Positions 1 to 64,000 of a stretch of DNA of 64,000 nt are shown piece by piece; the first letter of the stretch is position 1; every line of letters starts with the position of its first letter. The notes under the pieces are model-generated. The model had not been told where the DNA came from, did no database searches, and saw nothing but the letters and a program-made list of their open reading frames with translations. The stretch comes from Parasphingorhabdus flavimaris (GTDB lineage: Bacteria; Pseudomonadota; Alphaproteobacteria; Sphingomonadales; Sphingomonadaceae), in contig NZ_JABWMH010000001.1 of NCBI RefSeq assembly GCF_013371215.1, forward strand, positions 248,001 through 312,000, read 5' to 3'. The position numbers were made by a program, and so were the translations under genes.

Positions 1-92
1 ATCCGTGCGTTTGGGGCGCGCTGATTGCCATCGATCAACAACCGGGGATCGGCCATAATGGTCAACCTCTCCAGAATAAGGGACTGGATTAC

Positions 93-3074
93 ATGAGAAA
101 ATATTCAAACCTGAAGGCATCCGTTGCACCTATGGTGCTCGGACTCGCTATGGTTTCTACGCCTGCATTTGCGCAAGACCAGGAAGCAGCCGAGACCGCT
201 GAAAGCGTCATCGTTGTTACGGGTTCGCGCATCAGCAATCCAAATCTGGAGCTTTCGAGCCCAGTTGGCGTTGTAACTTCCGAAGAACTGGAATTGCGTC
301 AGACCAACACTGCTGAACAGTTCCTTCGTGAACTGCCATCGGCAATTCCATCAACCGGCTCTGCGGTCAACAACGGCAACGGCGGCTCGTCCTTCGTTAA
401 CCTTCGTGGTATCGGTTCGCAGCGTAACCTGGTTCTTCTCGACGGACGTCGCTTCGTTCCTGCCGACACAACCGGCCGCGTCGACCTTAACAGCATCCCA
501 TTGGCTGTTATCGAGCGTACCGACGTTTTGACCGGTGGTGCTACGACCACTTATGGTGCGGACGCAATCTCCGGCGTTGTTAACTTCATCACCAAGCGCG
601 ACTTTGCTGGCGTTGAAATCAACCTGTCCGAGCAGATCACAGAAGAAGGCGACGGCAACGTGTTCCGCGCTGACATGACCATTGGTGCCAACTTCGATGA
701 TGGCCGTGGTAATGTTGTTCTGAGCGTTGGTTATCAGGATCAGGATGCTGTATATCAGGGCGATCGCTCATTCGGTGAAAACAACATCAGTTCTTACACC
801 GGCGATGCCGGCGGTTCTTCGAACGCCATTCCTGCTGTTATCGTTGGCCCCATCCCGGGCGGCTTTGGTCAGATTGCTCCAGACGGACAGACAGTTCTGA
901 GCGGCGTTTTTGATCGTCCATTCAACTTCAACCCATTCAACATTTTCCAGACGCCATTCGAGCGGTTCAATATTTTCAGCTCCGCACGTTATGAAATCAA
1001 CGAGAATGTCGAAGTTTACTCTCAGGCTGCTTTCTCCAAGCAGACCGTGTCGACGATTATCGCTCCTGGCGGCTCGTTTTTCAACAACTACGATATCAAC
1101 CTGAACAACCCAACCATTCCGGATGGCATTGCCAATCAGTTCTGTGCGGGTCTTGGCTTGACTGCTGCTCAATGTACCGCTGGCAGAAATACGCAATTTG
1201 GTCCAACCTTGGCTGATGGTTCGGCAAACCCTGATTTCGTGAACATCAACACCCAGGTCCGTCGTCGTTCGATCGAAGCCGGTACCCGTGACTCGATCTA
1301 CACCTCGACCCTGTTCAACATGGTTGTAGGTGCTCGTGGCGCGATCACCGACAACATCAGCTATGATGTTTCGGGTACATATGGTGAAAGCGAACGCATT
1401 CAGACCCAGACCGGCTTCTTCCGCCGTTCGCGTCTCGATGATGCTTTGTATGTTCTGCCCGATGGTACGTGTATTTCGGGCAACGACGGTTGTGCACCGA
1501 TCAACCTTTTCGGTCTTGAAGGCGACCTGGGTTCACAGGCTGCGATTGATTACGTGTCCGGCTTGACACAGCAGGTTATCACGAAAACTTCGATCGCAAC
1601 GGTTAACGCTTCGGTTACCGGTGACCTCGGCTTCGGCATTTCCGAAACACCTATCCAGTTCGCAGTCGGTGGCGAGTATCGTTCATTTACCGCTTCGCGC
1701 GTTTCTGATGATGCTTCGAAAACACCGGGTGCCGTTGTTGGTGCCGGTGGTGCTGCTCCGGACATTTTCGGTTCCTACGATGTGTATGACGCTTTTGGCG
1801 AAGTTAGCATTCCGGTATTCGAAGGTGAATCTTTCGCAGAAAGCCTGACCGTCGATCTCGGTGCTCGTTATTCCGATTACTCCACTGCGGGTACGGAATT
1901 CACCTGGAAAGCTGGCGGTAGCTGGGAAGTTATTCCTGGTCTGACCTTCCGTGGCAACTATCAGCGTTCTTCGCGCGCACCGAATATCGGTGAACTGTTC
2001 GCACCGGTTTCCACTGGTCTGAGCAACCTGGGTTCCGATCCTTGTGCCGGTCCAACTGCTCCAACCGGAAATCTGCTCGCAGCTTGTTTGCTTCAGGTTC
2101 CAGCCGGAAGCACCGGTGCTGCCGCGATCCAGGCGGGTACACTGCTTCAGCCAGCCGCTGGTCAGATTAACATCACCACTGGTGGCAACCCGAATCTGGG
2201 AACGGAAACGGCAAAAACATGGACCGTTGGTACGGCATTCCAGCCAGACGCAATTCCGGGCTTCGCTCTGACCGTTGACTATTTCAACATCAAAGTGACC
2301 GGCGCTGTATCTTCGCCAACGGTTGGCGATGCTGTCGATGCATGTTTCTTGGCTCCATCGGCTACGAACCCAGCCTGTGGTCCGACATTCATCTCGCGTA
2401 ACCCTGCTACGGGTGGCCTTGACGGTGATCCGTCGACGACCAGAGGCCTGATCCTGCAACAGAGCAATCTGGGCCGTATCGCCACCGATGGTATCGATCT
2501 GAGCATGCGGTACAACACGGACCTCAGCGACATGATCAGCCTCAGCCTGTCATTCGACGGTACCTGGACCAACAAGAATACGTTCCAGGCAACGGCTACC
2601 GGTTTGGATCGTGATTGCGTTGGCTTCTACTCCGTTAACTGTGGTTCGCCTCAGTCGGAATTCGCCTTCTCGCAGCGTACGTCGATGACATTTGACGAAG
2701 ACTACACGCTGTCATTGCGCTGGCGCTACCTGAGCGCGCTGCAGTACGAGCCTGCAGTGAATAACGCAGAAATCGCTGCTGCTCTTGCTGATCCAGCTGG
2801 TTGCCCTGATGCACTCGGTGCGGATCCTGGTGGATGCGTAGTAAATCCTGAGTTCACAACCATCCCGGCTGAGCATTATTTTGATCTGTCGTTCCAGTGG
2901 GATGTTAGTGAAAATGTATTGTTCACTCTGACAGCGCAGAATCTGCTGAACAACAAGCCAAAGCTGGTTGGTTCGGACATCGGTTCTACGTCGTACAACT
3001 CCGGTAACGTCTATCCATCGTCTTATGACGCTCTGGGCCGTCGTTATGGCGCGAGCGTGAAATTCACTTTCTGA
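93..3074 (+). CDS. TonB-dependent outer-membrane receptor
   Basis: This 993-aa protein is a ligand-gated outer-membrane transporter energised by TonB-ExbBD; the substrate cannot be read from the sequence. Residues 1-27 form a signal peptide ending in AFA. A TonB-box-like stretch (ESVIVVTGSRI, about residues 37-47) is followed by a plug domain with the LRGIG and VLTGGATTTYGADAISGVVN signatures. The remaining ~750 residues form the barrel, ending in the typical C-terminal phenylalanine (KFTF). The ATG is preceded by an AAGGGA ribosome site. Codon use favours GTT, GCT, CGT and TTC more than neighbouring genes, which suggests high expression. A strong terminator follows directly, so it is probably transcribed alone or as the last gene of a unit starting outside the window. 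Confidence 0.93.
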   Translation: MRKYSNLKASVAPMVLGLAMVSTPAFAQDQEAAETAESVIVVTGSRISNPNLELSSPVGVVTSEELELRQTNTAEQFLRELPSAIPSTGSAVNNGNGGSSFVNLRGIGSQRNLVLLDGRRFVPADTTGRVDLNSIPLAVIERTDVLTGGATTTYGADAISGVVNFITKRDFAGVEINLSEQITEEGDGNVFRADMTIGANFDDGRGNVVLSVGYQDQDAVYQGDRSFGENNISSYTGDAGGSSNAIPAVIVGPIPGGFGQIAPDGQTVLSGVFDRPFNFNPFNIFQTPFERFNIFSSARYEINENVEVYSQAAFSKQTVSTIIAPGGSFFNNYDINLNNPTIPDGIANQFCAGLGLTAAQCTAGRNTQFGPTLADGSANPDFVNINTQVRRRSIEAGTRDSIYTSTLFNMVVGARGAITDNISYDVSGTYGESERIQTQTGFFRRSRLDDALYVLPDGTCISGNDGCAPINLFGLEGDLGSQAAIDYVSGLTQQVITKTSIATVNASVTGDLGFGISETPIQFAVGGEYRSFTASRVSDDASKTPGAVVGAGGAAPDIFGSYDVYDAFGEVSIPVFEGESFAESLTVDLGARYSDYSTAGTEFTWKAGGSWEVIPGLTFRGNYQRSSRAPNIGELFAPVSTGLSNLGSDPCAGPTAPTGNLLAACLLQVPAGSTGAAAIQAGTLLQPAAGQINITTGGNPNLGTETAKTWTVGTAFQPDAIPGFALTVDYFNIKVTGAVSSPTVGDAVDACFLAPSATNPACGPTFISRNPATGGLDGDPSTTRGLILQQSNLGRIATDGIDLSMRYNTDLSDMISLSLSFDGTWTNKNTFQATATGLDRDCVGFYSVNCGSPQSEFAFSQRTSMTFDEDYTLSLRWRYLSALQYEPAVNNAEIAAALADPAGCPDALGADPGGCVVNPEFTTIPAEHYFDLSFQWDVSENVLFTLTAQNLLNNKPKLVGSDIGSTSYNSGNVYPSSYDALGRRYGASVKFTF

Positions 3075-3100
3075 TCCCAGCGATTAGAATTGAACAAAAG

Positions 3101-3129
3101 AGGGCGGGCCAATTGGTCCGCCCTTTTTC
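3101..3129 (+). terminator. Rho-independent terminator of the TonB receptor gene
   Basis: A 10-bp stem (AGGGCGGGCC / GGTCCGCCCT, one G-T pair) with an AATT loop is followed by TTTTTCTTT. It lies 27 nt after the stop codon. Confidence 0.9.
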
Positions 3130-3326
3130 TTTGTATCGTTGAGCTTTTGCTCTCTGCATGTTAAGAATAGAGCATCTGCAAGCAGGGAGTTCCTTGTGAA
3201 GCTCAGTAGTCCAATGAGCCTTTATCAAACCCGTGTGGTTGACAACAGTTAGGCTAGCTTTACATTGCAATAAGCCGAGACTGGCGGCAGTTTGACTGTA
3301 CATTTTCCGATATTTACGGAGGCGTT

Positions 3327-3638
3327 ATGAAAATTCTTGTTCAAACCGTGGCTGCAGGCGCCCTGATCGCGATTGCCTTTGTCGTACCCACCTTATCGGC
3401 GTACGCCACAAAGAGTGACAATATCGAGTCCAAGTCGAAAGCGCCGCAGAAGATTACCGACCGACGTCACCCGGATTACGTCCGCTGCCGGTCTGAGCCA
3501 ATCATCGGCTCTCTGGCACGCAAACGCCGAATCTGCATGACCAATGCAGAATGGGCCGAATATGTAAAAGCTGGCTCGAGAGACTCGAAGCAATTTGTCG
3601 AGGATATGCAGGTTGGGATTGATCAAAACGCACAATGA
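3327..3638 (+). CDS. Small secreted protein, first of a duplicated pair
   Basis: This 103-aa protein has an N-terminal signal peptide (hydrophobic residues 5-25, cleavage near AYA). The mature part carries the conserved block KITDRRHPDYVRCRSEP followed by IIGSLARKRRICMTNAEWAE, with two cysteines that could form a disulfide. I do not recognise a characterised family. The neighbouring gene downstream encodes the same mature domain almost unchanged, so this is one half of a tandem duplication. The ATG is preceded by GGAGGC. Function unknown; the basic, Cys-paired mature domain is probably periplasmic or extracellular. Confidence 0.75.
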   Translation: MKILVQTVAAGALIAIAFVVPTLSAYATKSDNIESKSKAPQKITDRRHPDYVRCRSEPIIGSLARKRRICMTNAEWAEYVKAGSRDSKQFVEDMQVGIDQNAQ

Positions 3639-3691
3639 TGCAATTTTCCAATACAATCGAAACAACCTTTTGCGATCATAGAGGAATCACA

Positions 3692-4021
3692 ATGAAATTA
3701 GGTATCATCGCACTGTCGGCAACTTTTTTGCTTGCCGCGCCCGTCGCCGCCGAGGAACTGGGGGCTTCAAATTCCGAATCTTCTGATGCAACTTCGACCG
3801 ACACGAAAGAAACAAACAAACCAAAGAAACCGAAAAAAATCACCGACCGCCGTCATCCGGATTATGTCCGTTGCCGGTCAGAGCCAATCATCGGCTCGCT
3901 TGCCCGGAAACGCCGGATTTGCATGACCAACGCCGAATGGGCTGAATATGTTAAAGCTGGGGCCCGTGATTCCAGGCAGTTTGTCGAAGATATGCAGGTT
4001 GGTGAAGGCGGCAGCAATTAA
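3692..4021 (+). CDS. Small secreted protein, second of a duplicated pair
   Basis: A 109-aa paralogue of the gene just upstream. I place the start at the ATG at 3692, which has GAGGAA upstream and begins a clean signal peptide (MKLGIIALSATFLLAAPVAA); an in-frame ATG at 3635 would add 19 non-signal residues. After cleavage comes an acidic Ser/Thr/Asp linker, then a Lys/Pro run, then the same ~60-residue domain with two cysteines. The two copies differ mainly in signal peptide and linker, while the domain is nearly identical in protein and similar in DNA. The gene ends 17 nt from the convergent sulfotransferase-like gene. Confidence 0.75.
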   Translation: MKLGIIALSATFLLAAPVAAEELGASNSESSDATSTDTKETNKPKKPKKITDRRHPDYVRCRSEPIIGSLARKRRICMTNAEWAEYVKAGARDSRQFVEDMQVGEGGSN

Positions 4022-4037
4022 GAAGAAAATGTGAATT

Positions 4038-5121
4038 CTAGTTCAATAGCTTGGAATTCAGATCAAAGTCTATTTGCTGGCTTTCTGCCACTGCTTTTCC
4101 CCACTGGACAACCATGTCGATTTCGGCACCGTGTAGCTCTGCCATTCGATTTTGTTCTTTCTGTCGTGTTTGAGCGTCGAAGATTTCACCTGTTTTCGCC
4201 TGATCGAGCTTCGAGTGACTTTTGAATGCGGGGCCGTTCACACTCTTCATTATGGTTGCTTCGTCCATCCCGAGACCAAATAGGGCATCAAGCGCCGTCA
4301 TGGTTTCGGGCTGCCTGGCCAAGAAACTGTCGCTGTCCAGCGTCTTTACACGCTCGTCGCCAATCGTAGTGAGTATCTTGGCAAAGGCGGCATGTTGCGA
4401 GAGCCATCCAATAGCCGCGACTTGCAGATCGGTGAGTTGCAACAGCTCTTCGGGCGAAAAGCCGCCAAGCGCATAGCCATCCTTCAAGGTTCCCAGCAGC
4501 ACGTCACGAACCCATATACGGCCCCACATTTCCTTTTTTACGATTGACTGCAAATAGGATTTCAGCGGCGCATATAATAATAATGCTCTGGATTCCAAGC
4601 GTAATCTAAGCGCTGGAATAGCCAGCGGCGTGCAGATATTGGACGGCTTGACGATTACCGCCTGGTCTTCGCCCATCGGCCGGGAGAGAAGCCCGAGTGA
4701 CTTGTCAAGCACGGTCGCCAGCTTCTGGCTGTCCGCACCGCGTCTCCGCCAGCCGATCATGTCGTTGAGTATGACCGGCTCTTTCAGGCCCATCGACACA
4801 CCGGGAATGTCGAAAGCTCGCGCCATCATCGTGGAACAGCAATAAGCGGAATGGAAAATGAAATGGACCGGCGCGGTCGTCAGTTTTATGTCCGCGATAT
4901 CCGCTCGCCTGATTAGTTCGTATTGGTCCACATTGGGCAAATGCTCGTCGGTGATGAATGTGCAATTGCGGTGCACATCGCGCGGGACATGGACAAAGCG
5001 GAAGGCGTCGGCGACCTCGTCATAGCGATGCGGAAGATAATCCGCATCGCTTAAGATTTCGGCTTGTCTCGCGGCTAAACTCATCGACGCTATCTGCCTG
5101 TCAGGAGCGGATTGCGCAAGC

Positions 5122-5132
<11 letters not shown>
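4038..5132 (-). CDS. Sulfotransferase-like P-loop protein
   Basis: A 364-aa soluble protein. The segment HFIFHSAYCCSTMMARAFD (about residues 90-110) resembles the PAPS-binding P-loop of sulfotransferase-family proteins, and VIVKPSNICTPLA resembles the second strand-loop of that fold. Sequence support beyond this is limited, so the substrate and even activity are inference. The ATG at 5132 lies inside the 3' end of clpB (11-nt overlap) with GGAGCGGG upstream; a TTG at 5141 or an ATG at 5084 are alternatives. The overlap implies co-transcription and translational coupling with clpB, an unusual partner. Confidence 0.6.
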
Positions 5133-7716
<2,584 letters not shown>

Positions 7717-7752
7717 TGGTTCATCCTGTTCAATCTCGGTCTCTTGTCATAA

Positions 7753-7785
7753 ATATGGTGTTGTAGTCGTGCAACACAACCATAT
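7753..7785. promoter_or_regulatory. Inverted repeat between clpB and the divergent acylase gene
   Basis: Arms ATATGGTGTTG and CAACACAACCATAT are inverted around an 8-nt spacer, with a 3-nt insertion in the right arm. On the minus strand the same stretch reads GTTG, 18 nt, CATATTT, resembling the alphaproteobacterial sigma-32 pattern (CTTG, 17-18 nt, CYTATNT) with one mismatch per element. It could be the clpB heat-shock promoter and/or an operator; neither is proven. Confidence 0.4.
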
Positions 7786-7865
7786 TGATGACTTTTTCCG
7801 TCGGAGATATATGGTAAGCGTGAAAATAAGCGCAGCTTAAGTCGCTGCCCGGGAGGATAAAATAC

Positions 7866-10070
7866 GTGAAAACACTTAAACGGGCGGGCCTCGGGTTGCT
7901 GGTATTTCTTGTGCTGGCGGGAATCGGGCTGGCGGTCTGGGAACCGCTGAGCGTCGAAACTGCTGCAGCGCCAGCCGATGGTTCCTACGAGGCCCGGATC
8001 GTCCGCGATGAATTTGGTGTTCCGCATATCTTCGGCAAGACCGACGCCGATGTCGCTTATGGCGTTGCCTATGCGCATTCCGAGGACGATTTTTCGACGC
8101 TGCAGGAAGTGACCGCGATGACGCGGGGCCGGATGGCGACGCTCAACGGGTCAGAGAGCGCGCCGATCGACTATATTGCTGCCTTGATGGATGTGCGCGG
8201 CACGGTGACTCGCAAATATGCTGATCTTCCGACGGACGTCCGCGCCGTGCTCGCCGGATATGCGTCCGGTCTCAATGCTTATGCCGCGGATCATCCGGAA
8301 GAAGTCAAACTGGCCAAATTATTCCCGGTCAATGACCAGGATATAGCCGCAGGTTTCGTGCTGCGTTCGCCTTTTTTCTTCGGAATCAACAATCCGATAG
8401 AAGCGCTGGTGCAGAACAAACCGCTGCCGCGCGAAGGCGGACCGCGCCTGTCCGGCGAACAGGAGAAAAAGTCCGTCCATCCACTGAGTCCTGACAAGAT
8501 CATCGACGATAAAACAGTCACGCCGGTTGGCCCTGATCCGGACGAGAACGGCTCCAATGCTTATGCAATCGCGCCGGAACTCTCTCCCGAGGGCAAGACC
8601 CGCCTGATCTCCAATTCGCACCAGCCTCTGCGCGGCAATGTCGCCTGGTACGAGCTGGTCGTGCACAGCGACGAAGGTTGGGACTTTGCCGGGGCCAATT
8701 TCCCGGGATCGCCGTTTCCGTTTCTGGGGCATAATAAATATCTTGGCTGGACCAACACGGTCAACCGGCCCGATCTGGTCGATATCTACAAGCTCACGCT
8801 GAACAACAGCAAAGACGCCTACCGCTTCGACGGTGGATGGAAACCGCTGGAGAAAAAGCGCGTCTGGCTGAAGATCAAGTTCGGTCCCTTCGTCATTCCC
8901 TATCCGCAGGTCGCCTATCGCTCGATCCACGGGCCGGTGATCATCAACGACAGCGGCGCCTATGCGCTTCGCTATGCCGGTATCGACCAGCTCGACATGC
9001 TGACCCAATATTACCGGATCAACAAGGCGAGTAATTTCGACGAATGGCAGGCGGCGATGGCGGGGCAGGGCGTCCCGGCGACCAATTTCATCTATGCCGA
9101 TGCCGAGGGCAATATCGGGATGTACTACAACGCGATGTTCCCCGACCGGCCCGAGGGCCATGACTGGCGGACGGTGCTGCCCGGCGATACATCTGCAACT
9201 CTGTGGCAAGGGGCATTGCCGTTCACGCGCGTGCCCGCGCTGGTCAATCCGGCTTCCGGCTATGTCATGAATGCCAATAACACGCCTTATATCGCGGCGG
9301 GTCCGGGCGATGAACTCAAACCGGACAATTTCTCGCCGCTGCTCGGCGTCGAGAGTGACGAAACCAACCGGTCGCGCCGCTCGATCGCCCTGCTGGAACG
9401 CGCCAATGCCGACGGCAAGATCACCGACGCCGAATTATGGGCGATCAAATATGATACCGGCTATGAAAAGGCCGGCTATGCGAAGGACTGGCTGGACAGG
9501 ATTGCCGCGCTCGATCTGAAAGACAGTGCGAAACTGCTCAAGGCGCAGCAACTGCTCGCCCAGTGGGACTGGAATCTTGATGGCAAGGGCGCTGCCGATG
9601 CGCTGGCGCTGATGGTTTTGCGCCCGGCCAACAAGTCGCATTATAACCGCGGGAAAATGCCGGACCCGCGCCAGATACTGGAAGAAACGGTCGACCATCT
9701 GAAGCAATATTTTGACAGGATCGATCCGCCGATGTTGAATGTGCTGCGGATGCGGCAGGGCGATGTCGATCTGCCGGTTGACGGTGGCAACGACACGATC
9801 CGCGCCTCGACCCTGTGGGATATCGATGAAGACGGGCGACTAAGCGTTCGCCACGGCGACAGCTTCATCATGTTCATGGAATGGGCCAAGGACGGCAAGG
9901 TCTATTCGCGCTCGATCCAGCCCTTCGGCGCTGCCACGACGCGACCGGAGTCAAAACATTATACCGACCAGATGCAATTGTTTGTCGACAAGAAGCTGAA
10001 GCCGGTGTGGTTTGATCCAAAGGATCTGGAGAAGCACAAGAAAAGCGAAAAGGTGGTGCGGGGGAACTGA
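7866..10070 (+). CDS. Penicillin acylase family protein (Ntn amidohydrolase)
   Basis: This 734-aa precursor belongs to the penicillin-amidase/acyl-homoserine-lactone-acylase family, which hydrolyses amide bonds after autocatalytic cleavage into two chains. A membrane or signal segment lies at residues 7-25. The alpha-chain start RDEFGVPHIFG is typical. The predicted cleavage site is in NGSNAYAI, making Ser230 the new N-terminal nucleophile of the beta chain. SNSHQPL and the later HGPV motif also fit. The natural substrate (beta-lactam, acyl-homoserine lactone, acyl peptide) cannot be decided. It is divergently transcribed from clpB and convergent with nadB. Confidence 0.9.
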   Translation: MKTLKRAGLGLLVFLVLAGIGLAVWEPLSVETAAAPADGSYEARIVRDEFGVPHIFGKTDADVAYGVAYAHSEDDFSTLQEVTAMTRGRMATLNGSESAPIDYIAALMDVRGTVTRKYADLPTDVRAVLAGYASGLNAYAADHPEEVKLAKLFPVNDQDIAAGFVLRSPFFFGINNPIEALVQNKPLPREGGPRLSGEQEKKSVHPLSPDKIIDDKTVTPVGPDPDENGSNAYAIAPELSPEGKTRLISNSHQPLRGNVAWYELVVHSDEGWDFAGANFPGSPFPFLGHNKYLGWTNTVNRPDLVDIYKLTLNNSKDAYRFDGGWKPLEKKRVWLKIKFGPFVIPYPQVAYRSIHGPVIINDSGAYALRYAGIDQLDMLTQYYRINKASNFDEWQAAMAGQGVPATNFIYADAEGNIGMYYNAMFPDRPEGHDWRTVLPGDTSATLWQGALPFTRVPALVNPASGYVMNANNTPYIAAGPGDELKPDNFSPLLGVESDETNRSRRSIALLERANADGKITDAELWAIKYDTGYEKAGYAKDWLDRIAALDLKDSAKLLKAQQLLAQWDWNLDGKGAADALALMVLRPANKSHYNRGKMPDPRQILEETVDHLKQYFDRIDPPMLNVLRMRQGDVDLPVDGGNDTIRASTLWDIDEDGRLSVRHGDSFIMFMEWAKDGKVYSRSIQPFGAATTRPESKHYTDQMQLFVDKKLKPVWFDPKDLEKHKKSEKVVRGN

Positions 10071-10095
10071 TCAACCGGCACGCCTGGCCCACAGG

Positions 10096-10116
10096 GCTCC
10101 GCGTCAAGCGCGGAGC
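10096..10116. terminator. Hairpin between convergent acylase and nadB genes
   Basis: A perfect 8-bp stem GCTCCGCG / CGCGGAGC with a 5-nt loop sits between two converging genes. No T-tract follows on either strand, so a terminator role is only likely from position. Confidence 0.4.
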
Positions 10117-10192
10117 ACATTATTGCAGGCGCTTCCTATAGTGAGAATTGTGTTTCGCACTCGATGCGGAGCCCGGGCCGCAAACACGTCAC

Positions 10193-11785
10193 CTAGGGCA
10201 CCAGCACCGTATCCACCGCCTCATCCGCCAGTTCCGGATAATCGGTAATATAGTGCAATCCCCGGCTTTCCTTCCGCGACAGCGCTGATTTGACGATCAG
10301 GTCGGCGACCTCGATCAAATTGCGCAATTCGATCAGATCCTGCGTCACGCGGAAATTGCTGTAATATTCCTCGACCTCCTCGCGGAGCAGGTTGATGCGG
10401 TTCTGGGCGCGTTCGAGCCGTTTGGTGGTGCGGACGATGCCGACATAATTCCACATGAAGCGCCGGATCTCGGTCCAGGTCTGCTTGATCACCACTTCTT
10501 CGTCGCTGTCGGTGACGCGGCTTTCGTCCCAGGGCCGGATCGCGGGCGGGGCAGGGAGGTCATCCCAATGTTCGGCAATATCGCGCGCCGCAGCGTCGCC
10601 GAAGACGAAACATTCGAGCAGGCTGTTGGAGGCCAGGCGGTTGGCGCCGTGCAGGCCGCTTTCGCTCGACTCGCCCGCGGCGTAGAGGCCAGGCAGGTCA
10701 GTACGCCCCGCCAGATCAATCAGGATTCCGCCACAGGTGTAATGCTGCGCCGGCACGACCGGGATCGGTCCGGTCGTCATGTTGATGCCCAGCCCGATCA
10801 GCTTGTCATAGATATTTGGGAAATGACCCTTCACGAATTCCGGATCGCGGTGGGAGATGTCGAGATGAACATAATCCAGCCCGAGCCGCTTGATTTCATG
10901 GTCATTGGCGCGCGCGACAATATCGCGCGGGGCCAGTTCCATACGCTCCGGATCGAAGCGCTGCATGAACCGGTCGCCGGCTTCGTCACCGGCATCGTCT
11001 GGCAATTTCAGATGCCCGCCTTCGCCGCGCACCGCTTCGGTGATCAGGAAATTCTTGACCTCGAGATTATAGAGGCAGGTCGGGTGGAACTGCATCATTT
11101 CCATATTGGAAACCCGCGCCCCCGCCCGCCAGGCCATGGCGATGCCATCGCCGGTCGCACCGCGCGGCGCGGTGGAGAAAAGATAGGTCCGGCCAGCGCC
11201 GCCGCTGGCCATGATCGTCGCGCGCGAGGTCAATGTCTCGACATGGCCGGTTTCATTGTCGAGCGCATAGACGCCCCAGACATTTTTCGCGCCGGTCGGT
11301 GTTTCGGCATGCCGATCGACGATCAGGTCAATCGCCACCATATGCGGCCGCAGCGTGATATTGGGGTGCGCCGCAGCGGTATTCTGCAACGCTTCCTGTA
11401 CCGCCCAGCCGGTGGCATCGTCGACATGGACGATCCGGCGGTGGCTGTGTCCGCCCTCGCGGGTAAGGTGGAGGACTTCCGCTTCCTTGTTGAACGGCAC
11501 GCCCATATCTTCCAGCCGCGCAATCGCCGCCGGTGCATTTTCAACAACAAATTCAACCGTTTCGCGGCGATTGAGACCGGCACCGGCGATCATCGTATCG
11601 TTGATGTGATTTTCAAACGTGTCGCCAGCATCGAGCACCGCGGCAATCCCGCCCTGCGCCCAGGCGGTGGAACCACCGGTCAGCTCGCCCTTGGCCAGTA
11701 CCAGCACCTTGTGGGTGCGGGCCAGCGTGATCGCTGCGCTCAGTCCGGCCGCGCCGGACCCGACGATGATGACGTCGTGGCTCAC
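10193..11785 (-). CDS. nadB: L-aspartate oxidase
   Basis: A 530-aa FAD enzyme that oxidises L-aspartate to iminoaspartate, the first step of de novo NAD synthesis, in the cytosol. The N-terminal dinucleotide motif GSGAAGLSAAITLA (residues 8-21), the STAWAQGGIAA loop, RGATGDGIAMAWRAGA and MQFHPT are all hallmarks of the succinate dehydrogenase/fumarate reductase flavoprotein superfamily in its NadB branch. The C-terminal helical domain is complete. The start is GTG at 11785, and GTGA overlaps the stop of the upstream ABC ATPase gene, so the two are translationally coupled. nadA and nadC are not in the window. Confidence 0.95.
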   Translation of the reverse strand: MSHDVIIVGSGAAGLSAAITLARTHKVLVLAKGELTGGSTAWAQGGIAAVLDAGDTFENHINDTMIAGAGLNRRETVEFVVENAPAAIARLEDMGVPFNKEAEVLHLTREGGHSHRRIVHVDDATGWAVQEALQNTAAAHPNITLRPHMVAIDLIVDRHAETPTGAKNVWGVYALDNETGHVETLTSRATIMASGGAGRTYLFSTAPRGATGDGIAMAWRAGARVSNMEMMQFHPTCLYNLEVKNFLITEAVRGEGGHLKLPDDAGDEAGDRFMQRFDPERMELAPRDIVARANDHEIKRLGLDYVHLDISHRDPEFVKGHFPNIYDKLIGLGINMTTGPIPVVPAQHYTCGGILIDLAGRTDLPGLYAAGESSESGLHGANRLASNSLLECFVFGDAAARDIAEHWDDLPAPPAIRPWDESRVTDSDEEVVIKQTWTEIRRFMWNYVGIVRTTKRLERAQNRINLLREEVEEYYSNFRVTQDLIELRNLIEVADLIVKSALSRKESRGLHYITDYPELADEAVDTVLVP

Positions 11786-12720
11786 GCTGCTTTTGCGCGG
11801 GTAAGGTTGAGAAACACATCTTCCAGATCAGCTTCTCGTGTCGTGACATCGACGATCGCAAAGCCGCGTTCCTGTACCGCCGCCATCACCCCACCGGCAT
11901 TGGTCCGGTCCTTGTTATAGGTGACCGCCACCGTACGCGGGCCGATAATTTCGGCTTTCTCGAACAGATCATTGGCAAAGGAGACCGCATCCGCCGCTTC
12001 GCTGATATCGCGGTCCAGCGTCAGCTCGACCAGCTTCTCGCGCGCCATGTCGACCAGTTCCGATGTCGGCTTGTTGGCGATCAGCTTGCCGTGATTGATA
12101 ATCGCGATCCGCTCGCACAGATTCTCCGCTTCCTCGAGATAATGGGTGGTCAGCACGATTGTGACCCCGGCCTTGTTCAGTTCGATGACATATTCCCACA
12201 GCTGTTGCCGTAGATCGATATCGACACCCGCCGTCGGTTCGTCGAGCACCAGGATCGGAGGCGAGTGGACCATTGCCTTGGCGACCAGCAGCCGCCGCTT
12301 CATTCCGCCGGACAGCGTACGGGCATAGGCGTTGGCCTTGTCCCCGAGATGCACGGCCTCGAGCAATTCCATCGTCCGGCGCTTGGCTTTCGAAACGCCA
12401 TATAGGCCAGCTTGAACCTCGAGGGATTCAAAAGGAGTGAAAAAGGGATCGAAAATGATCTCCTGCGGCACGATCCCGATCGACGCCTTGGCGTTGCGAG
12501 GGCTGTCATCAATATCAAAGCCCCAGATATTGGCGTGGCCGCCGGTTTTGCGCACCATTCCGGACAATATGTTGATCAGCGTGGACTTGCCCGCGCCATT
12601 GGGACCCAGAAGGCCGAAGATGGAGCCGCGAGGAACATCGAAACTAATGTCATCGAGCGCCTGTTTTCCGTCGGCGTAGGTTTTGGAAAGATTCTGGATC
12701 GATATTGCTGCGTCAGTCAT
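11782..12720 (-). CDS. ABC transporter ATP-binding protein without a nearby permease
   Basis: A 312-aa nucleotide-binding subunit of the multidrug/polyketide (CcmA/DrrA) type. Walker A is GPNGAGKST (residues 39-47), the signature LSGGMKRRL follows, and Walker B ILVLDEPTAGVD is intact. About 80 C-terminal residues form the extra domain typical of DrrA-type ATPases. Such ATPases work with a separate membrane permease of the ABC-2 class, but none lies next to it: downstream is nadB (4-nt overlap), upstream the divergent DUF4402 genes. It may serve a permease encoded elsewhere. Confidence 0.92.
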   Translation of the reverse strand: MTDAAISIQNLSKTYADGKQALDDISFDVPRGSIFGLLGPNGAGKSTLINILSGMVRKTGGHANIWGFDIDDSPRNAKASIGIVPQEIIFDPFFTPFESLEVQAGLYGVSKAKRRTMELLEAVHLGDKANAYARTLSGGMKRRLLVAKAMVHSPPILVLDEPTAGVDIDLRQQLWEYVIELNKAGVTIVLTTHYLEEAENLCERIAIINHGKLIANKPTSELVDMAREKLVELTLDRDISEAADAVSFANDLFEKAEIIGPRTVAVTYNKDRTNAGGVMAAVQERGFAIVDVTTREADLEDVFLNLTRAKAA

Positions 12721-12798
12721 TTTCGTCGCATAGCCCCTTTGCCCGCGCTGCGCAAACCTCCGTTGTCAACGAATGAAAAAACATGTAAATTCAGCATG

Positions 12799-12814
12799 TT
12801 AATCAAAATTTAAC
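12799..12814 (+). promoter_or_regulatory. CtrA-like box upstream of DUF4402 gene 1
   Basis: TTAA, 7 nt, TTAAC, an exact match to the alphaproteobacterial CtrA consensus TTAA-N7-TTAA. It lies 75 nt before the start codon. The same box precedes both other DUF4402 genes. Confidence 0.65.
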
Positions 12815-12888
12815 GGATAATCTTCGTATTTCTGACAGCTATTGATCGCATAGGTGCAGATCTATTGACCAGAATAGGGAAGTCAAAC

Positions 12889-13407
12889 ATGCGTTTAGTT
12901 TCGCGGAAACTGTCAGGTGGTGCGCTGGCGATAGTCGGGTGTGCGGCTGCGAGTCCTTCATACGCGCAGACGGCAACAGGTGATGCGGTGGCCGACATTA
13001 CCCAACCCAGTTCGGTGCAAAGACTGCAAGACCTCCAATTCGGCGACATAATCGCGGGCAGCACGGTTTCCACTGTCGTGGTCAATCCTTCCACCGACGC
13101 CCGGTCGATCCAGACCGGCAATGCCACTGCATTTGGCGGCACCGTATCTGCGGCACAGTTTGAGGTATCGGCCCGTCCGCTGCTTTACTATCAGATCAGT
13201 GTGCCGGCCTCGACGACCCTGACCCGTAACGGCGGTTCGGAAACGATGCTCGTGGACAATTTTACGCTCAACGGTGCATCTATTCGCCTGATACCGCTTT
13301 TCGCCACCATCGGTAATTTCAGGGTGGGCGGTCGATTGACCGTGGGCGCGGCGCAGGAGCCCGGCCAATATGAAGGCAGTTTTGTGGTGACGGTCAATTA
13401 CCTCTAA
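12889..13407 (+). CDS. Secreted DUF4402 domain protein, copy 1
   Basis: A 172-aa exported protein with a signal peptide ending at SYAQT and an all-beta DUF4402 domain. The domain shows LQFGDIIAGS near the N-terminus, a GGTVSAAQFEVSA strand, LTRNGGSETMLVDNF, and the closing block GGRLTVGAAQEPGQYEG with FVVTVNYL. This fold is predicted to be fimbria-like and surface exposed; its function is not established. I choose ATG 12889 because AGGGAAG lies just upstream; a TTG at 12865 would add eight residues before the signal peptide. First of three tandem paralogues. Confidence 0.88.
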   Translation: MRLVSRKLSGGALAIVGCAAASPSYAQTATGDAVADITQPSSVQRLQDLQFGDIIAGSTVSTVVVNPSTDARSIQTGNATAFGGTVSAAQFEVSARPLLYYQISVPASTTLTRNGGSETMLVDNFTLNGASIRLIPLFATIGNFRVGGRLTVGAAQEPGQYEGSFVVTVNYL

Positions 13408-13453
13408 TTCCGGGTTAACTTCGGATAGATTTTGTGCCCGCATGCGGTGTTGG

Positions 13454-13472
13454 TTAACGCTGATTTAACCAT
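13454..13472 (+). promoter_or_regulatory. CtrA-like box upstream of DUF4402 gene 2
   Basis: TTAA, 7 nt, TTAACCAT, 86 nt before the start codon. This is the fullest match of the three, including the CCAT extension often seen in CtrA sites. Confidence 0.65.
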
Positions 13473-13558
13473 ATTATTCAATCGTATCTACTCATTCCTT
13501 CTGTATCGGGATTTCGGTGGGACTTAGCAATTATCAAACACGGGCCGGACGGGGCTCA

Positions 13559-14074
13559 ATGCGAAACATAGCCATTTTGCCGGCTCTGGCGCTTGCCTGC
13601 CTTTTTCCGGCAAATGCGGACGCCGCATCCGGCAACAGTCAAACGCGCACGACGATCAACCAGGGTGTCAACATCACCAAAAACGCCGACCTGCATTTCG
13701 GGAATTTCGCCGCAGGAACGACTCAGAGCCGGTTCACTATCAATCCGGACAATGACGCTCTTACCCAGACGGGCGGAAACGCCGTCTCGCTCGGCGGAAC
13801 GCATAGCGCAGCTTCGTTCTCGGCCTATGGAACGCCGCTGGAGAGGGTCCGGATGACGGTCAGCCAGAACCAGATCAATCTGACCCGCGTCGGAGGCACC
13901 GAAACCATGCAGGTCGACCAGTTCCGGCTGGATGGCGGCAACGGCACCAGGAACCGGTTTCTGAATGCCGCCGGGACCGTCGAATACAGGCTCGGGGGAC
14001 GACTCACCATCGGTGCCAATCAGGCGGGAGGCGCGTATGTGGGTACATTCGACATCAATATCGATTATCAATGA
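13559..14074 (+). CDS. Secreted DUF4402 domain protein, copy 2
   Basis: A 171-aa paralogue of the preceding gene. ATG 13559 begins a standard signal peptide (MRNIAILPALALACLFPANADA); an in-frame GTG at 13517 is the alternative. The mature part has DLHFGNFAAGT, GGTHSAASFSAYG, LTRVGGTETMQVDQF and the closing GGRLTIGANQAGGAYVG with FDINIDYQ. Spacing to the first copy (151 nt) and its own upstream box argue for separate but co-regulated transcription. No chaperone or usher gene is nearby, so classical chaperone-usher assembly is not supported locally. Confidence 0.87.
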   Translation: MRNIAILPALALACLFPANADAASGNSQTRTTINQGVNITKNADLHFGNFAAGTTQSRFTINPDNDALTQTGGNAVSLGGTHSAASFSAYGTPLERVRMTVSQNQINLTRVGGTETMQVDQFRLDGGNGTRNRFLNAAGTVEYRLGGRLTIGANQAGGAYVGTFDINIDYQ

Positions 14075-14097
14075 CCGGCTTCAGGTCCTTGATCGGG

Positions 14098-14116
14098 TTA
14101 CCGGAAAATTAACCAT
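14098..14116 (+). promoter_or_regulatory. CtrA-like box upstream of DUF4402 gene 3
   Basis: TTAC, 7 nt, TTAACCAT (one mismatch in the first half-site). Its position favours the GTG at 14161 as the true start of the gene, because an ATG at 14125 would lie upstream of the expected transcription start. Confidence 0.6.
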
Positions 14117-14160
14117 AGCCATCAATGCAAACTTTCAGCTTTCGATTTAGGGCAGTTTTT

Positions 14161-14709
14161 GTGAAGACCAGAGATCAAATCCTACCGCGCGTCATAGGCG
14201 GCCTGTTAATCGTGCTCGTCGCTCTGACAAGTGCACCGGTCGTCCTTGCGCAAACCGGTACTGCCGAGGCGGACGCTGTGGTCGTTAGCCCGCTGTCTCT
14301 GGTTCCCGTCGATGATCTCAATTTCGGCAATCTTATTCCCGGCCTGACCGGCGGGACCGCTGTCGTTAGCACGACCGGTGTCCGCACCGTTACCGGATCG
14401 GTTGTCGCTGCAGGCGGAACGGTGAGCAACGCCGAATTCCAGGGCTATGGTTCGCGCAACCGGTTCGTGTATATCACTTCGGGCGCCGGCACCTATATAC
14501 TCAACCGTATCGGTGGAGGTGCCGCAATGACCATGCGCAGTCTGACGCTGCAGACCGACAATCTGACGCCGACATTCTTTCCCGGCCTGTTCCGTATTTC
14601 CAGTACCGATGTGATTACGCTTCGTATTGGTGCCACGCTGGACGTGGGACCCAGCCAGCAATCCGGGGTGTACGAAGCGACCTTCCCGATAACGATGAAC
14701 TATTACTGA
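14161..14709 (+). CDS. Secreted DUF4402 domain protein, copy 3
   Basis: A 182-aa third paralogue. From GTG 14161 (AGGG eight bases upstream) the protein starts with a textbook signal peptide, [11 protein letters not shown] then a hydrophobic run ending VVLAQ. An ATG at 14125 would add 12 residues ahead of it. Domain hallmarks are [34 protein letters not shown] and [17 protein letters not shown] with FPITMNYY. It is more diverged from copies 1 and 2, with a longer loop before the last strands. The zinc-finger gene follows within about 50 nt. Confidence 0.86.
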
Positions 14710-14756
14710 TATTTGCAGGATTGCGCGATGGTCGTTCCATTGCTAATCGCACTTTC

Positions 14757-14966
14757 ATGATAGACGCTCCCGAAATTGTCAGAACGGCCAAGAAACGCAA
14801 TGCTTGCGATGGCGCCACGGATATCCCCGGCGGCGCAGCGCTCGGCCATCCGCGTGTCTGGCTGGAGATTGACGAAAAAGGCTATGTCGACTGTGGATAT
14901 TGCGACCGGCGATTCGTATTGACCGGTGGACCCGCAGACGGCGCTCTGGCCCAGGCCGAAGATTAA
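14757..14966 (+). CDS. Zinc-finger (zf-CHCC) domain protein
   Basis: A 69-aa protein with the C-H-C-x2-C zinc site of the zf-CHCC family: Cys in KRNACDG, His in GHPRV, and the pair in [10 protein letters not shown]. The family resembles the zinc-binding accessory subunit of respiratory complex I (NDUFS6 type). In alphaproteobacteria it is common as a short stand-alone protein; its exact role here is inferred only. The start is uncertain: ATG 14757 lacks a clear ribosome site and a TTG at 14721 is possible. Confidence 0.75.
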
Positions 14967-15005
14967 TCCGACATAGGGGGTGCAAGGCCCCCAATTCATT
15001 TCTAT

Positions 15006-16442
15006 ATGCATAGAATGATAAAAAACCTTGATCCCCGCTCGTTCCTGTATCGCCCCGATGGTCTTGACCCCGAACGCGCCAAAGCGCTGGTTGCGGGCAG
15101 CCTTTCCGCCTGTGACGATGGTGAACTCTATCTGCAATATAGCGCGATGGAGAGTTTCGGCTTTGACGATGGCCGTCTGAAGACCGCCGATTACAGTACC
15201 GACAGCGGTTTTGGCCTGCGCGGCGTCTCGGGTGAAATGACCGGTTTTTCCCACAGCAATGAAATCAGCGAGGCAGCGATCAAACGCGCTGCGCAGACGC
15301 TGCAACTGCTCGATCCTGCCAAAGGCGAGAAAGCCCCGCCCCCGCGCGGCAATAACCGCCATCTTTACGGCGAAGCCAATCCTCTCGAGGCCATACCCTT
15401 TGCCAAGAAGGTCGCGCTCTGCCAGCAGATTGATGCTGCGGCGCGAGCACGCGATCCCCGCGTATCCCAGGTTTCGGTCGGTCTGTCCGGTAGCTGGAGC
15501 GTGATTGAAATCGTCCGTCCCGACGGCTTTGTCGCCACCGATGTGCGGCCTCTGGTGCGGCTCAATGTCTCGATCGTCGCCGAGCAGAATGGCCGCCGGG
15601 AAAGCGGCAGCTTCGGCATGGGCGGGCGTTATCTCTACGACGATCTGTTCGAGGAGGCGCGCTGGAACCGCGCTGTCGACGAAGCGCTGGCGCAGGCTCT
15701 GGTCAATCTGGAAAGCGTCGATGCGCCGGCAGGCGAACAGACCGTATTGCTCGGCCCCGGCTGGCCCGGCATCATTCTCCACGAAGCGATCGGCCATGGC
15801 CTCGAAGGCGATTTCAATCGCAAGGGCACCAGCGCTTTTTCCGGCAAGATCGGCCAGCGCGTGGCGGCATCTGGCGTAACCGTGGTCGACGATGGCTCGA
15901 TCAAGGAACGGCGCGGCTCGCTGAGCATCGACGACGAAGGCACGCCGACGCAGGAAAATGTCCTGATCGAGGACGGCATATTGAAATGCTATATGCAGGA
16001 CCGGCTCAACGCCCGTCTGATGGGCGTCCCCGCGACCGGCAACGGGCGCCGCGAAAACTATGCCCACGCTCCGATGCCGAGAATGACCAACACCTTCATG
16101 CGCGGCGGCAAGGACGATCCTGACGAATTGATGAGCCGGGTCAAGAACGGCATCTATGCCAAAAGCTTCGGCGGCGGACAGGTTGATATCGTCTCCGGCA
16201 AATTCGTCTTCTCCTGCACCGAGGCATACAAGATCGAGAACGGCAAGCTGGGTGCACCCATCAAGGGCGCAACGCTGATCGGCGATGGCCCGACCGTGCT
16301 GACCAAGGTTTCGGGTATCGGCAATGACATGGCGCTCGACGAAGGCATCGGCATGTGCGGCAAGGGCGGACAGTCCGTGCCGGCTGGTGTTGGTCAGCCA
16401 ACCTTGCTGGTCGATAGCTTGACGGTCGGAGGCACGGCGTAA
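15006..16442 (+). CDS. tldD: TldD family metalloprotease
   Basis: A 478-aa subunit of the TldD/TldE (PmbA) heterodimeric zinc protease, known for processing microcin B17 and degrading unfolded peptides in the cytosol. The zinc motif HEAIGHGLEGD (about residues 257-267) matches the TldD HExxxH pattern. LMGVPATGNGRRENYAHAP and the C-terminal FSCTEAYKIENGKLGAPIKG are family signatures, including the conserved Cys. Length is normal. The partner gene tldE is not in the window. The start at ATG 15006 lies 39 nt after the zinc-finger gene, and DUF924 follows within 40 nt. Confidence 0.96.
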   Translation: MHRMIKNLDPRSFLYRPDGLDPERAKALVAGSLSACDDGELYLQYSAMESFGFDDGRLKTADYSTDSGFGLRGVSGEMTGFSHSNEISEAAIKRAAQTLQLLDPAKGEKAPPPRGNNRHLYGEANPLEAIPFAKKVALCQQIDAAARARDPRVSQVSVGLSGSWSVIEIVRPDGFVATDVRPLVRLNVSIVAEQNGRRESGSFGMGGRYLYDDLFEEARWNRAVDEALAQALVNLESVDAPAGEQTVLLGPGWPGIILHEAIGHGLEGDFNRKGTSAFSGKIGQRVAASGVTVVDDGSIKERRGSLSIDDEGTPTQENVLIEDGILKCYMQDRLNARLMGVPATGNGRRENYAHAPMPRMTNTFMRGGKDDPDELMSRVKNGIYAKSFGGGQVDIVSGKFVFSCTEAYKIENGKLGAPIKGATLIGDGPTVLTKVSGIGNDMALDEGIGMCGKGGQSVPAGVGQPTLLVDSLTVGGTA

Positions 16443-16478
16443 GCGCTGGCATAATATGGCAAAATCGGGAAAATCCTA

Positions 16479-17012
16479 TTGACCTGGACTGACGAGATAT
16501 TGCGCTTCTGGTTCGATGAACTTGACTCCAAGGACTGGTGGAACAAGAATGATGCGACCGACGAGTTGATCACGGAGCGCTTCTTCGAGCTGTGGGAAGA
16601 ACAGAAATCCAGGACCGTCGATGATTTCCTGACCGCGCCCGAGACCGCACTTGCGGCAACCATCCTGTTCGACCAGTTTCCCCGCAATATGTTCCGCGAT
16701 AGTGCCGATGCATTTTCTACCGACCATCTGGCCCAGCAAATCGCCGAACGGGCGGTTGATCTGGAATTGGACGAAAAGCTGCCCGAGGAGCAGCGCGCAT
16801 TTCTCTATATGCCCTTCATGCATGCCGAGGATATCCAGCTGCAGAACAAGTCTGTCACGCTGTTCACGAGGCTCGGCAGCAATCAGAAATTTGCCAACGA
16901 GCATCGTGACGTGATCGCCGAATTCGGTCGCTTCCCGCACCGTAACAAGATTCTCGGACGGCAATTCCGGCCCGGAGAGCAGGATGCAATCGACGCCGGG
17001 GCGCGCTGGTAG
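16479..17012 (+). CDS. DUF924 family protein
   Basis: A 177-aa all-helical (TPR-like fold) cytosolic protein of the DUF924 family, which has no established function. The signature FDQFPRNMFR (residues 64-73) and the YMPFMHAED segment are present. The best start is a TTG at 16479 with GGGAAA upstream, because the protein then begins at the conserved ILRFWFDEL block and no in-frame ATG exists upstream. It ends 5 nt before the CPBP protease gene, suggesting co-transcription from tldD onward. Confidence 0.88.
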   Translation: MTWTDEILRFWFDELDSKDWWNKNDATDELITERFFELWEEQKSRTVDDFLTAPETALAATILFDQFPRNMFRDSADAFSTDHLAQQIAERAVDLELDEKLPEEQRAFLYMPFMHAEDIQLQNKSVTLFTRLGSNQKFANEHRDVIAEFGRFPHRNKILGRQFRPGEQDAIDAGARW

Positions 17013-17017
17013 GCAAT

Positions 17018-17524
17018 ATGCTGGGCGCAGCAATCAGACAGACGTGGCGAGCGCTGCAAACCTGGCCGGCCGCCGGTCGCTGGAAAGCCGCGTTCGGCAT
17101 TGCTCTCCCGACCGCTGCGATTATTGCGACATGCGGATTTCTGGGCGGCTGGCTCCGCCTTGATCCGGTGAACGACATCCAGTCAGCCCTGATCGCCGCG
17201 GTCATTCTGCTTTTCGTCCCCGCCCTCGTCGAAGAGCTTGTCTTTCGCGGTGTCCTGCTGTCCTGGCTCGCGACATTCTCGCAGCGCTGGGGCAGCTGGC
17301 TCTCCGCCTTTTTGTTCATGCTCTGGCATCCGGTGCAGGCGCTGACCTTCGGGCCACCATGGTCAGCAATCTTCCTGCAGCCCTCGTTTCTGTTTGCTAC
17401 GTTCATATTGGGCATTATATTGACCCACATCCGGATCGTGTCACAATCACTGTGGCCGGTTATTGCGATCCACTGGATATTGGTGTTGCTGTGGAAGCTG
17501 GTTTTCGGCGGTCCATTTTACTGA
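17018..17524 (+). CDS. CPBP family intramembrane glutamic protease
   Basis: A 168-aa integral membrane protein with about four to five hydrophobic segments. It has the Abi/CAAX-protease motifs EELVFRG (motif 1, catalytic Glu-Glu and Arg, about residue 70) and FMLWHPVQA (motif 2, His). Members process prenylated proteins or bacteriocin-related substrates in the cytoplasmic membrane; the substrate here is unknown. Five nt separate it from DUF924 and 13 nt from the next gene. Confidence 0.88.
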   Translation: MLGAAIRQTWRALQTWPAAGRWKAAFGIALPTAAIIATCGFLGGWLRLDPVNDIQSALIAAVILLFVPALVEELVFRGVLLSWLATFSQRWGSWLSAFLFMLWHPVQALTFGPPWSAIFLQPSFLFATFILGIILTHIRIVSQSLWPVIAIHWILVLLWKLVFGGPFY

Positions 17525-17537
17525 ACGGGGATCAACC

Positions 17538-18092
17538 ATGGCGGACTTTTTCGACGCCCTGAACGACGATCATATCGCTTTCATCGCCAAACAGCCGATG
17601 TTCTGTGTCGCGACAGCGGCCAAGGACGGCCGGATCAATCTTTCACCCAAGGGCTATGATGCCTTTCGAGTGCTCGGCCCCGATCGTGTGGGCTATCTCG
17701 ATCTGGGCGGTTCGGGCAATGAAACCCACGCCCACCTGCTTGCCGATGGCCGGTTGACGATCATGTTCAACAATTTTGCCAATCCCGCCCTGATCTTGCG
17801 TCTCTATGGAACCGGGCAACCGGTATTGCCCCAGGATGAAGGCTGGGAAGAGATTTCGGCCCATTTCGATATTCTACCCGGTACGCGCCAGATTTTCGAC
17901 ATCAGGCTGGACAGTATCCAGACCAGCTGTGGCTGGGGTGTGCCGCAGATGGAGTTGAAAGCGGAGCGCCACACTCTGGTCAAATATCACCGGCAGGCCG
18001 ATCCGGAAGCCTGGGTCGACAAAAGCGCGGGACGGACGAAAAGTATCGACGGCCTGCCGACCCGGGCAACGGACCGCTATTTTGGCGGATAA
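17538..18092 (+). CDS. Pyridoxamine 5'-phosphate oxidase family flavin-binding protein
   Basis: A 184-aa split-barrel protein. The N-terminal MFCVATAAKDGRINLSPKG stretch and the GSGNETHAHL loop are typical of the PNPOx-like FMN-binding fold. It lacks the features that would make it PdxH itself, so it is better described as an uncharacterised FMN- or F420-type reductase. ATG 17538 (GGGG upstream) fits the family N-terminus better than the in-frame upstream ATG at 17463, which would run back into the protease gene. Confidence 0.85.
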   Translation: MADFFDALNDDHIAFIAKQPMFCVATAAKDGRINLSPKGYDAFRVLGPDRVGYLDLGGSGNETHAHLLADGRLTIMFNNFANPALILRLYGTGQPVLPQDEGWEEISAHFDILPGTRQIFDIRLDSIQTSCGWGVPQMELKAERHTLVKYHRQADPEAWVDKSAGRTKSIDGLPTRATDRYFGG

Positions 18093-18098
18093 CCGGCC

Positions 18099-18311
18099 AT
18101 GAGCCTCGTGGAATTGTCCCGACATATGCATGGCGTCGAAGCGGAGATCATCCGTGGTCGGCTTGGCGCTGCCGGAATCGGCGCGGTCTGCTTCGACAGC
18201 GGCGTCAATCTGGTCGAAGGCGCGGGTATCGCGCTGCCCGCCCGGGTGATGGTGCTGGCCGAAGATCTGGCTGAAGCAAGGGCAATATTGGCCGAGGATG
18301 TGTCGCTGTGA
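18099..18311 (+). CDS. DUF2007 domain protein
   Basis: A 70-aa protein of the DUF2007 (putative signal-transducing) family: an N-terminal VELSRHMHGVEAEIIRGRL helix, AGIGAVCFDSG, and a C-terminal VMVLAEDLAEARAILAE segment. Function unknown. It starts 6 nt after the flavin protein and overlaps the patatin gene by 4 nt (GTGA), so it is part of the same transcript. Confidence 0.8.
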   Translation: MSLVELSRHMHGVEAEIIRGRLGAAGIGAVCFDSGVNLVEGAGIALPARVMVLAEDLAEARAILAEDVSL

Positions 18312-19138
18312 GCGGAGCCGGAAAAATTTCGCTCGCGCTCGGCGGTGGCGCTGGTCTGGGCTGGACCCATATCGGCGTGCTGCGCGCGATCGATGAATCG
18401 CCGCTGGAAATTGCGGCGATCGCGGGCACCTCGATCGGGGCAATCACCGGCGCCAGCTATGCGGTTGGCAAGCTCGACTATCTCGAGGACATGGCTCGCA
18501 ACGTCAATTTCCGCAACATGCTGCGATTCATGGACCCCCATTTCAAGCGCGGGGCCGTTATGGGTGCGCGCAATATCGAAAAAGAGCTGGGGGTCGAGTT
18601 CGGCGAGCTTGATTTCGAAGACCTGCCGTTTCCGATTGCCGCGGTTGCGGCCGACCTGCGCACCGGTGATACGATCGTGATGAAAGCGGGCAAGCTGGTG
18701 CCGGCCATCCGCGCCTCAATGTCGCTGCCGGGCATATTCAAGCCGGTCGAGCATGATGGCCGGCTGCTCGTCGACGGCGGTGCCGCCCTGCCGGTTCCGG
18801 TGTCGCCGGCCCGCGAACTCGCGCCCGATGCCCTGTGTCTGTCGGTCAACCTGCAGGACGACTTCATCAACCGCGCGATCGCCGCCGGTATTGCCGAAAA
18901 CGTAGGCAAGGAACCCAATAGCCTCGCCATCGTCAAGGCATCGGTCGGCCTCTCCCTGCGCAATCTGGGTCGCTATTCCCTGGCGCTCGACCCGCCCGAT
19001 TTTGCGATGTCTCCGCCGGTCGGCCATATCGACATCCAGAACTTCACCCGCGCCGACGAACTGATCGCCATCGGCCGCCGCGAGACCGAGAAAGTCATCC
19101 CGCAAATTTTGGCCAGATTGGCCGAGCGGCCTGCCTAA
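18308..19138 (+). CDS. Patatin-like phospholipase
   Basis: A 276-aa serine lipase of the patatin/RssA type. The oxyanion loop LGGGAGLGWTHIGV (residues 10-23), the nucleophile elbow GTSIG (about 40-44, Ser catalytic) and the partner aspartate in LVDGGAALP (about 157) give the complete Ser-Asp dyad. Members release fatty acids from phospholipids; the substrate here is not known. There is no signal peptide. The GTG start overlaps the DUF2007 stop. Confidence 0.92.
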   Translation: MSGAGKISLALGGGAGLGWTHIGVLRAIDESPLEIAAIAGTSIGAITGASYAVGKLDYLEDMARNVNFRNMLRFMDPHFKRGAVMGARNIEKELGVEFGELDFEDLPFPIAAVAADLRTGDTIVMKAGKLVPAIRASMSLPGIFKPVEHDGRLLVDGGAALPVPVSPARELAPDALCLSVNLQDDFINRAIAAGIAENVGKEPNSLAIVKASVGLSLRNLGRYSLALDPPDFAMSPPVGHIDIQNFTRADELIAIGRRETEKVIPQILARLAERPA

Positions 19139-19141
19139 TTA

Positions 19142-19168
19142 TTGTGCATTTGTGCTGCAATGCACAAA
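19142..19168. promoter_or_regulatory. Inverted repeat upstream of PII-amtB (candidate NtrC site)
   Basis: TTGTGCATT and AATGCACAA form a 9-bp inverted repeat with an 8-nt spacer; an overlapping repeat TTTGTGC-N6-GCACAAA also exists. It lies about 65-90 bp upstream of the sigma-54 promoter, where an enhancer-binding activator would act. The half-sites contain the GCAC core of NtrC sites but in non-standard arrangement, so the assignment is tentative. Confidence 0.5.
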
Positions 19169-19231
19169 AGTTACTCGTTTATGAACAGGCGCCTTTTGTA
19201 AAAATCCTTTGAATCCGGCACTTTGAGATTC

Positions 19232-19247
19232 TGGCACGCGCCTTGCG
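19232..19247 (+). promoter_or_regulatory. Sigma-54 (RpoN) promoter of the PII-amtB operon
   Basis: TGGCACG, 4 nt, TTGC matches the -24/-12 consensus TGGCAC-N5-TTGC exactly, with GG and GC 12 bp apart. Transcription should start near 19258, about 23 nt before the PII start codon. Confidence 0.88.
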
Positions 19248-19280
19248 ATGTGTTCCTATGCAACAACCATAGGGGGCGTA

Positions 19281-19619
19281 ATGAAATTTATCATAGCCAT
19301 AATCAAACCGTTCAAGCTCGACGATGTTCGTGAAGCTCTGACCGGTGTCGGTGTGTCCGGCATGACCGTAACCGAGGTCAAGGGCTTCGGTCGGCAGAAG
19401 GGCCAGACGGAAGTCTATCGCGGTGCTGAATATACCACGAACATGGTGCCGAAACTGAAAATCGAAGTGGCGTGCAGCAGCGCCGTCGCTGCCCAGGCGG
19501 TCGAGGCCATTCAAGCCGCTGCCGGGACGGAATCGATCGGCGACGGCAAGATCTTCACGATCGGTCTCGAAGGCGCCGTCCGCATTCGCACCGGCGAAAC
19601 CGGCGACACAGCAATTTAA
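19281..19619 (+). CDS. glnK: PII nitrogen regulatory protein
   Basis: A 112-aa trimeric signal protein that senses 2-oxoglutarate, ATP/ADP and glutamine status and gates AmtB. ATG 19281 with AGGGGG upstream gives the canonical start MKFIIAIIKPFKLDDVREAL. The T-loop contains GRQKGQTEVYRGAEY with Tyr51, the uridylylation site. The C-terminal signature GDGKIFTIGLEGAVRIRTGE is present. Position directly before amtB identifies it as GlnK-type rather than GlnB. Controlled by the sigma-54 promoter upstream. Confidence 0.96.
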   Translation: MKFIIAIIKPFKLDDVREALTGVGVSGMTVTEVKGFGRQKGQTEVYRGAEYTTNMVPKLKIEVACSSAVAAQAVEAIQAAAGTESIGDGKIFTIGLEGAVRIRTGETGDTAI

Positions 19620-19635
19620 TCGGGGAAGCATGATA

Positions 19636-20946
19636 ATGAGAAAATTTCTAACAATTTCCGCAGGGCTGGCGGTAATGGCTGCGGCCGCGCCCGCGCTGGC
19701 ACAGGAGGCGGCTGAAGTGGCCGACCCCAGTGCCAATACAGCCTATATCTTCAACACCCTGTTGTTCCTGCTTGGCGGGTTCCTCGTCATGTGGATGGCC
19801 GCCGGCTTCGCCATGCTCGAAGCCGGCCTGGTGCGTTCCAAGAACGTATCGATGCAATGTCTGAAGAATATCGGCCTCTATTCGATTGCCGGTATCATGT
19901 TCTGGGTCATCGGCTATTCGATTGCCTATCCGGGTTTCGAGGGCGGCTTCATCGGTATCGCCGACTTCCCCTATTCCATGCAGGGGGTTGGTGAAGCAGA
20001 TGTCGACACCGGCTATTCGGTGGCGTCAGACTGGTTCTTCCAGATGGTATTCTGCGCAACCACGGCGTCGATTGTTTCCGGCACCGTTGCAGAACGCGTG
20101 AAAGTCATTCCGTTCTTCATCTTCGTGTTCGTGCTGACCGGGTTCATCTATCCTGTCATCGTGAGCTGGGAATGGGGTGCAGGCTGGCTCGATGCCATGG
20201 GCTTCAGTGACTTTGCCGGTTCCACGCTGGTTCACTCGACAGGTGGCTGGGCGGCTCTCGCCGGTGCCTTGATCATCGGCCCCCGTCTGGGTCGCTATGT
20301 CGACGGCAAGATCACGGTCATGCCCGGTTCGAGCATCCCGCTCGCTACCCTGGGTACGTTCATCCTGTGGCTCGGCTGGTTCGGCTTCAACGGCGCATCG
20401 CAGCTTGCAATGGGCACGATCGGTGATGTCAGCGACGTTTCCAAGATCTTCGTGAACACCAACATGGCCGCAGCTGGCGGTGTGGTAGTCGCGATCGTCC
20501 TGACGCAGCTCATCTACAAGAAGATCGACGTCACGATGGCTCTCAACGGCGCATTGGCTGGCCTGGTCTCGATTACGGCAGAGCCGCTCACACCATCCGT
20601 ACCCTATGCCTTGCTTATTGGCGGTATCGGCGGTGCGATCGTGGTCTTCGCGGTTCCCATGCTCGACAAGCTGAAGATCGACGATGTTGTCGGCGCCATT
20701 CCGGTCCACCTTCTGGCCGGTATCTGGGGCACGCTGATCGTTCCTCTGACCAACACCGAAGTGCCGTTCACGGCGCAGCTGACCGGTGTTGTCGCAACCG
20801 GCGTGTTCGTGCTGGTCACCAGCTCGATCGTCTGGTTTGCTCTGAAATTCACCCTTGGTGTCCGTCCGACCGAAGAGCAGGAAATGCTCGGAATGGATAT
20901 CTCCGAAGTGGGCGTCGAAGCCTATCCGGAGTTTGCCAAAGGCTAA
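19636..20946 (+). CDS. amtB: Ammonium transporter AmtB
   Basis: A 436-aa inner-membrane channel for ammonium, with an N-terminal signal peptide (ending ALAQE) and about 11 transmembrane helices. Family signatures include WMAAGFAMLEAGLVRSKN, FQMVFCATTASIVSGTVAER, DFAGSTLVHSTGGWAALAGA and LGWFGFNGAS; the twin pore histidines are in VHSTGG and VHLLAG. GlnK binds its cytoplasmic face when nitrogen is ample. I prefer ATG 19636 over 19630 because GGGGAAG then sits at proper spacing. It lies 16 nt after glnK and is followed by a strong terminator. Confidence 0.96.
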   Translation: MRKFLTISAGLAVMAAAAPALAQEAAEVADPSANTAYIFNTLLFLLGGFLVMWMAAGFAMLEAGLVRSKNVSMQCLKNIGLYSIAGIMFWVIGYSIAYPGFEGGFIGIADFPYSMQGVGEADVDTGYSVASDWFFQMVFCATTASIVSGTVAERVKVIPFFIFVFVLTGFIYPVIVSWEWGAGWLDAMGFSDFAGSTLVHSTGGWAALAGALIIGPRLGRYVDGKITVMPGSSIPLATLGTFILWLGWFGFNGASQLAMGTIGDVSDVSKIFVNTNMAAAGGVVVAIVLTQLIYKKIDVTMALNGALAGLVSITAEPLTPSVPYALLIGGIGGAIVVFAVPMLDKLKIDDVVGAIPVHLLAGIWGTLIVPLTNTEVPFTAQLTGVVATGVFVLVTSSIVWFALKFTLGVRPTEEQEMLGMDISEVGVEAYPEFAKG

Positions 20947-21021
20947 CCAGTTTGGCGCCGGCCATCCTCTCCCAAATCGGGTCGGCGCCTCACCTTGTTC
21001 CTCCTGCGAACAAACAACTTC

Positions 21022-21059
21022 AAGGCCGGAGATGCGAAAGCATCCCGGCCTTTTTTTTA
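21022..21059 (+). terminator. Rho-independent terminator of the glnK-amtB operon
   Basis: Stem AAGGCCGG-A-GATG / CATC-CCGGCCTT with a CGAAAG loop (one bulged A), followed by an eight-T run. Confidence 0.93.
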
Positions 21060-21133
21060 TCTAGAAGAAGCGGCAGCTTGACTGGACCAGATTGCCCCCG
21101 CGCGCTGCGTTTCGTGACTTATTGTGGACGACT

Positions 21134-22720
21134 CTAGCCGAAATCAGCCTTGATAAATTCCGCCGCCCGCTCGCCGATCATGATGCTGGGGGCGTTGGTA
21201 TTGCCGCTGATGATTTCCGGCATGATCGACGCATCGGCAATATAGAGACCTTCCAGTCCACGGAATTTCAGCCGGGAATCAACAACTGCCGCATCATCTC
21301 CACCCATGCGGCAGGTGCCGACGGGATGATAGACGGTGTCGGCGCGGTCCCGGATCAGCTTGTCGAGCTCTGCATCATTGTTGATATCTATCGGATGCCG
21401 GTCGGTTGGCGAAAATTCGGTTAGCGGTGGCGTTTCCAATATCCGCTTCATATGCCGCACGCCCTTGCGCAGTGTCGCGATATCCCGGTCATCATCGAGG
21501 AAATTCGGATCGATGGCAGGCGGCGCTTGCGGATCGTCAGTGTTCAGTCTGACCGTGCCCTTGCTGTGCGGTCGAAGCACGCAGGCGTGACAGCTGAAGC
21601 CGTGACCCTTGACCTTTTCGCGGCCATGATCCTCGAGCATGGCCGGGACGAAATGATACTGGATGTCGGGTGCCGGGACTTCCGGTCCGCTGCTCCAGAA
21701 ACCGCCCGCTTCGGCATAGGGGGAGGTCATGATCCCGGTGCGCTTCATCCGGTGTTCGATAACCGCTTTGCCCATGCGCCATGTGCCGGCGAGCGAATCG
21801 CCGATCAGTTCGGTGGATTCGGTCTGATAGCCGGACACAAAGTCGATATGATCTTTGAGATTCTCGCCAACTTCGGCCTTGTCGACGATCACGTCGACGC
21901 CCTTGCCCTTGAGATGCGCAGCCGGACCGATTCCGGATAGCTGGAGAATGTGGGGCGTTCCGAAGGCTCCGGCGGACAGGACTACTGCTCCGCGGGCAGA
22001 AATAGTCTCGCTGCCCGAACCGCGTTTGATCTTTACGCCGGTTACGCGACCTTCTTGAATGACCAGTTTTTCGACCAGGGAATCGGTCTTGATCGTCAGA
22101 TTGGGACGGGAGCGCGCGGGTTCGACATAGGCGCGCGCCGCCGACCAGCGTTCCCCGTCTTTCTGCGTCACTTGGTATATGCCGATACCTTCCTGCTTTT
22201 CGCCATTGAAATCATCGAGAATGGGAAGCTGCAGATTGCGCGCCGCTTCGACAAAGGCGACGCTCCCGGGGTTCGGCCATTTCTGGTCCGACACGGACAA
22301 CGGGCCATCGCCGCCATGATAGTCATCTCCGCCGCGTTCATTGCCTTCGGACTTTTTGAAATAGGGCAGGACCTCGTCATGGGACCAGCCGGTGCAGCCC
22401 ATCGCCGCCCAATTGTCATAATCCCATTTATTGCCGCGGATATAGACCATCGCGTTGATCGCGCTGGACCCACCGAGCCCGCGTCCGCGCGGCTGATAAC
22501 CGGTGCGGCCGTTCAGGCCTTTTTGCGGGATCGTTTCAAACTGCCAGTTGGAATTCTTTGGCAAAAACGGCAGTAATCCGGGTGTCTTGACAAGAAAATT
22601 ATCATTGCGCCCGCCCGCTTCGATCAGGCAGATGGTGCGGTTCGGGTCTTCGCTCAGCCGTCCTGCGACTGCACTGCCGGCGGAACCGCCGCCGATGACG
22701 ATGAAGTCAAATTCTGCCAT
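21134..22720 (-). CDS. GMC family oxidoreductase (choline/alcohol dehydrogenase type)
   Basis: A 528-aa FAD-dependent glucose-methanol-choline oxidoreductase. The N-terminal FAD motif VIGGGSAGSAVAGRLSED, the signature GGSSAINAMVYIRG (about 82-95), ARAYVEPARSRPNL and the C-terminal HPVGTCRMGGD with the active-site His are all present. Substrate unknown; alcohols are typical. Its start codon lies 67 nt inside the 3' end of the upstream sterol desaturase gene, so the two are coupled and may act on related alcohol or hydroxylated lipid substrates (inference). Confidence 0.94.
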   Translation of the reverse strand: MAEFDFIVIGGGSAGSAVAGRLSEDPNRTICLIEAGGRNDNFLVKTPGLLPFLPKNSNWQFETIPQKGLNGRTGYQPRGRGLGGSSAINAMVYIRGNKWDYDNWAAMGCTGWSHDEVLPYFKKSEGNERGGDDYHGGDGPLSVSDQKWPNPGSVAFVEAARNLQLPILDDFNGEKQEGIGIYQVTQKDGERWSAARAYVEPARSRPNLTIKTDSLVEKLVIQEGRVTGVKIKRGSGSETISARGAVVLSAGAFGTPHILQLSGIGPAAHLKGKGVDVIVDKAEVGENLKDHIDFVSGYQTESTELIGDSLAGTWRMGKAVIEHRMKRTGIMTSPYAEAGGFWSSGPEVPAPDIQYHFVPAMLEDHGREKVKGHGFSCHACVLRPHSKGTVRLNTDDPQAPPAIDPNFLDDDRDIATLRKGVRHMKRILETPPLTEFSPTDRHPIDINNDAELDKLIRDRADTVYHPVGTCRMGGDDAAVVDSRLKFRGLEGLYIADASIMPEIISGNTNAPSIMIGERAAEFIKADFG

Positions 22721-23619
22721 ATCTCTCTCTCCTGCTCTGCCCAGCGTGCCTTTATGGTCTCGCTGCTTTCACGGGAGCCGTCATGGCTCCACCCGGGCGG
22801 TTTTATCAGATAGTTGATCTTGTAGCGCCACGGAGCGCTCCACAAATCCTTCGCAATACCAATCCATTCATGGAAGGCGGCCCACAGCAGATTGAAGCTG
22901 CCCAGATTCTTGACGATGCCATATTGGATATTCTCCTCATCGGTCTCCGGTTCAAAAGTACCGAACATCTTGTCCCAGATGATGAAAACCCCGGCATAAT
23001 TGCGGTCGAGATAGCGCGGGTTGGTCGCATGATGGACCCGGTGGTGCGACGGCGTGTTCATCACAGCCTCGAACCAGCGCGGCATCTTGTCGATCGCCTC
23101 GGTGTGGATCCAATATTGATAGATCAGATTGAGGCCGGAAAGAAAGAATATCAGCGCTGGCGGAATACCGAGGTAAAAGAGCGGCATCGAAAAGATGAAG
23201 CTGAGCGCAAAAAAGCCGGTCCAGGTCTGCCGCAACGCTGTCGAGAGATTATAATGTTGGCTGCTGTGGTGAACGACATGCGAGGCCCAGAACCATCTGA
23301 CCCGATGTGCTGTGCGGTGGAACCAGTAATAGGTAAAATCGTCGAGCAGGAAGGCCAGTGGCACAATCCAGAGCGCGTTTGGCCATCCCACCTGAATATC
23401 GTAAATACGGTGCTCGTAGACCCAAAGGCTCAGTGCCAGAACAAAGCCGCCAGTCAGGATGCCCGCGAACACGCTGCCGGTTCCCAGCGCCAGCGAAGTG
23501 AAGGCGTCCTTCGTTTCGTAACGGATATTCTTGTTCTTGCGGCTCCACACCCATTCCATCGCCACCGTGATGATGAAAAAGGGGACAGCCCAGTCAGTAG
23601 GGGAGGGTAGATTCTCCAT
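22654..23619 (-). CDS. Sterol desaturase/fatty acid hydroxylase family membrane protein
   Basis: A 321-aa integral membrane di-iron enzyme. Three histidine clusters that bind the iron pair are visible: HRTAH (about 119), HVVHH (about 132) and HHRVHH (about 192). About four membrane segments surround them. Family members hydroxylate or desaturate sterols, carotenoids or fatty acids; which one applies here is unknown. The last ~65 nt overlap the GMC oxidoreductase start, in a different frame, an unusually long overlap. Confidence 0.9.
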   Translation of the reverse strand: MENLPSPTDWAVPFFIITVAMEWVWSRKNKNIRYETKDAFTSLALGTGSVFAGILTGGFVLALSLWVYEHRIYDIQVGWPNALWIVPLAFLLDDFTYYWFHRTAHRVRWFWASHVVHHSSQHYNLSTALRQTWTGFFALSFIFSMPLFYLGIPPALIFFLSGLNLIYQYWIHTEAIDKMPRWFEAVMNTPSHHRVHHATNPRYLDRNYAGVFIIWDKMFGTFEPETDEENIQYGIVKNLGSFNLLWAAFHEWIGIAKDLWSAPWRYKINYLIKPPGWSHDGSRESSETIKARWAEQEREIWQNLTSSSSAAVPPAVQSQDG

Positions 23620-23666
23620 GACCGCGACTACTTACATAAATGTTAGTGGCTGTCTAGCTGTCGTGA

Positions 23667-24200
23667 TTACTGTCCTGCTGCGAGCGCATCCACCATCGCC
23701 CGAACCGGCGTGATGTCATAGCCGGCATTGCCCGCCAGCCGCGCGATCTCATCTGGCGAGACGCCCTGTTTCGCCTGCGCCAGCGACCAGAGCAATGTGG
23801 AGCGCGTACCCGACCGGCAATAAGCGAGAATCTTGTCGCCATCGGCGAGGGCTGCGATCATGGCATCGACCTGCGGTCCCGAAAACCCGCTATGGGTAAT
23901 CGGAATCGCGATATATTTCAGGCCCTCGTCCCGCGCAGCCGCTTCGATATCTGCGCTCTGGGGAGCAGAAGGATCTTCTCCGTCGGGGCGGTTGTTGATG
24001 ATCAGGGTGACGCCTTCGGCCTTGGCTGCTGCGATATCCTCGAGGGTGATTTGCGGTGACACGCTGATATTGTCGTTGATTTTGCGGAACATGATTTGGG
24101 TCTCCTCTGTCGGAACATTGCTGTCGGTTGCGGTTGCCGCGCTACAGCCGGTCATGGCAATAAGTAATAGAACGGGGATGATTTTCATATATCGATTCAC
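23667..24200 (-). CDS. DUF442/TIGR01244-type phosphatase-like lipoprotein
   Basis: A 177-aa protein with a lipoprotein signal (LLLIAMTGC, Cys about residue 19) and a domain of the DUF442 family, which has a dual-specificity-phosphatase fold. The block FRKINDNISVSPQITLEDI, the NNRPDGE motif, and the P-loop AYCRSGTRS (Cys-x5-Arg) are diagnostic. This family is often found with sulfide oxidation genes, usually fused to or near a beta-lactamase-like sulfur dioxygenase, but no such neighbour is here. GTG 24200 overlaps the recQ stop by 4 nt. Confidence 0.85.
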   Translation of the reverse strand: MNRYMKIIPVLLLIAMTGCSAATATDSNVPTEETQIMFRKINDNISVSPQITLEDIAAAKAEGVTLIINNRPDGEDPSAPQSADIEAAARDEGLKYIAIPITHSGFSGPQVDAMIAALADGDKILAYCRSGTRSTLLWSLAQAKQGVSPDEIARLAGNAGYDITPVRAMVDALAAGQ

Positions 24201-25975
24201 GCTGCTTCGGTCACTTCGCGGATTACCGCCAGAAACGCGTCGCCATGCTTCTCCAGTTTCGCTGCGCCGACGCCGGGAAGTTCGCTGAGCGCCGACAGGC
24301 TGTCCGGTTTCAGGCCGGTCATATCACGCAGCACGCTGTCGTGGAAGATCACATAAGGCGGCACGCCCAGTTCCTTGGCCAGTTCCATGCGTTTCTTGCG
24401 GAGCGCTTCGAACAGCGGATCGCCAAACGGATTGGGAGAGGCGCTGCTGCCGCGCCGTTTCCGCGACATGCGCTTTGGCGGTTCGACAATCGCGATCTCC
24501 TGCTCGCCTTTCAGTATCTTCCGCGCCTCGGGTCCGAACATCAGGCCGCCATGGTCGGTGTTGCGCAGCGCATCGCGCAGCAACAGCGACCGCGATACCG
24601 GTTTGATCAGCGCGGCTTCCTCTTCCCCGACAATGTCGAAAACCGAAAGCTGGTCATGGCCGCGCGAGCGAACCTTCTCGTCCTGCCGACCGGTCAGCAC
24701 CGCTTCGAGATGGGTGACGCCGAAACTCTGTCCGGTGCGATAGACGGCGGACAGAAATTTGCGCGCCAGTTCCGTGACGTTGCGGGTTTCAGGAGCGTTC
24801 AGACAATTGTCGCAATTGCCGCATTGCTCCGGCGGGTTCTCGCCAAAATGACGAAGGAGAATCGCACGGCGGCAACCCGGCGTTTCGACCAGGCCGCCCA
24901 ATGCAGCGAGCCTTGTCCGCTCGCTCTCCAGCCGGGTCTCGTCGATTTCGCCCAGCCGCTGCCTTGCCCTGGCGAAATCTTCCGCACCCCAGAACATATG
25001 CGCCTCGGCCGGATCACCGTCGCGGCCGGCACGACCGGTCTCCTGATAATAAGCCTCGATCGACTTGGGCAGGCCGGCATGGGCGACGAAGCGGACATCC
25101 GGCTTGTCGATGCCCATGCCAAAGGCGATCGTCGCGACCATCACCATATCTTCCGATGCGACGAAATCATGCTGGTTCTGCTGGCGCACTTCCGGTGGCA
25201 GACCGGCATGATAGGCGCGCGCGCTGCGCCCGGTGGCGGCGATCTGGCTGGCCATTTTCTCGGTCGCCGCGCGGGTCTGGGCATAGACAATGCCGGGGCC
25301 GGGAATGCGATCGACGAGATCGCCGACCTGTCGTGCGAGACCGCTGCGCGGGCTCATGCTGTAGCGGATATTGGGACGGTCAAAGCCGGCGAGGATCAGG
25401 CCGTCCTGCTCGATTCCCAACTGCACCAATATATCGTCGCGGGTATGCGCATCGGCGGTGGCGGTTAGCGCCAGCCGCGGCACCGAGCCGAAATGGTCGA
25501 GCAGCGGGCGGAGCAGCCGATAGTCGGGGCGAAAATCATGACCCCATTCGGACACGCAATGTGCCTCGTCGATGGCGAAGAGCGAAATGTCGGTCTGTTC
25601 CAGCAATTCCCGAAAATGCGACTGGGACGCGCGTTCCGGCGCGGCATAGAGCAGGTCCAGTTCGCCGGCCTTCAGACGGTCGATGGTCTCGGCGCGATTG
25701 TCATCGGCGGAGGTGAGGGTGGCCGCCCTGATCCCGACCGCTTCGGCGCTGCGCAACTGGTCGTGCATCAGCGCGATCAGCGGTGAGATGACGATCGTCG
25801 TGCCCTTGTTGGCGATGGCGGGAAGCTGATAGCAAAGCGATTTGCCGGAACCGGTCGGCATGACGGCGAGCACATTCTGCTTCGCCATCACCCGGTCCAT
25901 CACCTGTTCCTGCATGCCGCGAAAGCTGGAATAGCCGAATGTCGATTTGAGCAGGGGAAGGAGGGCTTCGGTCAT
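24197..25975 (-). CDS. recQ: ATP-dependent DNA helicase RecQ
   Basis: A 592-aa 3'-5' DNA helicase for recombination and replication-fork repair. Motif I is GSGKSLCYQLPA, the DEAH box is in FAIDEAHCVSEWGHDFRP, and motif VI is ETGRAGRDG. The zinc site of the RQC domain has Cys in CRRAILLRHFG and CGNCDNC. A C-terminal HRDC domain spans about residues 520-590 (LPGVGAAKLEKHG). All parts are intact. It overlaps the downstream DUF442 gene. Confidence 0.97.
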   Translation of the reverse strand: MTEALLPLLKSTFGYSSFRGMQEQVMDRVMAKQNVLAVMPTGSGKSLCYQLPAIANKGTTIVISPLIALMHDQLRSAEAVGIRAATLTSADDNRAETIDRLKAGELDLLYAAPERASQSHFRELLEQTDISLFAIDEAHCVSEWGHDFRPDYRLLRPLLDHFGSVPRLALTATADAHTRDDILVQLGIEQDGLILAGFDRPNIRYSMSPRSGLARQVGDLVDRIPGPGIVYAQTRAATEKMASQIAATGRSARAYHAGLPPEVRQQNQHDFVASEDMVMVATIAFGMGIDKPDVRFVAHAGLPKSIEAYYQETGRAGRDGDPAEAHMFWGAEDFARARQRLGEIDETRLESERTRLAALGGLVETPGCRRAILLRHFGENPPEQCGNCDNCLNAPETRNVTELARKFLSAVYRTGQSFGVTHLEAVLTGRQDEKVRSRGHDQLSVFDIVGEEEAALIKPVSRSLLLRDALRNTDHGGLMFGPEARKILKGEQEIAIVEPPKRMSRKRRGSSASPNPFGDPLFEALRKKRMELAKELGVPPYVIFHDSVLRDMTGLKPDSLSALSELPGVGAAKLEKHGDAFLAVIREVTEAA

Positions 25976-26054
25976 ATTTCATTCCCTAGCCAGAGACGGC
26001 ACCGCGCGAAACCGCAAAAGCAAAAATGACCGAAAATGTAATCCGCACCAAAAG

Positions 26055-27863
26055 TCACGCCTTTTCCCGCTGGTCCTCCGCCTGCCGCTTCCACATGTCG
26101 GCATATAGCCCCCGCTTGACCAGCAACTGCCGGTGGCTGCCGCGTTCGGCGATCCGGCCTTCGTTGAGCACGATGATCTCGTCGGCATGGGTGATCGTCG
26201 ACAGCCGGTGGGCGATGATCAGCGTCGTCCGGCGTTCCGATATCTTGGCCAGCGTCGCCTGGATTTCATCTTCGGTGCGGCTGTCGAGCGCCGAGGTGGC
26301 TTCGTCCAATATCAGGATTGGCGGGTTTTTCAGCAAGGTCCGGGCAATCGCGACGCGCTGCTTCTCGCCGCCTGACAATTTCAATCCCCGCTCGCCGACC
26401 TGCGTATCATAGCCGTCCGGCAGCTTGGCGATAAAGCCGTCGAGTGCTGCGCCGCGCGCGGCTTCCTCGATCTCCGCCTGGGTCGCGCCTTCGCGGCCAT
26501 AGCCGATATTATAGCCGATACTGTCATTGAACAGCACGCTGTCCTGCGGGACGATCCCGATCGCGCCGCGCAGGCTGTGCTGGGTGACTTCGGCTATGTC
26601 CTGACCGTCAATCAATATCCGGCCGTCCTGCGGATCATAGAAACGGAACAGCAGCCGCGCGATTGTCGACTTGCCGGCACCCGAAGGCCCCACGATGGCC
26701 AGCGTCCCGTCCGCCGGCACCTCGAAATCGAGACCGTGCAATATCTTGCGATCATCGTCATAGTTGAACACGACATTCTCGAACCGCACCGTGCCATCGG
26801 AAACCTGCAACGGCTTTGCCCCCGGCTTGTCGACCACCTCTTGTTTGGTGTCGATCAGCTTGAACATGGCATCCATGTCGACCAGGCCCTGACAGATGGT
26901 GCGATAGACCATGCCGAGCAGGTCGAGCGGCCGGAACAGCTGCATCAGCAGCGCGTTGACCAGCACCAGATCACCGACCGTGAGGTCGCCCTGCTGCCAG
27001 CCGTAGACGCTGAACGCCATCGCGCCGATCATCGTCAGGTTGGTGATGATCGACTGGCCGATATTGAGCATGCCGAGCGAATTTTCCGACTTTACCGCAG
27101 CCGCCGCCCAGTCGCGCATCGCCTTGTCATAGCGTTCGCTTTCGCGGCGTTCGGCGGTGAAATATTTGACCGTCTCGTAATTGAGCAGGGCATCGACCGA
27201 GCGGCCGATCACCCTTGTGTCCATGTCATTCATCTTCGCCCGCAGCGCGTTGCGCCAGTCGGTCACCTTGCGGGTGAAGATGATATAGATGGCAACCATC
27301 GCCATCGTCGCGGCGACCAGGCCGAAGCCGAATTTGATCTGGAAAATGACCAGAACTGCGGTTAGCTCGACGACGGTCGGCGCAATATTGAACAGAAGAA
27401 AGTAGAGCATGATATCAATGCTCTTGGTTCCGCGCTCGATGATCTTGGTGACTTCGCCGGTGCGACGGCCGAGATGAAAGCGCAGCGACAGGCTGTGCAG
27501 ATGGGTGAAGACATTGGTTGCCAGACGGCGGGCTGCCTGCTGGCCGACTTTCTCGAATACGATATTCCGGAGATTGTCGAACAACACCTGTCCGAACCGC
27601 GCCAGTCCATAAGTAGCAACAAGCGCGAGCAACACGGTCAGTTCGGTACCAAGTTCATCATCGGACATGCCGTCGATAACCGCCTTGTACAGGAACGGCA
27701 TCGTCAGGATTGCCGCCTTGGCACAAAGCACCAGAAATCCCGCGACAATGATTCTCATCCGCAATCCCGGTTCACCCTTGGGCCAGAGATAGGGCAGGAA
27801 ACGCTTCAGCGTAGGAATCATCGGCGGGTCGATTTGACCCTGGGTGGCATAATCAGGTGGCAT
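26055..27863 (-). CDS. Atm1/HMT1-type ABC exporter (fused permease and ATPase)
   Basis: A 602-aa half-transporter with six membrane helices (about residues 25-310) followed by one ATPase domain: Walker A GPSGAGKST, Q-loop IGIVPQDSVLFNDSIGYNI, signature LSGGEKQRVAIART, Walker B ILILDEATSALDS. The IPQD/VLFNDSIGYNIGYG region and overall length match the bacterial Atm1 branch, which exports glutathione-complexed metals or sulfur species. The homodimer would sit in the inner membrane. ATG 27863 gives the full N-terminus; ATG 27821 is an alternative. Confidence 0.93.
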   Translation of the reverse strand: MPPDYATQGQIDPPMIPTLKRFLPYLWPKGEPGLRMRIIVAGFLVLCAKAAILTMPFLYKAVIDGMSDDELGTELTVLLALVATYGLARFGQVLFDNLRNIVFEKVGQQAARRLATNVFTHLHSLSLRFHLGRRTGEVTKIIERGTKSIDIMLYFLLFNIAPTVVELTAVLVIFQIKFGFGLVAATMAMVAIYIIFTRKVTDWRNALRAKMNDMDTRVIGRSVDALLNYETVKYFTAERRESERYDKAMRDWAAAAVKSENSLGMLNIGQSIITNLTMIGAMAFSVYGWQQGDLTVGDLVLVNALLMQLFRPLDLLGMVYRTICQGLVDMDAMFKLIDTKQEVVDKPGAKPLQVSDGTVRFENVVFNYDDDRKILHGLDFEVPADGTLAIVGPSGAGKSTIARLLFRFYDPQDGRILIDGQDIAEVTQHSLRGAIGIVPQDSVLFNDSIGYNIGYGREGATQAEIEEAARGAALDGFIAKLPDGYDTQVGERGLKLSGGEKQRVAIARTLLKNPPILILDEATSALDSRTEDEIQATLAKISERRTTLIIAHRLSTITHADEIIVLNEGRIAERGSHRQLLVKRGLYADMWKRQAEDQREKA

Positions 27864-27927
27864 GGGCCGGATGTAGGGCGGGCAGTGCCGAAAGTCTATC
27901 CGGCTATAACGCCAAAGGCGCGGGCCT

Positions 27928-30033
27928 TCAGAAGCTGCCGCTGACGGTCAGCCGATAAATCAGACCAAACTCGCGGCTGCGATCCTCGACAAAGCCGATC
28001 GGTCCGTCGCGCCGGTTTTCATAGACCGTTCGGGTAAATTGTTCGCTGCGCCCGAAAAGATTGCCCAGATTGGCTTGCACGGTGAGTCCGAACACATCCT
28101 TATGCTCGACGAAAATCCAGCTATAGGGACCGCCGGTGCGAAAGCGATTGCTCTGGTCGAGGCGCAGAAATCTGGAATAGCGGAAATCTTCGACACCGGC
28201 ACCCCATGCCCAGTTGCTGCCGGGGACATCGTGCCGGAAATTGGCCTCGTAAGTGAATATCTTGTCATCATTGATCCGGCGGGAGACGCCGGTCACAGGA
28301 TCGTTCAGCGAACTCTTCCGGACCTCTCCTTCAAAATCAAGCTTGGCTCCGGCCCAGCCGATCGGATCAAGCAAGATACTGGTCACCATTTCCACACCGT
28401 AGCTGGTCGCGCTGTCGAGATTGCCGCGGGCTTCGGTGGTTGTCGTGATCGGTATGGAATCGACAATGTCGCTGAATTTCTCGCCATAGATATTGACGGT
28501 CACCGATCCCCATGGACCGAGCTTCTGGGTCGCTTCCAGTTCGGCGCGCCAGCTTTGCGGCGGCACCAGTTCCGGGTTTCCTGCATTCCCGTTGTTCTGG
28601 GACACGTCTACGGATTCGACAAAATCAAAGAAATTCAACTGGCCGACCGACCGTTCCAGCTTCAAGCTGACGTCGAGATCATCCTGCGGTCTCCAGGCGA
28701 GCGACACCGAGCCCTTCGGTCGAACGAAAGACCGGCTCTGGCCCGCTGCGCCGCTCTGGCTGATCTTGCTATATTCGCCGCCCAAAGTCGCCTGAAGGCT
28801 CAGGTTTTCCAGCAGGGGCCGCCCGTAGGATCCGATGAATTCGCCGCGATATTCGGTGACTTTGCTATTGGCGTTGGTCAAGGCGACAGGCTGGAATATG
28901 CCCTGGCTGTCGAGCACCGCCAGAGCGCCTTCATTGTCGAGGAAATTATAGGCACCCTCGACGCTGAAACCCCAGTCGGTACCGCCCTTGGTCTTCCAGC
29001 CATATTCGGCACGGAATATCGACTCGCCTTCGTCGGTCACCCGATTAAAGCGGCTGCCGTTCGGCGCCGTAACGCCATCGGTAAATGTCTGGCCAAAAAA
29101 GTCGCTGACCGGACTATGTTCAAAACGCTGCAAGCCGATAAGCTTCAGTCGTCCGCCGCCAAGGGCGAAATCATAATCGGCGCTGAATTCCGCATTCCAT
29201 TCATTCTCGCGGCTATCGTACAGTTCGAAAATATCGGACTGACCGGTCTGGGTGCGATCGGTCGCCACGGATTCCCGTCGCCGGAATATCTGGTAGGCGG
29301 CGTTGACATTGAATATCGATCCCGCTTCGCTGGTGCGGTTATAGGATCCGCTCAGCTTGGGCTGGTCTTGCCGATAGCGGGCAATCTCGTCGCGTTCGAA
29401 CAGCAGATTGCCAAAGCGGTCGGTGACCTGCTCCGGTCCCTCGACACCGTTGCGCGCGGCGTCATTCTCGATCGCCAGGGTGAAGTCGCCCTTGCCGAGC
29501 TTGCCGCTGATCGAGGCTTCTCCGGCGAACCAGTTGTTGCCCGAGCGACGCCATTGCGGTTTCCATTTGAAATTGCCGCTCAAGCCATTTGAGTCATCGG
29601 CTTTGGTCACCAGATTCAGTACCTGTCCCGAGAGACCGGAAATGCTGAGCGTAGCCCCGTCCACAATTTCGACCCGCAGGACATTGGCCGCCGAAATCCG
29701 GCCGAGAAAGGTGAAGGCATCACTATTCTTGCCCGAGATCCGCGCGCCGTTGATCAGGACATTCTCATCTGCCTGGCCCAGCCCGCGCTCGTCATCGTCG
29801 CCGGTGTCGATGGTAAAGCCGGGCACCTGATTGACGATATCTAGTGCGGTGCGGGGATTGAAGCGGGCAAATTGCGTCGCGTCAAATATCTGGCGTCCGT
29901 TCTCGGTTCGCGGTTGCAGGGAAGAGGAGGACGATGCAGCTTCTGTCTGGGCATGCGCTGCGACAGGGAAAATGTTCGTGGCGGCCAACGCACTCACGGC
30001 GATGCCGGCCAAGGTCCGTAAACTGTCGTCCAA
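27928..30033 (-). CDS. TonB-dependent receptor-like outer-membrane protein
   Basis: A 701-aa outer-membrane protein. The signal peptide ends at AHAQ. The plug-like domain (about 60-170) includes PRTALDIVNQVPGFTI, NVLINGARISGK and VLRVEIVDGATL. The rest is barrel with many aromatic girdles, ending in VSGSF. No clear TonB box is visible, so energisation is inferred from the family. I take TTG 30033 as the start because a GGGGGG ribosome site lies 6-7 nt upstream; the longer reading from 30048 would include that site in the coding sequence. Substrate unknown. Confidence 0.88.
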   Translation of the reverse strand: MDDSLRTLAGIAVSALAATNIFPVAAHAQTEAASSSSSLQPRTENGRQIFDATQFARFNPRTALDIVNQVPGFTIDTGDDDERGLGQADENVLINGARISGKNSDAFTFLGRISAANVLRVEIVDGATLSISGLSGQVLNLVTKADDSNGLSGNFKWKPQWRRSGNNWFAGEASISGKLGKGDFTLAIENDAARNGVEGPEQVTDRFGNLLFERDEIARYRQDQPKLSGSYNRTSEAGSIFNVNAAYQIFRRRESVATDRTQTGQSDIFELYDSRENEWNAEFSADYDFALGGGRLKLIGLQRFEHSPVSDFFGQTFTDGVTAPNGSRFNRVTDEGESIFRAEYGWKTKGGTDWGFSVEGAYNFLDNEGALAVLDSQGIFQPVALTNANSKVTEYRGEFIGSYGRPLLENLSLQATLGGEYSKISQSGAAGQSRSFVRPKGSVSLAWRPQDDLDVSLKLERSVGQLNFFDFVESVDVSQNNGNAGNPELVPPQSWRAELEATQKLGPWGSVTVNIYGEKFSDIVDSIPITTTTEARGNLDSATSYGVEMVTSILLDPIGWAGAKLDFEGEVRKSSLNDPVTGVSRRINDDKIFTYEANFRHDVPGSNWAWGAGVEDFRYSRFLRLDQSNRFRTGGPYSWIFVEHKDVFGLTVQANLGNLFGRSEQFTRTVYENRRDGPIGFVEDRSREFGLIYRLTVSGSF

Positions 30034-30172
30034 GATATTCCCCCCCAAATCGGATTGCTCTGGAATGGCCGCTGCTATGGGCGATTGGTTGCAGTCGATA
30101 CCGGCTTTCGATAAACTACGCCCGTAGTCGGATGAACAACATTGGTCGTTTCGGTCGCTAAGCCACTCAATC

Positions 30173-30442
30173 TTAATGTTTGTTAAAAAAGAGCACCCAA
30201 GCCGCTGCGCAATTGGCGAGCGTATAGACGAAATAGAAAATCACTGCGGTCAGCATACCCATATTGGCGAAGATCATCGCCGAGACGAGCATGAAAAACT
30301 CCAGCATATAGCTGCCATAAGGACCGAGAATTTTGCGGAAGCTGCCGCGTGCTTCCGCGATGACCGGATGGTTGCTCTCGAGCATGGCCTTGTGCATCGC
30401 GAAATTGGCGACACCACATAGGAAGATGACGAATATGTACAT
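30173..30442 (-). CDS. Small membrane protein
   Basis: An 89-aa protein with about two to three hydrophobic helices: residues 1-16, about 46-62 (MLEFFMLVSAMIFANMG), and 65-85. I do not recognise the family. The ATG at 30442 is the only sensible start. It is separated from the TonB receptor by 125 nt on the same strand and is divergent from the GGDEF-EAL gene. Confidence 0.65.
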   Translation of the reverse strand: MYIFVIFLCGVANFAMHKAMLESNHPVIAEARGSFRKILGPYGSYMLEFFMLVSAMIFANMGMLTAVIFYFVYTLANCAAAWVLFFNKH

Positions 30443-30664
30443 GGCCGCAATATAGGCGCATTCGCCGACTTTGTCATTTGGTCAGAAAATAATCCTCCCC
30501 TCCCATTGGAACCACCGCGGGATCGGCTTTGCTGCAAGATGTCGATCCTTGCCGCCGGCTTGCATGCGACTCGGCCACGATTATTCCGGCCACTGCCTGA
30601 AAATTGAAAAATGGCACCCACCCGCGGCCTGTAAGCAAAAATATATCAATTATGTGACATCATG

Positions 30665-30683
30665 TTACATTCAATTTAACCAT
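30665..30683 (+). promoter_or_regulatory. CtrA-like box upstream of the GGDEF-EAL gene
   Basis: TTAC, 7 nt, TTAACCAT, the same arrangement and same first-half mismatch as at DUF4402 gene 3. It suggests cell-cycle or motility-linked control of c-di-GMP turnover. Confidence 0.6.
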
Positions 30684-30722
30684 TTCGGGTGATTGTCAAA
30701 TTCTGGAAACGTGGGACTTAAG

Positions 30723-32930
30723 GTGGCTCGTAATTTTTTGCATGCATTTTCCGGTGACTCCGCCAAGAGCGCGGAGCACGAAGCTGTGTCGGTTATCCGG
30801 TCCAATGATTATGCCCGCAGGGTCGAGATTCTTGATGATTTCGAGCAAGCGGGGATAAGCTGGCTATGGGCGACGGATGCCGACGGTCATCTGGTATATT
30901 TATCTGAAAAAGCAGCGGAAAATCTGAATAAGCCGATCAGCGATCTGCTCGCTGTGCCGCTGACCAGCCTGTTTGAAAATGATCCCGACAATCCGGACGA
31001 GAATTCCGATCGCCCGTTCAAATATCACCTCAGCAAGCGCAGCAAGATCACCGATCTCGTTGTCCGCCGGGTTCCGCAAACACTCGGCCGCGAGGATCGT
31101 CCGACCTGGTGGCTGATCTCCGGCCACCCGAAATTCAATGATTCGGGGGAATTTCAGGGTTATCGCGGCAATGCCAAAGACGTGACGGTTGAATATCAGC
31201 GAAAACTGGAAGATTCGCGTGCCGCGGAATTCGACTCGCTGACCGGGCTTGCCAACCGCCACCGAATGGACAGCCGGCTCACCGCGATGCTCGCTGCATT
31301 CAAGGCCGCCAACCGCAGCTGTGCGATCATGATGCTCGATCTCGACCGTTTCAAGCAGGTCAATGATACGATGGGCCATGCCGCCGGCGACGAACTGCTC
31401 AAGCAAGTGGCCAAGCGGATGGTCGGCGTGATCGGTGAAAATGCCGAAATCGGGCGTCTGGGCGGTGATGAATTTCAGGTAATTCTGCCGGACGTGGACG
31501 ATCGCGGAAAATTAGGCGAGCTTGCCGAGAAAATCGTCAAGACCGTCTCCCAACCCTATCCCATCGATGACAAGCGCGCGACCATCGGAACGTCAATCGG
31601 CATCGCGATCGCGCCTTATGATGGTGTCGAGAAAGACGCACTGGTTCGCAGCTCCGATCTCGCTCTCTATGCCGCAAAAAATTCCGGTCGTGGCCAGTAC
31701 CGCTTCTATTCGGCCAGTCTGAAGAATGAGGAGGACGAACGGCGTCTTCTGGTCGAGGACCTGCGCGACGCGCTGGCAAATGATCAGGTCGAACTTCACT
31801 ACCAGCCGGTCGTCCGGACCGATGATCACATGATCGTCGGGTTCGAGGCACTGATGCGCTGGGTCCATCCGGAGCGGGGAGGGGTCAGCCCCGATGTATT
31901 CATTCCGATCGCGGAAGAACTGAACCTGATCAACCAATTGGGCGAATGGGCGTTGCGCCGGGCTTGCCAGGATGCGTTGAACTGGCCGAAATCGGTCCGG
32001 GTAGCGGTTAATGTCTCGGTTGTGCAATTTTCCAATAGCGGTTTCCCCGATATCGTGATGAACGCGCTTGCCTCGAGCGGTCTGGAGCCGGAACGGCTGG
32101 AGCTCGAACTGACCGAAAGCGTCTTCATGGGAGACAGCGAAACCATCGACAACACGTTCAGGATTCTCAAGGAATTGGGCGTACGGCTCGCGCTGGACGA
32201 CTTCGGCACCGGCTATTCCTCGCTCAGCTATCTGCGCTCGGCGCCGTTTGACAAGATCAAGGTCGACAAGAGCTTTGTCGATTCCTGCACCCAGAAGGAC
32301 AAGAATAGCGCCAAGATCATTGCCGCGATCGTCAGCCTTTCGGACGCGCTGGGGATGGAAACCACCGTCGAGGGAGTCGAGGCCTTCGACCAGTTCAAAC
32401 TCGTCTGCTCAAAGGGCGCGCGCTATATTCAGGGCTGGATCTATTCCAAGGCGCTGCGGCTGGAGGAGGTCGATGAAAAGCTCGGTAGCGGGGAATTCCG
32501 GATCGAGCCGGACGGGCCGGAACGCTACCGACCGGACCGGCGCACAGTGTTCCGCCGTATTGGCGCGATCCACGAAGATCATCGCTACGAGGTGGTGATG
32601 CGCGATCTTTCAAAATCCGGGGCCAGGTTTGAAGGCATGCTCGGGGTTCCGCTAGGAACTCAACTGGTGCTCGACCTTGGCGGTGGCCAGTTGGTTGTCT
32701 GTACCGTGACTCGCGCGAAGGAAGCCATGCTGGGCGTCCAGTTTGAAACCCCGCTGGTCAGCGATGGCGCTGGCGGCCTGTGCACCCGTCACCGGGTATC
32801 GCCCTACGACCTGTGCGTTGCCGGCATGCCCGTGTCGGCCTTGCCGCCGGGAAATTATCCGGTCCACCAGGACGCCTCCAGACCGTCCAGTAAACCCAAA
32901 TTCATGCAGGTCGCCGCTAGCGGCATGTAA
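30723..32930 (+). CDS. PAS-GGDEF-EAL-PilZ cyclic-di-GMP enzyme
   Basis: A ~735-aa signalling protein that may both make and degrade c-di-GMP. A PAS sensor domain (about 30-150) is followed by GGDEF (about 165-310, motif GGDEF at 247-251), then EAL (about 330-580, EAL at 375-377, plus NVSVVQF, ELTES, DDFGTGYSS, KVDKSF and VEGVE, so catalytic and metal residues look intact), then a PilZ-like domain (about 600-700). The RxxD inhibitory site before GGDEF is not present. No membrane segment. The start is uncertain: GTG 30723 has GGGA upstream; GTG 30711 and TTG 30693 are in frame but sit close to the CtrA-like box. Confidence 0.93.
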   Translation: MARNFLHAFSGDSAKSAEHEAVSVIRSNDYARRVEILDDFEQAGISWLWATDADGHLVYLSEKAAENLNKPISDLLAVPLTSLFENDPDNPDENSDRPFKYHLSKRSKITDLVVRRVPQTLGREDRPTWWLISGHPKFNDSGEFQGYRGNAKDVTVEYQRKLEDSRAAEFDSLTGLANRHRMDSRLTAMLAAFKAANRSCAIMMLDLDRFKQVNDTMGHAAGDELLKQVAKRMVGVIGENAEIGRLGGDEFQVILPDVDDRGKLGELAEKIVKTVSQPYPIDDKRATIGTSIGIAIAPYDGVEKDALVRSSDLALYAAKNSGRGQYRFYSASLKNEEDERRLLVEDLRDALANDQVELHYQPVVRTDDHMIVGFEALMRWVHPERGGVSPDVFIPIAEELNLINQLGEWALRRACQDALNWPKSVRVAVNVSVVQFSNSGFPDIVMNALASSGLEPERLELELTESVFMGDSETIDNTFRILKELGVRLALDDFGTGYSSLSYLRSAPFDKIKVDKSFVDSCTQKDKNSAKIIAAIVSLSDALGMETTVEGVEAFDQFKLVCSKGARYIQGWIYSKALRLEEVDEKLGSGEFRIEPDGPERYRPDRRTVFRRIGAIHEDHRYEVVMRDLSKSGARFEGMLGVPLGTQLVLDLGGGQLVVCTVTRAKEAMLGVQFETPLVSDGAGGLCTRHRVSPYDLCVAGMPVSALPPGNYPVHQDASRPSSKPKFMQVAASGM

Positions 32931-33026
32931 CCGGCGCCAGCGGAAAGCATGGCCTGTCAAAAAACTGTCAAGGCAGCAACCTTAATCCGATCTGCGCGTT
33001 TGCTGGCTACAAGAGGAGTATCATCA

Positions 33027-33251
33027 ATGTCATCTTTTTCAATTTATATGATTGGCTTTGTCGTGTTTATCGGCGGCCTCGCTTATGGTGCATTTCTGCT
33101 GGGCGCACCGCCGACCTATATCGGAGTGGGAGTCATCATACTGGCCGGAATTGGGCTGATGTCCGCCACCCGCCGGACCCGTACGCGGGACATATCGCCG
33201 GACGGCGGGGTTGCGCAAACGACGACAACCACCACGCGTAACGAGGTTTAA
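33027..33251 (+). CDS. Small membrane protein with two hydrophobic helices
   Basis: A 74-aa protein with two membrane segments (about residues 5-23 and 29-46) and a polar, Arg/Thr-rich cytoplasmic tail (ARRTRTRDI type followed by a run of Thr). The ATG 33027 has AGAGGAG upstream; an ATG at 32949 is in frame but has no such site. I do not recognise the family. It stands alone between the GGDEF-EAL gene and a strong hairpin. Confidence 0.7.
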   Translation: MSSFSIYMIGFVVFIGGLAYGAFLLGAPPTYIGVGVIILAGIGLMSATRRTRTRDISPDGGVAQTTTTTTRNEV

Positions 33252-33262
33252 ACCTGTACTGA

Positions 33263-33305
33263 CGAGACGCGACCGGGGTGCAATATGCCCACTGGTCGCG
33301 TCTCG
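33263..33305. terminator. Strong hairpin between convergent genes
   Basis: A perfect 12-bp stem CGAGACGCGACC / GGTCGCGTCTCG with a 19-nt loop lies just after the small membrane protein gene, with fumarase converging from the right. There is no T-tract, so it may act as a bidirectional stop or mRNA 3'-end stabiliser. Confidence 0.55.
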
Positions 33306-33412
33306 AACAACTCGATTTTGAAGCCCTGCACATATTCAGGGTGACGTTTTTTTGAACAGATATAATCCGGATATCCCGGATGGCTCCACGCCTTGCCCCA
33401 TCGCCGGCGATG

Positions 33413-34936
33413 TCAGGCTTTTTCCAGCAGTCCCTCCCGCTTGATCTTCTCCTGCCAAACCAGCGGCGCGAGATGGTGCACGCTCTGTCCTTCGGCATCG
33501 ACCGCCACCGTCACCGGCATGTCCTGCACCTCGAACTCGTAGATCGCTTCCATGCCGAGCTCTTCAAACCCGACGACCTTCGATCCCTTGATCGCGCGCG
33601 ACACCAGATAGGCGCTGCCGCCGACCGCCATCAGATAGGCGCTCTTGTGCTTCTTGATCGAACCGACGGTATCCAGCCCGCGTTCGGCCTTGCCGACCAT
33701 CGCCAGCAGGCCCTGTTCCAGCATCATGTCGGTGAACTTGTCCATCCTCGTCGCGGTAGTCGGACCGGCCGGGCCAACCACTTCCTCGCCGACCGGATCG
33801 ACCGGACCGACATAATAGATAACCCGTCCCTTGAACTCGACCGGCAGTTGCTCGCCGGCTTCCAGCATATCCTTGATCTTCTTGTGCGCGGCGTCGCGGC
33901 CGGTCAACATCTTGCCGTTGAGCAGCAGCCGGTCGCCATGTTTCCACGTCGCCACTTCGGCCGCATCGAGCTGGTCGAGGTGCACGCGTTTCGCTTCCGA
34001 CGACGGGGTCCAGTTGACGTCCGGCCATTCGTCGAGCTTCGGCGCTTCGAGATAGGCCGGGCCGCTGCCGTCGAGAGTGAAATGCGCGTGGCGCGTAGCC
34101 GCGCAATTCGGGATCATCGCGACCGGCTTGCCAGCGGCGTGGCAGGGCCAGTCGTTGATTTTCACGTCGAGAATGGTGGAGAGCCCGCCCAGGCCCTGTG
34201 CGCCAATGCCCAGCGCGTTGACCTTGTCGAAAATCTCGATCCGCATTTCCTCGATATCGTTGCGGGGGCCGCGCTCCTTGAGCTGGCCCATGTCGATCGG
34301 ATCCATCAGGCTTTGCTTGGCGAGCAGTACGGCGCGTTCGGCGGTGCCGCCGATACCGATGCCGAGCATGCCAGGAGGACACCAGCCGGCGCCCATTTGC
34401 GGGATCATTTCCAGCACCCAGTCGACGATATTGTCGCTCGGGTTCATCATCTTGAACTTGGACTTGTTCTCCGATCCGCCACCCTTGGCCGCGACATCGA
34501 CAGAGACCTTGTCGCCGGGCACCATTTCGACATGCAGTACAGAAGGGGTATTGTCCTTGGTATTGCGCCGGGTGAAGGCGGGGTCGGCGAGGATCGAGGC
34601 GCGCAGCTTGTTCTCCGGGTGGAGATAGGCCCGGCGCACGCCTTCATCGACAATTTCCTGCATCGATTGCGACGTGTCATCGAGCCGGCAATCCATGCCC
34701 CATTTGACGAAGACATTGACGATGCCCGTATCCTGGCAGATCGGCCGGTGGCCCTCGGCGCACATTTTCGAATTGGTCAGGATCTGCGCAATGGCATCTT
34801 TCGCCGCCGGCGATTTTTCGGCGTCATAGGCTTTGCCGAGCGCCCGGATATAATCCATCGGGTGATAATAGGAAATAAATTGCAGCGCATCGGCGACGCT
34901 TTCGACGAGGTCGGCGGTCTTGATGGTGGTGGTCAT
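33413..34936 (-). CDS. Fumarate hydratase class I (iron-sulfur)
   Basis: A 507-aa oxygen-sensitive [4Fe-4S] hydro-lyase interconverting fumarate and malate in the TCA cycle. The alpha and beta parts are fused in one chain, as in E. coli FumA/FumB. The likely cluster cysteines are in CAEGHRPICQDTG, GWCPPGMLG and PNCAATRH. The beta part contains GPTTATRMDKFTDMML and PVTVAVDAEG. I choose ATG 34936 with GGAGCC upstream; the open frame extends to 35104 but that extension is not family-like. No fumC in the window. Confidence 0.94.
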   Translation of the reverse strand: MTTTIKTADLVESVADALQFISYYHPMDYIRALGKAYDAEKSPAAKDAIAQILTNSKMCAEGHRPICQDTGIVNVFVKWGMDCRLDDTSQSMQEIVDEGVRRAYLHPENKLRASILADPAFTRRNTKDNTPSVLHVEMVPGDKVSVDVAAKGGGSENKSKFKMMNPSDNIVDWVLEMIPQMGAGWCPPGMLGIGIGGTAERAVLLAKQSLMDPIDMGQLKERGPRNDIEEMRIEIFDKVNALGIGAQGLGGLSTILDVKINDWPCHAAGKPVAMIPNCAATRHAHFTLDGSGPAYLEAPKLDEWPDVNWTPSSEAKRVHLDQLDAAEVATWKHGDRLLLNGKMLTGRDAAHKKIKDMLEAGEQLPVEFKGRVIYYVGPVDPVGEEVVGPAGPTTATRMDKFTDMMLEQGLLAMVGKAERGLDTVGSIKKHKSAYLMAVGGSAYLVSRAIKGSKVVGFEELGMEAIYEFEVQDMPVTVAVDAEGQSVHHLAPLVWQEKIKREGLLEKA

Positions 34937-35207
34937 AGTGGCTCCGGAAAACTGACGATGGTTGATCGGACCGTCTATTGACCGAAATGGCCGGGCCGGG
35001 CAAGTTTTTGTGACGCAGCGCCAGGCGGCTAGCGCAGGTTGTACCGGTTCGATGGCGCGATCCGCCGTTCCCGAAATATCGTCCGCCCGCGCTCGTCGGC
35101 ACATAATATAATCGACCGTTTCATCGATGCCGCGATTGCGACCAACCGCATGAAGCGTTACGGACCGGGACCCAGGAAGAATCGATCACTCGTCCAAGGA
35201 ACCCATT

Positions 35208-36095
35208 ATGCGCGTGCGCGACTTCCTGCTTCTCGTATTAATCTGCCTGATCTGGGCCTCCAACAATGTTCTGAGCAAGATCATCGTCGATGACTGGGCG
35301 GTTCCGCCTATCTTCTATGCAGCGCTCCGTTTCGCGGTGGTGGCGCTGGTGATGTTCCCGTGGCTTCTGCCGATGCCGCGCCCGGCCTGGCGGATCATAT
35401 TGATCGGGCTGCTGATGGGCGGCGGGAATTTTGCCTTGCTGTTCGTCGGCCTGCAGACAACCTCGCCGTCGGCGGCGGCGATCATATTGCAACTGGGGGT
35501 TCCGTTCACGATCCTGCTCTCGATGGTGATGCTGGGCGAGCGGGTCCACTGGCGCCGCGGAATCGGGATCGGGCTGACCCTGGTCGGCGTGTTGATCGTG
35601 ATCTGGCGCCCGGCCGGCATCACGCTTTCGGCCGGCCTGTGGTTTGTCGCCGCCGCTGCCTTCGCAGGTTCGGCCGGTGCCGTGCTGATGAAGCGGGTGA
35701 CCGATGTCACGCCGTTGCGCTTCCAGGCCTGGGTCGGTCTGGTGTCGGTCATTTCCCTGACATTATGCTCGCTCCTGTTCGAGCAGGGACAATGGCCCGC
35801 TGCCACCGCAGCCGGATGGCCGCTCGCAGCCGCGGTGCTGTTCACCGCGCTGATCGTGTCGGTCGGTGCGCATTCCGCTTATTATCATCTGATCAACAAT
35901 TACGAGGCGAATCTTCTCGCGCCGCTTACCCTGATCACGCCGCTGGCAACCATCGCTCTCGGGGTGTGGATTACCAATGACGATTTCGACCTGCGCATGG
36001 GCATCGGCGCGGCGCTGGCGATCGGCGGCGTGCTCATCGTCGCCCTCCGCCGCAAGCCGGCCACCGAGCTTCTTGTCGATCGCGAGCAGCGATAG
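35208..36095 (+). CDS. EamA/DMT family transporter
   Basis: A 295-aa drug/metabolite-transporter protein with ten predicted membrane helices in two EamA repeats (about 5-135 and 148-285). Typical features are LIWASNNVLSKI near the start, the GLQTTSPSAAAIILQLGVPFT block, and AYYHLINNYEANLLAPLTLITP in the second repeat. Substrate is unknown; such transporters export amino acids or small metabolites. ATG 35208 has AGGAACCC upstream. Confidence 0.9.
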   Translation: MRVRDFLLLVLICLIWASNNVLSKIIVDDWAVPPIFYAALRFAVVALVMFPWLLPMPRPAWRIILIGLLMGGGNFALLFVGLQTTSPSAAAIILQLGVPFTILLSMVMLGERVHWRRGIGIGLTLVGVLIVIWRPAGITLSAGLWFVAAAAFAGSAGAVLMKRVTDVTPLRFQAWVGLVSVISLTLCSLLFEQGQWPAATAAGWPLAAAVLFTALIVSVGAHSAYYHLINNYEANLLAPLTLITPLATIALGVWITNDDFDLRMGIGAALAIGGVLIVALRRKPATELLVDREQR

Positions 36096-36144
36096 CGGTC
36101 TCGGAAGATCGCCGCTGGCGGCAGGCAATCGAAGGGCAATAGAT

Positions 36145-36921
36145 CTAGCTCAGACTCTGAACCGAGCCGCCGTCCACCTGAATGGCGGTGCCTGTGATAT
36201 AGCTCGCTGCTTCGGAGCCGAGGAACACCGCAAGATTGGCAACCTCCTCCGGCTCGCCAATCCGTCGAAGCGGGATCTGTGCAGCCATGGCTTGCGCGAG
36301 TTCATCGACAGATTTCCCGGAAGCCGCCGATCGGGTCTCCAGTATCTGCGTAATGCGATCGGTATTGGTGGAGCCGGGGCAGACGGTATTGACCAGAATA
36401 TTGTCCGGACCGACTTGATTGGCCAGCGTCTTGGCCCAGCCAAGCACCGCCATGCGGATGCTGTTGGAGAGGGTAAGGCCGGGCACGGGCTGCTTCACAC
36501 CGGACGAGGATATATTGACGATCCGTCCCCATTTTTGCGCCTGCATATGCGGCAGGACCAGGCGGGTCGCCCGGACGACGGACATCAAGGTGAGTTCCAC
36601 CGCTTTCGCCCATTCCGAATCGTCTAGATCAACAAACAGGCCGGGCGGGGGGCCGCCGGCATTGTTGACCAATATGTCGATGCCGCCCAACGTCTCCGTG
36701 GCCGAAGCGACAATCCGCTCAATGTCCTCGGCGTTCGACACATCACCGGCGATAATGTGGCAACCGGGCATGAGCGCCGCGGCGGTATCGAGATTCTCCC
36801 GGGTACGTCCGCAAATCGCAACCCGCGCGCCTTCCTTGTGAAAACCGAGTGCGGTGGCAAGACCGATGCCTTTGCTACCCGCTGTAACCAACACCGTTTT
36901 GTTTTCGAGTTTCAGGTCCAT
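36145..36921 (-). CDS. SDR family protein lacking the catalytic Tyr-x3-Lys
   Basis: A 258-aa Rossmann-fold short-chain dehydrogenase-like protein. The cofactor motif TAGSKGIGLATA (residues 12-23) and NNAGG are intact, and the catalytic serine region VNISSSG is present. Where YxxxK should follow, the sequence reads LTLSNSIRMAVLGWAKTLA, so the tyrosine and lysine are replaced by Ser and Arg. This matches a known divergent BKR-like SDR subgroup. Oxidoreductase activity is therefore doubtful or uses another mechanism. It is divergent from nrdA, 575 nt apart. Confidence 0.88.
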   Translation of the reverse strand: MDLKLENKTVLVTAGSKGIGLATALGFHKEGARVAICGRTRENLDTAAALMPGCHIIAGDVSNAEDIERIVASATETLGGIDILVNNAGGPPPGLFVDLDDSEWAKAVELTLMSVVRATRLVLPHMQAQKWGRIVNISSSGVKQPVPGLTLSNSIRMAVLGWAKTLANQVGPDNILVNTVCPGSTNTDRITQILETRSAASGKSVDELAQAMAAQIPLRRIGEPEEVANLAVFLGSEAASYITGTAIQVDGGSVQSLS

Positions 36922-37215
36922 GATAATTGCCGATCTGATCTGTGAGGGATGCCGAGACAGCTTGTCTAATTTATATTACGGATAATGATACCACCATATC
37001 TGGTGGAGAAAATTGATCGCGACCCCCCTGTGTATAATCAGTGGATAGTTATTTTTGTAAATTTTGCGATCGACTCTTGCACTTCGCTCCGCGCTTAGAA
37101 AGTCCATGCGTCGCTGCACTGCAGCATGAATCGGCGTTCGACGAAGCGATTCATTTATACGACGAACGGAGTCGTTAAAATGTCATTTACCCTCTTGCAT
37201 AAAATCTCGATTCAG
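36922..37215. other. AT-rich intergenic region with candidate DnaA and GANTC sites
   Basis: This is the left part of a 575-nt gene-free stretch before nrdA. It contains TGTGTATAA at 37029-37037, an exact match to the DnaA box in reverse, with a weaker AGTGGATAG at 37040-37048. Four GANTC sites (the CcrM methylation target) lie at 37072, 37128, 37148 and 37209. TTAA-N7-TTTACC at 37175-37191 is a near-match to a CtrA box. TTGCAT at 37195 may be the -35 of an nrdA promoter. No ORF or RNA gene is evident. Confidence 0.45.
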
Positions 37216-37263
37216 CCACTATAGGTTGTGGTTAGGCCGAGGGGGCACACCAACTTATAGTGT
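37216..37263 (+). promoter_or_regulatory. Two NrdR boxes upstream of nrdA
   Basis: Box 1 at 37216-37231 (CCACTATAGGTTGTGG) matches the ACACWATATATWGTGT-type consensus at 13 of 16 positions; box 2 at 37248-37263 (CACCAACTTATAGTGT) at 11 of 16. They are separated by 16 nt, about three helical turns centre to centre, the spacing NrdR requires. NrdR represses ribonucleotide reductase genes when dATP/ATP is bound. The remaining 233 nt to nrdA show no other clear element except AGGGGG before the start. Confidence 0.75.
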
Positions 37264-37496
37264 TAGTCGTCAGCAACACCGACTCGGTGGACAGCTCCCT
37301 TTGTGCCAAATGCAACCATATTTAAGGGGTTTCGGGCACGAAAATAAATGCCCACCCGGGTGATATAACTGTTAGGATTAGAGCTTCGGCCCGAGTCGAA
37401 CAAGACAGGAACAAACGCCCGAAAAAAATCCCGGTGATCGAACGGCCCGTAGGCCGCTGTGATCGTTGGATTAGTAGTGTGATTTAGGGGGCTTTG

Positions 37497-39560
37497 ATGG
37501 ATTTTAGAGACAACCGTGACAGTGAAAACGAGTCCGGAACAGATGTGAGTGAGAGTGAAATGGGCGCGGAAGTATTGGATACGCCAAAAAGCAAAACCGA
37601 AAACACAAAACCGATCAGCGAACCGGAAGTCAGCAAGAAGGCGGCTGCCGAAGCTGCCTCGGCCAAGGCCAATGACGAGAAGGAGCTGAAAGCGGAGCGC
37701 GACAGCCACAGCGTCGAGAAGCGCCGTTTCAAGATCACGCTGGATTCAAGCCGCGACGATCTGTTGACCGATTTCGGCAAGGAAACGCTCAACGACCGCT
37801 ATCTGCTGCCCGGCGAATCCTATCAGGATCTGTTCGCCCGCGTCGCCGACGCCTATGCCGACGATCAGGAGCATGCCCAGCGGCTCTATGACGCGATTTC
37901 CAAGCTCTGGTTCATGCCGGCGACACCCGTATTGTCCAACGGCGGCACCGGTCGCGGCCTGCCGATCAGCTGCTATCTCAACAGCGTCGACGACAGCCTC
38001 GGCGGCATCGTCAATACCTGGAACGAAAATGTCTGGCTCGCTTCGCGCGGCGGCGGCATCGGCACCTATTGGGGCAGCGTTCGCGGTATCGGCGAGCCGG
38101 TTGGCCTCAACGGCAAGACATCGGGCATCATTCCCTTTGTCCGCGTGATGGACAGCCTGACCCTGGCCATTTCACAGGGTTCGCTGCGTCGTGGTTCGGC
38201 CGCCTGCTATCTCGACGTCAACCATCCGGAGATTGAAGAATTTCTAGAAATCAGAAAGCCTTCGGGCGACTTTAACCGGAAAGCCCTGAACCTGCATCAC
38301 GGCGTCCTGCTGACCGACGAGTTCATGGAAGCGGTCCGCGACGGTGCCGAGTTCGAACTGAAATCGCCGAAAGACGGTTCGGTCCGCGGCACTGTTGACG
38401 CGCGCAGCCTGTTCCAGAAGCTGGTCGAGACACGGCTGGCCACCGGCGAGCCCTATATCATCTTCAGCGACACGGTGAACCGGATGATGCCCAAGCATCA
38501 CCGCGATCTGGGTCTCAAGGTTTCAACCTCCAATCTTTGTTCAGAGATCACACTGCCCACGGGTCGCGATCACCTTGGCGAGGACAGGACCGCAGTGTGT
38601 TGCCTGTCCTCGCTTAATCTCGAAAAATGGGATGAGTGGTCGGTCGACAAGGGCTTTATCGAGGACGTCATGCGCTTCCTCGACAATGTCCTGCAGGACT
38701 ATATCGACCGCGCGCCGGAGGAAATGGCGCGGGCGAAATATAGCGCGATGCGCGAACGCAGCGTCGGTCTCGGCGTGATGGGCTATCACAGCTTCCTCCA
38801 GGCCCGCGGCCTCGGCTTCGAAAGCGCGCTGGCGAAATCGTGGAACTTCAAGATCTTCAAGCATGTTTCGGCGAAAGCGTCCGAGGCCAGCATGATGCTT
38901 GCGAAGGAACGCGGTCCATGTCCCGATGCGGCCGACCAGGGCGTGATGGAGCGCTTCTCCTGCAAGATGGCGATCGCGCCGACCGCGTCGATCAGCATCA
39001 TCTGCGGCGGTGCCTCGGCCTGTATCGAACCGATCCCGGCGAACATCTACACCCACAAGACGCTCTCGGGCAGCTTCGTGGTCAAGAACCCGCACCTGCT
39101 GAAACTGCTGCAGGAAAAGAGCAAGGACAGCAACAATGTCTGGAACTCGATCCTCGAGAAGGGCGGCAGCGTCCAGCATCTCGACTTCCTCAGCGCCGAG
39201 GAAAAGGACGCCTACAAGACCAGCTTCGAGATCGACCAGCGCTGGCTGCTCGAACTCGCCGCCGACCGCACCCCGTTCATCGACCAGGCGCAGTCGCTCA
39301 ACCTGTTCATCCCGGCCGATGTCGACAAGTGGGACCTCTTGATGCTCCACTTCCGCGCCTGGGAACTGGGTATCAAGTCGCTCTATTACCTGCGCTCGAA
39401 ATCGATCCAGCGCGCCGGCTTTGCCGGTGGCGAGACGATGATGAGCGAACCGGCAGGCGCCGGCGGCGTCGAGGCGGACAACACGCTCGACCCGAAGACG
39501 GTCGAACTGATGACCACCGCCGGTTCGACGGATTATGACGAATGCCTCGCCTGCCAGTAA
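37497..39560 (+). CDS. nrdA: Class I ribonucleotide reductase, alpha subunit
   Basis: A 687-aa catalytic subunit that reduces ribonucleoside diphosphates to deoxy forms. The first ~75 residues are charged and low in complexity; no N-terminal ATP-cone is recognisable, so dATP feedback through that domain is probably absent. Key residues are present: Cys in LPISCYLNS, the radical-site cysteine in SNLCSEITLPT, and the partner Cys in AVCCLSSLNL. The C-terminal tail ends CLACQ, providing the redox-relay pair. ATG 37497 has AGGGGG upstream. nrdB follows after 142 nt. Two NrdR boxes lie upstream. Confidence 0.96.
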   Translation: MDFRDNRDSENESGTDVSESEMGAEVLDTPKSKTENTKPISEPEVSKKAAAEAASAKANDEKELKAERDSHSVEKRRFKITLDSSRDDLLTDFGKETLNDRYLLPGESYQDLFARVADAYADDQEHAQRLYDAISKLWFMPATPVLSNGGTGRGLPISCYLNSVDDSLGGIVNTWNENVWLASRGGGIGTYWGSVRGIGEPVGLNGKTSGIIPFVRVMDSLTLAISQGSLRRGSAACYLDVNHPEIEEFLEIRKPSGDFNRKALNLHHGVLLTDEFMEAVRDGAEFELKSPKDGSVRGTVDARSLFQKLVETRLATGEPYIIFSDTVNRMMPKHHRDLGLKVSTSNLCSEITLPTGRDHLGEDRTAVCCLSSLNLEKWDEWSVDKGFIEDVMRFLDNVLQDYIDRAPEEMARAKYSAMRERSVGLGVMGYHSFLQARGLGFESALAKSWNFKIFKHVSAKASEASMMLAKERGPCPDAADQGVMERFSCKMAIAPTASISIICGGASACIEPIPANIYTHKTLSGSFVVKNPHLLKLLQEKSKDSNNVWNSILEKGGSVQHLDFLSAEEKDAYKTSFEIDQRWLLELAADRTPFIDQAQSLNLFIPADVDKWDLLMLHFRAWELGIKSLYYLRSKSIQRAGFAGGETMMSEPAGAGGVEADNTLDPKTVELMTTAGSTDYDECLACQ

Positions 39561-39588
39561 GCGGCGCGGCCTAGGCAGTTTGCCCACT

Positions 39589-39647
39589 GCCCCCTCCCTT
39601 TGCTCCTTTTGGGAGGGGGCCGTTTTATTCGAAAAGCAAAGGAGCAA
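39589..39647 (+). other. Hairpin with loop-complementary segment between nrdA and nrdB
   Basis: A perfect 10-bp stem GCCCCCTCCC / GGGAGGGGGC (39589-39598 and 39611-39620) is followed by CGTTTTATT. Its loop TTGCTCCTTT (39600-39609) is fully complementary to AAAGGAGCAA at 39638-39647, so a pseudoknot or alternative fold is possible. It may set the nrdA:nrdB ratio as a partial terminator, or be a dispersed palindromic repeat. Confidence 0.5.
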
Positions 39648-39702
39648 TTCCTCTCCCTAACGGGGACAGGATGGATGAGTAAAAAGCGGAGAACGAGTTA
39701 AC

Positions 39703-40752
39703 ATGTCACTTCTGGAAGCACGCAAAACCTACAAGCCCTTCGAATATCCCTGGGCCTATGACTTCTGGAAGCGCCAGCAGCAGATCCACTGGATGCCGGA
39801 AGAAGTGCCATTGGGCGAGGATTGCCGCGACTGGGCGCAGAAGCTGACCGATCACGAACGCAATCTGCTGACCCAGATTTTCCGCTTCTTCACCCAGGCC
39901 GATGTCGAGGTGCAGGATTGCTATCACGACAAATATGGCCGGGTGTTCAAGCCGACCGAAATCAAGATGATGCTGACCGCGTTCAGCAACATGGAAACCG
40001 TCCATATCGCCGCCTACTCGCACCTGCTCGACACGATCGGCATGCCGGAAAGCGAATATTCGATGTTCCTCGAATATGAAGCGATGAAGGACAAGCACGA
40101 TTATATGGGCACGTTCGGCGTCGAGAATGACGAGGATATCGCCAAGACGCTGGCGATGTTCGGCGGCTTCACCGAAGGGCTGCAGCTGTTCGCCAGCTTC
40201 GCCATGCTGATGAACTTCCCGCGCTTCAACAAGATGAAGGGCATGGGCCAGATCGTGTCATGGTCGGTCCGCGACGAAAGCCTGCACTGCGAGGGCATCA
40301 TCAAGATGTTCCACACTTTCGTCGAGGAACGCGACTGCCTGACCAAGTCGGTCCGCGACGATATCATCGACTGCTGCCAGAAGACGGTGCGGCTGGAGGA
40401 CGCGTTCATCGACCTCGCGTTCAGCGACGGCCCGGTGACCGGCATGACCGCCAAGGAAATCAAGCGCTACATCCGCTATATCGCCGACTGGCGCCTCGGC
40501 CAGCTCGGTTTCCAGCCGATCTACATGATCGAAGACCACCCGCTGCCCTGGCTCGCGCCACTGCTCAACGGCGTCGAACACGCCAATTTCTTCGAAGCCC
40601 GCGCCACCGAATATTCCAAAGGCGCGACCAAGGGCGAATGGAACGACGTCTGGTCAAGCTTCGACCAGCGCAAGGGCAAGGTCGCGAACGAGGATGCGCC
40701 GGTGGATGACGGGCCGGATATGTTTGAAGATGCGGGGGTTGCTGCGGAGTAG
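39703..40752 (+). CDS. nrdB: Class I ribonucleotide reductase, beta subunit
   Basis: A 349-aa dimetal radical subunit that generates the radical used by NrdA. Metal ligands appear in QADVEVQDCY, METVHIAAYSH, TEGLQLF and DESLHCEG. The radical tyrosine is present in HIAAYSHLL, so this is a Tyr-radical (class Ia-like) enzyme rather than a Tyr-less type. The N-terminus lacks an ATP-cone. The C-terminal tail is acidic, typical for docking to alpha. The ATG at 39703 has a weak ribosome site (GGAGAACGAG). Confidence 0.96.
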   Translation: MSLLEARKTYKPFEYPWAYDFWKRQQQIHWMPEEVPLGEDCRDWAQKLTDHERNLLTQIFRFFTQADVEVQDCYHDKYGRVFKPTEIKMMLTAFSNMETVHIAAYSHLLDTIGMPESEYSMFLEYEAMKDKHDYMGTFGVENDEDIAKTLAMFGGFTEGLQLFASFAMLMNFPRFNKMKGMGQIVSWSVRDESLHCEGIIKMFHTFVEERDCLTKSVRDDIIDCCQKTVRLEDAFIDLAFSDGPVTGMTAKEIKRYIRYIADWRLGQLGFQPIYMIEDHPLPWLAPLLNGVEHANFFEARATEYSKGATKGEWNDVWSSFDQRKGKVANEDAPVDDGPDMFEDAGVAAE

Positions 40753-40781
40753 GGTGCCGATTTGAACAAAGGACATTTGAT

Positions 40782-41003
40782 GTGAGCGATATTTCAGTGA
40801 ACAGTCTCAAAGCGAGCGAAGTCAGTCGGGAAATGGTAGCCTTGTATTTGTTAGCTTCGATTGCTGATAACGAACCTGACGCCGCTGTAAATATGAAGGA
40901 CGGAGTGCCTCTGATAAGTGGGAAGAGCAAGAATTGGATTTTAAGCAATTACATTGATTGTCTAAAATCGATCAAAAATTTATCTATAATTGATAACAGT
41001 TAG
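40782..41003 (+). CDS. Small hypothetical protein in AT-rich insert
   Basis: A 73-aa protein from GTG 40782 with AAAGGA upstream. It has no signal peptide or membrane segment and I do not recognise a family. Codon use is clearly more AT-rich than in nrdB on its left (many AAA, ATT, TTA), matching the next gene, 31 nt downstream. The two look like one transferred unit. Confidence 0.6.
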   Translation: MSDISVNSLKASEVSREMVALYLLASIADNEPDAAVNMKDGVPLISGKSKNWILSNYIDCLKSIKNLSIIDNS

Positions 41004-41034
41004 TTTCAATCCAAAGTCATTTGATTGATAAGCT

Positions 41035-41931
41035 GTGGCAGACATCAAAGACCTTATAAAGCCACCTTTTGCAAACTATGACGTAGTGGTATATTTTGGA
41101 TGCGGCCTTTTTTCATTGCCGCTCATCAATCACTATGTCGTTGAGCCTTCTGGATTTCGCTTCCCAAAATTCGAATTCGAAATTGGCACTAGTTTCGCTA
41201 ACCAGGCAGTGTCGACTCTGTCGCTCCTTTTCGCTGTGTATCTTCTAGGCCATATGATTGCGTTTGCTTCAAGTCTGTTGACAGAGAAGTCAATTGAGAG
41301 CTTTTTTGGTAAAGCAAGTAGTGCCATTTTGATTTCAACAATGGCGCAGGAACGAGATCATCTCGAGCTGGTTACTGCCTTTATTTTCAAAAAATCAAAA
41401 GAAGGTTTCCGAAAGCCGAATAAAAAACTTGCGATCTGCCGGTTCATTATCCTTCTACCCGTTATCCCTCTGTATTTATTGATAATTTGGGTGGGTGGCT
41501 TTTCATATTATAAATCCCGAATATCATATTTTTCAATCAGCCGGCTTCGGCGAAAAGCTGTGGAAAAGGGCATTTGTACTGTAACTCTTAATGGCCCTTG
41601 GTACAAAGAAATCGAGCACTATGTAATGAATCGTTATCCGATTGCAGTAAGTAGGATGTACAATTACTTAGTAATTTCTGGAATATTTCGTTCATTATCG
41701 ATCATATTCTTATCGTGCATTTGGATGGAGATCTACTACCTATTGCACTTTAGTTTGAGCGGTCACTATCATATCAATGTATTGGCAAGTGATCTTGTGT
41801 TCGGGTATGAGCGATTTGCTTCCATTCTTGCTCTATTTGTGGTTTATGGTTTCTCAGTTTCATCGTATATGAAATTTCAAAGACGGTATGCAGAAGAGGC
41901 TATTTTTGCGTTCTTAATGTCTGAAGACTAA
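41035..41931 (+). CDS. Multi-pass membrane protein in AT-rich insert
   Basis: A 298-aa protein with about five hydrophobic segments (roughly residues 17-31, 61-84, 135-155, 205-235 and 258-280) joined by basic loops. The start is GTG 41035; no strong ribosome site is visible. No family recognised and no catalytic motif seen. The base composition is far lower in GC than the flanks, and the unit ends just before an HNH nuclease gene, so it appears horizontally acquired. A role in defence or membrane stress is possible but not supported. Confidence 0.65.
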   Translation: MADIKDLIKPPFANYDVVVYFGCGLFSLPLINHYVVEPSGFRFPKFEFEIGTSFANQAVSTLSLLFAVYLLGHMIAFASSLLTEKSIESFFGKASSAILISTMAQERDHLELVTAFIFKKSKEGFRKPNKKLAICRFIILLPVIPLYLLIIWVGGFSYYKSRISYFSISRLRRKAVEKGICTVTLNGPWYKEIEHYVMNRYPIAVSRMYNYLVISGIFRSLSIIFLSCIWMEIYYLLHFSLSGHYHINVLASDLVFGYERFASILALFVVYGFSVSSYMKFQRRYAEEAIFAFLMSED

Positions 41932-41956
41932 CCACCGGAATTACGGTGGCAGTACA

Positions 41957-42277
41957 CTAAATGCGTGCCCGCATACCGGCCTGCATCTTCTCCTTATGCG
42001 CCCGTTCAAAATCTTTGAGATGGCCGTTGCAACTCTTGTGGCAGAGCGCGAGATTTTCCATTGCAGATGTGCCGCCTTTGGATAGCGGCTGCAAATGTTC
42101 AAGCGTCGCATATTTGCGTGTATTCGGAATGCCGCCAAAGCGCATGACATTGCCGCAATACCAGCAGTCATCCCCGTCGCGCTGTCGCACGGCGGCGAGT
42201 TTGGACTTCTTGGCCCTCCGCTGGAAGAACCACGACTGTCCCGGATAATATTGCGATTTTGTCGCCGCGCTTGTCAT
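41957..42277 (-). CDS. HNH endonuclease
   Basis: A 106-aa HNH nuclease. The zinc and catalytic parts are visible: CWYCGNVM (first CxxC), ATLEHLQPLSKGG (the catalytic His after LE), ENLALCHKSCNGHLKD (Asn-x-His plus the second Cys pair). Such small HNH proteins nick or cut DNA; target unknown. I choose ATG 42277; an in-frame ATG at 42391 would add 38 residues with a poor start. It lies between the AT-rich insert and a large nested palindrome. Confidence 0.82.
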   Translation of the reverse strand: MTSAATKSQYYPGQSWFFQRRAKKSKLAAVRQRDGDDCWYCGNVMRFGGIPNTRKYATLEHLQPLSKGGTSAMENLALCHKSCNGHLKDFERAHKEKMQAGMRARI

Positions 42278-42375
42278 GCTGATAGCTAAGCGATTTTCGG
42301 TTAGAAAATAGTAAACAACAATATTTCCTACATTTGCAACAATCCATCCAACATCGCGCAAAAAACGCGTCCTTG

Positions 42376-42567
42376 GCCCAAACTTTGACAAACTTTGGGC
42401 TCTGGCTCCTCTCCCATAGGGAGAGGCAACGGAGACTTCCCCGGATGCAATCCGGGGCTAGTCGCAGTCGGTGAGGGGTTTTAGCCCTTCAGAGCATCAC
42501 AACCCCTCACCGAGTTGCGCTAGTCAGCAAGCTGACAAGCTTTACTTGCCTCTCCCTGTGGGAGAGG
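42376..42567. repeat. Nested palindromic repeat element
   Basis: The 308-nt gap between the HNH gene and the next gene is filled by nested inverted repeats. GCCCAAA / TTTGGGC is at 42376-42400. The outer arms CCTCTCCCATAGGGAGAGG (42408-42426) and CCTCTCCCTGTGGGAGAGG (42549-42567) are each palindromic and inverted to one another. A hairpin CCCCGGAT / ATCCGGGG is at 42439-42457. The inner arms CGGTGAGGGGTT (42469-42480) and AACCCCTCACCG (42501-42512) enclose a 20-nt centre. It resembles a REP/BIME or MITE-like element; no ORF inside. Confidence 0.8.
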
Positions 42568-42585
42568 AAAATGGAAAGCCCGCCT

Positions 42586-42924
42586 TCACCCGCTATTACC
42601 ATAATCCGCGCCACCCTTCTCGCTCAGCGGCGCATCATCTTCGGCCTTGTCCAATATGCCGAGGTCGCTTTCCTCGTCGTCATCATTGCGCTCGCCGGCA
42701 AAGGCGCCGCTTTCGATGCGGCCGCTTTCGGCCATCTGTTTCATATGGTCGACCGTGTCCTGGGTGCCGTCGGGGATGATCTGCGCCGGGTCGGTGCTGT
42801 CGTCGCGGCGGCTGGCCGAGACATCCTCGCGCTTGGCCCTGGTCTGCTGCTGCGCCTGCTCGGCCACTTTCTGGGCTTGCGCGTCGTCGCGCTGGGACTG
42901 GTTGATGCTGCGTTCTTCGGTCAT
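42586..42924 (-). CDS. Hydrophilic hypothetical protein
   Basis: A 112-aa highly charged protein, rich in Asp, Glu, Gln and Ala, with a predicted coiled or disordered character (residues 10-35 are Gln/Ala-rich). No signal peptide or membrane helix. ATG 42924 has AGAGGAAC upstream. I do not recognise a family; such proteins are common in sphingomonads near stress-related genes. Confidence 0.6.
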   Translation of the reverse strand: MTEERSINQSQRDDAQAQKVAEQAQQQTRAKREDVSASRRDDSTDPAQIIPDGTQDTVDHMKQMAESGRIESGAFAGERNDDDEESDLGILDKAEDDAPLSEKGGADYGNSG

Positions 42925-43108
42925 GATGTTCCTCTTTCTGTTGCCTGACCAACGCCGGACCGGCGCAATTGTTCCGTGCCCGCCGGTCCGGAACGCGCCG
43001 CTGCCATGTCAGAAACGGAAACAGTCTGTTGCCCGATCCGCCCCGTGAGGCGGATTGACGCTAATGCGCGCCCGGCCTAATCCTTGCCCACCACATCAAC
43101 GAGTGAGA

Positions 43109-43492
43109 ATGAACATGAAATTTCTGGATGGCTATACCGAACATACATATGCGCTGCTGCGGATCGTCGCGGGGCTGTTGTTCATGGCCCATGGCGTGCA
43201 GAAATATTTCAATTTCCCGGTCGCCTTCGAATATCCCCTGAACCCGTTGCTATACGCTGCCGGTGCGATCGAGCTGATCGGCGGCGCGCTGATAGTGCTG
43301 GGCCTGTTCACCCGTCCCGCCGCCTTCATCGCCAGCGGCATGAGCGCCGCGGCCTACTGGATGGCGCATGGCTCCGCCGGCCTGTTCCCGATCGCCAACG
43401 GCGGCGAGCTGTCCGCGCTCTACTGCTTCATCTTCCTGTTCATCGCCGCGCGCGGTGCCGGTATCTGGAGCGCCGACAGCAAGATGGGCTAG
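43109..43492 (+). CDS. DoxX family membrane protein
   Basis: A 127-aa protein with four membrane helices and the DoxX pattern RIVAGLLFMAHGVQKYF (about residues 14-30), LNPLLYAAGAIELIGGALIVLGLFTRPAAF, and a C-terminal YCFIFLFIAARGAGIWS. Members are often linked to thiosulfate or redox metabolism, but many have no known role. ATG 43109 follows GAGTGAG. No functional neighbour is obvious. Confidence 0.9.
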   Translation: MNMKFLDGYTEHTYALLRIVAGLLFMAHGVQKYFNFPVAFEYPLNPLLYAAGAIELIGGALIVLGLFTRPAAFIASGMSAAAYWMAHGSAGLFPIANGGELSALYCFIFLFIAARGAGIWSADSKMG

Positions 43493-43609
43493 ACCGTGGT
43501 TCCGGCGCGACCGTCGGCCGATGCCGGCGGGGCGCGTCAACCATCATTCATATTGCAACTTGTAAAGCCCGGTTACGTTATCAGAAAATATCTCAACGGG
43601 AGTTTCATC

Positions 43610-43990
43610 ATGCGCAATATCCTCATGTCCATCGCCGCCGCTTCTCTGGTCCTGCCTGCCGGCGCCGTGCTGGCCGATCCGCCGGCCCATGCAAAGGCCT
43701 ATGGAAAATACAAGAACAAGAAGCACAAGAGCCGCTACGACGACCGTGGCCGCTATTACGAACCCCGCCGCGTGAGCCGCGACGAGCGCATCTGGCGCGG
43801 TGACGACGGGCGCTATCACTGCAAGCGCGACAATGGCACCACCGGCCTGATCATCGGCGGTGCCGTCGGCGCGCTGGTCGGCCGTGAAATCGACAGCCGC
43901 GGCGATCGCACCGTCGGGACCCTGCTGGGCGCAGCCGGCGGCGCGCTGCTGGGCCGCGAGGTTGATCGCAGCGGAATGAAATGCCGGTAG
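43610..43990 (+). CDS. Exported glycine-zipper 2TM protein
   Basis: A 126-aa exported protein. The signal peptide ends at VLADPP. A basic, Tyr/Arg/Lys-rich middle (about 25-75) precedes a glycine-zipper domain at about 80-120 (GLIIGGAVGALVGREI, GTLLGAAGGALLGREV). Such proteins are thought to insert in or stiffen membranes. GGGAG precedes ATG 43610. It is similar in design to the gene at 47736. Confidence 0.82.
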   Translation: MRNILMSIAAASLVLPAGAVLADPPAHAKAYGKYKNKKHKSRYDDRGRYYEPRRVSRDERIWRGDDGRYHCKRDNGTTGLIIGGAVGALVGREIDSRGDRTVGTLLGAAGGALLGREVDRSGMKCR

Positions 43991-44043
43991 ATTAAGGGGG
44001 AGGGGTTGGCCGCCCCCTTCATCATCACCTTGAAGAATTAATC

Positions 44044-44144
44044 GTCATCCTGAACTTGTTTCAGGACCTCGTCCCACAGAGCGCAATCCGCGAGAGGTCC
44101 TGAAACAAGTTCAGGATGACCAAGGTTGGGTTCAGGATGACGAG
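44044..44144. repeat. GTCATCCTGAA palindromic repeat, copy 1
   Basis: Arms of 27 nt, starting GTCATCCTGAACTTGTTTCA, are perfectly inverted (44044-44070 and 44094-44120) around 23 nt. Each arm contains a small hairpin itself (TCCTGAA / TTCAGGA). A further partial arm TTCAGGATGAC is at 44131-44141. It lies just outside the 3' end of the GIY-YIG gene. Confidence 0.92.
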
Positions 44145-44165
44145 GGATAGCCGCGCTTTGCCCGC

Positions 44166-44471
44166 TCACCGCAATGGCTCAAACCCCAAATCCTCCGCCA
44201 GATCGCGCCACCGCGGATTGGTTGCCTCAATCAGGTTAAGCTTCCACTGTCGATGCCAGCGCTTCAACTGCTTCTCCCGGAGGATGGCGCGTTCCATCGT
44301 TCCAAATTGTTCAAACAGCACCAGCTTGTTTAAATTATAGCGTTTGGTAAATCCGTCCGCGATGCCTTCGCGATGTTGGTAGATGCGTTTCAACAGATCG
44401 GATGTGACTCCGATATAGGGTAACCCTCGGGGCTTGTTGGTCATGATATAGGTGCACGTCTGGAAAGGCAT
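44166..44471 (-). CDS. GIY-YIG nuclease family protein
   Basis: A 101-aa single-domain nuclease of the UvrC N-terminal type. The motifs are TYIMTNKPRGLPYIGVTSDL (Tyr-Ile then Tyr-Ile-Gly), KRIYQHREG with the catalytic Arg, and an acidic E at AILREKQLKRW. It lacks any second domain. The ATG at 44471 follows a weak site. It is enclosed on both sides by the same palindromic repeat, 21 nt from the left copy and 86 nt from the right. Confidence 0.9.
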   Translation of the reverse strand: MPFQTCTYIMTNKPRGLPYIGVTSDLLKRIYQHREGIADGFTKRYNLNKLVLFEQFGTMERAILREKQLKRWHRQWKLNLIEATNPRWRDLAEDLGFEPLR

Positions 44472-44557
44472 GACGATTGTCTATGCTGCTATGATCCGGC
44501 GGAGCCAAGGTCAGCGCGAGTAAAATGCCGCTTTCGTCAAAGCTGCCTCTCCTCATC

Positions 44558-44634
44558 GTCATCCTGAACTCGTTTCAGGACCTCGTCCGGCAGCGCGCGA
44601 ACCGCGAGGGATCCTGAAACGAGTTCAGGATGAC
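44558..44634. repeat. GTCATCCTGAA palindromic repeat, copy 2
   Basis: Left arm at 44558-44584 (GTCATCCTGAACTCGTTTCA onward) and right arm at 44606-44634 are inverted with minor mismatch. It is the same element as copy 1 with one or two base changes that are compensated in both arms, so pairing is preserved. Confidence 0.9.
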
Positions 44635-44653
44635 GAGATTTTCACCACCGCCT

Positions 44654-45016
44654 TCACCGCGGCAACAGCCTTCTCCAGTCGCCCCACAGCACGACGGCAA
44701 GGCAAGCGCCAATCACCGCGAGATCAATCGCAGGTTCGACCGGATCATATTGCAGCGCGGCCAACGCGGCCAGGCCGGCGATTGCGGCCCAGACCACGAA
44801 CAGCTTCCGTCCGCCGTCCCGGCCCTTGACCAGACCGATCCCGGCGGCAAACAGCAGCATCGGAGAGGCCATCATCAAGATCGGACCGATGGCGGGCAAC
44901 AGCAGGAACATCGACGACGACCGCATTGGCGGCAGGGTGGGCAGGGGCAGCGGGATGAAGGTCAGTGCCGCGACGACAATCGCGCCCCAGCCGATATATT
45001 CACGATATTGTTTCAT
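44654..45016 (-). CDS. Small multi-pass membrane protein
   Basis: A 120-aa protein with about four hydrophobic segments (roughly 8-24, 33-55, 70-88 and 95-112). The start at ATG 45016 is preferred over GTG 45022. No family recognised. Gene borders are close to palindromic repeat copy 2 on the left and a 225-nt promoter-like region on the right. Confidence 0.7.
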   Translation of the reverse strand: MKQYREYIGWGAIVVAALTFIPLPLPTLPPMRSSSMFLLLPAIGPILMMASPMLLFAAGIGLVKGRDGGRKLFVVWAAIAGLAALAALQYDPVEPAIDLAVIGACLAVVLWGDWRRLLPR

Positions 45017-45241
45017 CCGCACCGACTATCATGTCGCGCTGCATTTGCCATATTTTCTTGCGACCCCTCGGATCGCACGCTGTCCTACAGGATCGCCTTG
45101 TGATAACGATATGCTCATGACCTGTGCTGCTCGACCACTGCATCTTTCGCCCGTAAAGGCGCGGAAAATCGCGTATGCGGGAGGAGCTGCGGTTTTTTCC
45201 TTTAACACTGTAAAGTGTGTAAAGTTTGTCAGGGGCTTTTT

Positions 45242-45598
45242 ATGAAATCCATCCGAATTATTTTCGCGCTCGCGGCCGCATGGGGCCTTTTTGCCCTGCT
45301 CCCCGGGCTGTTCGGCGAAGCAGGTCCGCGACCGGAATATTATTACGGCTTTATCGGGATCGCCCTGGTCTTCCAGCTGATCTTCATCATGATCGCCGTC
45401 GACCCGGCCCGCTATCGCGCGCTGATCCCGATCTCGATACTCGAGAAACTGTCCTTCTTTCTGCCGGTGACGATCCTCTATGTGCAGGGGCGCGTGGAGA
45501 CCGGTCCCGTATTTTTCGGCGCGATGGTCGACGGACTGTTCATGCTGCTGTTCGCGCTGGCCTGGCTGCTGTCACGCAGGGCGGATAAGGCGGCCTAG
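45242..45598 (+). CDS. Small four-helix membrane protein
   Basis: A 118-aa protein with four hydrophobic segments (about residues 3-22, 35-55, 69-86 and 92-111) and short loops. I do not recognise a family. The region upstream has a direct repeat TGTAAAG-TG-TGTAAAG and an inverted repeat ACACT-N4-AGTGT at about 45206-45222, which may be operator or promoter. ATG 45242 follows AGGGGC. It overlaps the convergent nuclease gene by 4 nt at the 3' end. Confidence 0.7.
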   Translation: MKSIRIIFALAAAWGLFALLPGLFGEAGPRPEYYYGFIGIALVFQLIFIMIAVDPARYRALIPISILEKLSFFLPVTILYVQGRVETGPVFFGAMVDGLFMLLFALAWLLSRRADKAA

Positions 45599-46110
45599 CA
45601 CCAGTCGCGGCGATAGCCCTGCCAGCGTTCGGCCAGCCCCTCGGCGACCAGCGTCTCGCCCAGGCTCTCGCCATCCCGGGTGATGATACGCAGGTCGCGG
45701 CCATATTGATCCTGGTCGCGGTCGATGGATTGCAGGGAAAAGGCGCCCTGGTTGAGTAAGACCTGCATCCGCATCTTGGCTTGCTCGCCAAGCAGCCGCT
45801 CCGAGGCGCAGCCGGGGCTGGAGATTTCCGGCGTATTGATATCGGCGATGCGGATCTTGCGGCCCTCGAACCAGATGGTGTCGCCGTCGACTACGCAGGT
45901 GGTGCGCTCTGCGCCAAAGCAGATGCCGAAACTGGCGCGATGGGGATCGATGCTGACCGCTGCGGAACCGGTGGTAGCCGGACCGCCGCCGAGAAAGATC
46001 GCGAGAAACAGCGCTGCACAAAGGACTGCGGTGATCGCGATGAACGTCGACCAGCGGATTGATGTGCTTTGGTGGCGGCTTGCAAGCGGCGCTGTTTTGC
46101 GGTGTTTCAC
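45595..46110 (-). CDS. Thermonuclease-like (SNase domain) membrane-anchored protein
   Basis: A 171-aa protein with one N-terminal membrane segment (about 22-42) followed by a staphylococcal-nuclease-like OB fold. The core VVDGDTIWFEGRKIRIADINTPE is the family signature with its Asp and Arg, followed by GEQAKMRMQVLL and YGRDLRIITRDGESLGETLVAEGLA. Catalytic Arg/Glu positions appear kept. It may degrade nucleic acids outside the cytoplasm. Start is GTG 46110. Confidence 0.85.
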   Translation of the reverse strand: MKHRKTAPLASRHQSTSIRWSTFIAITAVLCAALFLAIFLGGGPATTGSAAVSIDPHRASFGICFGAERTTCVVDGDTIWFEGRKIRIADINTPEISSPGCASERLLGEQAKMRMQVLLNQGAFSLQSIDRDQDQYGRDLRIITRDGESLGETLVAEGLAERWQGYRRDWC

Positions 46111-46275
46111 CGACCGGAAAATAGCGGGGAGATGTTAAGGGAAGCTAAAGCAGGGTGCGAGTTTGACGGGCGGATCGAGTGGCATCGCGATGCGATGGCA
46201 GCATGTGCAGATTAGAACCAATATGAGTCTTTCTCCGGCTACCCGTCGGCCAATGATGTTGTTAGGGCATTTATC

Positions 46276-46842
46276 ATGTTGAAAAAATACACATTGTCCG
46301 CCGCACTCGTCATTCTCGCTTTGGGGGCATCGCCTGGCAGTGCCACCCAATCCGGGTCTATTGTTGGGGAAACGGCCAAGCCGACGATCCCGTCGCGCGA
46401 GGATTATCCGGATGCCGGACAGGCTTTCGGCATGGTATGGCACAATGACAGCGACGGCCGATCGGCGCTGCTATCCTTCATGGTCCCCGAAACCGACAAC
46501 CGGCTGTGGACGATGCGCTGCGAAAAACTCGAAAATGGTTCGGTGCGGATAGGACATATGATCATCGCCACACCGCGGGAAATGGTGCCGGACGACCAGT
46601 TCGGATTTACGATCAGGGTTGATGACGGTGCATCGATCGGCATCCTGGCCCGGATGCTGCCGGCGCAGATCGAAGGGGAGGATCTGACGATGCCGCAATT
46701 CTATCTGCCCAATAATCATTCTCTGTTTCCGGCGCTGGCGCGCGGCAATCGCGCCTTTGTCAATTTGAACGGCAATAAATTCTCCGTCCATCTGAAAGGA
46801 TCGGGCGACGCGCTGGTCAGTTTCCTGCGCGCCTGCCGCTAG
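46276..46842 (+). CDS. Exported hypothetical protein
   Basis: A 188-aa protein with a signal peptide (cleavage near SATQ, residues ~24) and a mature all-beta-looking domain with two widely spaced cysteines (MRCEKLE and RACR at the very C-terminus). I do not recognise the family. ATG 46276 is the first in-frame start. The next 15 nt lead into the small convergent gene. Confidence 0.7.
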   Translation: MLKKYTLSAALVILALGASPGSATQSGSIVGETAKPTIPSREDYPDAGQAFGMVWHNDSDGRSALLSFMVPETDNRLWTMRCEKLENGSVRIGHMIIATPREMVPDDQFGFTIRVDDGASIGILARMLPAQIEGEDLTMPQFYLPNNHSLFPALARGNRAFVNLNGNKFSVHLKGSGDALVSFLRACR

Positions 46843-46857
46843 CGGCAGCTCCGGTGA

Positions 46858-46980
46858 TCAGATCACCAGAGATGCGCTGTTGTTGACGGCGGGGCCGATC
46901 GAGGCCGCGAGAAAAACGGCGGCCGTGCAAAATGCGGCGAAGGCGGATGCGAGGCGGTTCTGAAATTTGGGGGACAACAT
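46858..46980 (-). CDS. 40-codon hydrophobic protein, second of a paralogous pair
   Basis: My translation of the minus strand gives 40 residues, starting MLSPKFQNRLASAF and ending NNSASLVI, with a single hydrophobic helix in between. The gene next to it encodes an aligned protein of exactly the same length: both have QN at 7-8, ASAF or AAAF near 12-15, a Thr at 19, and (A/S)(I/V)GPAVNN at 27-34. A GGAA ribosome site precedes ATG in both. Conservation at the protein level despite DNA differences supports a real gene. Function unknown; a small membrane or signal-like peptide is likely. Confidence 0.7.
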   Translation of the reverse strand: MLSPKFQNRLASAFAAFCTAAVFLAASIGPAVNNSASLVI

Positions 46981-47004
46981 GGTCTGGGTTCCTTTTTTCC
47001 GGGG

Positions 47005-47127
47005 TCAGGCGATCAGGGCGGCGGCATTGTTGACGGCAGGGCCAACGCTGGCGCTGACGAAAATGGCGGCGGTGAAAAGAGCGGCGAAAGCGGCGGCGAC
47101 TTGGTTCTGGATGTTGTTGTTGGTCAT
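47005..47127 (-). CDS. 40-codon hydrophobic protein, first of a paralogous pair
   Basis: Forty residues, starting MTNNNIQNQVAAAF and ending NNAAALIA, from ATG 47127 with AGAAGGAAC 7-8 nt upstream. The core AAAFAALFTAAIFVSASVG followed by PAVNN parallels the neighbour at 46858-46980, 24 nt downstream on the same strand, so the two should share one transcript. Single hydrophobic helix, no cysteines, few charges. Upstream lie two palindromes (47231-47272). I know no characterised homologue. Confidence 0.72.
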   Translation of the reverse strand: MTNNNIQNQVAAAFAALFTAAIFVSASVGPAVNNAAALIA

Positions 47128-47230
47128 TTTGAAGTTCCTTCTTGGTTTGATTTGGTGCTTCACAAATTGTTCTGCGAAGATGCCTCTAGCATTGCACGGG
47201 CCGTGCCAGTTTGAATAAATGCTGGTATAA

Positions 47231-47272
47231 CAGCTAGTTAGCTGGATTTGCCCTGTTCGCGAATATGAACAG
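47231..47272. promoter_or_regulatory. Two adjacent palindromes upstream of the tiny-gene pair
   Basis: CAGCTA-GT-TAGCTG at 47231-47244 and CTGTTC-N8-GAACAG at 47253-47272 are both perfect inverted repeats, centre to centre about 25 bp. They lie between the minus-strand tiny genes and the plus-strand small gene at 47367 and may be operator sites. Confidence 0.4.
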
Positions 47273-47366
47273 AAACTGAATAGTGGTGATTTATACCAAT
47301 ATTTGGTTTGCGAGATGGATGGCGAACGCGACTTTCTGTTAACGTTGACCTGCTATCGGCAAGCTC

Positions 47367-47585
47367 ATGTTCGGACCGCGCCTCTCTCGTGTCTTCGCCA
47401 GCAGTGGCAATGCCTTGTGGTGGTCTGCCATGGTGCTGGTCACTGCCTATTGCGTCGCAGCCGATCCACCGACCGAGGTGGGGCAGGTAACCGATACTGC
47501 GGCGGTCGAAGCGGATAAGGAGCGGGCCGATCCATGGGCGGGAATGAAGGATGTAGCCAAGCAGCGGGATGATCTGCTCCGCTAA
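47367..47585 (+). CDS. Small exported or membrane-anchored hypothetical protein
   Basis: A 72-aa protein with one hydrophobic segment (about residues 13-31, ending CVAAD), then a charged Asp/Glu/Lys-rich tail of about 40 residues. It could be a short secreted protein or remain anchored. ATG 47367 lacks a strong ribosome site. No family recognised. Confidence 0.5.
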   Translation: MFGPRLSRVFASSGNALWWSAMVLVTAYCVAADPPTEVGQVTDTAAVEADKERADPWAGMKDVAKQRDDLLR

Positions 47586-47735
47586 GCCGACTGCTGTTGT
47601 TCATAAAAATACGCGTTAATATGAACCTGAGATAAAAGCACCATTCAGCCTCCGGTCAATGCGACTCCGCTAGAACTCCAATTGTTGGGCAGCAATTATA
47701 TCGGGTTTGGGAAAACCCGTTTTGGAGTAGAGAAT

Positions 47736-48140
47736 ATGATCAACAGGATTTTGGGAAGTTTGGCAATTTCGACCGCAGCCATTGCAACAATGGCCTTTGC
47801 AACCCCCGCCGAAGCGCGTGGCGGCTATTCAAACGGCGGTTATTACGAGCAGGCCCGCAATGACGGACGCCGTGTCTATCGGCGCGGTGATACCTATCGT
47901 GGCGACCGTTACCGTGATCGCCGTGATTATCGCGACCAGCGTCGCTATCGCGATAACCGCTATTCAAGCAACAGGCGTTATCGCGGTTGTGATCGCGGAA
48001 CCGGCGGAACGATTATCGGTGCAATAGCCGGCGGTCTGCTCGGTAATGAAGTTGCCGGGCGCGGCAGCAAGACCGAAGGGACGATCATTGGTGGTGCCGT
48101 CGGCGCCTTGGCTGGTCGCGCGATTGACGGCAACTGCTGA
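47736..48140 (+). CDS. Exported glycine-zipper 2TM protein
   Basis: A 134-aa protein with signal peptide (ending PAEARGG), an Arg/Tyr/Asp-rich repeat-like middle (GDRYRDRRDYRDQRRYRDN, about residues 50-75) and a glycine zipper at about 90-130 (GTIIGAIAGGLLGNEV, GTIIGGAVGALAGRAI). ATG 47736 has GGAG upstream. It has the same organisation as the gene at 43610; the two are related but not close duplicates. A stem-like GC-rich stretch near 48220 may end the transcript. Confidence 0.83.
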   Translation: MINRILGSLAISTAAIATMAFATPAEARGGYSNGGYYEQARNDGRRVYRRGDTYRGDRYRDRRDYRDQRRYRDNRYSSNRRYRGCDRGTGGTIIGAIAGGLLGNEVAGRGSKTEGTIIGGAVGALAGRAIDGNC

Positions 48141-48266
48141 TAAATCTGCGGCAATAGTTCATCAAATTAGCTCCCTGAGTGAATCCACGCAGGGACCATG
48201 ATTCCCCCGAGTTGCGTATTGGGGGCAGGGGGTCGGCGTCTTGGGACTGTCCGGCCCCCGTTCCAT

Positions 48267-51200
48267 TTACGGCCGGGCTAACAAAGGCGGCGCTGATCCG
48301 ATCCAGTCTGCCAGATCGGGCTCATCCTTGACGAAATAAGGTTCACCCTTGCTGTTCAGGTAGAAGCGTTGCATCTCGCTGCGGGTGAAAGGCCGGGAGC
48401 CCAGCCGCCCGAAGACCGCCATCTGTCCGCCGGTCTCGTCCACCGCTCGATCCCGATCAAGACCCTTGGACAGGGCCAGTGCCGGTTTCGGTGTCCGGGC
48501 AAAAGCGATCAGTTCCGGCTTCGGTGCAGGAGAAAAACCGTAGAAGTTTTTCTGACTATCCGGCGTAGTCAACTGGACCACCTTCAGCCCGTTGCGTCCA
48601 TCGGCGACATAGGCAAACAGAGTGGCATTGGTCGATCCGACTATCACATCCTCCGCATCGTTCATCGTGCCGCCGAACGTCTCTTTCATGTAGATCACGG
48701 GCGATTCCGGCCGGGTGATATTGGCGATTACCAGTCCTTCATCCTTGGCAGCAATATAGGCATAAGTGCGCGCTAGATAGAGGCGTTGGGCATTGCGCAA
48801 AGGGATTGTCCCTGAAGGCACTGCCACCGGATTTTCCATGTCGGTGACGTTGAACAATTTCACGCCCTCGGCATCGGTTACCCAGAGGTAGCGGAACTGC
48901 AATGCGGATGCCCGTGCATCGGTCAAGGGCAAGGTGACGACGTGGCGCGGTTCCAGCGGCTTGTCGAGATCGATCAGGGTCAGCCCGGCGTCCGTGGTGA
49001 TATAGGCATAATGACCGGCCAGCGTGATGTGGCGCGCACCGTCCAATAGACCCCCATCGTTCCAGGTAAGGCTGCGCTTGAAGAAATTGTTGCGGAATTC
49101 GCCATCGGCCAATGTGTTGACGTCCACGAGGATCAGGCCTTCTTCGCTATCTGTGATCACCGCATAATTGTAGATCGGGTGAAAGGCCTGCTCTTCGTTA
49201 ATTTCACGCAATTCCTTGGTGTTGCGCAGCGGAGCAATCGGCTGGTTGGTGGCAAGCGCCATGCAGGTCGCGTTCTTGGTGTCGACATGCGTATCATGAC
49301 CAAGCGAGGAGAAGGGCGCCTTGACGATCCGTTCCGAGAAGCCCTTGTTGCCGATCGAGGCAACATCATAGGCTCGGAACCCACCTTTGCCCTCTGCCAC
49401 AAACATATATTCGCCGCGCAGTTGCAGGCAGCGAACCGCGTCGCCGGTCCCCTGAACGACATTCTTGAATTCTTCGAGCGCCTTGGTTTCGCCGGACAGA
49501 TTCTCGTCGAGCCGTTCGCCGCGGACCCAGTCGATCAGTTCGCGGTCGTTGTCCTCGACATGCATCCGCCAGTAATCGGGATAGGCGTATTTTTGCAGAT
49601 AGGAGCCGATAACGGCCTGTGGTTCGTCCCACTCGGTTACCCGGACGGCTTCAAAGCCCTTTTCAAGGCCGACCCAGGCGTGGAGGCCGATGAAGTTGAC
49701 GAAATTAGTTCCCTGCAGCAGCGTCTGCGCCATGATCGCGTTATTGTCATTGGCCTCGCTGACGTGACAATCCGAGCATTGTTTGGTCTCTGTCTTGCGC
49801 ACGGTGTGCGGGAAATGCGGTGCAAAAGCTTGCGAAGAGAAACCGATACCGGAAATTGGTGGCTGCTGGACGTAGATGCGTTCGCGGTTGATGTTGGTCG
49901 AGGACAGGATCAGGGCCGAGGTTGACCGGACCGGAGCGATGATATTGCCCTTGGTTGTCTGGTGACGGCCCAGCTGGAACATCTGGTCGCGGGCCACTTG
50001 TGGGTTGTAGGTTGCATAGTTTCGCGTCGTGCCCCCTTCATATTTGTGATTGTCGGCCTGCCAGTTGGCTTCGATCGGCAAGTGGCAGCCACCGCAGCTT
50101 GTTGTCCAGCTGAGGTGGCAGGTGAAGCAGACCATATTCTCGTCTTTATGTGCCCGATCGTCTTTTGCAACGCCGCTTCCGAAGGAAAATTTGCCCGTTT
50201 CCGCTCCGCTTTTGGACATAAGTTTCGCCCGAGCCGCCTTGACGTTGAAATCGGGATGGGAGCGGTCGACGCTGTCCTTGACCAGGCTGACCCGCCAGCT
50301 GAGATCCGGGTCGACGATCGAACGCTGGACCAGCACGCGCTTGCCATTGGGATCTTCGAACCATTCGAAACGGCGCTCGCCATTGGCGTTGCGCAGCAGG
50401 CCGAGATTTTTGCCTTTTGGTCGCGCCGCGAGATTACTGGTCATCAGGTTAGGATAAGCGTCGGCAGTGCCGTGGCAGTCCTTGCAGCTGATCTCGACCG
50501 CATTGGCAACTTCGCCGTAGATCAACCCGTTGCCGTGACTGTCCTGCGAGAAATGACAATCGGCGCATTGCATGCCGACCTCGGCATGGATGCTCATCAT
50601 GTGGACAGATTTACCCGGATTCACGCCCGGTTCGACAAATTTTCCTTCACCGTCCTTGCGAAATTTTTCCGGATCGTCATTGGCGACGATATTCTCGGTA
50701 TCGGTGCTGTAGCTGGCCTGATTGCCCTCGGCGTCGAGCAGATTGCCGTCGCGGTCGCGTTTCAGAACCGCGCGGAAATTCCAGCCATGGCCGTGATAGT
50801 CGGCAAATTGCGTGTCCTTGGCGTCGGCGTTGACGTCGTAGACATTGCGCAGGAAATCGATGTCGGCCCACAGGCCCTTGGGCGCTGCGCCTTCCGGATT
50901 GCGGTCGAGCACCTTGCGTACTTCTTCGGCATCAGGATATTTCTGCTGCTTGTATTTCTTCTGATATTCCTCGTCGCTCATGCCTTCCGGCTTTGGTGTC
51001 TTGTTGTCCGGACCCGGCCACATGTAAGGCGCGTCGGATTCATAGTCCCACATCGTGTAGCCGAGATAGCTGTTCAGAAATATGTTCGGTTGGTGCATGT
51101 GGCAGTTCATGCATTGCGCGGTCGGGATGGCACGGGTGAACGCATGCTGGATCGGATGGCCTTTTTCGCGTTTGGCAGGATCGGTATCAACGGCGTGATC

Positions 51201-52430
51201 ATCGCCGTGGCCCGTATCACCGCCGTGGCCGTCCTTTGCACCGTGGGCCGCATCATAGGTGCCGAAGCTGCCAAAGCGATGTTCGCCCTCTTTCAGATTG
51301 CGGATCGTCGGATCAACCGTCTGCGTCTGTCCGTCACGGCCAAATTGGGCCCAGATCGAGCTGTGCCGCGGTTCGCGGTCATTGGCATAGACAACGTGGC
51401 AGCCGGCACAGCCAGACTGGCGATAGTCGCCAGGCTGGTCATTGGTGCCCATGAACCACATGAAGGGATCGTTGAGCCGGGTCTTGTGGATATTGAGAAC
51501 CGGGATGGCGACGCGCAGGCCGGTGCCGGGGCCGCGATTGGATTGCTTGAGGTCAGGCCTTCCGGGCTCTTCCAGCCGCTGGATGATGCCGCCGATATTG
51601 GGCAGTCCGATCTCCGGGAACTGGGTGTTGATGTTGCGGCCACCGCGCTCGAAAACCCGGAAGATGTCGCCTGGCGGGACGGTGTGCCAGGTCGGCAATG
51701 GATAGAGGATCGGCAGCGCGCCGCGTTTCTTTTCTGCCTCGGTTACGGTGCCGTGCGGATTGCCGGGTGATTTGATCGTCGCCGGCTCGCCCTTGCGGGT
51801 ATAAGCCTCGCCGAATATATAATTTTTGAAGGGCACGATGCCGTTATTATAAGCGGCTCCGCCCCATAGCATCGCGCCGGTTGCCATCAGCGACCGTTCC
51901 GAGGCCTCGATGATTTCCATATGGCAGGCACCACAGGATTCGCGCGCAACGCGATAGTCCGACGGATTGACGAAACGCACGAATTCGGGCGATTCCTTGT
52001 TGAGCAGGCCATAGCTGCGCTTGGGATTGGCAGAAGAGGGCCAGTGCCAGCTTTCCGGATATTTCGGCAGGACGTGCGCCTTGGTCAGTGCGTCCATATA
52101 GGCGAGGCTGTTCTTGCCCCATTTGTTGTCGCCCATGACCGAGGCATCGCCGCCGTGGCAGTCGACACAGCCGAGCACCACAGCAGGGGTCTCGTGCATG
52201 GTCTTCTGGTCGCTGTCGGTGTGACAGCTCTGGCAGCCGCTGCTCTTGGCCTGCGCCTCGTCCCAGGTCTGGTTCTGCGGGGCAGGGGGCGTGAAGCTGT
52301 AGTCGACCTTTTGCGCTTTTTCCTTGCCTGCGGCGAGCAGCAGCGAGGCAGGGGTGACGGTCAGCGCCAACGCGCCCAGTCCCGCGAGGATAAATTTGCT
52401 ATTACCGGTCAGGAGGTTCCGCCAGCGCAT
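48267..52430 (-). CDS. Decaheme c-type cytochrome fused to an LVIVD beta-propeller
   Basis: A 1387-aa exported protein. A signal peptide (about 1-35, no lipobox) is followed by ten CxxCH heme sites at about residues 66, 88, 166, 341, 440, 622, 649, 768, 779 and 885. A His/Asp-rich loop GHGGDTGHGDDH lies near 402-412. Residues ~1000-1320 form at least six LVIVD-type repeats (for example AVITDSEEGLILVDV, AYITTDAGLTLIDLD, LWVTDAEGVKLFNV, AYIAAKDEGLVIANI), a predicted beta-propeller. Its start shares one base with the barrel stop. It probably carries electrons at or beyond the outer membrane; the propeller may bind partner or substrate. Donor and acceptor are unknown. Confidence 0.93.
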   Translation of the reverse strand: MRWRNLLTGNSKFILAGLGALALTVTPASLLLAAGKEKAQKVDYSFTPPAPQNQTWDEAQAKSSGCQSCHTDSDQKTMHETPAVVLGCVDCHGGDASVMGDNKWGKNSLAYMDALTKAHVLPKYPESWHWPSSANPKRSYGLLNKESPEFVRFVNPSDYRVARESCGACHMEIIEASERSLMATGAMLWGGAAYNNGIVPFKNYIFGEAYTRKGEPATIKSPGNPHGTVTEAEKKRGALPILYPLPTWHTVPPGDIFRVFERGGRNINTQFPEIGLPNIGGIIQRLEEPGRPDLKQSNRGPGTGLRVAIPVLNIHKTRLNDPFMWFMGTNDQPGDYRQSGCAGCHVVYANDREPRHSSIWAQFGRDGQTQTVDPTIRNLKEGEHRFGSFGTYDAAHGAKDGHGGDTGHGDDHAVDTDPAKREKGHPIQHAFTRAIPTAQCMNCHMHQPNIFLNSYLGYTMWDYESDAPYMWPGPDNKTPKPEGMSDEEYQKKYKQQKYPDAEEVRKVLDRNPEGAAPKGLWADIDFLRNVYDVNADAKDTQFADYHGHGWNFRAVLKRDRDGNLLDAEGNQASYSTDTENIVANDDPEKFRKDGEGKFVEPGVNPGKSVHMMSIHAEVGMQCADCHFSQDSHGNGLIYGEVANAVEISCKDCHGTADAYPNLMTSNLAARPKGKNLGLLRNANGERRFEWFEDPNGKRVLVQRSIVDPDLSWRVSLVKDSVDRSHPDFNVKAARAKLMSKSGAETGKFSFGSGVAKDDRAHKDENMVCFTCHLSWTTSCGGCHLPIEANWQADNHKYEGGTTRNYATYNPQVARDQMFQLGRHQTTKGNIIAPVRSTSALILSSTNINRERIYVQQPPISGIGFSSQAFAPHFPHTVRKTETKQCSDCHVSEANDNNAIMAQTLLQGTNFVNFIGLHAWVGLEKGFEAVRVTEWDEPQAVIGSYLQKYAYPDYWRMHVEDNDRELIDWVRGERLDENLSGETKALEEFKNVVQGTGDAVRCLQLRGEYMFVAEGKGGFRAYDVASIGNKGFSERIVKAPFSSLGHDTHVDTKNATCMALATNQPIAPLRNTKELREINEEQAFHPIYNYAVITDSEEGLILVDVNTLADGEFRNNFFKRSLTWNDGGLLDGARHITLAGHYAYITTDAGLTLIDLDKPLEPRHVVTLPLTDARASALQFRYLWVTDAEGVKLFNVTDMENPVAVPSGTIPLRNAQRLYLARTYAYIAAKDEGLVIANITRPESPVIYMKETFGGTMNDAEDVIVGSTNATLFAYVADGRNGLKVVQLTTPDSQKNFYGFSPAPKPELIAFARTPKPALALSKGLDRDRAVDETGGQMAVFGRLGSRPFTRSEMQRFYLNSKGEPYFVKDEPDLADWIGSAPPLLARP

Positions 52431-54535
52431 CAGAAGGCCAATATCGCGTTGAGCAGAATGGAATAATGGAAGTCGCGCTTGTCGGTCTGGTCAAACAAAT
52501 CCTTGAATCCTTTTCCGGGTATCAAAGCAGCGCCCGAGAGGCGGAATACCATATTCTGCGTGGCTTTCGGGCGGTAAATGGCGGCTAGTGACAGGTCCCA
52601 GCCGATGTCTCTGGGAATCGAGCCCTCGACGCGCAGCGCTTCGAGACTTTCGGTCTTGTGGAACCAGAGATGGTTGGCATTGCCGGACAGCCGGAAATCG
52701 GGCGTCAGATCGGCGTCGACGCCAACGCCAGCCAATATCGTGCCGGGATTGTTGAAATTGCTCTGGCCCTGTTCCTTGGAAGAGCGCAGGCTGTTGAGAA
52801 TGCCGTTACGTCCATTGATCGAGATCACCCGACCACCGCCGGCGAACGGGATGGTCTGGCGGATCCAGTAGCTGGTATCGGCCCCGGCAAAAATCGGATT
52901 CTCGAAAATCGCGTCAAAGCCGGCTTCGGTGTTGTTGTAAGGATTGCCGTCGCCACTGGCGAACAGGCCGGAGGCGCGGAAACGCAGGAAGTCGACGTCG
53001 TAGCTGGCTTCCACTGCACCAAAATAGGCGGCGATATTGGCCGGCTCGCTGGTAAAGAAGCTGTTCCGGTCCTCGCCAAAGGCGCCGTAAACCTGACCGG
53101 TGAGATTGATCCGTCCGATCCGTCCGTCAAAGGCATAGCCCGGATAGACGACATCATAGGCCCGGCCCCTGAGGTCGCCGAGCAGGGCAGGGCGGACCGG
53201 AAAGCCGTTGTCGTCAATCTCGACGTCGGACTTTTCGCGGTTCATATTATAGGTCACGCTGAACTGGCTGGTCAGGCCGACAAAGGGCAGATCCTGCCGG
53301 TAGAGATTGGCGAAGAAAATATAGCTTTCGCGCGGGGTCTGGGTGATATCGTTGAGGCCGGAATTGGTGTCCTTCTCGAGCTGGACAAAGGCCCCCAGAT
53401 TATACTGGATCCGGTTGTTGTCACGGGTGCCGAACAGGCGGAAACCGAGCTGGTTGTCCTGGAACAGAAAACCGCGAAAATCCGCCTGCATCGGCTGGAT
53501 GCCGATGCGGAAACTGTCGAAGTCATAGCGCGCCGACGTGTTGCGGATGTGATAGTCGAAAAACGCCTCCTGCACGCCGACAAACCAGTCGGTGCGATGC
53601 GAGGATTTGGACGGTTCGACAAACAGCACGCGGCGTTCCGGGACATTCACATGATTGACCTGGGTCGCCAGCGTCAGGCGATATTCCACGTCGGGCGGCT
53701 TATAGGCGGTAGAGCCCTTGATCAGGGCAAAACCGGTGATGAAGGTCTGGGCATAGACCTCCGAGCCGGAGCGGCCGAAGACGTCGATGCTGTTCGGTCG
53801 TTCGGTGGTCTGGACGCCAACCGGAATGGGAAAGCTGCGTGGCTCGATCACCGTGTCCGAAATTGCATTGGCGACGAAAAACCAGTCGTCGCCCTTGAGA
53901 AAGCCCGGTTTCTTGTCAGCCGGGATCGGCTTGTCGCCCTTGAGCACGTTCTGGTTATAGGGATTGAGCGTGCTGTGGCAGTTGTTCCGCAGGGCGCCGA
54001 ACAAGGTGTAAATCGCCTGGTCGCCACCCTTGGCCGGGCAGAGGCTTTGCATGATCCGCCATCGGTCGGGAACCGGGAATTCGTCGGTCGGAAAAGCTTC
54101 CGGTGGCGGGGCGTTGACGGCGCCGGGGTTGTTCTGGGTCACTCGATCCGGCAACTCTTTCTGGACACCCGGGCGGCGGCGGCCATCGATCAGGGCATCA
54201 TCGGCAGCGAGACCGTCAAAGTCCATTTCCAGCTGATCGGGGGTTCCGGATTGCTCCAAAATGGAAGAATTGGAAGCATCTTTCGGAGTCGACGGCCCGG
54301 ACGCAGAGGCCTCTCCAAATTCCGCCTCTTCTTCGTCGGGATCGGGGCCACCCATGGCCAATTGTGTACCAAAAGCGTCAGATTCTGTTCTTATCCAGTC
54401 AAATCGTTCCCCTGCGAGCAGAGCGGTCAGGGAGGATTCCATCTGCTCGACCGAGGCGCGCTGGGTCTCCATCTGTTCGGCCTGGCCGGACAGGACCGCC
54501 ATGATCGGGACAAAGGAGGCAGAAAGTCCGGTCAT
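52430..54535 (-). CDS. Outer-membrane beta-barrel protein of the cytochrome operon
   Basis: A 701-aa protein without heme motifs. A weak N-terminal hydrophobic segment may be the signal peptide. Residues ~30-180 are polar and acidic. The rest shows alternating aromatic strands typical of a barrel (for example FFDYHIRNTSARYDFDSF, RIGRINLTGQVYGAFG, LRFRASGLFASGDGNPYN) and it ends in a terminal Phe (NAILAF). I choose ATG 54535, 5 nt after the HbpS lipoprotein stop; the TTG at 54598 would overlap. By position it could be the porin sheath that holds the decaheme cytochrome, as in MtrAB-type conduits, but there is no recognisable homology to MtrB. Confidence 0.8.
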   Translation of the reverse strand: MTGLSASFVPIMAVLSGQAEQMETQRASVEQMESSLTALLAGERFDWIRTESDAFGTQLAMGGPDPDEEEAEFGEASASGPSTPKDASNSSILEQSGTPDQLEMDFDGLAADDALIDGRRRPGVQKELPDRVTQNNPGAVNAPPPEAFPTDEFPVPDRWRIMQSLCPAKGGDQAIYTLFGALRNNCHSTLNPYNQNVLKGDKPIPADKKPGFLKGDDWFFVANAISDTVIEPRSFPIPVGVQTTERPNSIDVFGRSGSEVYAQTFITGFALIKGSTAYKPPDVEYRLTLATQVNHVNVPERRVLFVEPSKSSHRTDWFVGVQEAFFDYHIRNTSARYDFDSFRIGIQPMQADFRGFLFQDNQLGFRLFGTRDNNRIQYNLGAFVQLEKDTNSGLNDITQTPRESYIFFANLYRQDLPFVGLTSQFSVTYNMNREKSDVEIDDNGFPVRPALLGDLRGRAYDVVYPGYAFDGRIGRINLTGQVYGAFGEDRNSFFTSEPANIAAYFGAVEASYDVDFLRFRASGLFASGDGNPYNNTEAGFDAIFENPIFAGADTSYWIRQTIPFAGGGRVISINGRNGILNSLRSSKEQGQSNFNNPGTILAGVGVDADLTPDFRLSGNANHLWFHKTESLEALRVEGSIPRDIGWDLSLAAIYRPKATQNMVFRLSGAALIPGKGFKDLFDQTDKRDFHYSILLNAILAF

Positions 54536-54540
54536 CGGTT

Positions 54541-56535
54541 CTACAGACCCTCGCAGACATTTTGTGCGTCGGTGTCGAGAAATGGCGCGAACGGACAACT
54601 GACGTAACGCAACCGGACATTGGCATTGCCGAGATCGACCACGATATTGTCGGCCCGTATCGCCTTTGGCGCATTGCCGATACTGCCAACACGCTGTCCG
54701 GCGTTGTGCAGTCCCAGAAAGCTGATCATGTCATCCTGATCGATACCGTCACCGGAAACACCAAGACCGCCGATCAATTGATTGCCGCGATAAATTGGTA
54801 CGCTGCCTGGAAATATCTGGATGCCGTTTTCCAACCGGTTCTGTCCTGGCACCGCGTCGGGCGTGTTGGTGCACCGCATGGGCGTGTCCATCGGGGCCGC
54901 GCCGGTAACAAAGGCGAGATGCTGTCCGAGATTGGGAAAGATCAATGCTGCCTGCAGCCCGGTTGCAAAGGGGTTGAAATCTTCAATCGGGCGCGACAAC
55001 GGCCCGTGGGGTCGACCCAGTTCGCCATCCGGGAAATAGGGGCGGGAGAGATTGCCGCCAGAGCGGTCGGCAAAGGCGACCGTGCCGGTAAGGGCATTGG
55101 GATCATTCAGAAAAGTCCGGACCCGTCCTACAAATGCGGCGACATCCGTATCGGGATTGCCGAGCAGGTCGGATGCGGCGACGCTATTGGAAAAAAAGGA
55201 TGCTGTCCGCGCTTTTTGCAGGGATACGTCGGTCCCGAATATCGGCGCATCGGGCGACCGGACTATGCCCAGTATCTCGCCGTGGGTATCGACGATCGAG
55301 ATGGATACTTGCGCGCGGCTGTCGAGCGGTTGCCGGATTTGCGCGCGCGCACGCGACATGATGATGAACGCTTCTTCCAGTATCGCGCGGGTCTCGGCGG
55401 CGGTCAGTGGCGTCGTTACGCTCGCGCCGTCGGTTGCGCCGCGAATCGGGAAGCGATTGGTGCCCGCGCCATCGGACAAGACGAATGCGTCGCGGTTCTT
55501 GAATTCCGTCGCGGTGGAGGAGCGAATGCCGGATGCCTCGGTGCCATAAGCCGAGCCGGCGATGATAACATTGGCAGCATAGCCTTTCACCGCAATCAAA
55601 TTGCCGGCAGTGCCGCTAATCGCCGCATAATTGCTTTGCAGAGGCGCGAGGTCGCTGACCACAACATCGCTGAATCGAAGCTGTGTTCCATCTACCGAAA
55701 TCCGGTTGGCGGTCACCGCGGCCGGTGGTGCAAACCCCTGAATCCCCGCCAGCGCAATCGCTTCCTCGTCATCGTCATCGATATCGAGAATATTTGGGTC
55801 AAAGCCATAGTCACCGTCACCCATCACGCCGATGGCACCGACAACAACGCCGTTTTTGTAAAGGGGCAAGCCGCCGGGATCGGCAGACAGGCCGAGAGGA
55901 GAGCGTTTGGGCCCGATCAGCGCCGCCGTGCCGACGTTACCAAATCTCTGGTTGAAATCGGAGCAGGGCAACTGGCTGAACTGCACGCCGAACAAGGGGC
56001 CGCTTTCCAGGCCCGCCGTGGTCGGAGCTGGCGGAAAATGTTCCTGGACGATCTGGCTCGCCGTCCGGCTGGAAAAGGCATTGCCGGCGCTCGACAGATA
56101 GGCGCCGGTCACCGCTTTTGCGATGGCGCCTGCGGCGGCTGGCACCTCGACGCCCTGGACATCGACCAGAGGATTGTTGATGGCACCCAGTGCAGTGCGT
56201 GCGCTGGTGGTCGCGGTCGGCCTTGCGCCGTTCATTTCAAACACCGCCAGCACGTTGCCGACCCTGTCCGTCACCGCGATTACGGAGGGCAGGTTGCGGG
56301 CGGTGGCTTCGCCGACGGCCTGCGCAATGATGGTCTGCACGTCTGTAACGGTGAGCGATTCCTGTGCGGGGGCCGTATAAGCGCCGCCATTGCCGTCAAC
56401 CGGGGACGGGGTGGGTGTCGGGGATGGCGAGGGCGACGGTGTGCCGCCGAAATCATTGCTGCCGCCATCACCACCGCAAGATGTCAGCAGCAGTGCTGCG
56501 GCAGAAATTGCAGAGGTCAGAAAGGTCTTGCGCAT
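54541..56535 (-). CDS. Lipoprotein with HbpS/GlcG-like heme-binding domains
   Basis: A 664-aa lipoprotein. The signal peptide ends in a lipobox (LLLTSC, Cys about residue 20), followed by a Gly and Ser/Pro/Thr linker. Two HbpS/GlcG-like modules follow: module 1 from SLTVTDVQTIIAQAVGEA to GGLPLYKNGVVVGAIGVMGDG (about 60-250) and module 2 from LTAAETRAILEEAFIIMSRARA to GSVPIYRGNQLIGGLGVSGDG (about 375-620). HbpS-type domains bind heme or cobalamin and sense redox state. ATG 56535 with AGAGGA upstream is preferred over TTG 56541. It is 11 nt after the penta-heme cytochrome and 5 nt before the barrel. Confidence 0.85.
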   Translation of the reverse strand: MRKTFLTSAISAAALLLTSCGGDGGSNDFGGTPSPSPSPTPTPSPVDGNGGAYTAPAQESLTVTDVQTIIAQAVGEATARNLPSVIAVTDRVGNVLAVFEMNGARPTATTSARTALGAINNPLVDVQGVEVPAAAGAIAKAVTGAYLSSAGNAFSSRTASQIVQEHFPPAPTTAGLESGPLFGVQFSQLPCSDFNQRFGNVGTAALIGPKRSPLGLSADPGGLPLYKNGVVVGAIGVMGDGDYGFDPNILDIDDDDEEAIALAGIQGFAPPAAVTANRISVDGTQLRFSDVVVSDLAPLQSNYAAISGTAGNLIAVKGYAANVIIAGSAYGTEASGIRSSTATEFKNRDAFVLSDGAGTNRFPIRGATDGASVTTPLTAAETRAILEEAFIIMSRARAQIRQPLDSRAQVSISIVDTHGEILGIVRSPDAPIFGTDVSLQKARTASFFSNSVAASDLLGNPDTDVAAFVGRVRTFLNDPNALTGTVAFADRSGGNLSRPYFPDGELGRPHGPLSRPIEDFNPFATGLQAALIFPNLGQHLAFVTGAAPMDTPMRCTNTPDAVPGQNRLENGIQIFPGSVPIYRGNQLIGGLGVSGDGIDQDDMISFLGLHNAGQRVGSIGNAPKAIRADNIVVDLGNANVRLRYVSCPFAPFLDTDAQNVCEGL

Positions 56536-56546
56536 CACCAAATCCT

Positions 56547-57953
56547 CTAGCGCAGCGACCGGATCGTGCGCACGGCGCTACCCAATGCGCGGCGATATTT
56601 CAGCGGTTCATAGCTATTGGGTTCATCGACAGCGGCATAAGCGATGTTGATCTGGCCGCGCAGGCTGGCGGCGGCGGATTCGCTGACCTGGCCGCTGTTG
56701 ACCAGTCCGTTGAGCAAAGTGTCCACGGCCATGACCGCCTGTACGCTGCCTTCATAGTCGGTGAAACGCGGCGATATGGCCTGACCGGCGATGGTTTCCA
56801 TGATCTGGAACGTCTGATCGCGACCGAAGCTGGCGCGGGAGAAACGGTCCGCGAGCTGGCCGGCATATTGCCGCAATCTGGCCGCCTCCTGTACGGCGGG
56901 TTCCCGGCCTTGCGCCATTGCTGCGTGGAAGGCTTTAGACCGGGCGTCGAAATCAGCAGCAATGTCTGGCGCGGCGACTTTGATCGCGGCGCTGAGCATG
57001 ATCATATTTTCATCATTATAGGGCGGCATGCCTTCGGGAATCGGGCGGCCGGGATTGTTGACCGACGTCGGGCGGGCCGACGGGTCATCATAAATCCGGC
57101 GGTGACAGCTGTGGCAGTCGTAGAAATAGAATTCGGGGAAAATGCCCTCGGTGGCGATTGCCGGTTTGGTGAACAGGTTGAGCGAGCGTTCGAGCGCCAT
57201 CGCCTGACCTACCGCCCAGAACTGGACGCTGTTGGTCCGGCCCTTGCGGCGGATATAGTCGACATCCTCGTCATGATGTTGTTGCAGGGTGGAGAAGAGG
57301 TCCATCTCGAAGGAAATGCGCGGATGACCGGCAGCCATGATCTTGTGATCGACAAACTGGCCTTTTTTGGCGCTGCCGAAATGACAGTCGAGACAGACGC
57401 TGGCGCGGGCCTTGGGATTGTCGAGCGGGATCAGGCCCCGGGCAACATTGCGGGCGTGGCTGGCGCCGACCGCATAATGGCTTGAAATCCAGCCGGATGA
57501 TGCACCGTGGCAGGATTCGCACCCGACGCCGTCATTGGTCTGGAAGCGCGGGCCCTTGCGCGCCGCGTCGGTGGTGTGGCAACCGAGGCATTCGGAGGCG
57601 GATGCCGCATCCTTGAGGCCGAGACGCTTGGCAATCGCAATGCTGCGTGGTTCGCGGAGGACGCGGAAAGCGCGGCTGTGGGCGCCACCGGGGGTCGACT
57701 CTTCCTGCCAGCGCATGATCTCGTCCTGCCGGACAATCGCGCCATCGGCTTCCTGTCGTCCGTGGCAAGTGGTGGCACCGCAAGAAGCCACACCGAGGTA
57801 GGTGCCACTGGCAAGGTCGGTGGCTGCTTCAACCGGGGCAGTGCTGGCCATGGTCGAGACGAACAAGGCCGCTCCGACCAGTGACGAGCAGAAAAGGCTA
57901 GCGGCCAGTACCGGCCAGCTAGGTATTCCTGATATTATCTTCCCCATTTGCAT
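56547..57953 (-). CDS. Multiheme c554-like cytochrome c (five predicted hemes)
   Basis: A 468-aa exported cytochrome with a signal peptide (about 1-45, ending VEAAT). Heme sites: an unusual CGATTCH (C-x4-CH) at 58-64, then CLGCH 122, CESCH 145, CLDCH 187 and CHSCH 280. The first site sits where cytochrome c554-type proteins have their CxxCH (SCG..CH followed by a W..S..H pattern), so it is likely a genuine heme site. The C-terminal ~170 residues are helical without heme. It would be a periplasmic electron carrier, first gene of the operon. Start ATG 57953 or 57947. Confidence 0.9.
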   Translation of the reverse strand: MQMGKIISGIPSWPVLAASLFCSSLVGAALFVSTMASTAPVEAATDLASGTYLGVASCGATTCHGRQEADGAIVRQDEIMRWQEESTPGGAHSRAFRVLREPRSIAIAKRLGLKDAASASECLGCHTTDAARKGPRFQTNDGVGCESCHGASSGWISSHYAVGASHARNVARGLIPLDNPKARASVCLDCHFGSAKKGQFVDHKIMAAGHPRISFEMDLFSTLQQHHDEDVDYIRRKGRTNSVQFWAVGQAMALERSLNLFTKPAIATEGIFPEFYFYDCHSCHRRIYDDPSARPTSVNNPGRPIPEGMPPYNDENMIMLSAAIKVAAPDIAADFDARSKAFHAAMAQGREPAVQEAARLRQYAGQLADRFSRASFGRDQTFQIMETIAGQAISPRFTDYEGSVQAVMAVDTLLNGLVNSGQVSESAAASLRGQINIAYAAVDEPNSYEPLKYRRALGSAVRTIRSLR

Positions 57954-57964
57954 CGTTGCGCATT

Positions 57965-57980
57965 CCGGTTTTTAAACCGG
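57965..57980. promoter_or_regulatory. Inverted repeat before the cytochrome operon
   Basis: CCGGTTT-TT-AAACCGG begins 12 nt upstream of the first start codon of the cytochrome operon. It may be an operator or a hairpin in the leader. I saw no FNR-type TTGAT-N4-ATCAA site in the 262-nt gap to the aldehyde dehydrogenase gene. Confidence 0.35.
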
Positions 57981-58215
57981 TCTCCTCATCCAGCACGACG
58001 CGACCCTTGCCGTTTCCCCATAACGAGCATGATACCTATCCCCCAATCCATGCTCAATGCAAACAAAAATGCCCGATTTCTTTTATTTTTTAGAGCCTTG
58101 TGGATGCCGGGCAGGGACGACGGAATAGCGATGCGACCGGCGGGCAACGGTCATCGGTGCAAGCGCACTGGCGCGCCGGAAGCAAATCTTCCCGGGCGCG
58201 GGATGTTCCGAGCGA

Positions 58216-59655
58216 CTAGCCCGGCTTGCGCCGGATCACCAGATTGCGGATTTCGGTCATGTCTTCCATCGCGAATCTGATGCCCTCGCGGCCCAGGCCG
58301 CTGTCCTTGACGCCACCATAAGGCATGTTGTCGACGCGATAGGATGGCACGTCGTTGATCACGACGCCGCCGACATCAAGCCGGTCCCACGCATCCAGCG
58401 TCTTGAAAATATCGCGGGTGAAGATGCCGGCCTGCAGCCCGAACTTGCTGTCGTTGACCTCGTCCAAGGCGGCGCCGAAATCGCTGAATTTGGAGAGCAG
58501 GGCGAGCGGACCGAAGGCTTCCTCGCGATAGGCGTCGGCGCTGGTGTCGACATTTTCCAAGAGCGTCGCCTCCAGCATGTTGCCCTTGCGATTGCCGCCA
58601 CATAGCAAAGTCGCTCCACCGGCGACGGCGCTCTCGATCCAGCCGTGCAGGCGGCTGGCTTCGCCTTCGGAAATCATCGGGCCGATAAATGTGTCGCGAT
58701 TCTTCGGATCCCCGGAGACCAGCGTCCTGGTCCTGGCGACCAGCATGTCCCTGAAAGTGTCGTAGATTTTTTCGTGGATGATGATCCGCTGGACGCCGAT
58801 GCAGCTCTGGCCCGACTGGTAGAAGGCGCCAAAGACAATCCGTTCGAGCGCGTCGTCAAGATCGGCGTCATGATCGACCACCACGGCGGCATTGCCGCCC
58901 AGTTCCAGTATCACCGGCTTTTTGCCGGCCTTGGCTTTCAGATCCCAGCCGACACCGGGCGAGCCGGTAAAGGAGAGCAGCTTCAGCCGCTCGTCGGTGG
59001 TGAATAGATCGGCGCCGTCCCGGCTCGCGGGCAAAATCGAGAAGGCGCCTTTCGGCAGATCGGTTTCTGCCAGTACCTCGCCCATGATGATCGCACCCAG
59101 CGGTGTCTTGCTGGCCGGTTTCATCACGAACGGACAGCCCGCGGCAATCGCCGGAGCGACTTTATGGGCAGCGAGGTTGAGCGGGAAATTGAACGGGGAA
59201 ATGAAGCTGCATGGCCCGATCGGCACGCGTTTCCACATGCCCATATAGCCCTTGGCACGCGCCGAGATATCGAGCGGCTGCACTTCGCCGTAGTTGCGGA
59301 CGGATTCTTCTGCAGCGATCCGGAATGTATCGATCAGTCGTCCGACTTCGCCTTCCGCATCCTTGATCGGTTTGCCCGCTTCGACGCACAGCGAATAGGC
59401 GAGCTCGTCATAGCGTTCCTTGAACCGGTCGACGCAATGCTGCAGCACGTTCTGCCGCTCGTAACTGGCCATCGCGGCCATCGGTTCCGTGGCAGATACC
59501 GCCCCCGCGATCGCTTCGTCAATGACATCGGGTGTCGCCAACGCCGTCCGGAAAGCCACTTCATTGGTATATTTGTCGGTGACTTCCAGGTCGGTATTGG
59601 GCTGCACCGCTTCATTGTTGAGATAGAGCGGATAGACGTCTTTCAATTTGGTCAT
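58216..59655 (-). CDS. Aldehyde dehydrogenase family protein
   Basis: A 479-aa NAD(P)-dependent aldehyde dehydrogenase. The catalytic Cys is in FYQSGQSCIGVQRI (about residue 281), the Glu in VILELGGNAAVV, and the cofactor loop SFTGSPGVGWDLKAKAG is typical. Substrate not identifiable. ATG 59655 lies 11 nt after the acetolactate-synthase-like gene, so they form an operon; a TTG at 59670 would overlap it. The pair suggests that a carbonyl product of the first enzyme is oxidised here (inference). Confidence 0.94.
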   Translation of the reverse strand: MTKLKDVYPLYLNNEAVQPNTDLEVTDKYTNEVAFRTALATPDVIDEAIAGAVSATEPMAAMASYERQNVLQHCVDRFKERYDELAYSLCVEAGKPIKDAEGEVGRLIDTFRIAAEESVRNYGEVQPLDISARAKGYMGMWKRVPIGPCSFISPFNFPLNLAAHKVAPAIAAGCPFVMKPASKTPLGAIIMGEVLAETDLPKGAFSILPASRDGADLFTTDERLKLLSFTGSPGVGWDLKAKAGKKPVILELGGNAAVVVDHDADLDDALERIVFGAFYQSGQSCIGVQRIIIHEKIYDTFRDMLVARTRTLVSGDPKNRDTFIGPMISEGEASRLHGWIESAVAGGATLLCGGNRKGNMLEATLLENVDTSADAYREEAFGPLALLSKFSDFGAALDEVNDSKFGLQAGIFTRDIFKTLDAWDRLDVGGVVINDVPSYRVDNMPYGGVKDSGLGREGIRFAMEDMTEIRNLVIRRKPG

Positions 59656-59666
59656 AAATGTCTCGT

Positions 59667-61313
59667 TCAAACCTTCGCGCTGAGTTCCTTGATCTCGTTG
59701 TTCAAAATGCGATCATTGTCGGAATAGTCGACCGGGACCTCGATCAGATGCACGCCTTCGCTGTTCAGGCATTTGTCGATCGTTTCCTGAAGATCTTTCG
59801 CGCTGGTGATCCGGTAGCCATTGGCACCATAAGCCTCTGCATATTTGACAAAATCGGGGTTTCCATAAGTCAGGCCCCAATCCTTGAAGCCCATATTCGC
59901 CTGTTTCCAACGGATCATGCCGTAGCTGTTGTCGTTGAGAACCAGCACGGTGATGTTGAGCTTTAACCGTACAGCGGTTTCCATTTCCTGGCTGTTCATC
60001 ATGAAGCCGCCGTCGCCGCAGATCGCCATGACCTTGCGGTCGGGGTAGACCATCGCCGATGCCATGGCCGATGGCAGTCCGGCGCCCATCGTCGCCAGCG
60101 CATTGTCGAGCAATACGGTATTCGCCTGGCGCGCCTTGTAATTGCGGGCGAACCAGATTTTATAGACGCCATTGTCGAGGCAGATGATTCCGTCAGCCGG
60201 CATCGCTTCGCGGACGACCTTGACGAGATGCGGTGGATAGATCGGGCAACGGACATCGTCGTCCATCGAATCCGTATGCTCTTCCTCGGCCCGGCGCGCC
60301 TTGTACATCGCGTCGAAATTCCAGCTGCCGGACGGAACAATATCTTCCTTCATCTGCCAGATCGCGTTGCCGATATCGCCGATCACCTCGATCTGCGGGA
60401 AATAGACCGGATCCACTTCGGCGCTGTTCATCGAGACGTGGATGACTTCGGTGCTGCCGGTGGCCATGAAGAAGGGCGGCTTTTCGATCACGTCATGGCC
60501 GACATTGATGATCAGGTCGGCGGATTCGATCGCGCGGTGGACAAAGTCGTTTGCCGACAGCGCCGCGCAGCCCATGAATTCCTTGTGGGTTTCATCGACC
60601 ACGCCCTTGCCGAGCTGGGTGGTGACGAAGGGAATACCGGTCTTCTCGATAAATTGCGTCAGCATGCGCCCGGTCGTGGTCCGGTTGGCGCCGCCGCCGA
60701 CGACGATGATCGGGGATTTGGCGTTTTCGATTTTCTTGGTCGCGGCGCGCACGGCCTTGGCTTCGGCGATGGGCCGCCGGGCGAGGCTGGGAGTGATCGG
60801 CGTCGAATCCGTGTCTTCGTCGGCGATATCCTCGGGAAATTCGATATGGGTCGCGCCGGGCTTTTCTTCTTCAGCCAGCCGGATCGCTTCGCGCACGCGG
60901 CTCGGGATATTGTCGGCCGACGCAAGTTGATGGGTGAATTTGGTGATCGGGCCCATCATGTCGACGACGTCGAGAATCTGGAAACGACCCTGTTTGGATT
61001 TCTTGATCGGCTTTTGCCCGGTGACCATCAGGATCGGCATTCCGCCCAATTGCGCATAGGCCGCTGCCGTCACCAGATTGGTCGCGCCGGGTCCGAGCGT
61101 TGCCATGCAGACGCCGGTCTTGCCGGTATGGCGGCCGTAGGTTGCAGCCATGAAACCGGCGCCCTGTTCGTGCCGGGTGAGAATGAGTTTGATTTTCTTG
61201 GAGCGCGACAGGCTGTCGAGCATGTCGAGATTTTCTTCGCCGGGAACGCCGAACAGATATTCAACGCCTTCGTTCTCGAGACATTCTACGAACAGATCGG
61301 ATGCTTTGGTCAT
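59667..61313 (-). CDS. Thiamine-diphosphate enzyme, acetolactate synthase large-subunit type
   Basis: A 548-aa ThDP enzyme. The catalytic Glu is in FGVPGEENLD (residue ~25), the ThDP-binding motif in CGDGGFMMNSQEMETAV then VLVLNDNSYG (about 420-455). It lacks a neighbouring small regulatory subunit, unlike biosynthetic IlvB/IlvH, and pairs instead with an aldehyde dehydrogenase. This gene pair is recurrent in proteobacteria and its role is not settled. ATG 61313 gives the canonical MTKASDLFVECLENEGV start; the open frame to 61373 is not needed. Confidence 0.92.
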   Translation of the reverse strand: MTKASDLFVECLENEGVEYLFGVPGEENLDMLDSLSRSKKIKLILTRHEQGAGFMAATYGRHTGKTGVCMATLGPGATNLVTAAAYAQLGGMPILMVTGQKPIKKSKQGRFQILDVVDMMGPITKFTHQLASADNIPSRVREAIRLAEEEKPGATHIEFPEDIADEDTDSTPITPSLARRPIAEAKAVRAATKKIENAKSPIIVVGGGANRTTTGRMLTQFIEKTGIPFVTTQLGKGVVDETHKEFMGCAALSANDFVHRAIESADLIINVGHDVIEKPPFFMATGSTEVIHVSMNSAEVDPVYFPQIEVIGDIGNAIWQMKEDIVPSGSWNFDAMYKARRAEEEHTDSMDDDVRCPIYPPHLVKVVREAMPADGIICLDNGVYKIWFARNYKARQANTVLLDNALATMGAGLPSAMASAMVYPDRKVMAICGDGGFMMNSQEMETAVRLKLNITVLVLNDNSYGMIRWKQANMGFKDWGLTYGNPDFVKYAEAYGANGYRITSAKDLQETIDKCLNSEGVHLIEVPVDYSDNDRILNNEIKELSAKV

Positions 61314-61459
61314 GTGGGTCCTTCCCTGGCCGCGATGACCAGCTGGTGTGCGAGTAAATGGCAACGACCCCAATGACCCTCAATCCCCCTCAGGAACGAG
61401 ACTCACTCTACCCCTATGTAACTGGATGGTAAGTTAAAAAACTCGGGAAGTCACCCCCT

Positions 61460-62410
61460 TCAATATCCCCGGTCGAAGTCGGCGACAGCGATCATCTCTT
61501 CGCCATTCCGGTAGCGTTCCAGATTTTTGACAAACCGGGCTGCGGCACGCTGGAACATCAGGGTTTGTGCCTGACCGGACAAATGCATGGTGATGATGCA
61601 ATTGGGCGCGTCCCAAAGCTGGTGGTCCGACGGCAGGGGCTCGGGATCGGCAACGTCGAGAGCGGCGCCGCCGATGGTCTTGTCGTTCAGCGCCGTGATC
61701 AGCGCGTCCTGATCGACCAGCGAGCCGCGCGCGATATTGACCAGCCAGGCGGAGGATTTCATCGCGGCAAATTCATCCGCGCCGAACATATGCTTCGTGT
61801 CGCTGGTCGCCGGAGCGGACACAAAGACCCAGTCAAATTCTCCGAGCCGGTCGCGCCACTCGTCAAGGCCGATGACATTGGGCTCGCCGGTCGCGGTCCG
61901 GCGTACAGCGGTAATCTCGACATCAAATCCGGACAGCTTTTTCGCAATCTGCTGGCCGATACCGCCAAAGCCGATGATCAGCGCCTTGCTGCCGTCGATC
62001 TCGGTTGTTCCCGGTGGTAGTTCGAGCCAGTTATGCTGCCGCTGGTTGTCGTTGATAATATCGCTGCGCTTGGCGGCGGCGAGCATCATCATGATCGCGA
62101 ATTCCGCGATCGGGGCGCTGTTCAGACCGGCGCCATTGGTCAGGATCGTGCCCTGGGACTTGAGCTGCTCGAGCGGAAAATGCTCGACGCCGGCGTAGAT
62201 GCTGTTGAGCCATTTGAGATTGGTTGCGGTTGCAATAATCTCGCCCATCTTGTCCTTGTCATACATGTCGAACCAGCCGATCTCGACATGCGGCGCGATC
62301 GCCATCGCTTCTTCGGTGCTGGTGAACCAGGTCACGTCAAGATCGCCGCAATGCGGTTCGACAAGCGGGCGAACAAGAGAGGCCATCGCGGCTTTCGGCT
62401 TGGTGGTCAT
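61460..62410 (-). CDS. D-2-hydroxyacid dehydrogenase
   Basis: A 316-aa NAD(P)H-dependent dehydrogenase of the D-isomer-specific 2-hydroxyacid family, which reduces 2-oxoacids. The Rossmann motif is GFGGIGQQIAKKL (about 148-160), the catalytic Arg in NIARGSLVDQDAL, the Glu/Asp in DPEPLPSDHQLW, and the His in MHLSG. Substrate unknown. It is on the same strand as the acetolactate-synthase-like gene, 146 nt upstream of it, so it may share regulation with that operon. Confidence 0.92.
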   Translation of the reverse strand: MTTKPKAAMASLVRPLVEPHCGDLDVTWFTSTEEAMAIAPHVEIGWFDMYDKDKMGEIIATATNLKWLNSIYAGVEHFPLEQLKSQGTILTNGAGLNSAPIAEFAIMMMLAAAKRSDIINDNQRQHNWLELPPGTTEIDGSKALIIGFGGIGQQIAKKLSGFDVEITAVRRTATGEPNVIGLDEWRDRLGEFDWVFVSAPATSDTKHMFGADEFAAMKSSAWLVNIARGSLVDQDALITALNDKTIGGAALDVADPEPLPSDHQLWDAPNCIITMHLSGQAQTLMFQRAAARFVKNLERYRNGEEMIAVADFDRGY

Positions 62411-62523
62411 CGCATCATTCTCCTAAAAATCGCCGTTCCCTTTTTGACGGGAATCAGTCCTTGTTTTCAACTATTACGCAACCGGTTTCCCTGCTTGGTG
62501 TCGGGATAACAGGGGACGAAAAT

Positions 62524-63978
62524 CTAGCCGTCTATCTTCCATTCCCAGCGCAGCGGGTCGCCGTCCATCAGGTCCACGCCCTGCGCGATAAGGTCATCAC
62601 GGATGCTATCGGCGGTGGCGAAATCCTTTTCTGCTTTTGCCTGCTGACGCTGGTCGAGCTGTGTTTCGATCTCGGTTTCTTCCAGCTTTGCATCAATGGG
62701 CCGGACGCGCAATTGATCGCGTTTCAAGGTCGCGAGCTCAAGTCCCAGAACCGAGTCCATTTCGGATAATAGCGTGAGCCTTTGACCTGCCGGCAGTTTC
62801 TTGAGCGAGAGCAGCTCTTCGAGCAGCGGCAGGCCTTTCGAACTGTTCAGATCCTCGCTCAGCGCAGCATCAAATTTGTCGCGCAATTGCATGAGCGCAG
62901 GATGGTCTATCGGCGCTGTCTGTCCGTCCGCTTTCTCCTGCAGCCGTTCGACGCCTATCACGATTCGCTTCAGCCGGGTCAGCGCCGCGACCAGATTTTC
63001 CCAACTGAATTCCAGCTCGCTGCGATAATGGGCCTGCAGGCACATCAGGCGATAGGCGAGGGGGTGGAAGCCCTTGTCGATCAGCAGCTGCACCCGCAGA
63101 AAATCGCCCGAGGACTTGGACATTTTTCCGGTCCGGTCGATCAGGAAATTATTGTGCATCCAGATTTTCGCGCCGCTGTGATCGGAGCAACTGTGCGCCT
63201 GGTTCTGCGCAATCTCGTTGGGATGGTGGATCTCGCGATGGTCGATCCCGCCGGTGTGGATGTCGAACGGCAGGCCGAGCAGGGCTTCCGACATCACCGA
63301 ACATTCCAGATGCCAGCCCGGCGCGCCCTTGCCCCAGGGGCTGTCCCATTCCATCTGGCGGTTCTCGCCCGGGGGTGTCTTGCGCCAGATCGCGAAATCG
63401 GCGGCGTTGCGCTTGCCCTCGACCGTGTCGATCCGGCCCTCGCCGTCATCGGTCGATGCGCGGGCCAGCGTGCCGTAATTTGCAACGGTCGAGACATCGA
63501 AATAGAGGCCGCTTTCCAGTTCGTAGCAATGTTTGTCGGCGATGCCTTTTGCATATTCGATCATCGCCGGGACATAGTCGGTGGCGATAGACCAGTGGGC
63601 CGGCTGCCGGATATTCAGCGCCTTGATATCCTGCCAATAGGCCTCGGTATAATGTTTCGCGATATCCCAGATCGACTGGGCTTTTTCCGCCGCCATTTTC
63701 TCGAGCTTGTCTTCGCCTTCGTCCGCGTCGTCGGTCAGGTGGCCGACATCGGTGATATTGATGACATGGGTGAGCCTATAACCCTTCCAGCTGAGCGTCC
63801 GCCCCAGCAGATCGGCAAAAACATAGGCCCGCATATTGCCGATATGGGGATAGTTATAGACCGTCGGTCCGCAGGTATAGACGCGCGCTTCATCCGCATG
63901 CACGGGGACGAACTCTTCCATCTGGCGAGTCAGGCTGTTGAACAGCTTCAGCGGGTGCGCGGCAGTGTCAGTCATCAT
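62524..63978 (-). CDS. cysS: Cysteine-tRNA ligase
   Basis: A 484-aa class I aminoacyl-tRNA synthetase that charges tRNA-Cys. The HIGH-type signature is PHIGN (about 40), the KMSKS loop is GKMSKSSG (about 283), and the zinc ligands appear in YTCGPTVYN, HLECSVM and DHREIHHPNE. The C-terminal DALR-like helical domain and a 50-residue extension are present. The start is at ATG 63978 (or 63975); the gene is complete. Only the last 22 nt of the window lie upstream. Confidence 0.97.
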   Translation of the reverse strand: MMTDTAAHPLKLFNSLTRQMEEFVPVHADEARVYTCGPTVYNYPHIGNMRAYVFADLLGRTLSWKGYRLTHVINITDVGHLTDDADEGEDKLEKMAAEKAQSIWDIAKHYTEAYWQDIKALNIRQPAHWSIATDYVPAMIEYAKGIADKHCYELESGLYFDVSTVANYGTLARASTDDGEGRIDTVEGKRNAADFAIWRKTPPGENRQMEWDSPWGKGAPGWHLECSVMSEALLGLPFDIHTGGIDHREIHHPNEIAQNQAHSCSDHSGAKIWMHNNFLIDRTGKMSKSSGDFLRVQLLIDKGFHPLAYRLMCLQAHYRSELEFSWENLVAALTRLKRIVIGVERLQEKADGQTAPIDHPALMQLRDKFDAALSEDLNSSKGLPLLEELLSLKKLPAGQRLTLLSEMDSVLGLELATLKRDQLRVRPIDAKLEETEIETQLDQRQQAKAEKDFATADSIRDDLIAQGVDLMDGDPLRWEWKIDG

Positions 63979-64000
63979 CCATCGCCTAATGGCTTTCCGC

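What the first reader, a model, noticed from the sequence alone, without database searches (positions are those of the whole stretch)
48267..57953. Four-gene operon for a candidate outer-membrane electron conduit
Seen: a penta-heme cytochrome, an HbpS/GlcG-domain lipoprotein, a heme-free outer-membrane barrel and a decaheme cytochrome with a beta-propeller are packed on one strand with spacings of 11, 5 and -1 nt. About 15 predicted hemes are encoded. Known: porin plus multiheme cytochrome pairs (MtrAB/MtrC, PioAB types) move electrons across the outer membrane. Inference: this may be an independent conduit or an extracellular oxidoreductase in a sphingomonad, a group not known for such systems. 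I recognise no MtrB-like sequence and no metal-reduction neighbour.
Basis: partly seen in the sequence, partly recalled or inferred. Interest (0 to 1): 0.92.

Follow-up and report, generated by a model that had tools for sequence, protein, structure and literature searches.

The report
Cytochrome chain reaching sphingomonad outer membrane
These four genes are the outer half of a widely conserved but apparently undescribed electron pathway that probably carries electrons from inside the cell to the outer membrane in common water and soil bacteria usually thought of as plain oxygen breathers.

Summary
In detail: a 15-heme, four-gene operon at 48267-57953 (-), with spacings 11, 5 and -1 nt. The barrel is predicted as an 18-strand outer-membrane barrel of AlgE/OprD-like fold and shows no detectable relation to MtrB. 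The four genes keep their order in 64 of 65 named loci with enough upstream sequence.

The system is larger than the window. A second operon encodes a flavoprotein with two cyclic-nucleotide-binding domains and four 4Fe-4S motifs, a b-type cytochrome, an inner-membrane FHA-decaheme cytochrome and a phosphodiesterase-like protein. In the window's genome it lies on another contig. In 298 genomes of the family the two decahemes occur together (118 both, 1 outer decaheme only, 0 FHA-decaheme only, 179 neither). In distant lineages, one outside the class, both parts form one collinear gene run (17 of 19).

Best reading: an outward NAD(P)H-to-outer-membrane electron chain, perhaps cyclic-nucleotide controlled. 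Not shown: that electrons leave the cell. The decaheme lacks a lipobox and its model failed, so a periplasmic reductase fed by a porin stays possible. I found no description in ten searches of an open-licence library.

The parts
56547..57953 (-). Pentaheme c-type cytochrome (4 CXXCH + 1 CX4CH), cytochrome c554-like, signal-peptide-like N terminus
   Evidence: all five heme motifs and 6 further His invariant in 28/28 rows; only PDB sequence match at E 0.01 is cytochrome c554, 1bvb, E 1.3e-7
54541..56535 (-). HbpS/GlcG-domain protein with lipobox LTSC; lipoprotein in sphingomonads
   Evidence: Pfam HbpS-like 1e-25; lipobox by a crude pattern in 83/101 homologues; 12 of the 15 misses printed (of 18) are distant lineages with an ordinary signal-peptide-like start
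52430..54535 (-). Outer-membrane beta-barrel, 18 predicted strands, AlgE/OprD-like fold
52436..53884 (-). Barrel domain proper (model residues 140-622)
52742..52957 (-). Longest predicted loop (model residues 449-520), on the long-loop side; candidate docking site
   Evidence: 21 of its 72 residues are invariant in 68 rows, against 102 of 623 overall; loop limits
48267..52430 (-). Decaheme cytochrome with C-terminal LVIVD (beta-propeller-type) repeats; signal-peptide-like start, no lipobox
   Evidence: exactly 10 CXXCH in 23/23 loci (one of them the window's own copy)
49764..52235 (-). Ten-heme region of the decaheme (residues 66-889)
   Evidence: 13 further His invariant in 38 rows
48696..48797 (-). 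Best LVIVD repeat of the decaheme (residues 1212-1245)

Best explanation
The operon is the outer half of a dedicated electron pathway from the cytoplasm to the outer membrane. Proposed route: NAD(P)H gives electrons to the FAD domain of a cytoplasmic protein, which passes them through four [4Fe-4S] clusters to a two-heme cytochrome b in the inner membrane, then to ten hemes of an FHA-domain cytochrome facing the periplasm, then (directly or through the pentaheme) to the outer-membrane assembly of 18-strand barrel, HbpS-domain protein and decaheme/propeller protein, and out to an extracellular acceptor. Two cyclic-nucleotide-binding domains on the flavoprotein, and a phosphodiesterase-like gene in its operon, suggest that flow is opened or closed by a cyclic nucleotide. 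If the route avoids the quinone pool, as its cofactors suggest, it is a redox-balancing or extracellular-reduction outlet rather than an energy-conserving respiration. Shown here: the genes, cofactor motifs, conserved order and co-occurrence. Predicted: barrel fold. Inferred: electron direction, quinone bypass, passage of the outer membrane, gating, acceptor.
For: Order penta-hbps-barrel-deca in 64/65 named and 12/12 near loci; in 19 distant loci hbps-barrel-deca 19/19, preceded by FHA-decaheme in 18/19 and by the whole flavoprotein-cytb-FHA module in 17/19 (an 18th, L182, is completed by the next stretch L206). Co-occurrence of decaheme and FHA-decaheme in 298 family genomes 118/1/0/179; the one mismatch is a 67% complete genome; they are within 15 kb in 59 of 118, so co-occurrence persists when they are apart. 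Cofactor accounting: FHA-decaheme has 10 CXXCH plus 10 other invariant His in 8/8 rows; cytochrome b has two His pairs, each 14 apart, conserved in 70/71; the flavoprotein has 16 Cys in four ferredoxin-type groups in 52/52, and Glu and Arg at the CRP-type pocket positions (recalled from CRP) of both cNMP domains in 51-52 of 52. Pfam on the window genome's own copies: Pyr_redox, cNMP_binding x2, 4Fe-4S, FHA over cut-off; cytochrome b561 below its cut-off (20.3 against 30.1 bits). Of 45 named loci that carry the module with 8 kb or more downstream, 45 hold the phosphodiesterase-like gene and 44 (45-bit threshold) a CcmH/CycH-like cytochrome maturation gene. A type II secretin over its cut-off is present in the genome, so surface export is possible.
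Against: No experiment. The decaheme has no lipobox, and its AF2 model failed (pLDDT 45), so its place is unknown. An 18-strand barrel is narrower than MtrB's 26 strands. HbpS looks like a lipoprotein only in sphingomonads. The pentaheme lies apart or was not found in the fetched stretches of 17 of 19 distant loci. Di-heme b cytochromes often react with quinones (recalled); a quinone site was not tested. Promoter search gave only hints. The phosphodiesterase-like protein is below the cut-offs of its nearest models. Co-occurrence counts are not independent of phylogeny. NADH versus NADPH was not resolved.
Confidence: 0.55

Rival explanations
1. Periplasmic reductase with its own porin: the 18-strand barrel lets a small acceptor (for example an anionic aromatic or oxyanion) into the periplasm, where the decaheme/propeller protein reduces it with electrons from the same NAD(P)H chain. 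Electrons do not leave the cell.
For: The barrel resembles substrate channels of the AlgE and OprD/Occ kind; the decaheme has a plain signal-peptide-like start and no lipobox; HbpS in distant lineages does not look like a lipoprotein.
Against: Invariant extra His enough for every heme fit bis-His electron-transfer hemes, though they do not exclude one catalytic site; giant exported or adhesin-type genes near part of the loci suggest surface contact, without a control.
Confidence: 0.25
2. Inward electron uptake: an extracellular donor such as Fe(II) is oxidised outside and electrons enter the cell.
For: Porin-cytochrome pairs of the Pio/Mto type work inward (PMC6831781, and PMC12016527: listing and abstract start only).
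Against: The chain ends on an NAD(P)H-type flavoprotein inside; moving electrons inward to NAD(P)+ against an inside-negative potential from a high-potential donor is unfavourable (general bioenergetics, inference). No oxidase gene is annotated in the three plasmid stretches read; the other loci were searched only for the known gene set.
Confidence: 0.08
3. Heme handling or oxidative-stress system: the HbpS-type protein binds heme and the cytochromes are accessory peroxidases.
For: HbpS-like domains; cytochrome maturation gene nearby; the TpsB gene upstream is annotated 'heme:hemopexin-binding protein' in one Sphingobium plasmid.
Against: A 10 + 10 + 5 heme chain with NAD(P)H-type input is far more than such a role needs; no TonB-type heme receptor is annotated in the three plasmid stretches read.
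Confidence: 0.05

Closest known systems
MtrCAB of Shewanella / PioAB / MtoAB
   Same: Barrel plus multiheme cytochromes in one operon; proposed electron passage of the outer membrane
   Different: Barrel without detectable sequence relation (hhalign probability 0.1%, E 0.64), 18 strands against 26 (PMC7198977 passages); decaheme 1387 aa with a propeller-type tail and no lipobox; electron input from an NAD(P)H-type flavoprotein rather than a quinol oxidase (CymA, recalled)
Geobacter Omc/Ext conduits (OmbB-OmaB-OmcB, ExtABCD, ExtHIJKL)
   Same: Unrelated families can build conduits; ExtB has 18 predicted membrane segments; ExtHIJKL lacks an outer-membrane cytochrome (PMC6148476 passages)
   Different: Most have surface lipoprotein cytochromes; here the lipoprotein is HbpS-type without c heme; the ExtM model matches the decaheme at 65 bits against a cut-off of 800. 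Ext/Omc barrels were not compared directly
Cyc2 porin-cytochrome
   Same: Outer-membrane barrel used for electron transfer
   Different: Cyc2 is one fused protein (PMC10654088 passages); this barrel has no heme motif (the one CXXCH among 68 rows lies upstream of that row's likely start)
AlgE / OprD-Occ 18-strand barrels
   Different: 8-14% identity in those rows, no Pfam match; beside cytochromes in the loci read
Thioredoxin-reductase-like flavoproteins, CRP-type domains, DmsB/FdhB-type ferredoxins
   Same: The three domain kinds of the flavoprotein
   Different: Their fusion in one protein beside a di-heme-type cytochrome b and an FHA-decaheme; I know no described example (recall; the one search for it found 0 papers)

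Membership tests
Outer-membrane electron conduit as defined in PMC6148476 | (i) a periplasmic multiheme c-type cytochrome | tested here: met
   Pentaheme with signal-peptide-like start and FHA-decaheme with one hydrophobic segment before 10 CXXCH; localisation judged from sequence only
Outer-membrane electron conduit as defined in PMC6148476 | (ii) an outer-membrane integral beta-sheet protein | tested here: met
   18-strand AF2 model with turns of 2-9 and loops of 7-72 residues, C-terminal aromatic 68/68, strand-like alternation reached by 2, 8, 4 and 8 of 300 shuffles at four thresholds, with negative and positive controls
[quoted passage not shown]
   Decaheme has no lipobox; HbpS protein looks like a lipoprotein in sphingomonads but its heme binding is untested
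[quoted passage not shown]
   Needs biochemistry
MtrCAB/PioAB | MtrB/PioB-family barrel (PF11854) | tested here: not met
   No Pfam match for the barrel up to E 0.1, none to PF11854 in the genome at E 0.001; hhalign probability 0.1%, E 0.64
MtrCAB/PioAB | 26-strand barrel enclosing a decaheme | tested here: not met
   18 strands in the model; MtrB 26 (PMC7198977)
MtrCAB/PioAB | MtrC/OmcA or DmsE/MtrA-type decaheme | tested here: not met
   Decaheme: PF22113 29.8 bits, just under its cut-off of 30, over residues 64-174 only; pentaheme: TIGR03508 20.1 bits against 192.2. The first is a near miss
Geobacter ExtM-type cytochrome | NF040943 over its cut-off | tested here: not met
   65.3 bits against 800
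Cyc2 | Heme motif fused to the barrel | tested here: not met
   No CXXCH in the barrel
AlgE/OprD 18-strand barrel fold | Same fold | tested here: met

The most novel reading that the evidence does not exclude
A cyclic-nucleotide-gated electron outlet that carries NAD(P)H electrons straight to the cell surface, bypassing the quinone pool, in widespread aerobic Alphaproteobacteria: a third architecture beside Mtr/Pio and the Geobacter conduits, with its own signalling enzymes, its own cytochrome maturation factor and, in several lineages, a linked giant adhesin that would hold the cell to the acceptor.
Probability: 0.33. Interest if true: 0.93.

Novelty: new variant of a known kind. Interest (0 to 1): 0.84.

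Why it matters
The decaheme was found in 111 of 278 good-quality family genomes and in 42 of 96 genera sampled; named carriers include Sphingobium, Novosphingobium, Erythrobacter and Sphingopyxis. The barrel is annotated 'hypothetical protein' in 13 of 13 plasmid records. If it moves electrons outward, organisms treated as aerobes (recalled) own an extracellular reduction system, which would bear on iron and humic redox chemistry. It would also give a gene candidate for old observations of mediator-dependent azo-dye reduction by sphingomonad strain BN6 and of extracellular superoxide from marine alphaproteobacteria (both recalled; only search listings seen). An inner-membrane input with built-in cyclic-nucleotide domains would be a new way to control extracellular electron transfer.

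Tried and rejected
Decaheme structure: AF2 on residues 36-995 failed (mean pLDDT 45.3, pTM 0.37); no fold search was run on it. PDB sequence searches: none for barrel (E 1) or decaheme (E 0.01). MtrAB is not among the 50 entries listed, but Foldseek pre-selects, so that is no evidence.

Promoter motifs (mononucleotide shuffles, related loci not independent): no FNR-like site with 0-1 mismatch in 89 pentaheme or 52 flavoprotein upstream regions; at two mismatches 12 of 52 flavoprotein regions against 17 of 260 shuffled, a hint; pentaheme regions 10 of 89 against 39 of 445. CRP-like: five pentaheme regions with one mismatch, against two of 445 shuffled with 0-1; up to two mismatches 15 of 89 against 61 of 445. 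CtrA-like: nothing. I draw no conclusion.

Strand counting at threshold 2 did not discriminate (40 against 37.7 +/- 3.1); the stricter test on the barrel region did.

Adhesin/cyclase cassette: a match to at least one query (TpsA N-terminal part, TpsB, small exported protein, CHASE2-cyclase, CHAT; some only 25-29% identical, a few downstream) in 28 of 65 named or plasmid loci, 1 of 12 near-relative loci, 0 of 5 distant loci; further matches in wider stretches of G954, G659 and G1045. Several TpsA matches were missed by the shorter query, so 28 is low. I did not test how common the cassette is in genomes without the system; linkage may be coincidence.

A lipobox scan of the pentaheme was badly posed and is not used. 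Considered and dropped: selenite/tellurite reductase (Ext cut-offs missed); sulfate-respiration HmcA (FHA-decaheme 41 bits against 400).
Full report
WHAT IS THERE. The four genes lie on the minus strand of the window as described: pentaheme 56547-57953, HbpS-domain protein 54541-56535, barrel 52430-54535, decaheme 48267-52430, with 11, 5 and -1 nt between them. Heme motifs: 10 CXXCH in the decaheme; 4 CXXCH and one CX4CH in the pentaheme. The CX4CH site is invariant in 28 of 28 aligned rows. The decaheme has exactly 10 CXXCH in 23 of 23 loci, one of them the window's own copy. Its C terminus carries LVIVD repeats (Pfam 6.6e-13); the HbpS-like match is 1e-25.

THE MISSING HALF. Two Sphingobium plasmids that I read carry the four genes in the same order, next to a divergent gene set: a flavoprotein with two cyclic-nucleotide-binding domains and 4Fe-4S motifs, a cytochrome b561-like membrane protein, an FHA-type decaheme cytochrome, and a metallophosphoesterase. 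A Sphingopyxis plasmid has the four genes without that set in the 29.7 kb read. The window's genome has the set too, on contig C5 (L047; FHA-decaheme at C5:52839-54644), in the order flavoprotein, cytochrome b, FHA-decaheme, phosphoesterase, with a CcmH/CycH-like TPR gene beside it on the other strand. The phosphoesterase is closest to SpdA and CpdA cyclic-nucleotide phosphodiesterase models, below their cut-offs (140.9 against 400 and 88.1 against 225 bits). Conservation: 16 cysteines in four groups in 52/52 complete flavoproteins; Glu and Arg at the CRP-type pocket positions (recalled) of both cNMP domains in 51-52 of 52; cytochrome b histidines 105/119 and 278/292 in 70/71, the pattern of a two-heme b cytochrome (a fifth, His129, is equally conserved) (heme assignment is inference). 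In the FHA-decaheme, ten further histidines besides the ten in CXXCH are invariant in 8/8 rows from five sphingomonads and three distant lineages; 13 in the decaheme (38 rows); 6 in the pentaheme (28 rows). This suits bis-His electron-transfer hemes.

LINKAGE AND CO-OCCURRENCE. They were found through the decaheme. Of the 65 with at least 6.5 kb upstream, 64 keep the four-gene order; the exception, L128, shows barrel and decaheme only and was not looked into. All 12 near loci, chosen through the barrel, keep it. Of 66 named loci with at least 8 kb downstream, 45 carry the inner-membrane module there; all 45 hold the phosphoesterase and 44 the CcmH-like gene (45-bit threshold, presence in the locus); the other 21 do not hold the module there. 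In 20 distant loci (19 with enough sequence), hbps-barrel-deca holds in 19/19, FHA-decaheme-hbps-barrel-deca in 18/19 and the six-gene collinear order in 17/19 (L182 is completed by L206; L181 has no module in the stretches read). The four-gene order with the pentaheme holds in only 2/19, because the pentaheme sits elsewhere or was not seen. One distant locus (G1045) is outside the class, its barrel 50% identical to the window's.

In the same 298 family genomes the decaheme is found in 119 and the FHA-decaheme in 118: both 118, decaheme only 1 (67% complete), FHA only 0, neither 179. They are within 15 kb in 59, farther on one contig in 23, on different contigs in 36, some of which may be assembly breaks. 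Related genomes are not independent, so no p-value is claimed. An earlier set of 60 relatives gave 32 (barrel) and 33 (FHA-decaheme), with mismatches only in three genomes 80-87% complete. Spread of the decaheme: 42 of 96 genera in the family; 30 of 385 class genomes, three of them in the family, one hit weak (8e-11) and one a fragment; 11 of 398 phylum genomes, eight of them in the family, two elsewhere in the class, one outside it. A decaheme tree of 96 of 112 rows (16 of unknown arrangement left out), midpoint-rooted for drawing only, puts collinear operons in the distant lineages (and one Porphyrobacter bin), divergent neighbours in most sphingomonads and split copies in the window's clade, Blastomonas, Sphingopyxis, two Croceicoccus and a few single rows.

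HOW IT PROBABLY WORKS. The cofactors read as a path: NAD(P)H, FAD, four iron-sulfur clusters, two b hemes across the inner membrane, ten c hemes in the periplasm, then pentaheme and the outer-membrane group. Outward flow is favoured because the inner end is an NAD(P)H-type flavoprotein and the membrane potential is negative inside (inference). No oxidase or proton-pump gene is annotated in the three plasmid stretches read, but other loci were searched only for the known set, and the cytochrome b could itself react with quinones; so quinone bypass is an inference. Cyclic-nucleotide domains on the first enzyme plus a phosphodiesterase-like gene in its operon suggest gating. The step across the outer membrane is the weakest: the decaheme lacks a lipobox, its model failed, and the barrel is narrower than MtrB. 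A type II secretin over its cut-off is present in the genome, so export is possible. The periplasmic-reductase-with-porin rival therefore keeps about a quarter of the weight. In checking this report I lowered the main odds slightly (0.58 to 0.55; novel case 0.35 to 0.33; inward rival 0.07 to 0.08), because the claim that quinone- or oxidase-linked genes are absent had to be narrowed.

COMPARISON. Against the three-element definition of a conduit (PMC6148476, passages read) two elements are met by prediction and the third, a redox lipoprotein at the outer membrane, is inconclusive. It is not MtrCAB/PioAB, not Cyc2 and not over the cut-offs of the Ext models. It may work like a conduit without being a member of any of these families.

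LITERATURE. Ten searches of an open-licence PMC library without preprints. PMC11475568 (a homology-independent survey of about 60,000 genomes; parts 1 and 2 of 3 read, and a term search of the main text) names no sphingomonad in its main text; its supplementary lists, which may hold this locus, could not be read. PMC10654088: four passages. PMC7198977 and PMC6148476: passages. Other papers named: search listings only. Absence of a description holds only for these searches.

OTHER LINKS. A cassette of CHAT protein, CHASE2-cyclase, small exported protein, TpsB and TpsA-like giant protein lies about 6 to 24 kb upstream of the operon in the window's genome (L034) and beside the operon in part of the relatives. 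G1045 has TPR, FecR and cadherin-type genes just downstream of the pentaheme and a CHASE2 match farther on. This hints at surface attachment and cyclic-nucleotide production but lacks a control.

Noticed in passing
L034 (G000:C1:310000-329999), 2035-19879, minus strand: CHAT protein, CHASE2-cyclase, small exported protein, TpsB and a 3308-aa TpsA-like protein just beyond the window; parts of the same kind of cassette recur beside the operon in Sphingobium and Erythrobacter-type loci.
   Followed up: partly
L037:5547-9805: In one complete same-genus genome (G022) the decaheme reads in two overlapping frames, so it is broken there or misread.
   Followed up: no
L183, L198 and L199 (G1045, outside the class): Collinear system with TPR, FecR and cadherin-type genes downstream and a CHASE2 match farther on; may mean transfer between classes, not tested.
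   Followed up: partly
L021 and L022: The operon sits on large plasmids of Sphingobium herbicidovorans (pMSHV) and Sphingopyxis indica (pMC4) typed as conjugative.
   Followed up: partly
L165:15289-15786, L177:16418-16867, L180:15511-16167: Small unidentified ORFs between FHA-decaheme and HbpS gene in distant lineages; no Pfam match.
   Followed up: no
window 58216-62410, minus strand: Aldehyde dehydrogenase, thiamine-diphosphate enzyme and 2-hydroxyacid dehydrogenase genes upstream of the operon on the same strand.
   Followed up: no
window 47730-48140, plus strand: Glycine-zipper protein (Rick_17kDa_Anti match) convergent with the operon's end.
   Followed up: no
L180:2273-4147: A T2SSE/MshEN (MSHA-pilus-type ATPase) gene downstream of the system in one distant locus.
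   Followed up: no
L128: The one named locus with enough upstream sequence in which pentaheme and HbpS genes were not found beside barrel and decaheme.
   Followed up: no
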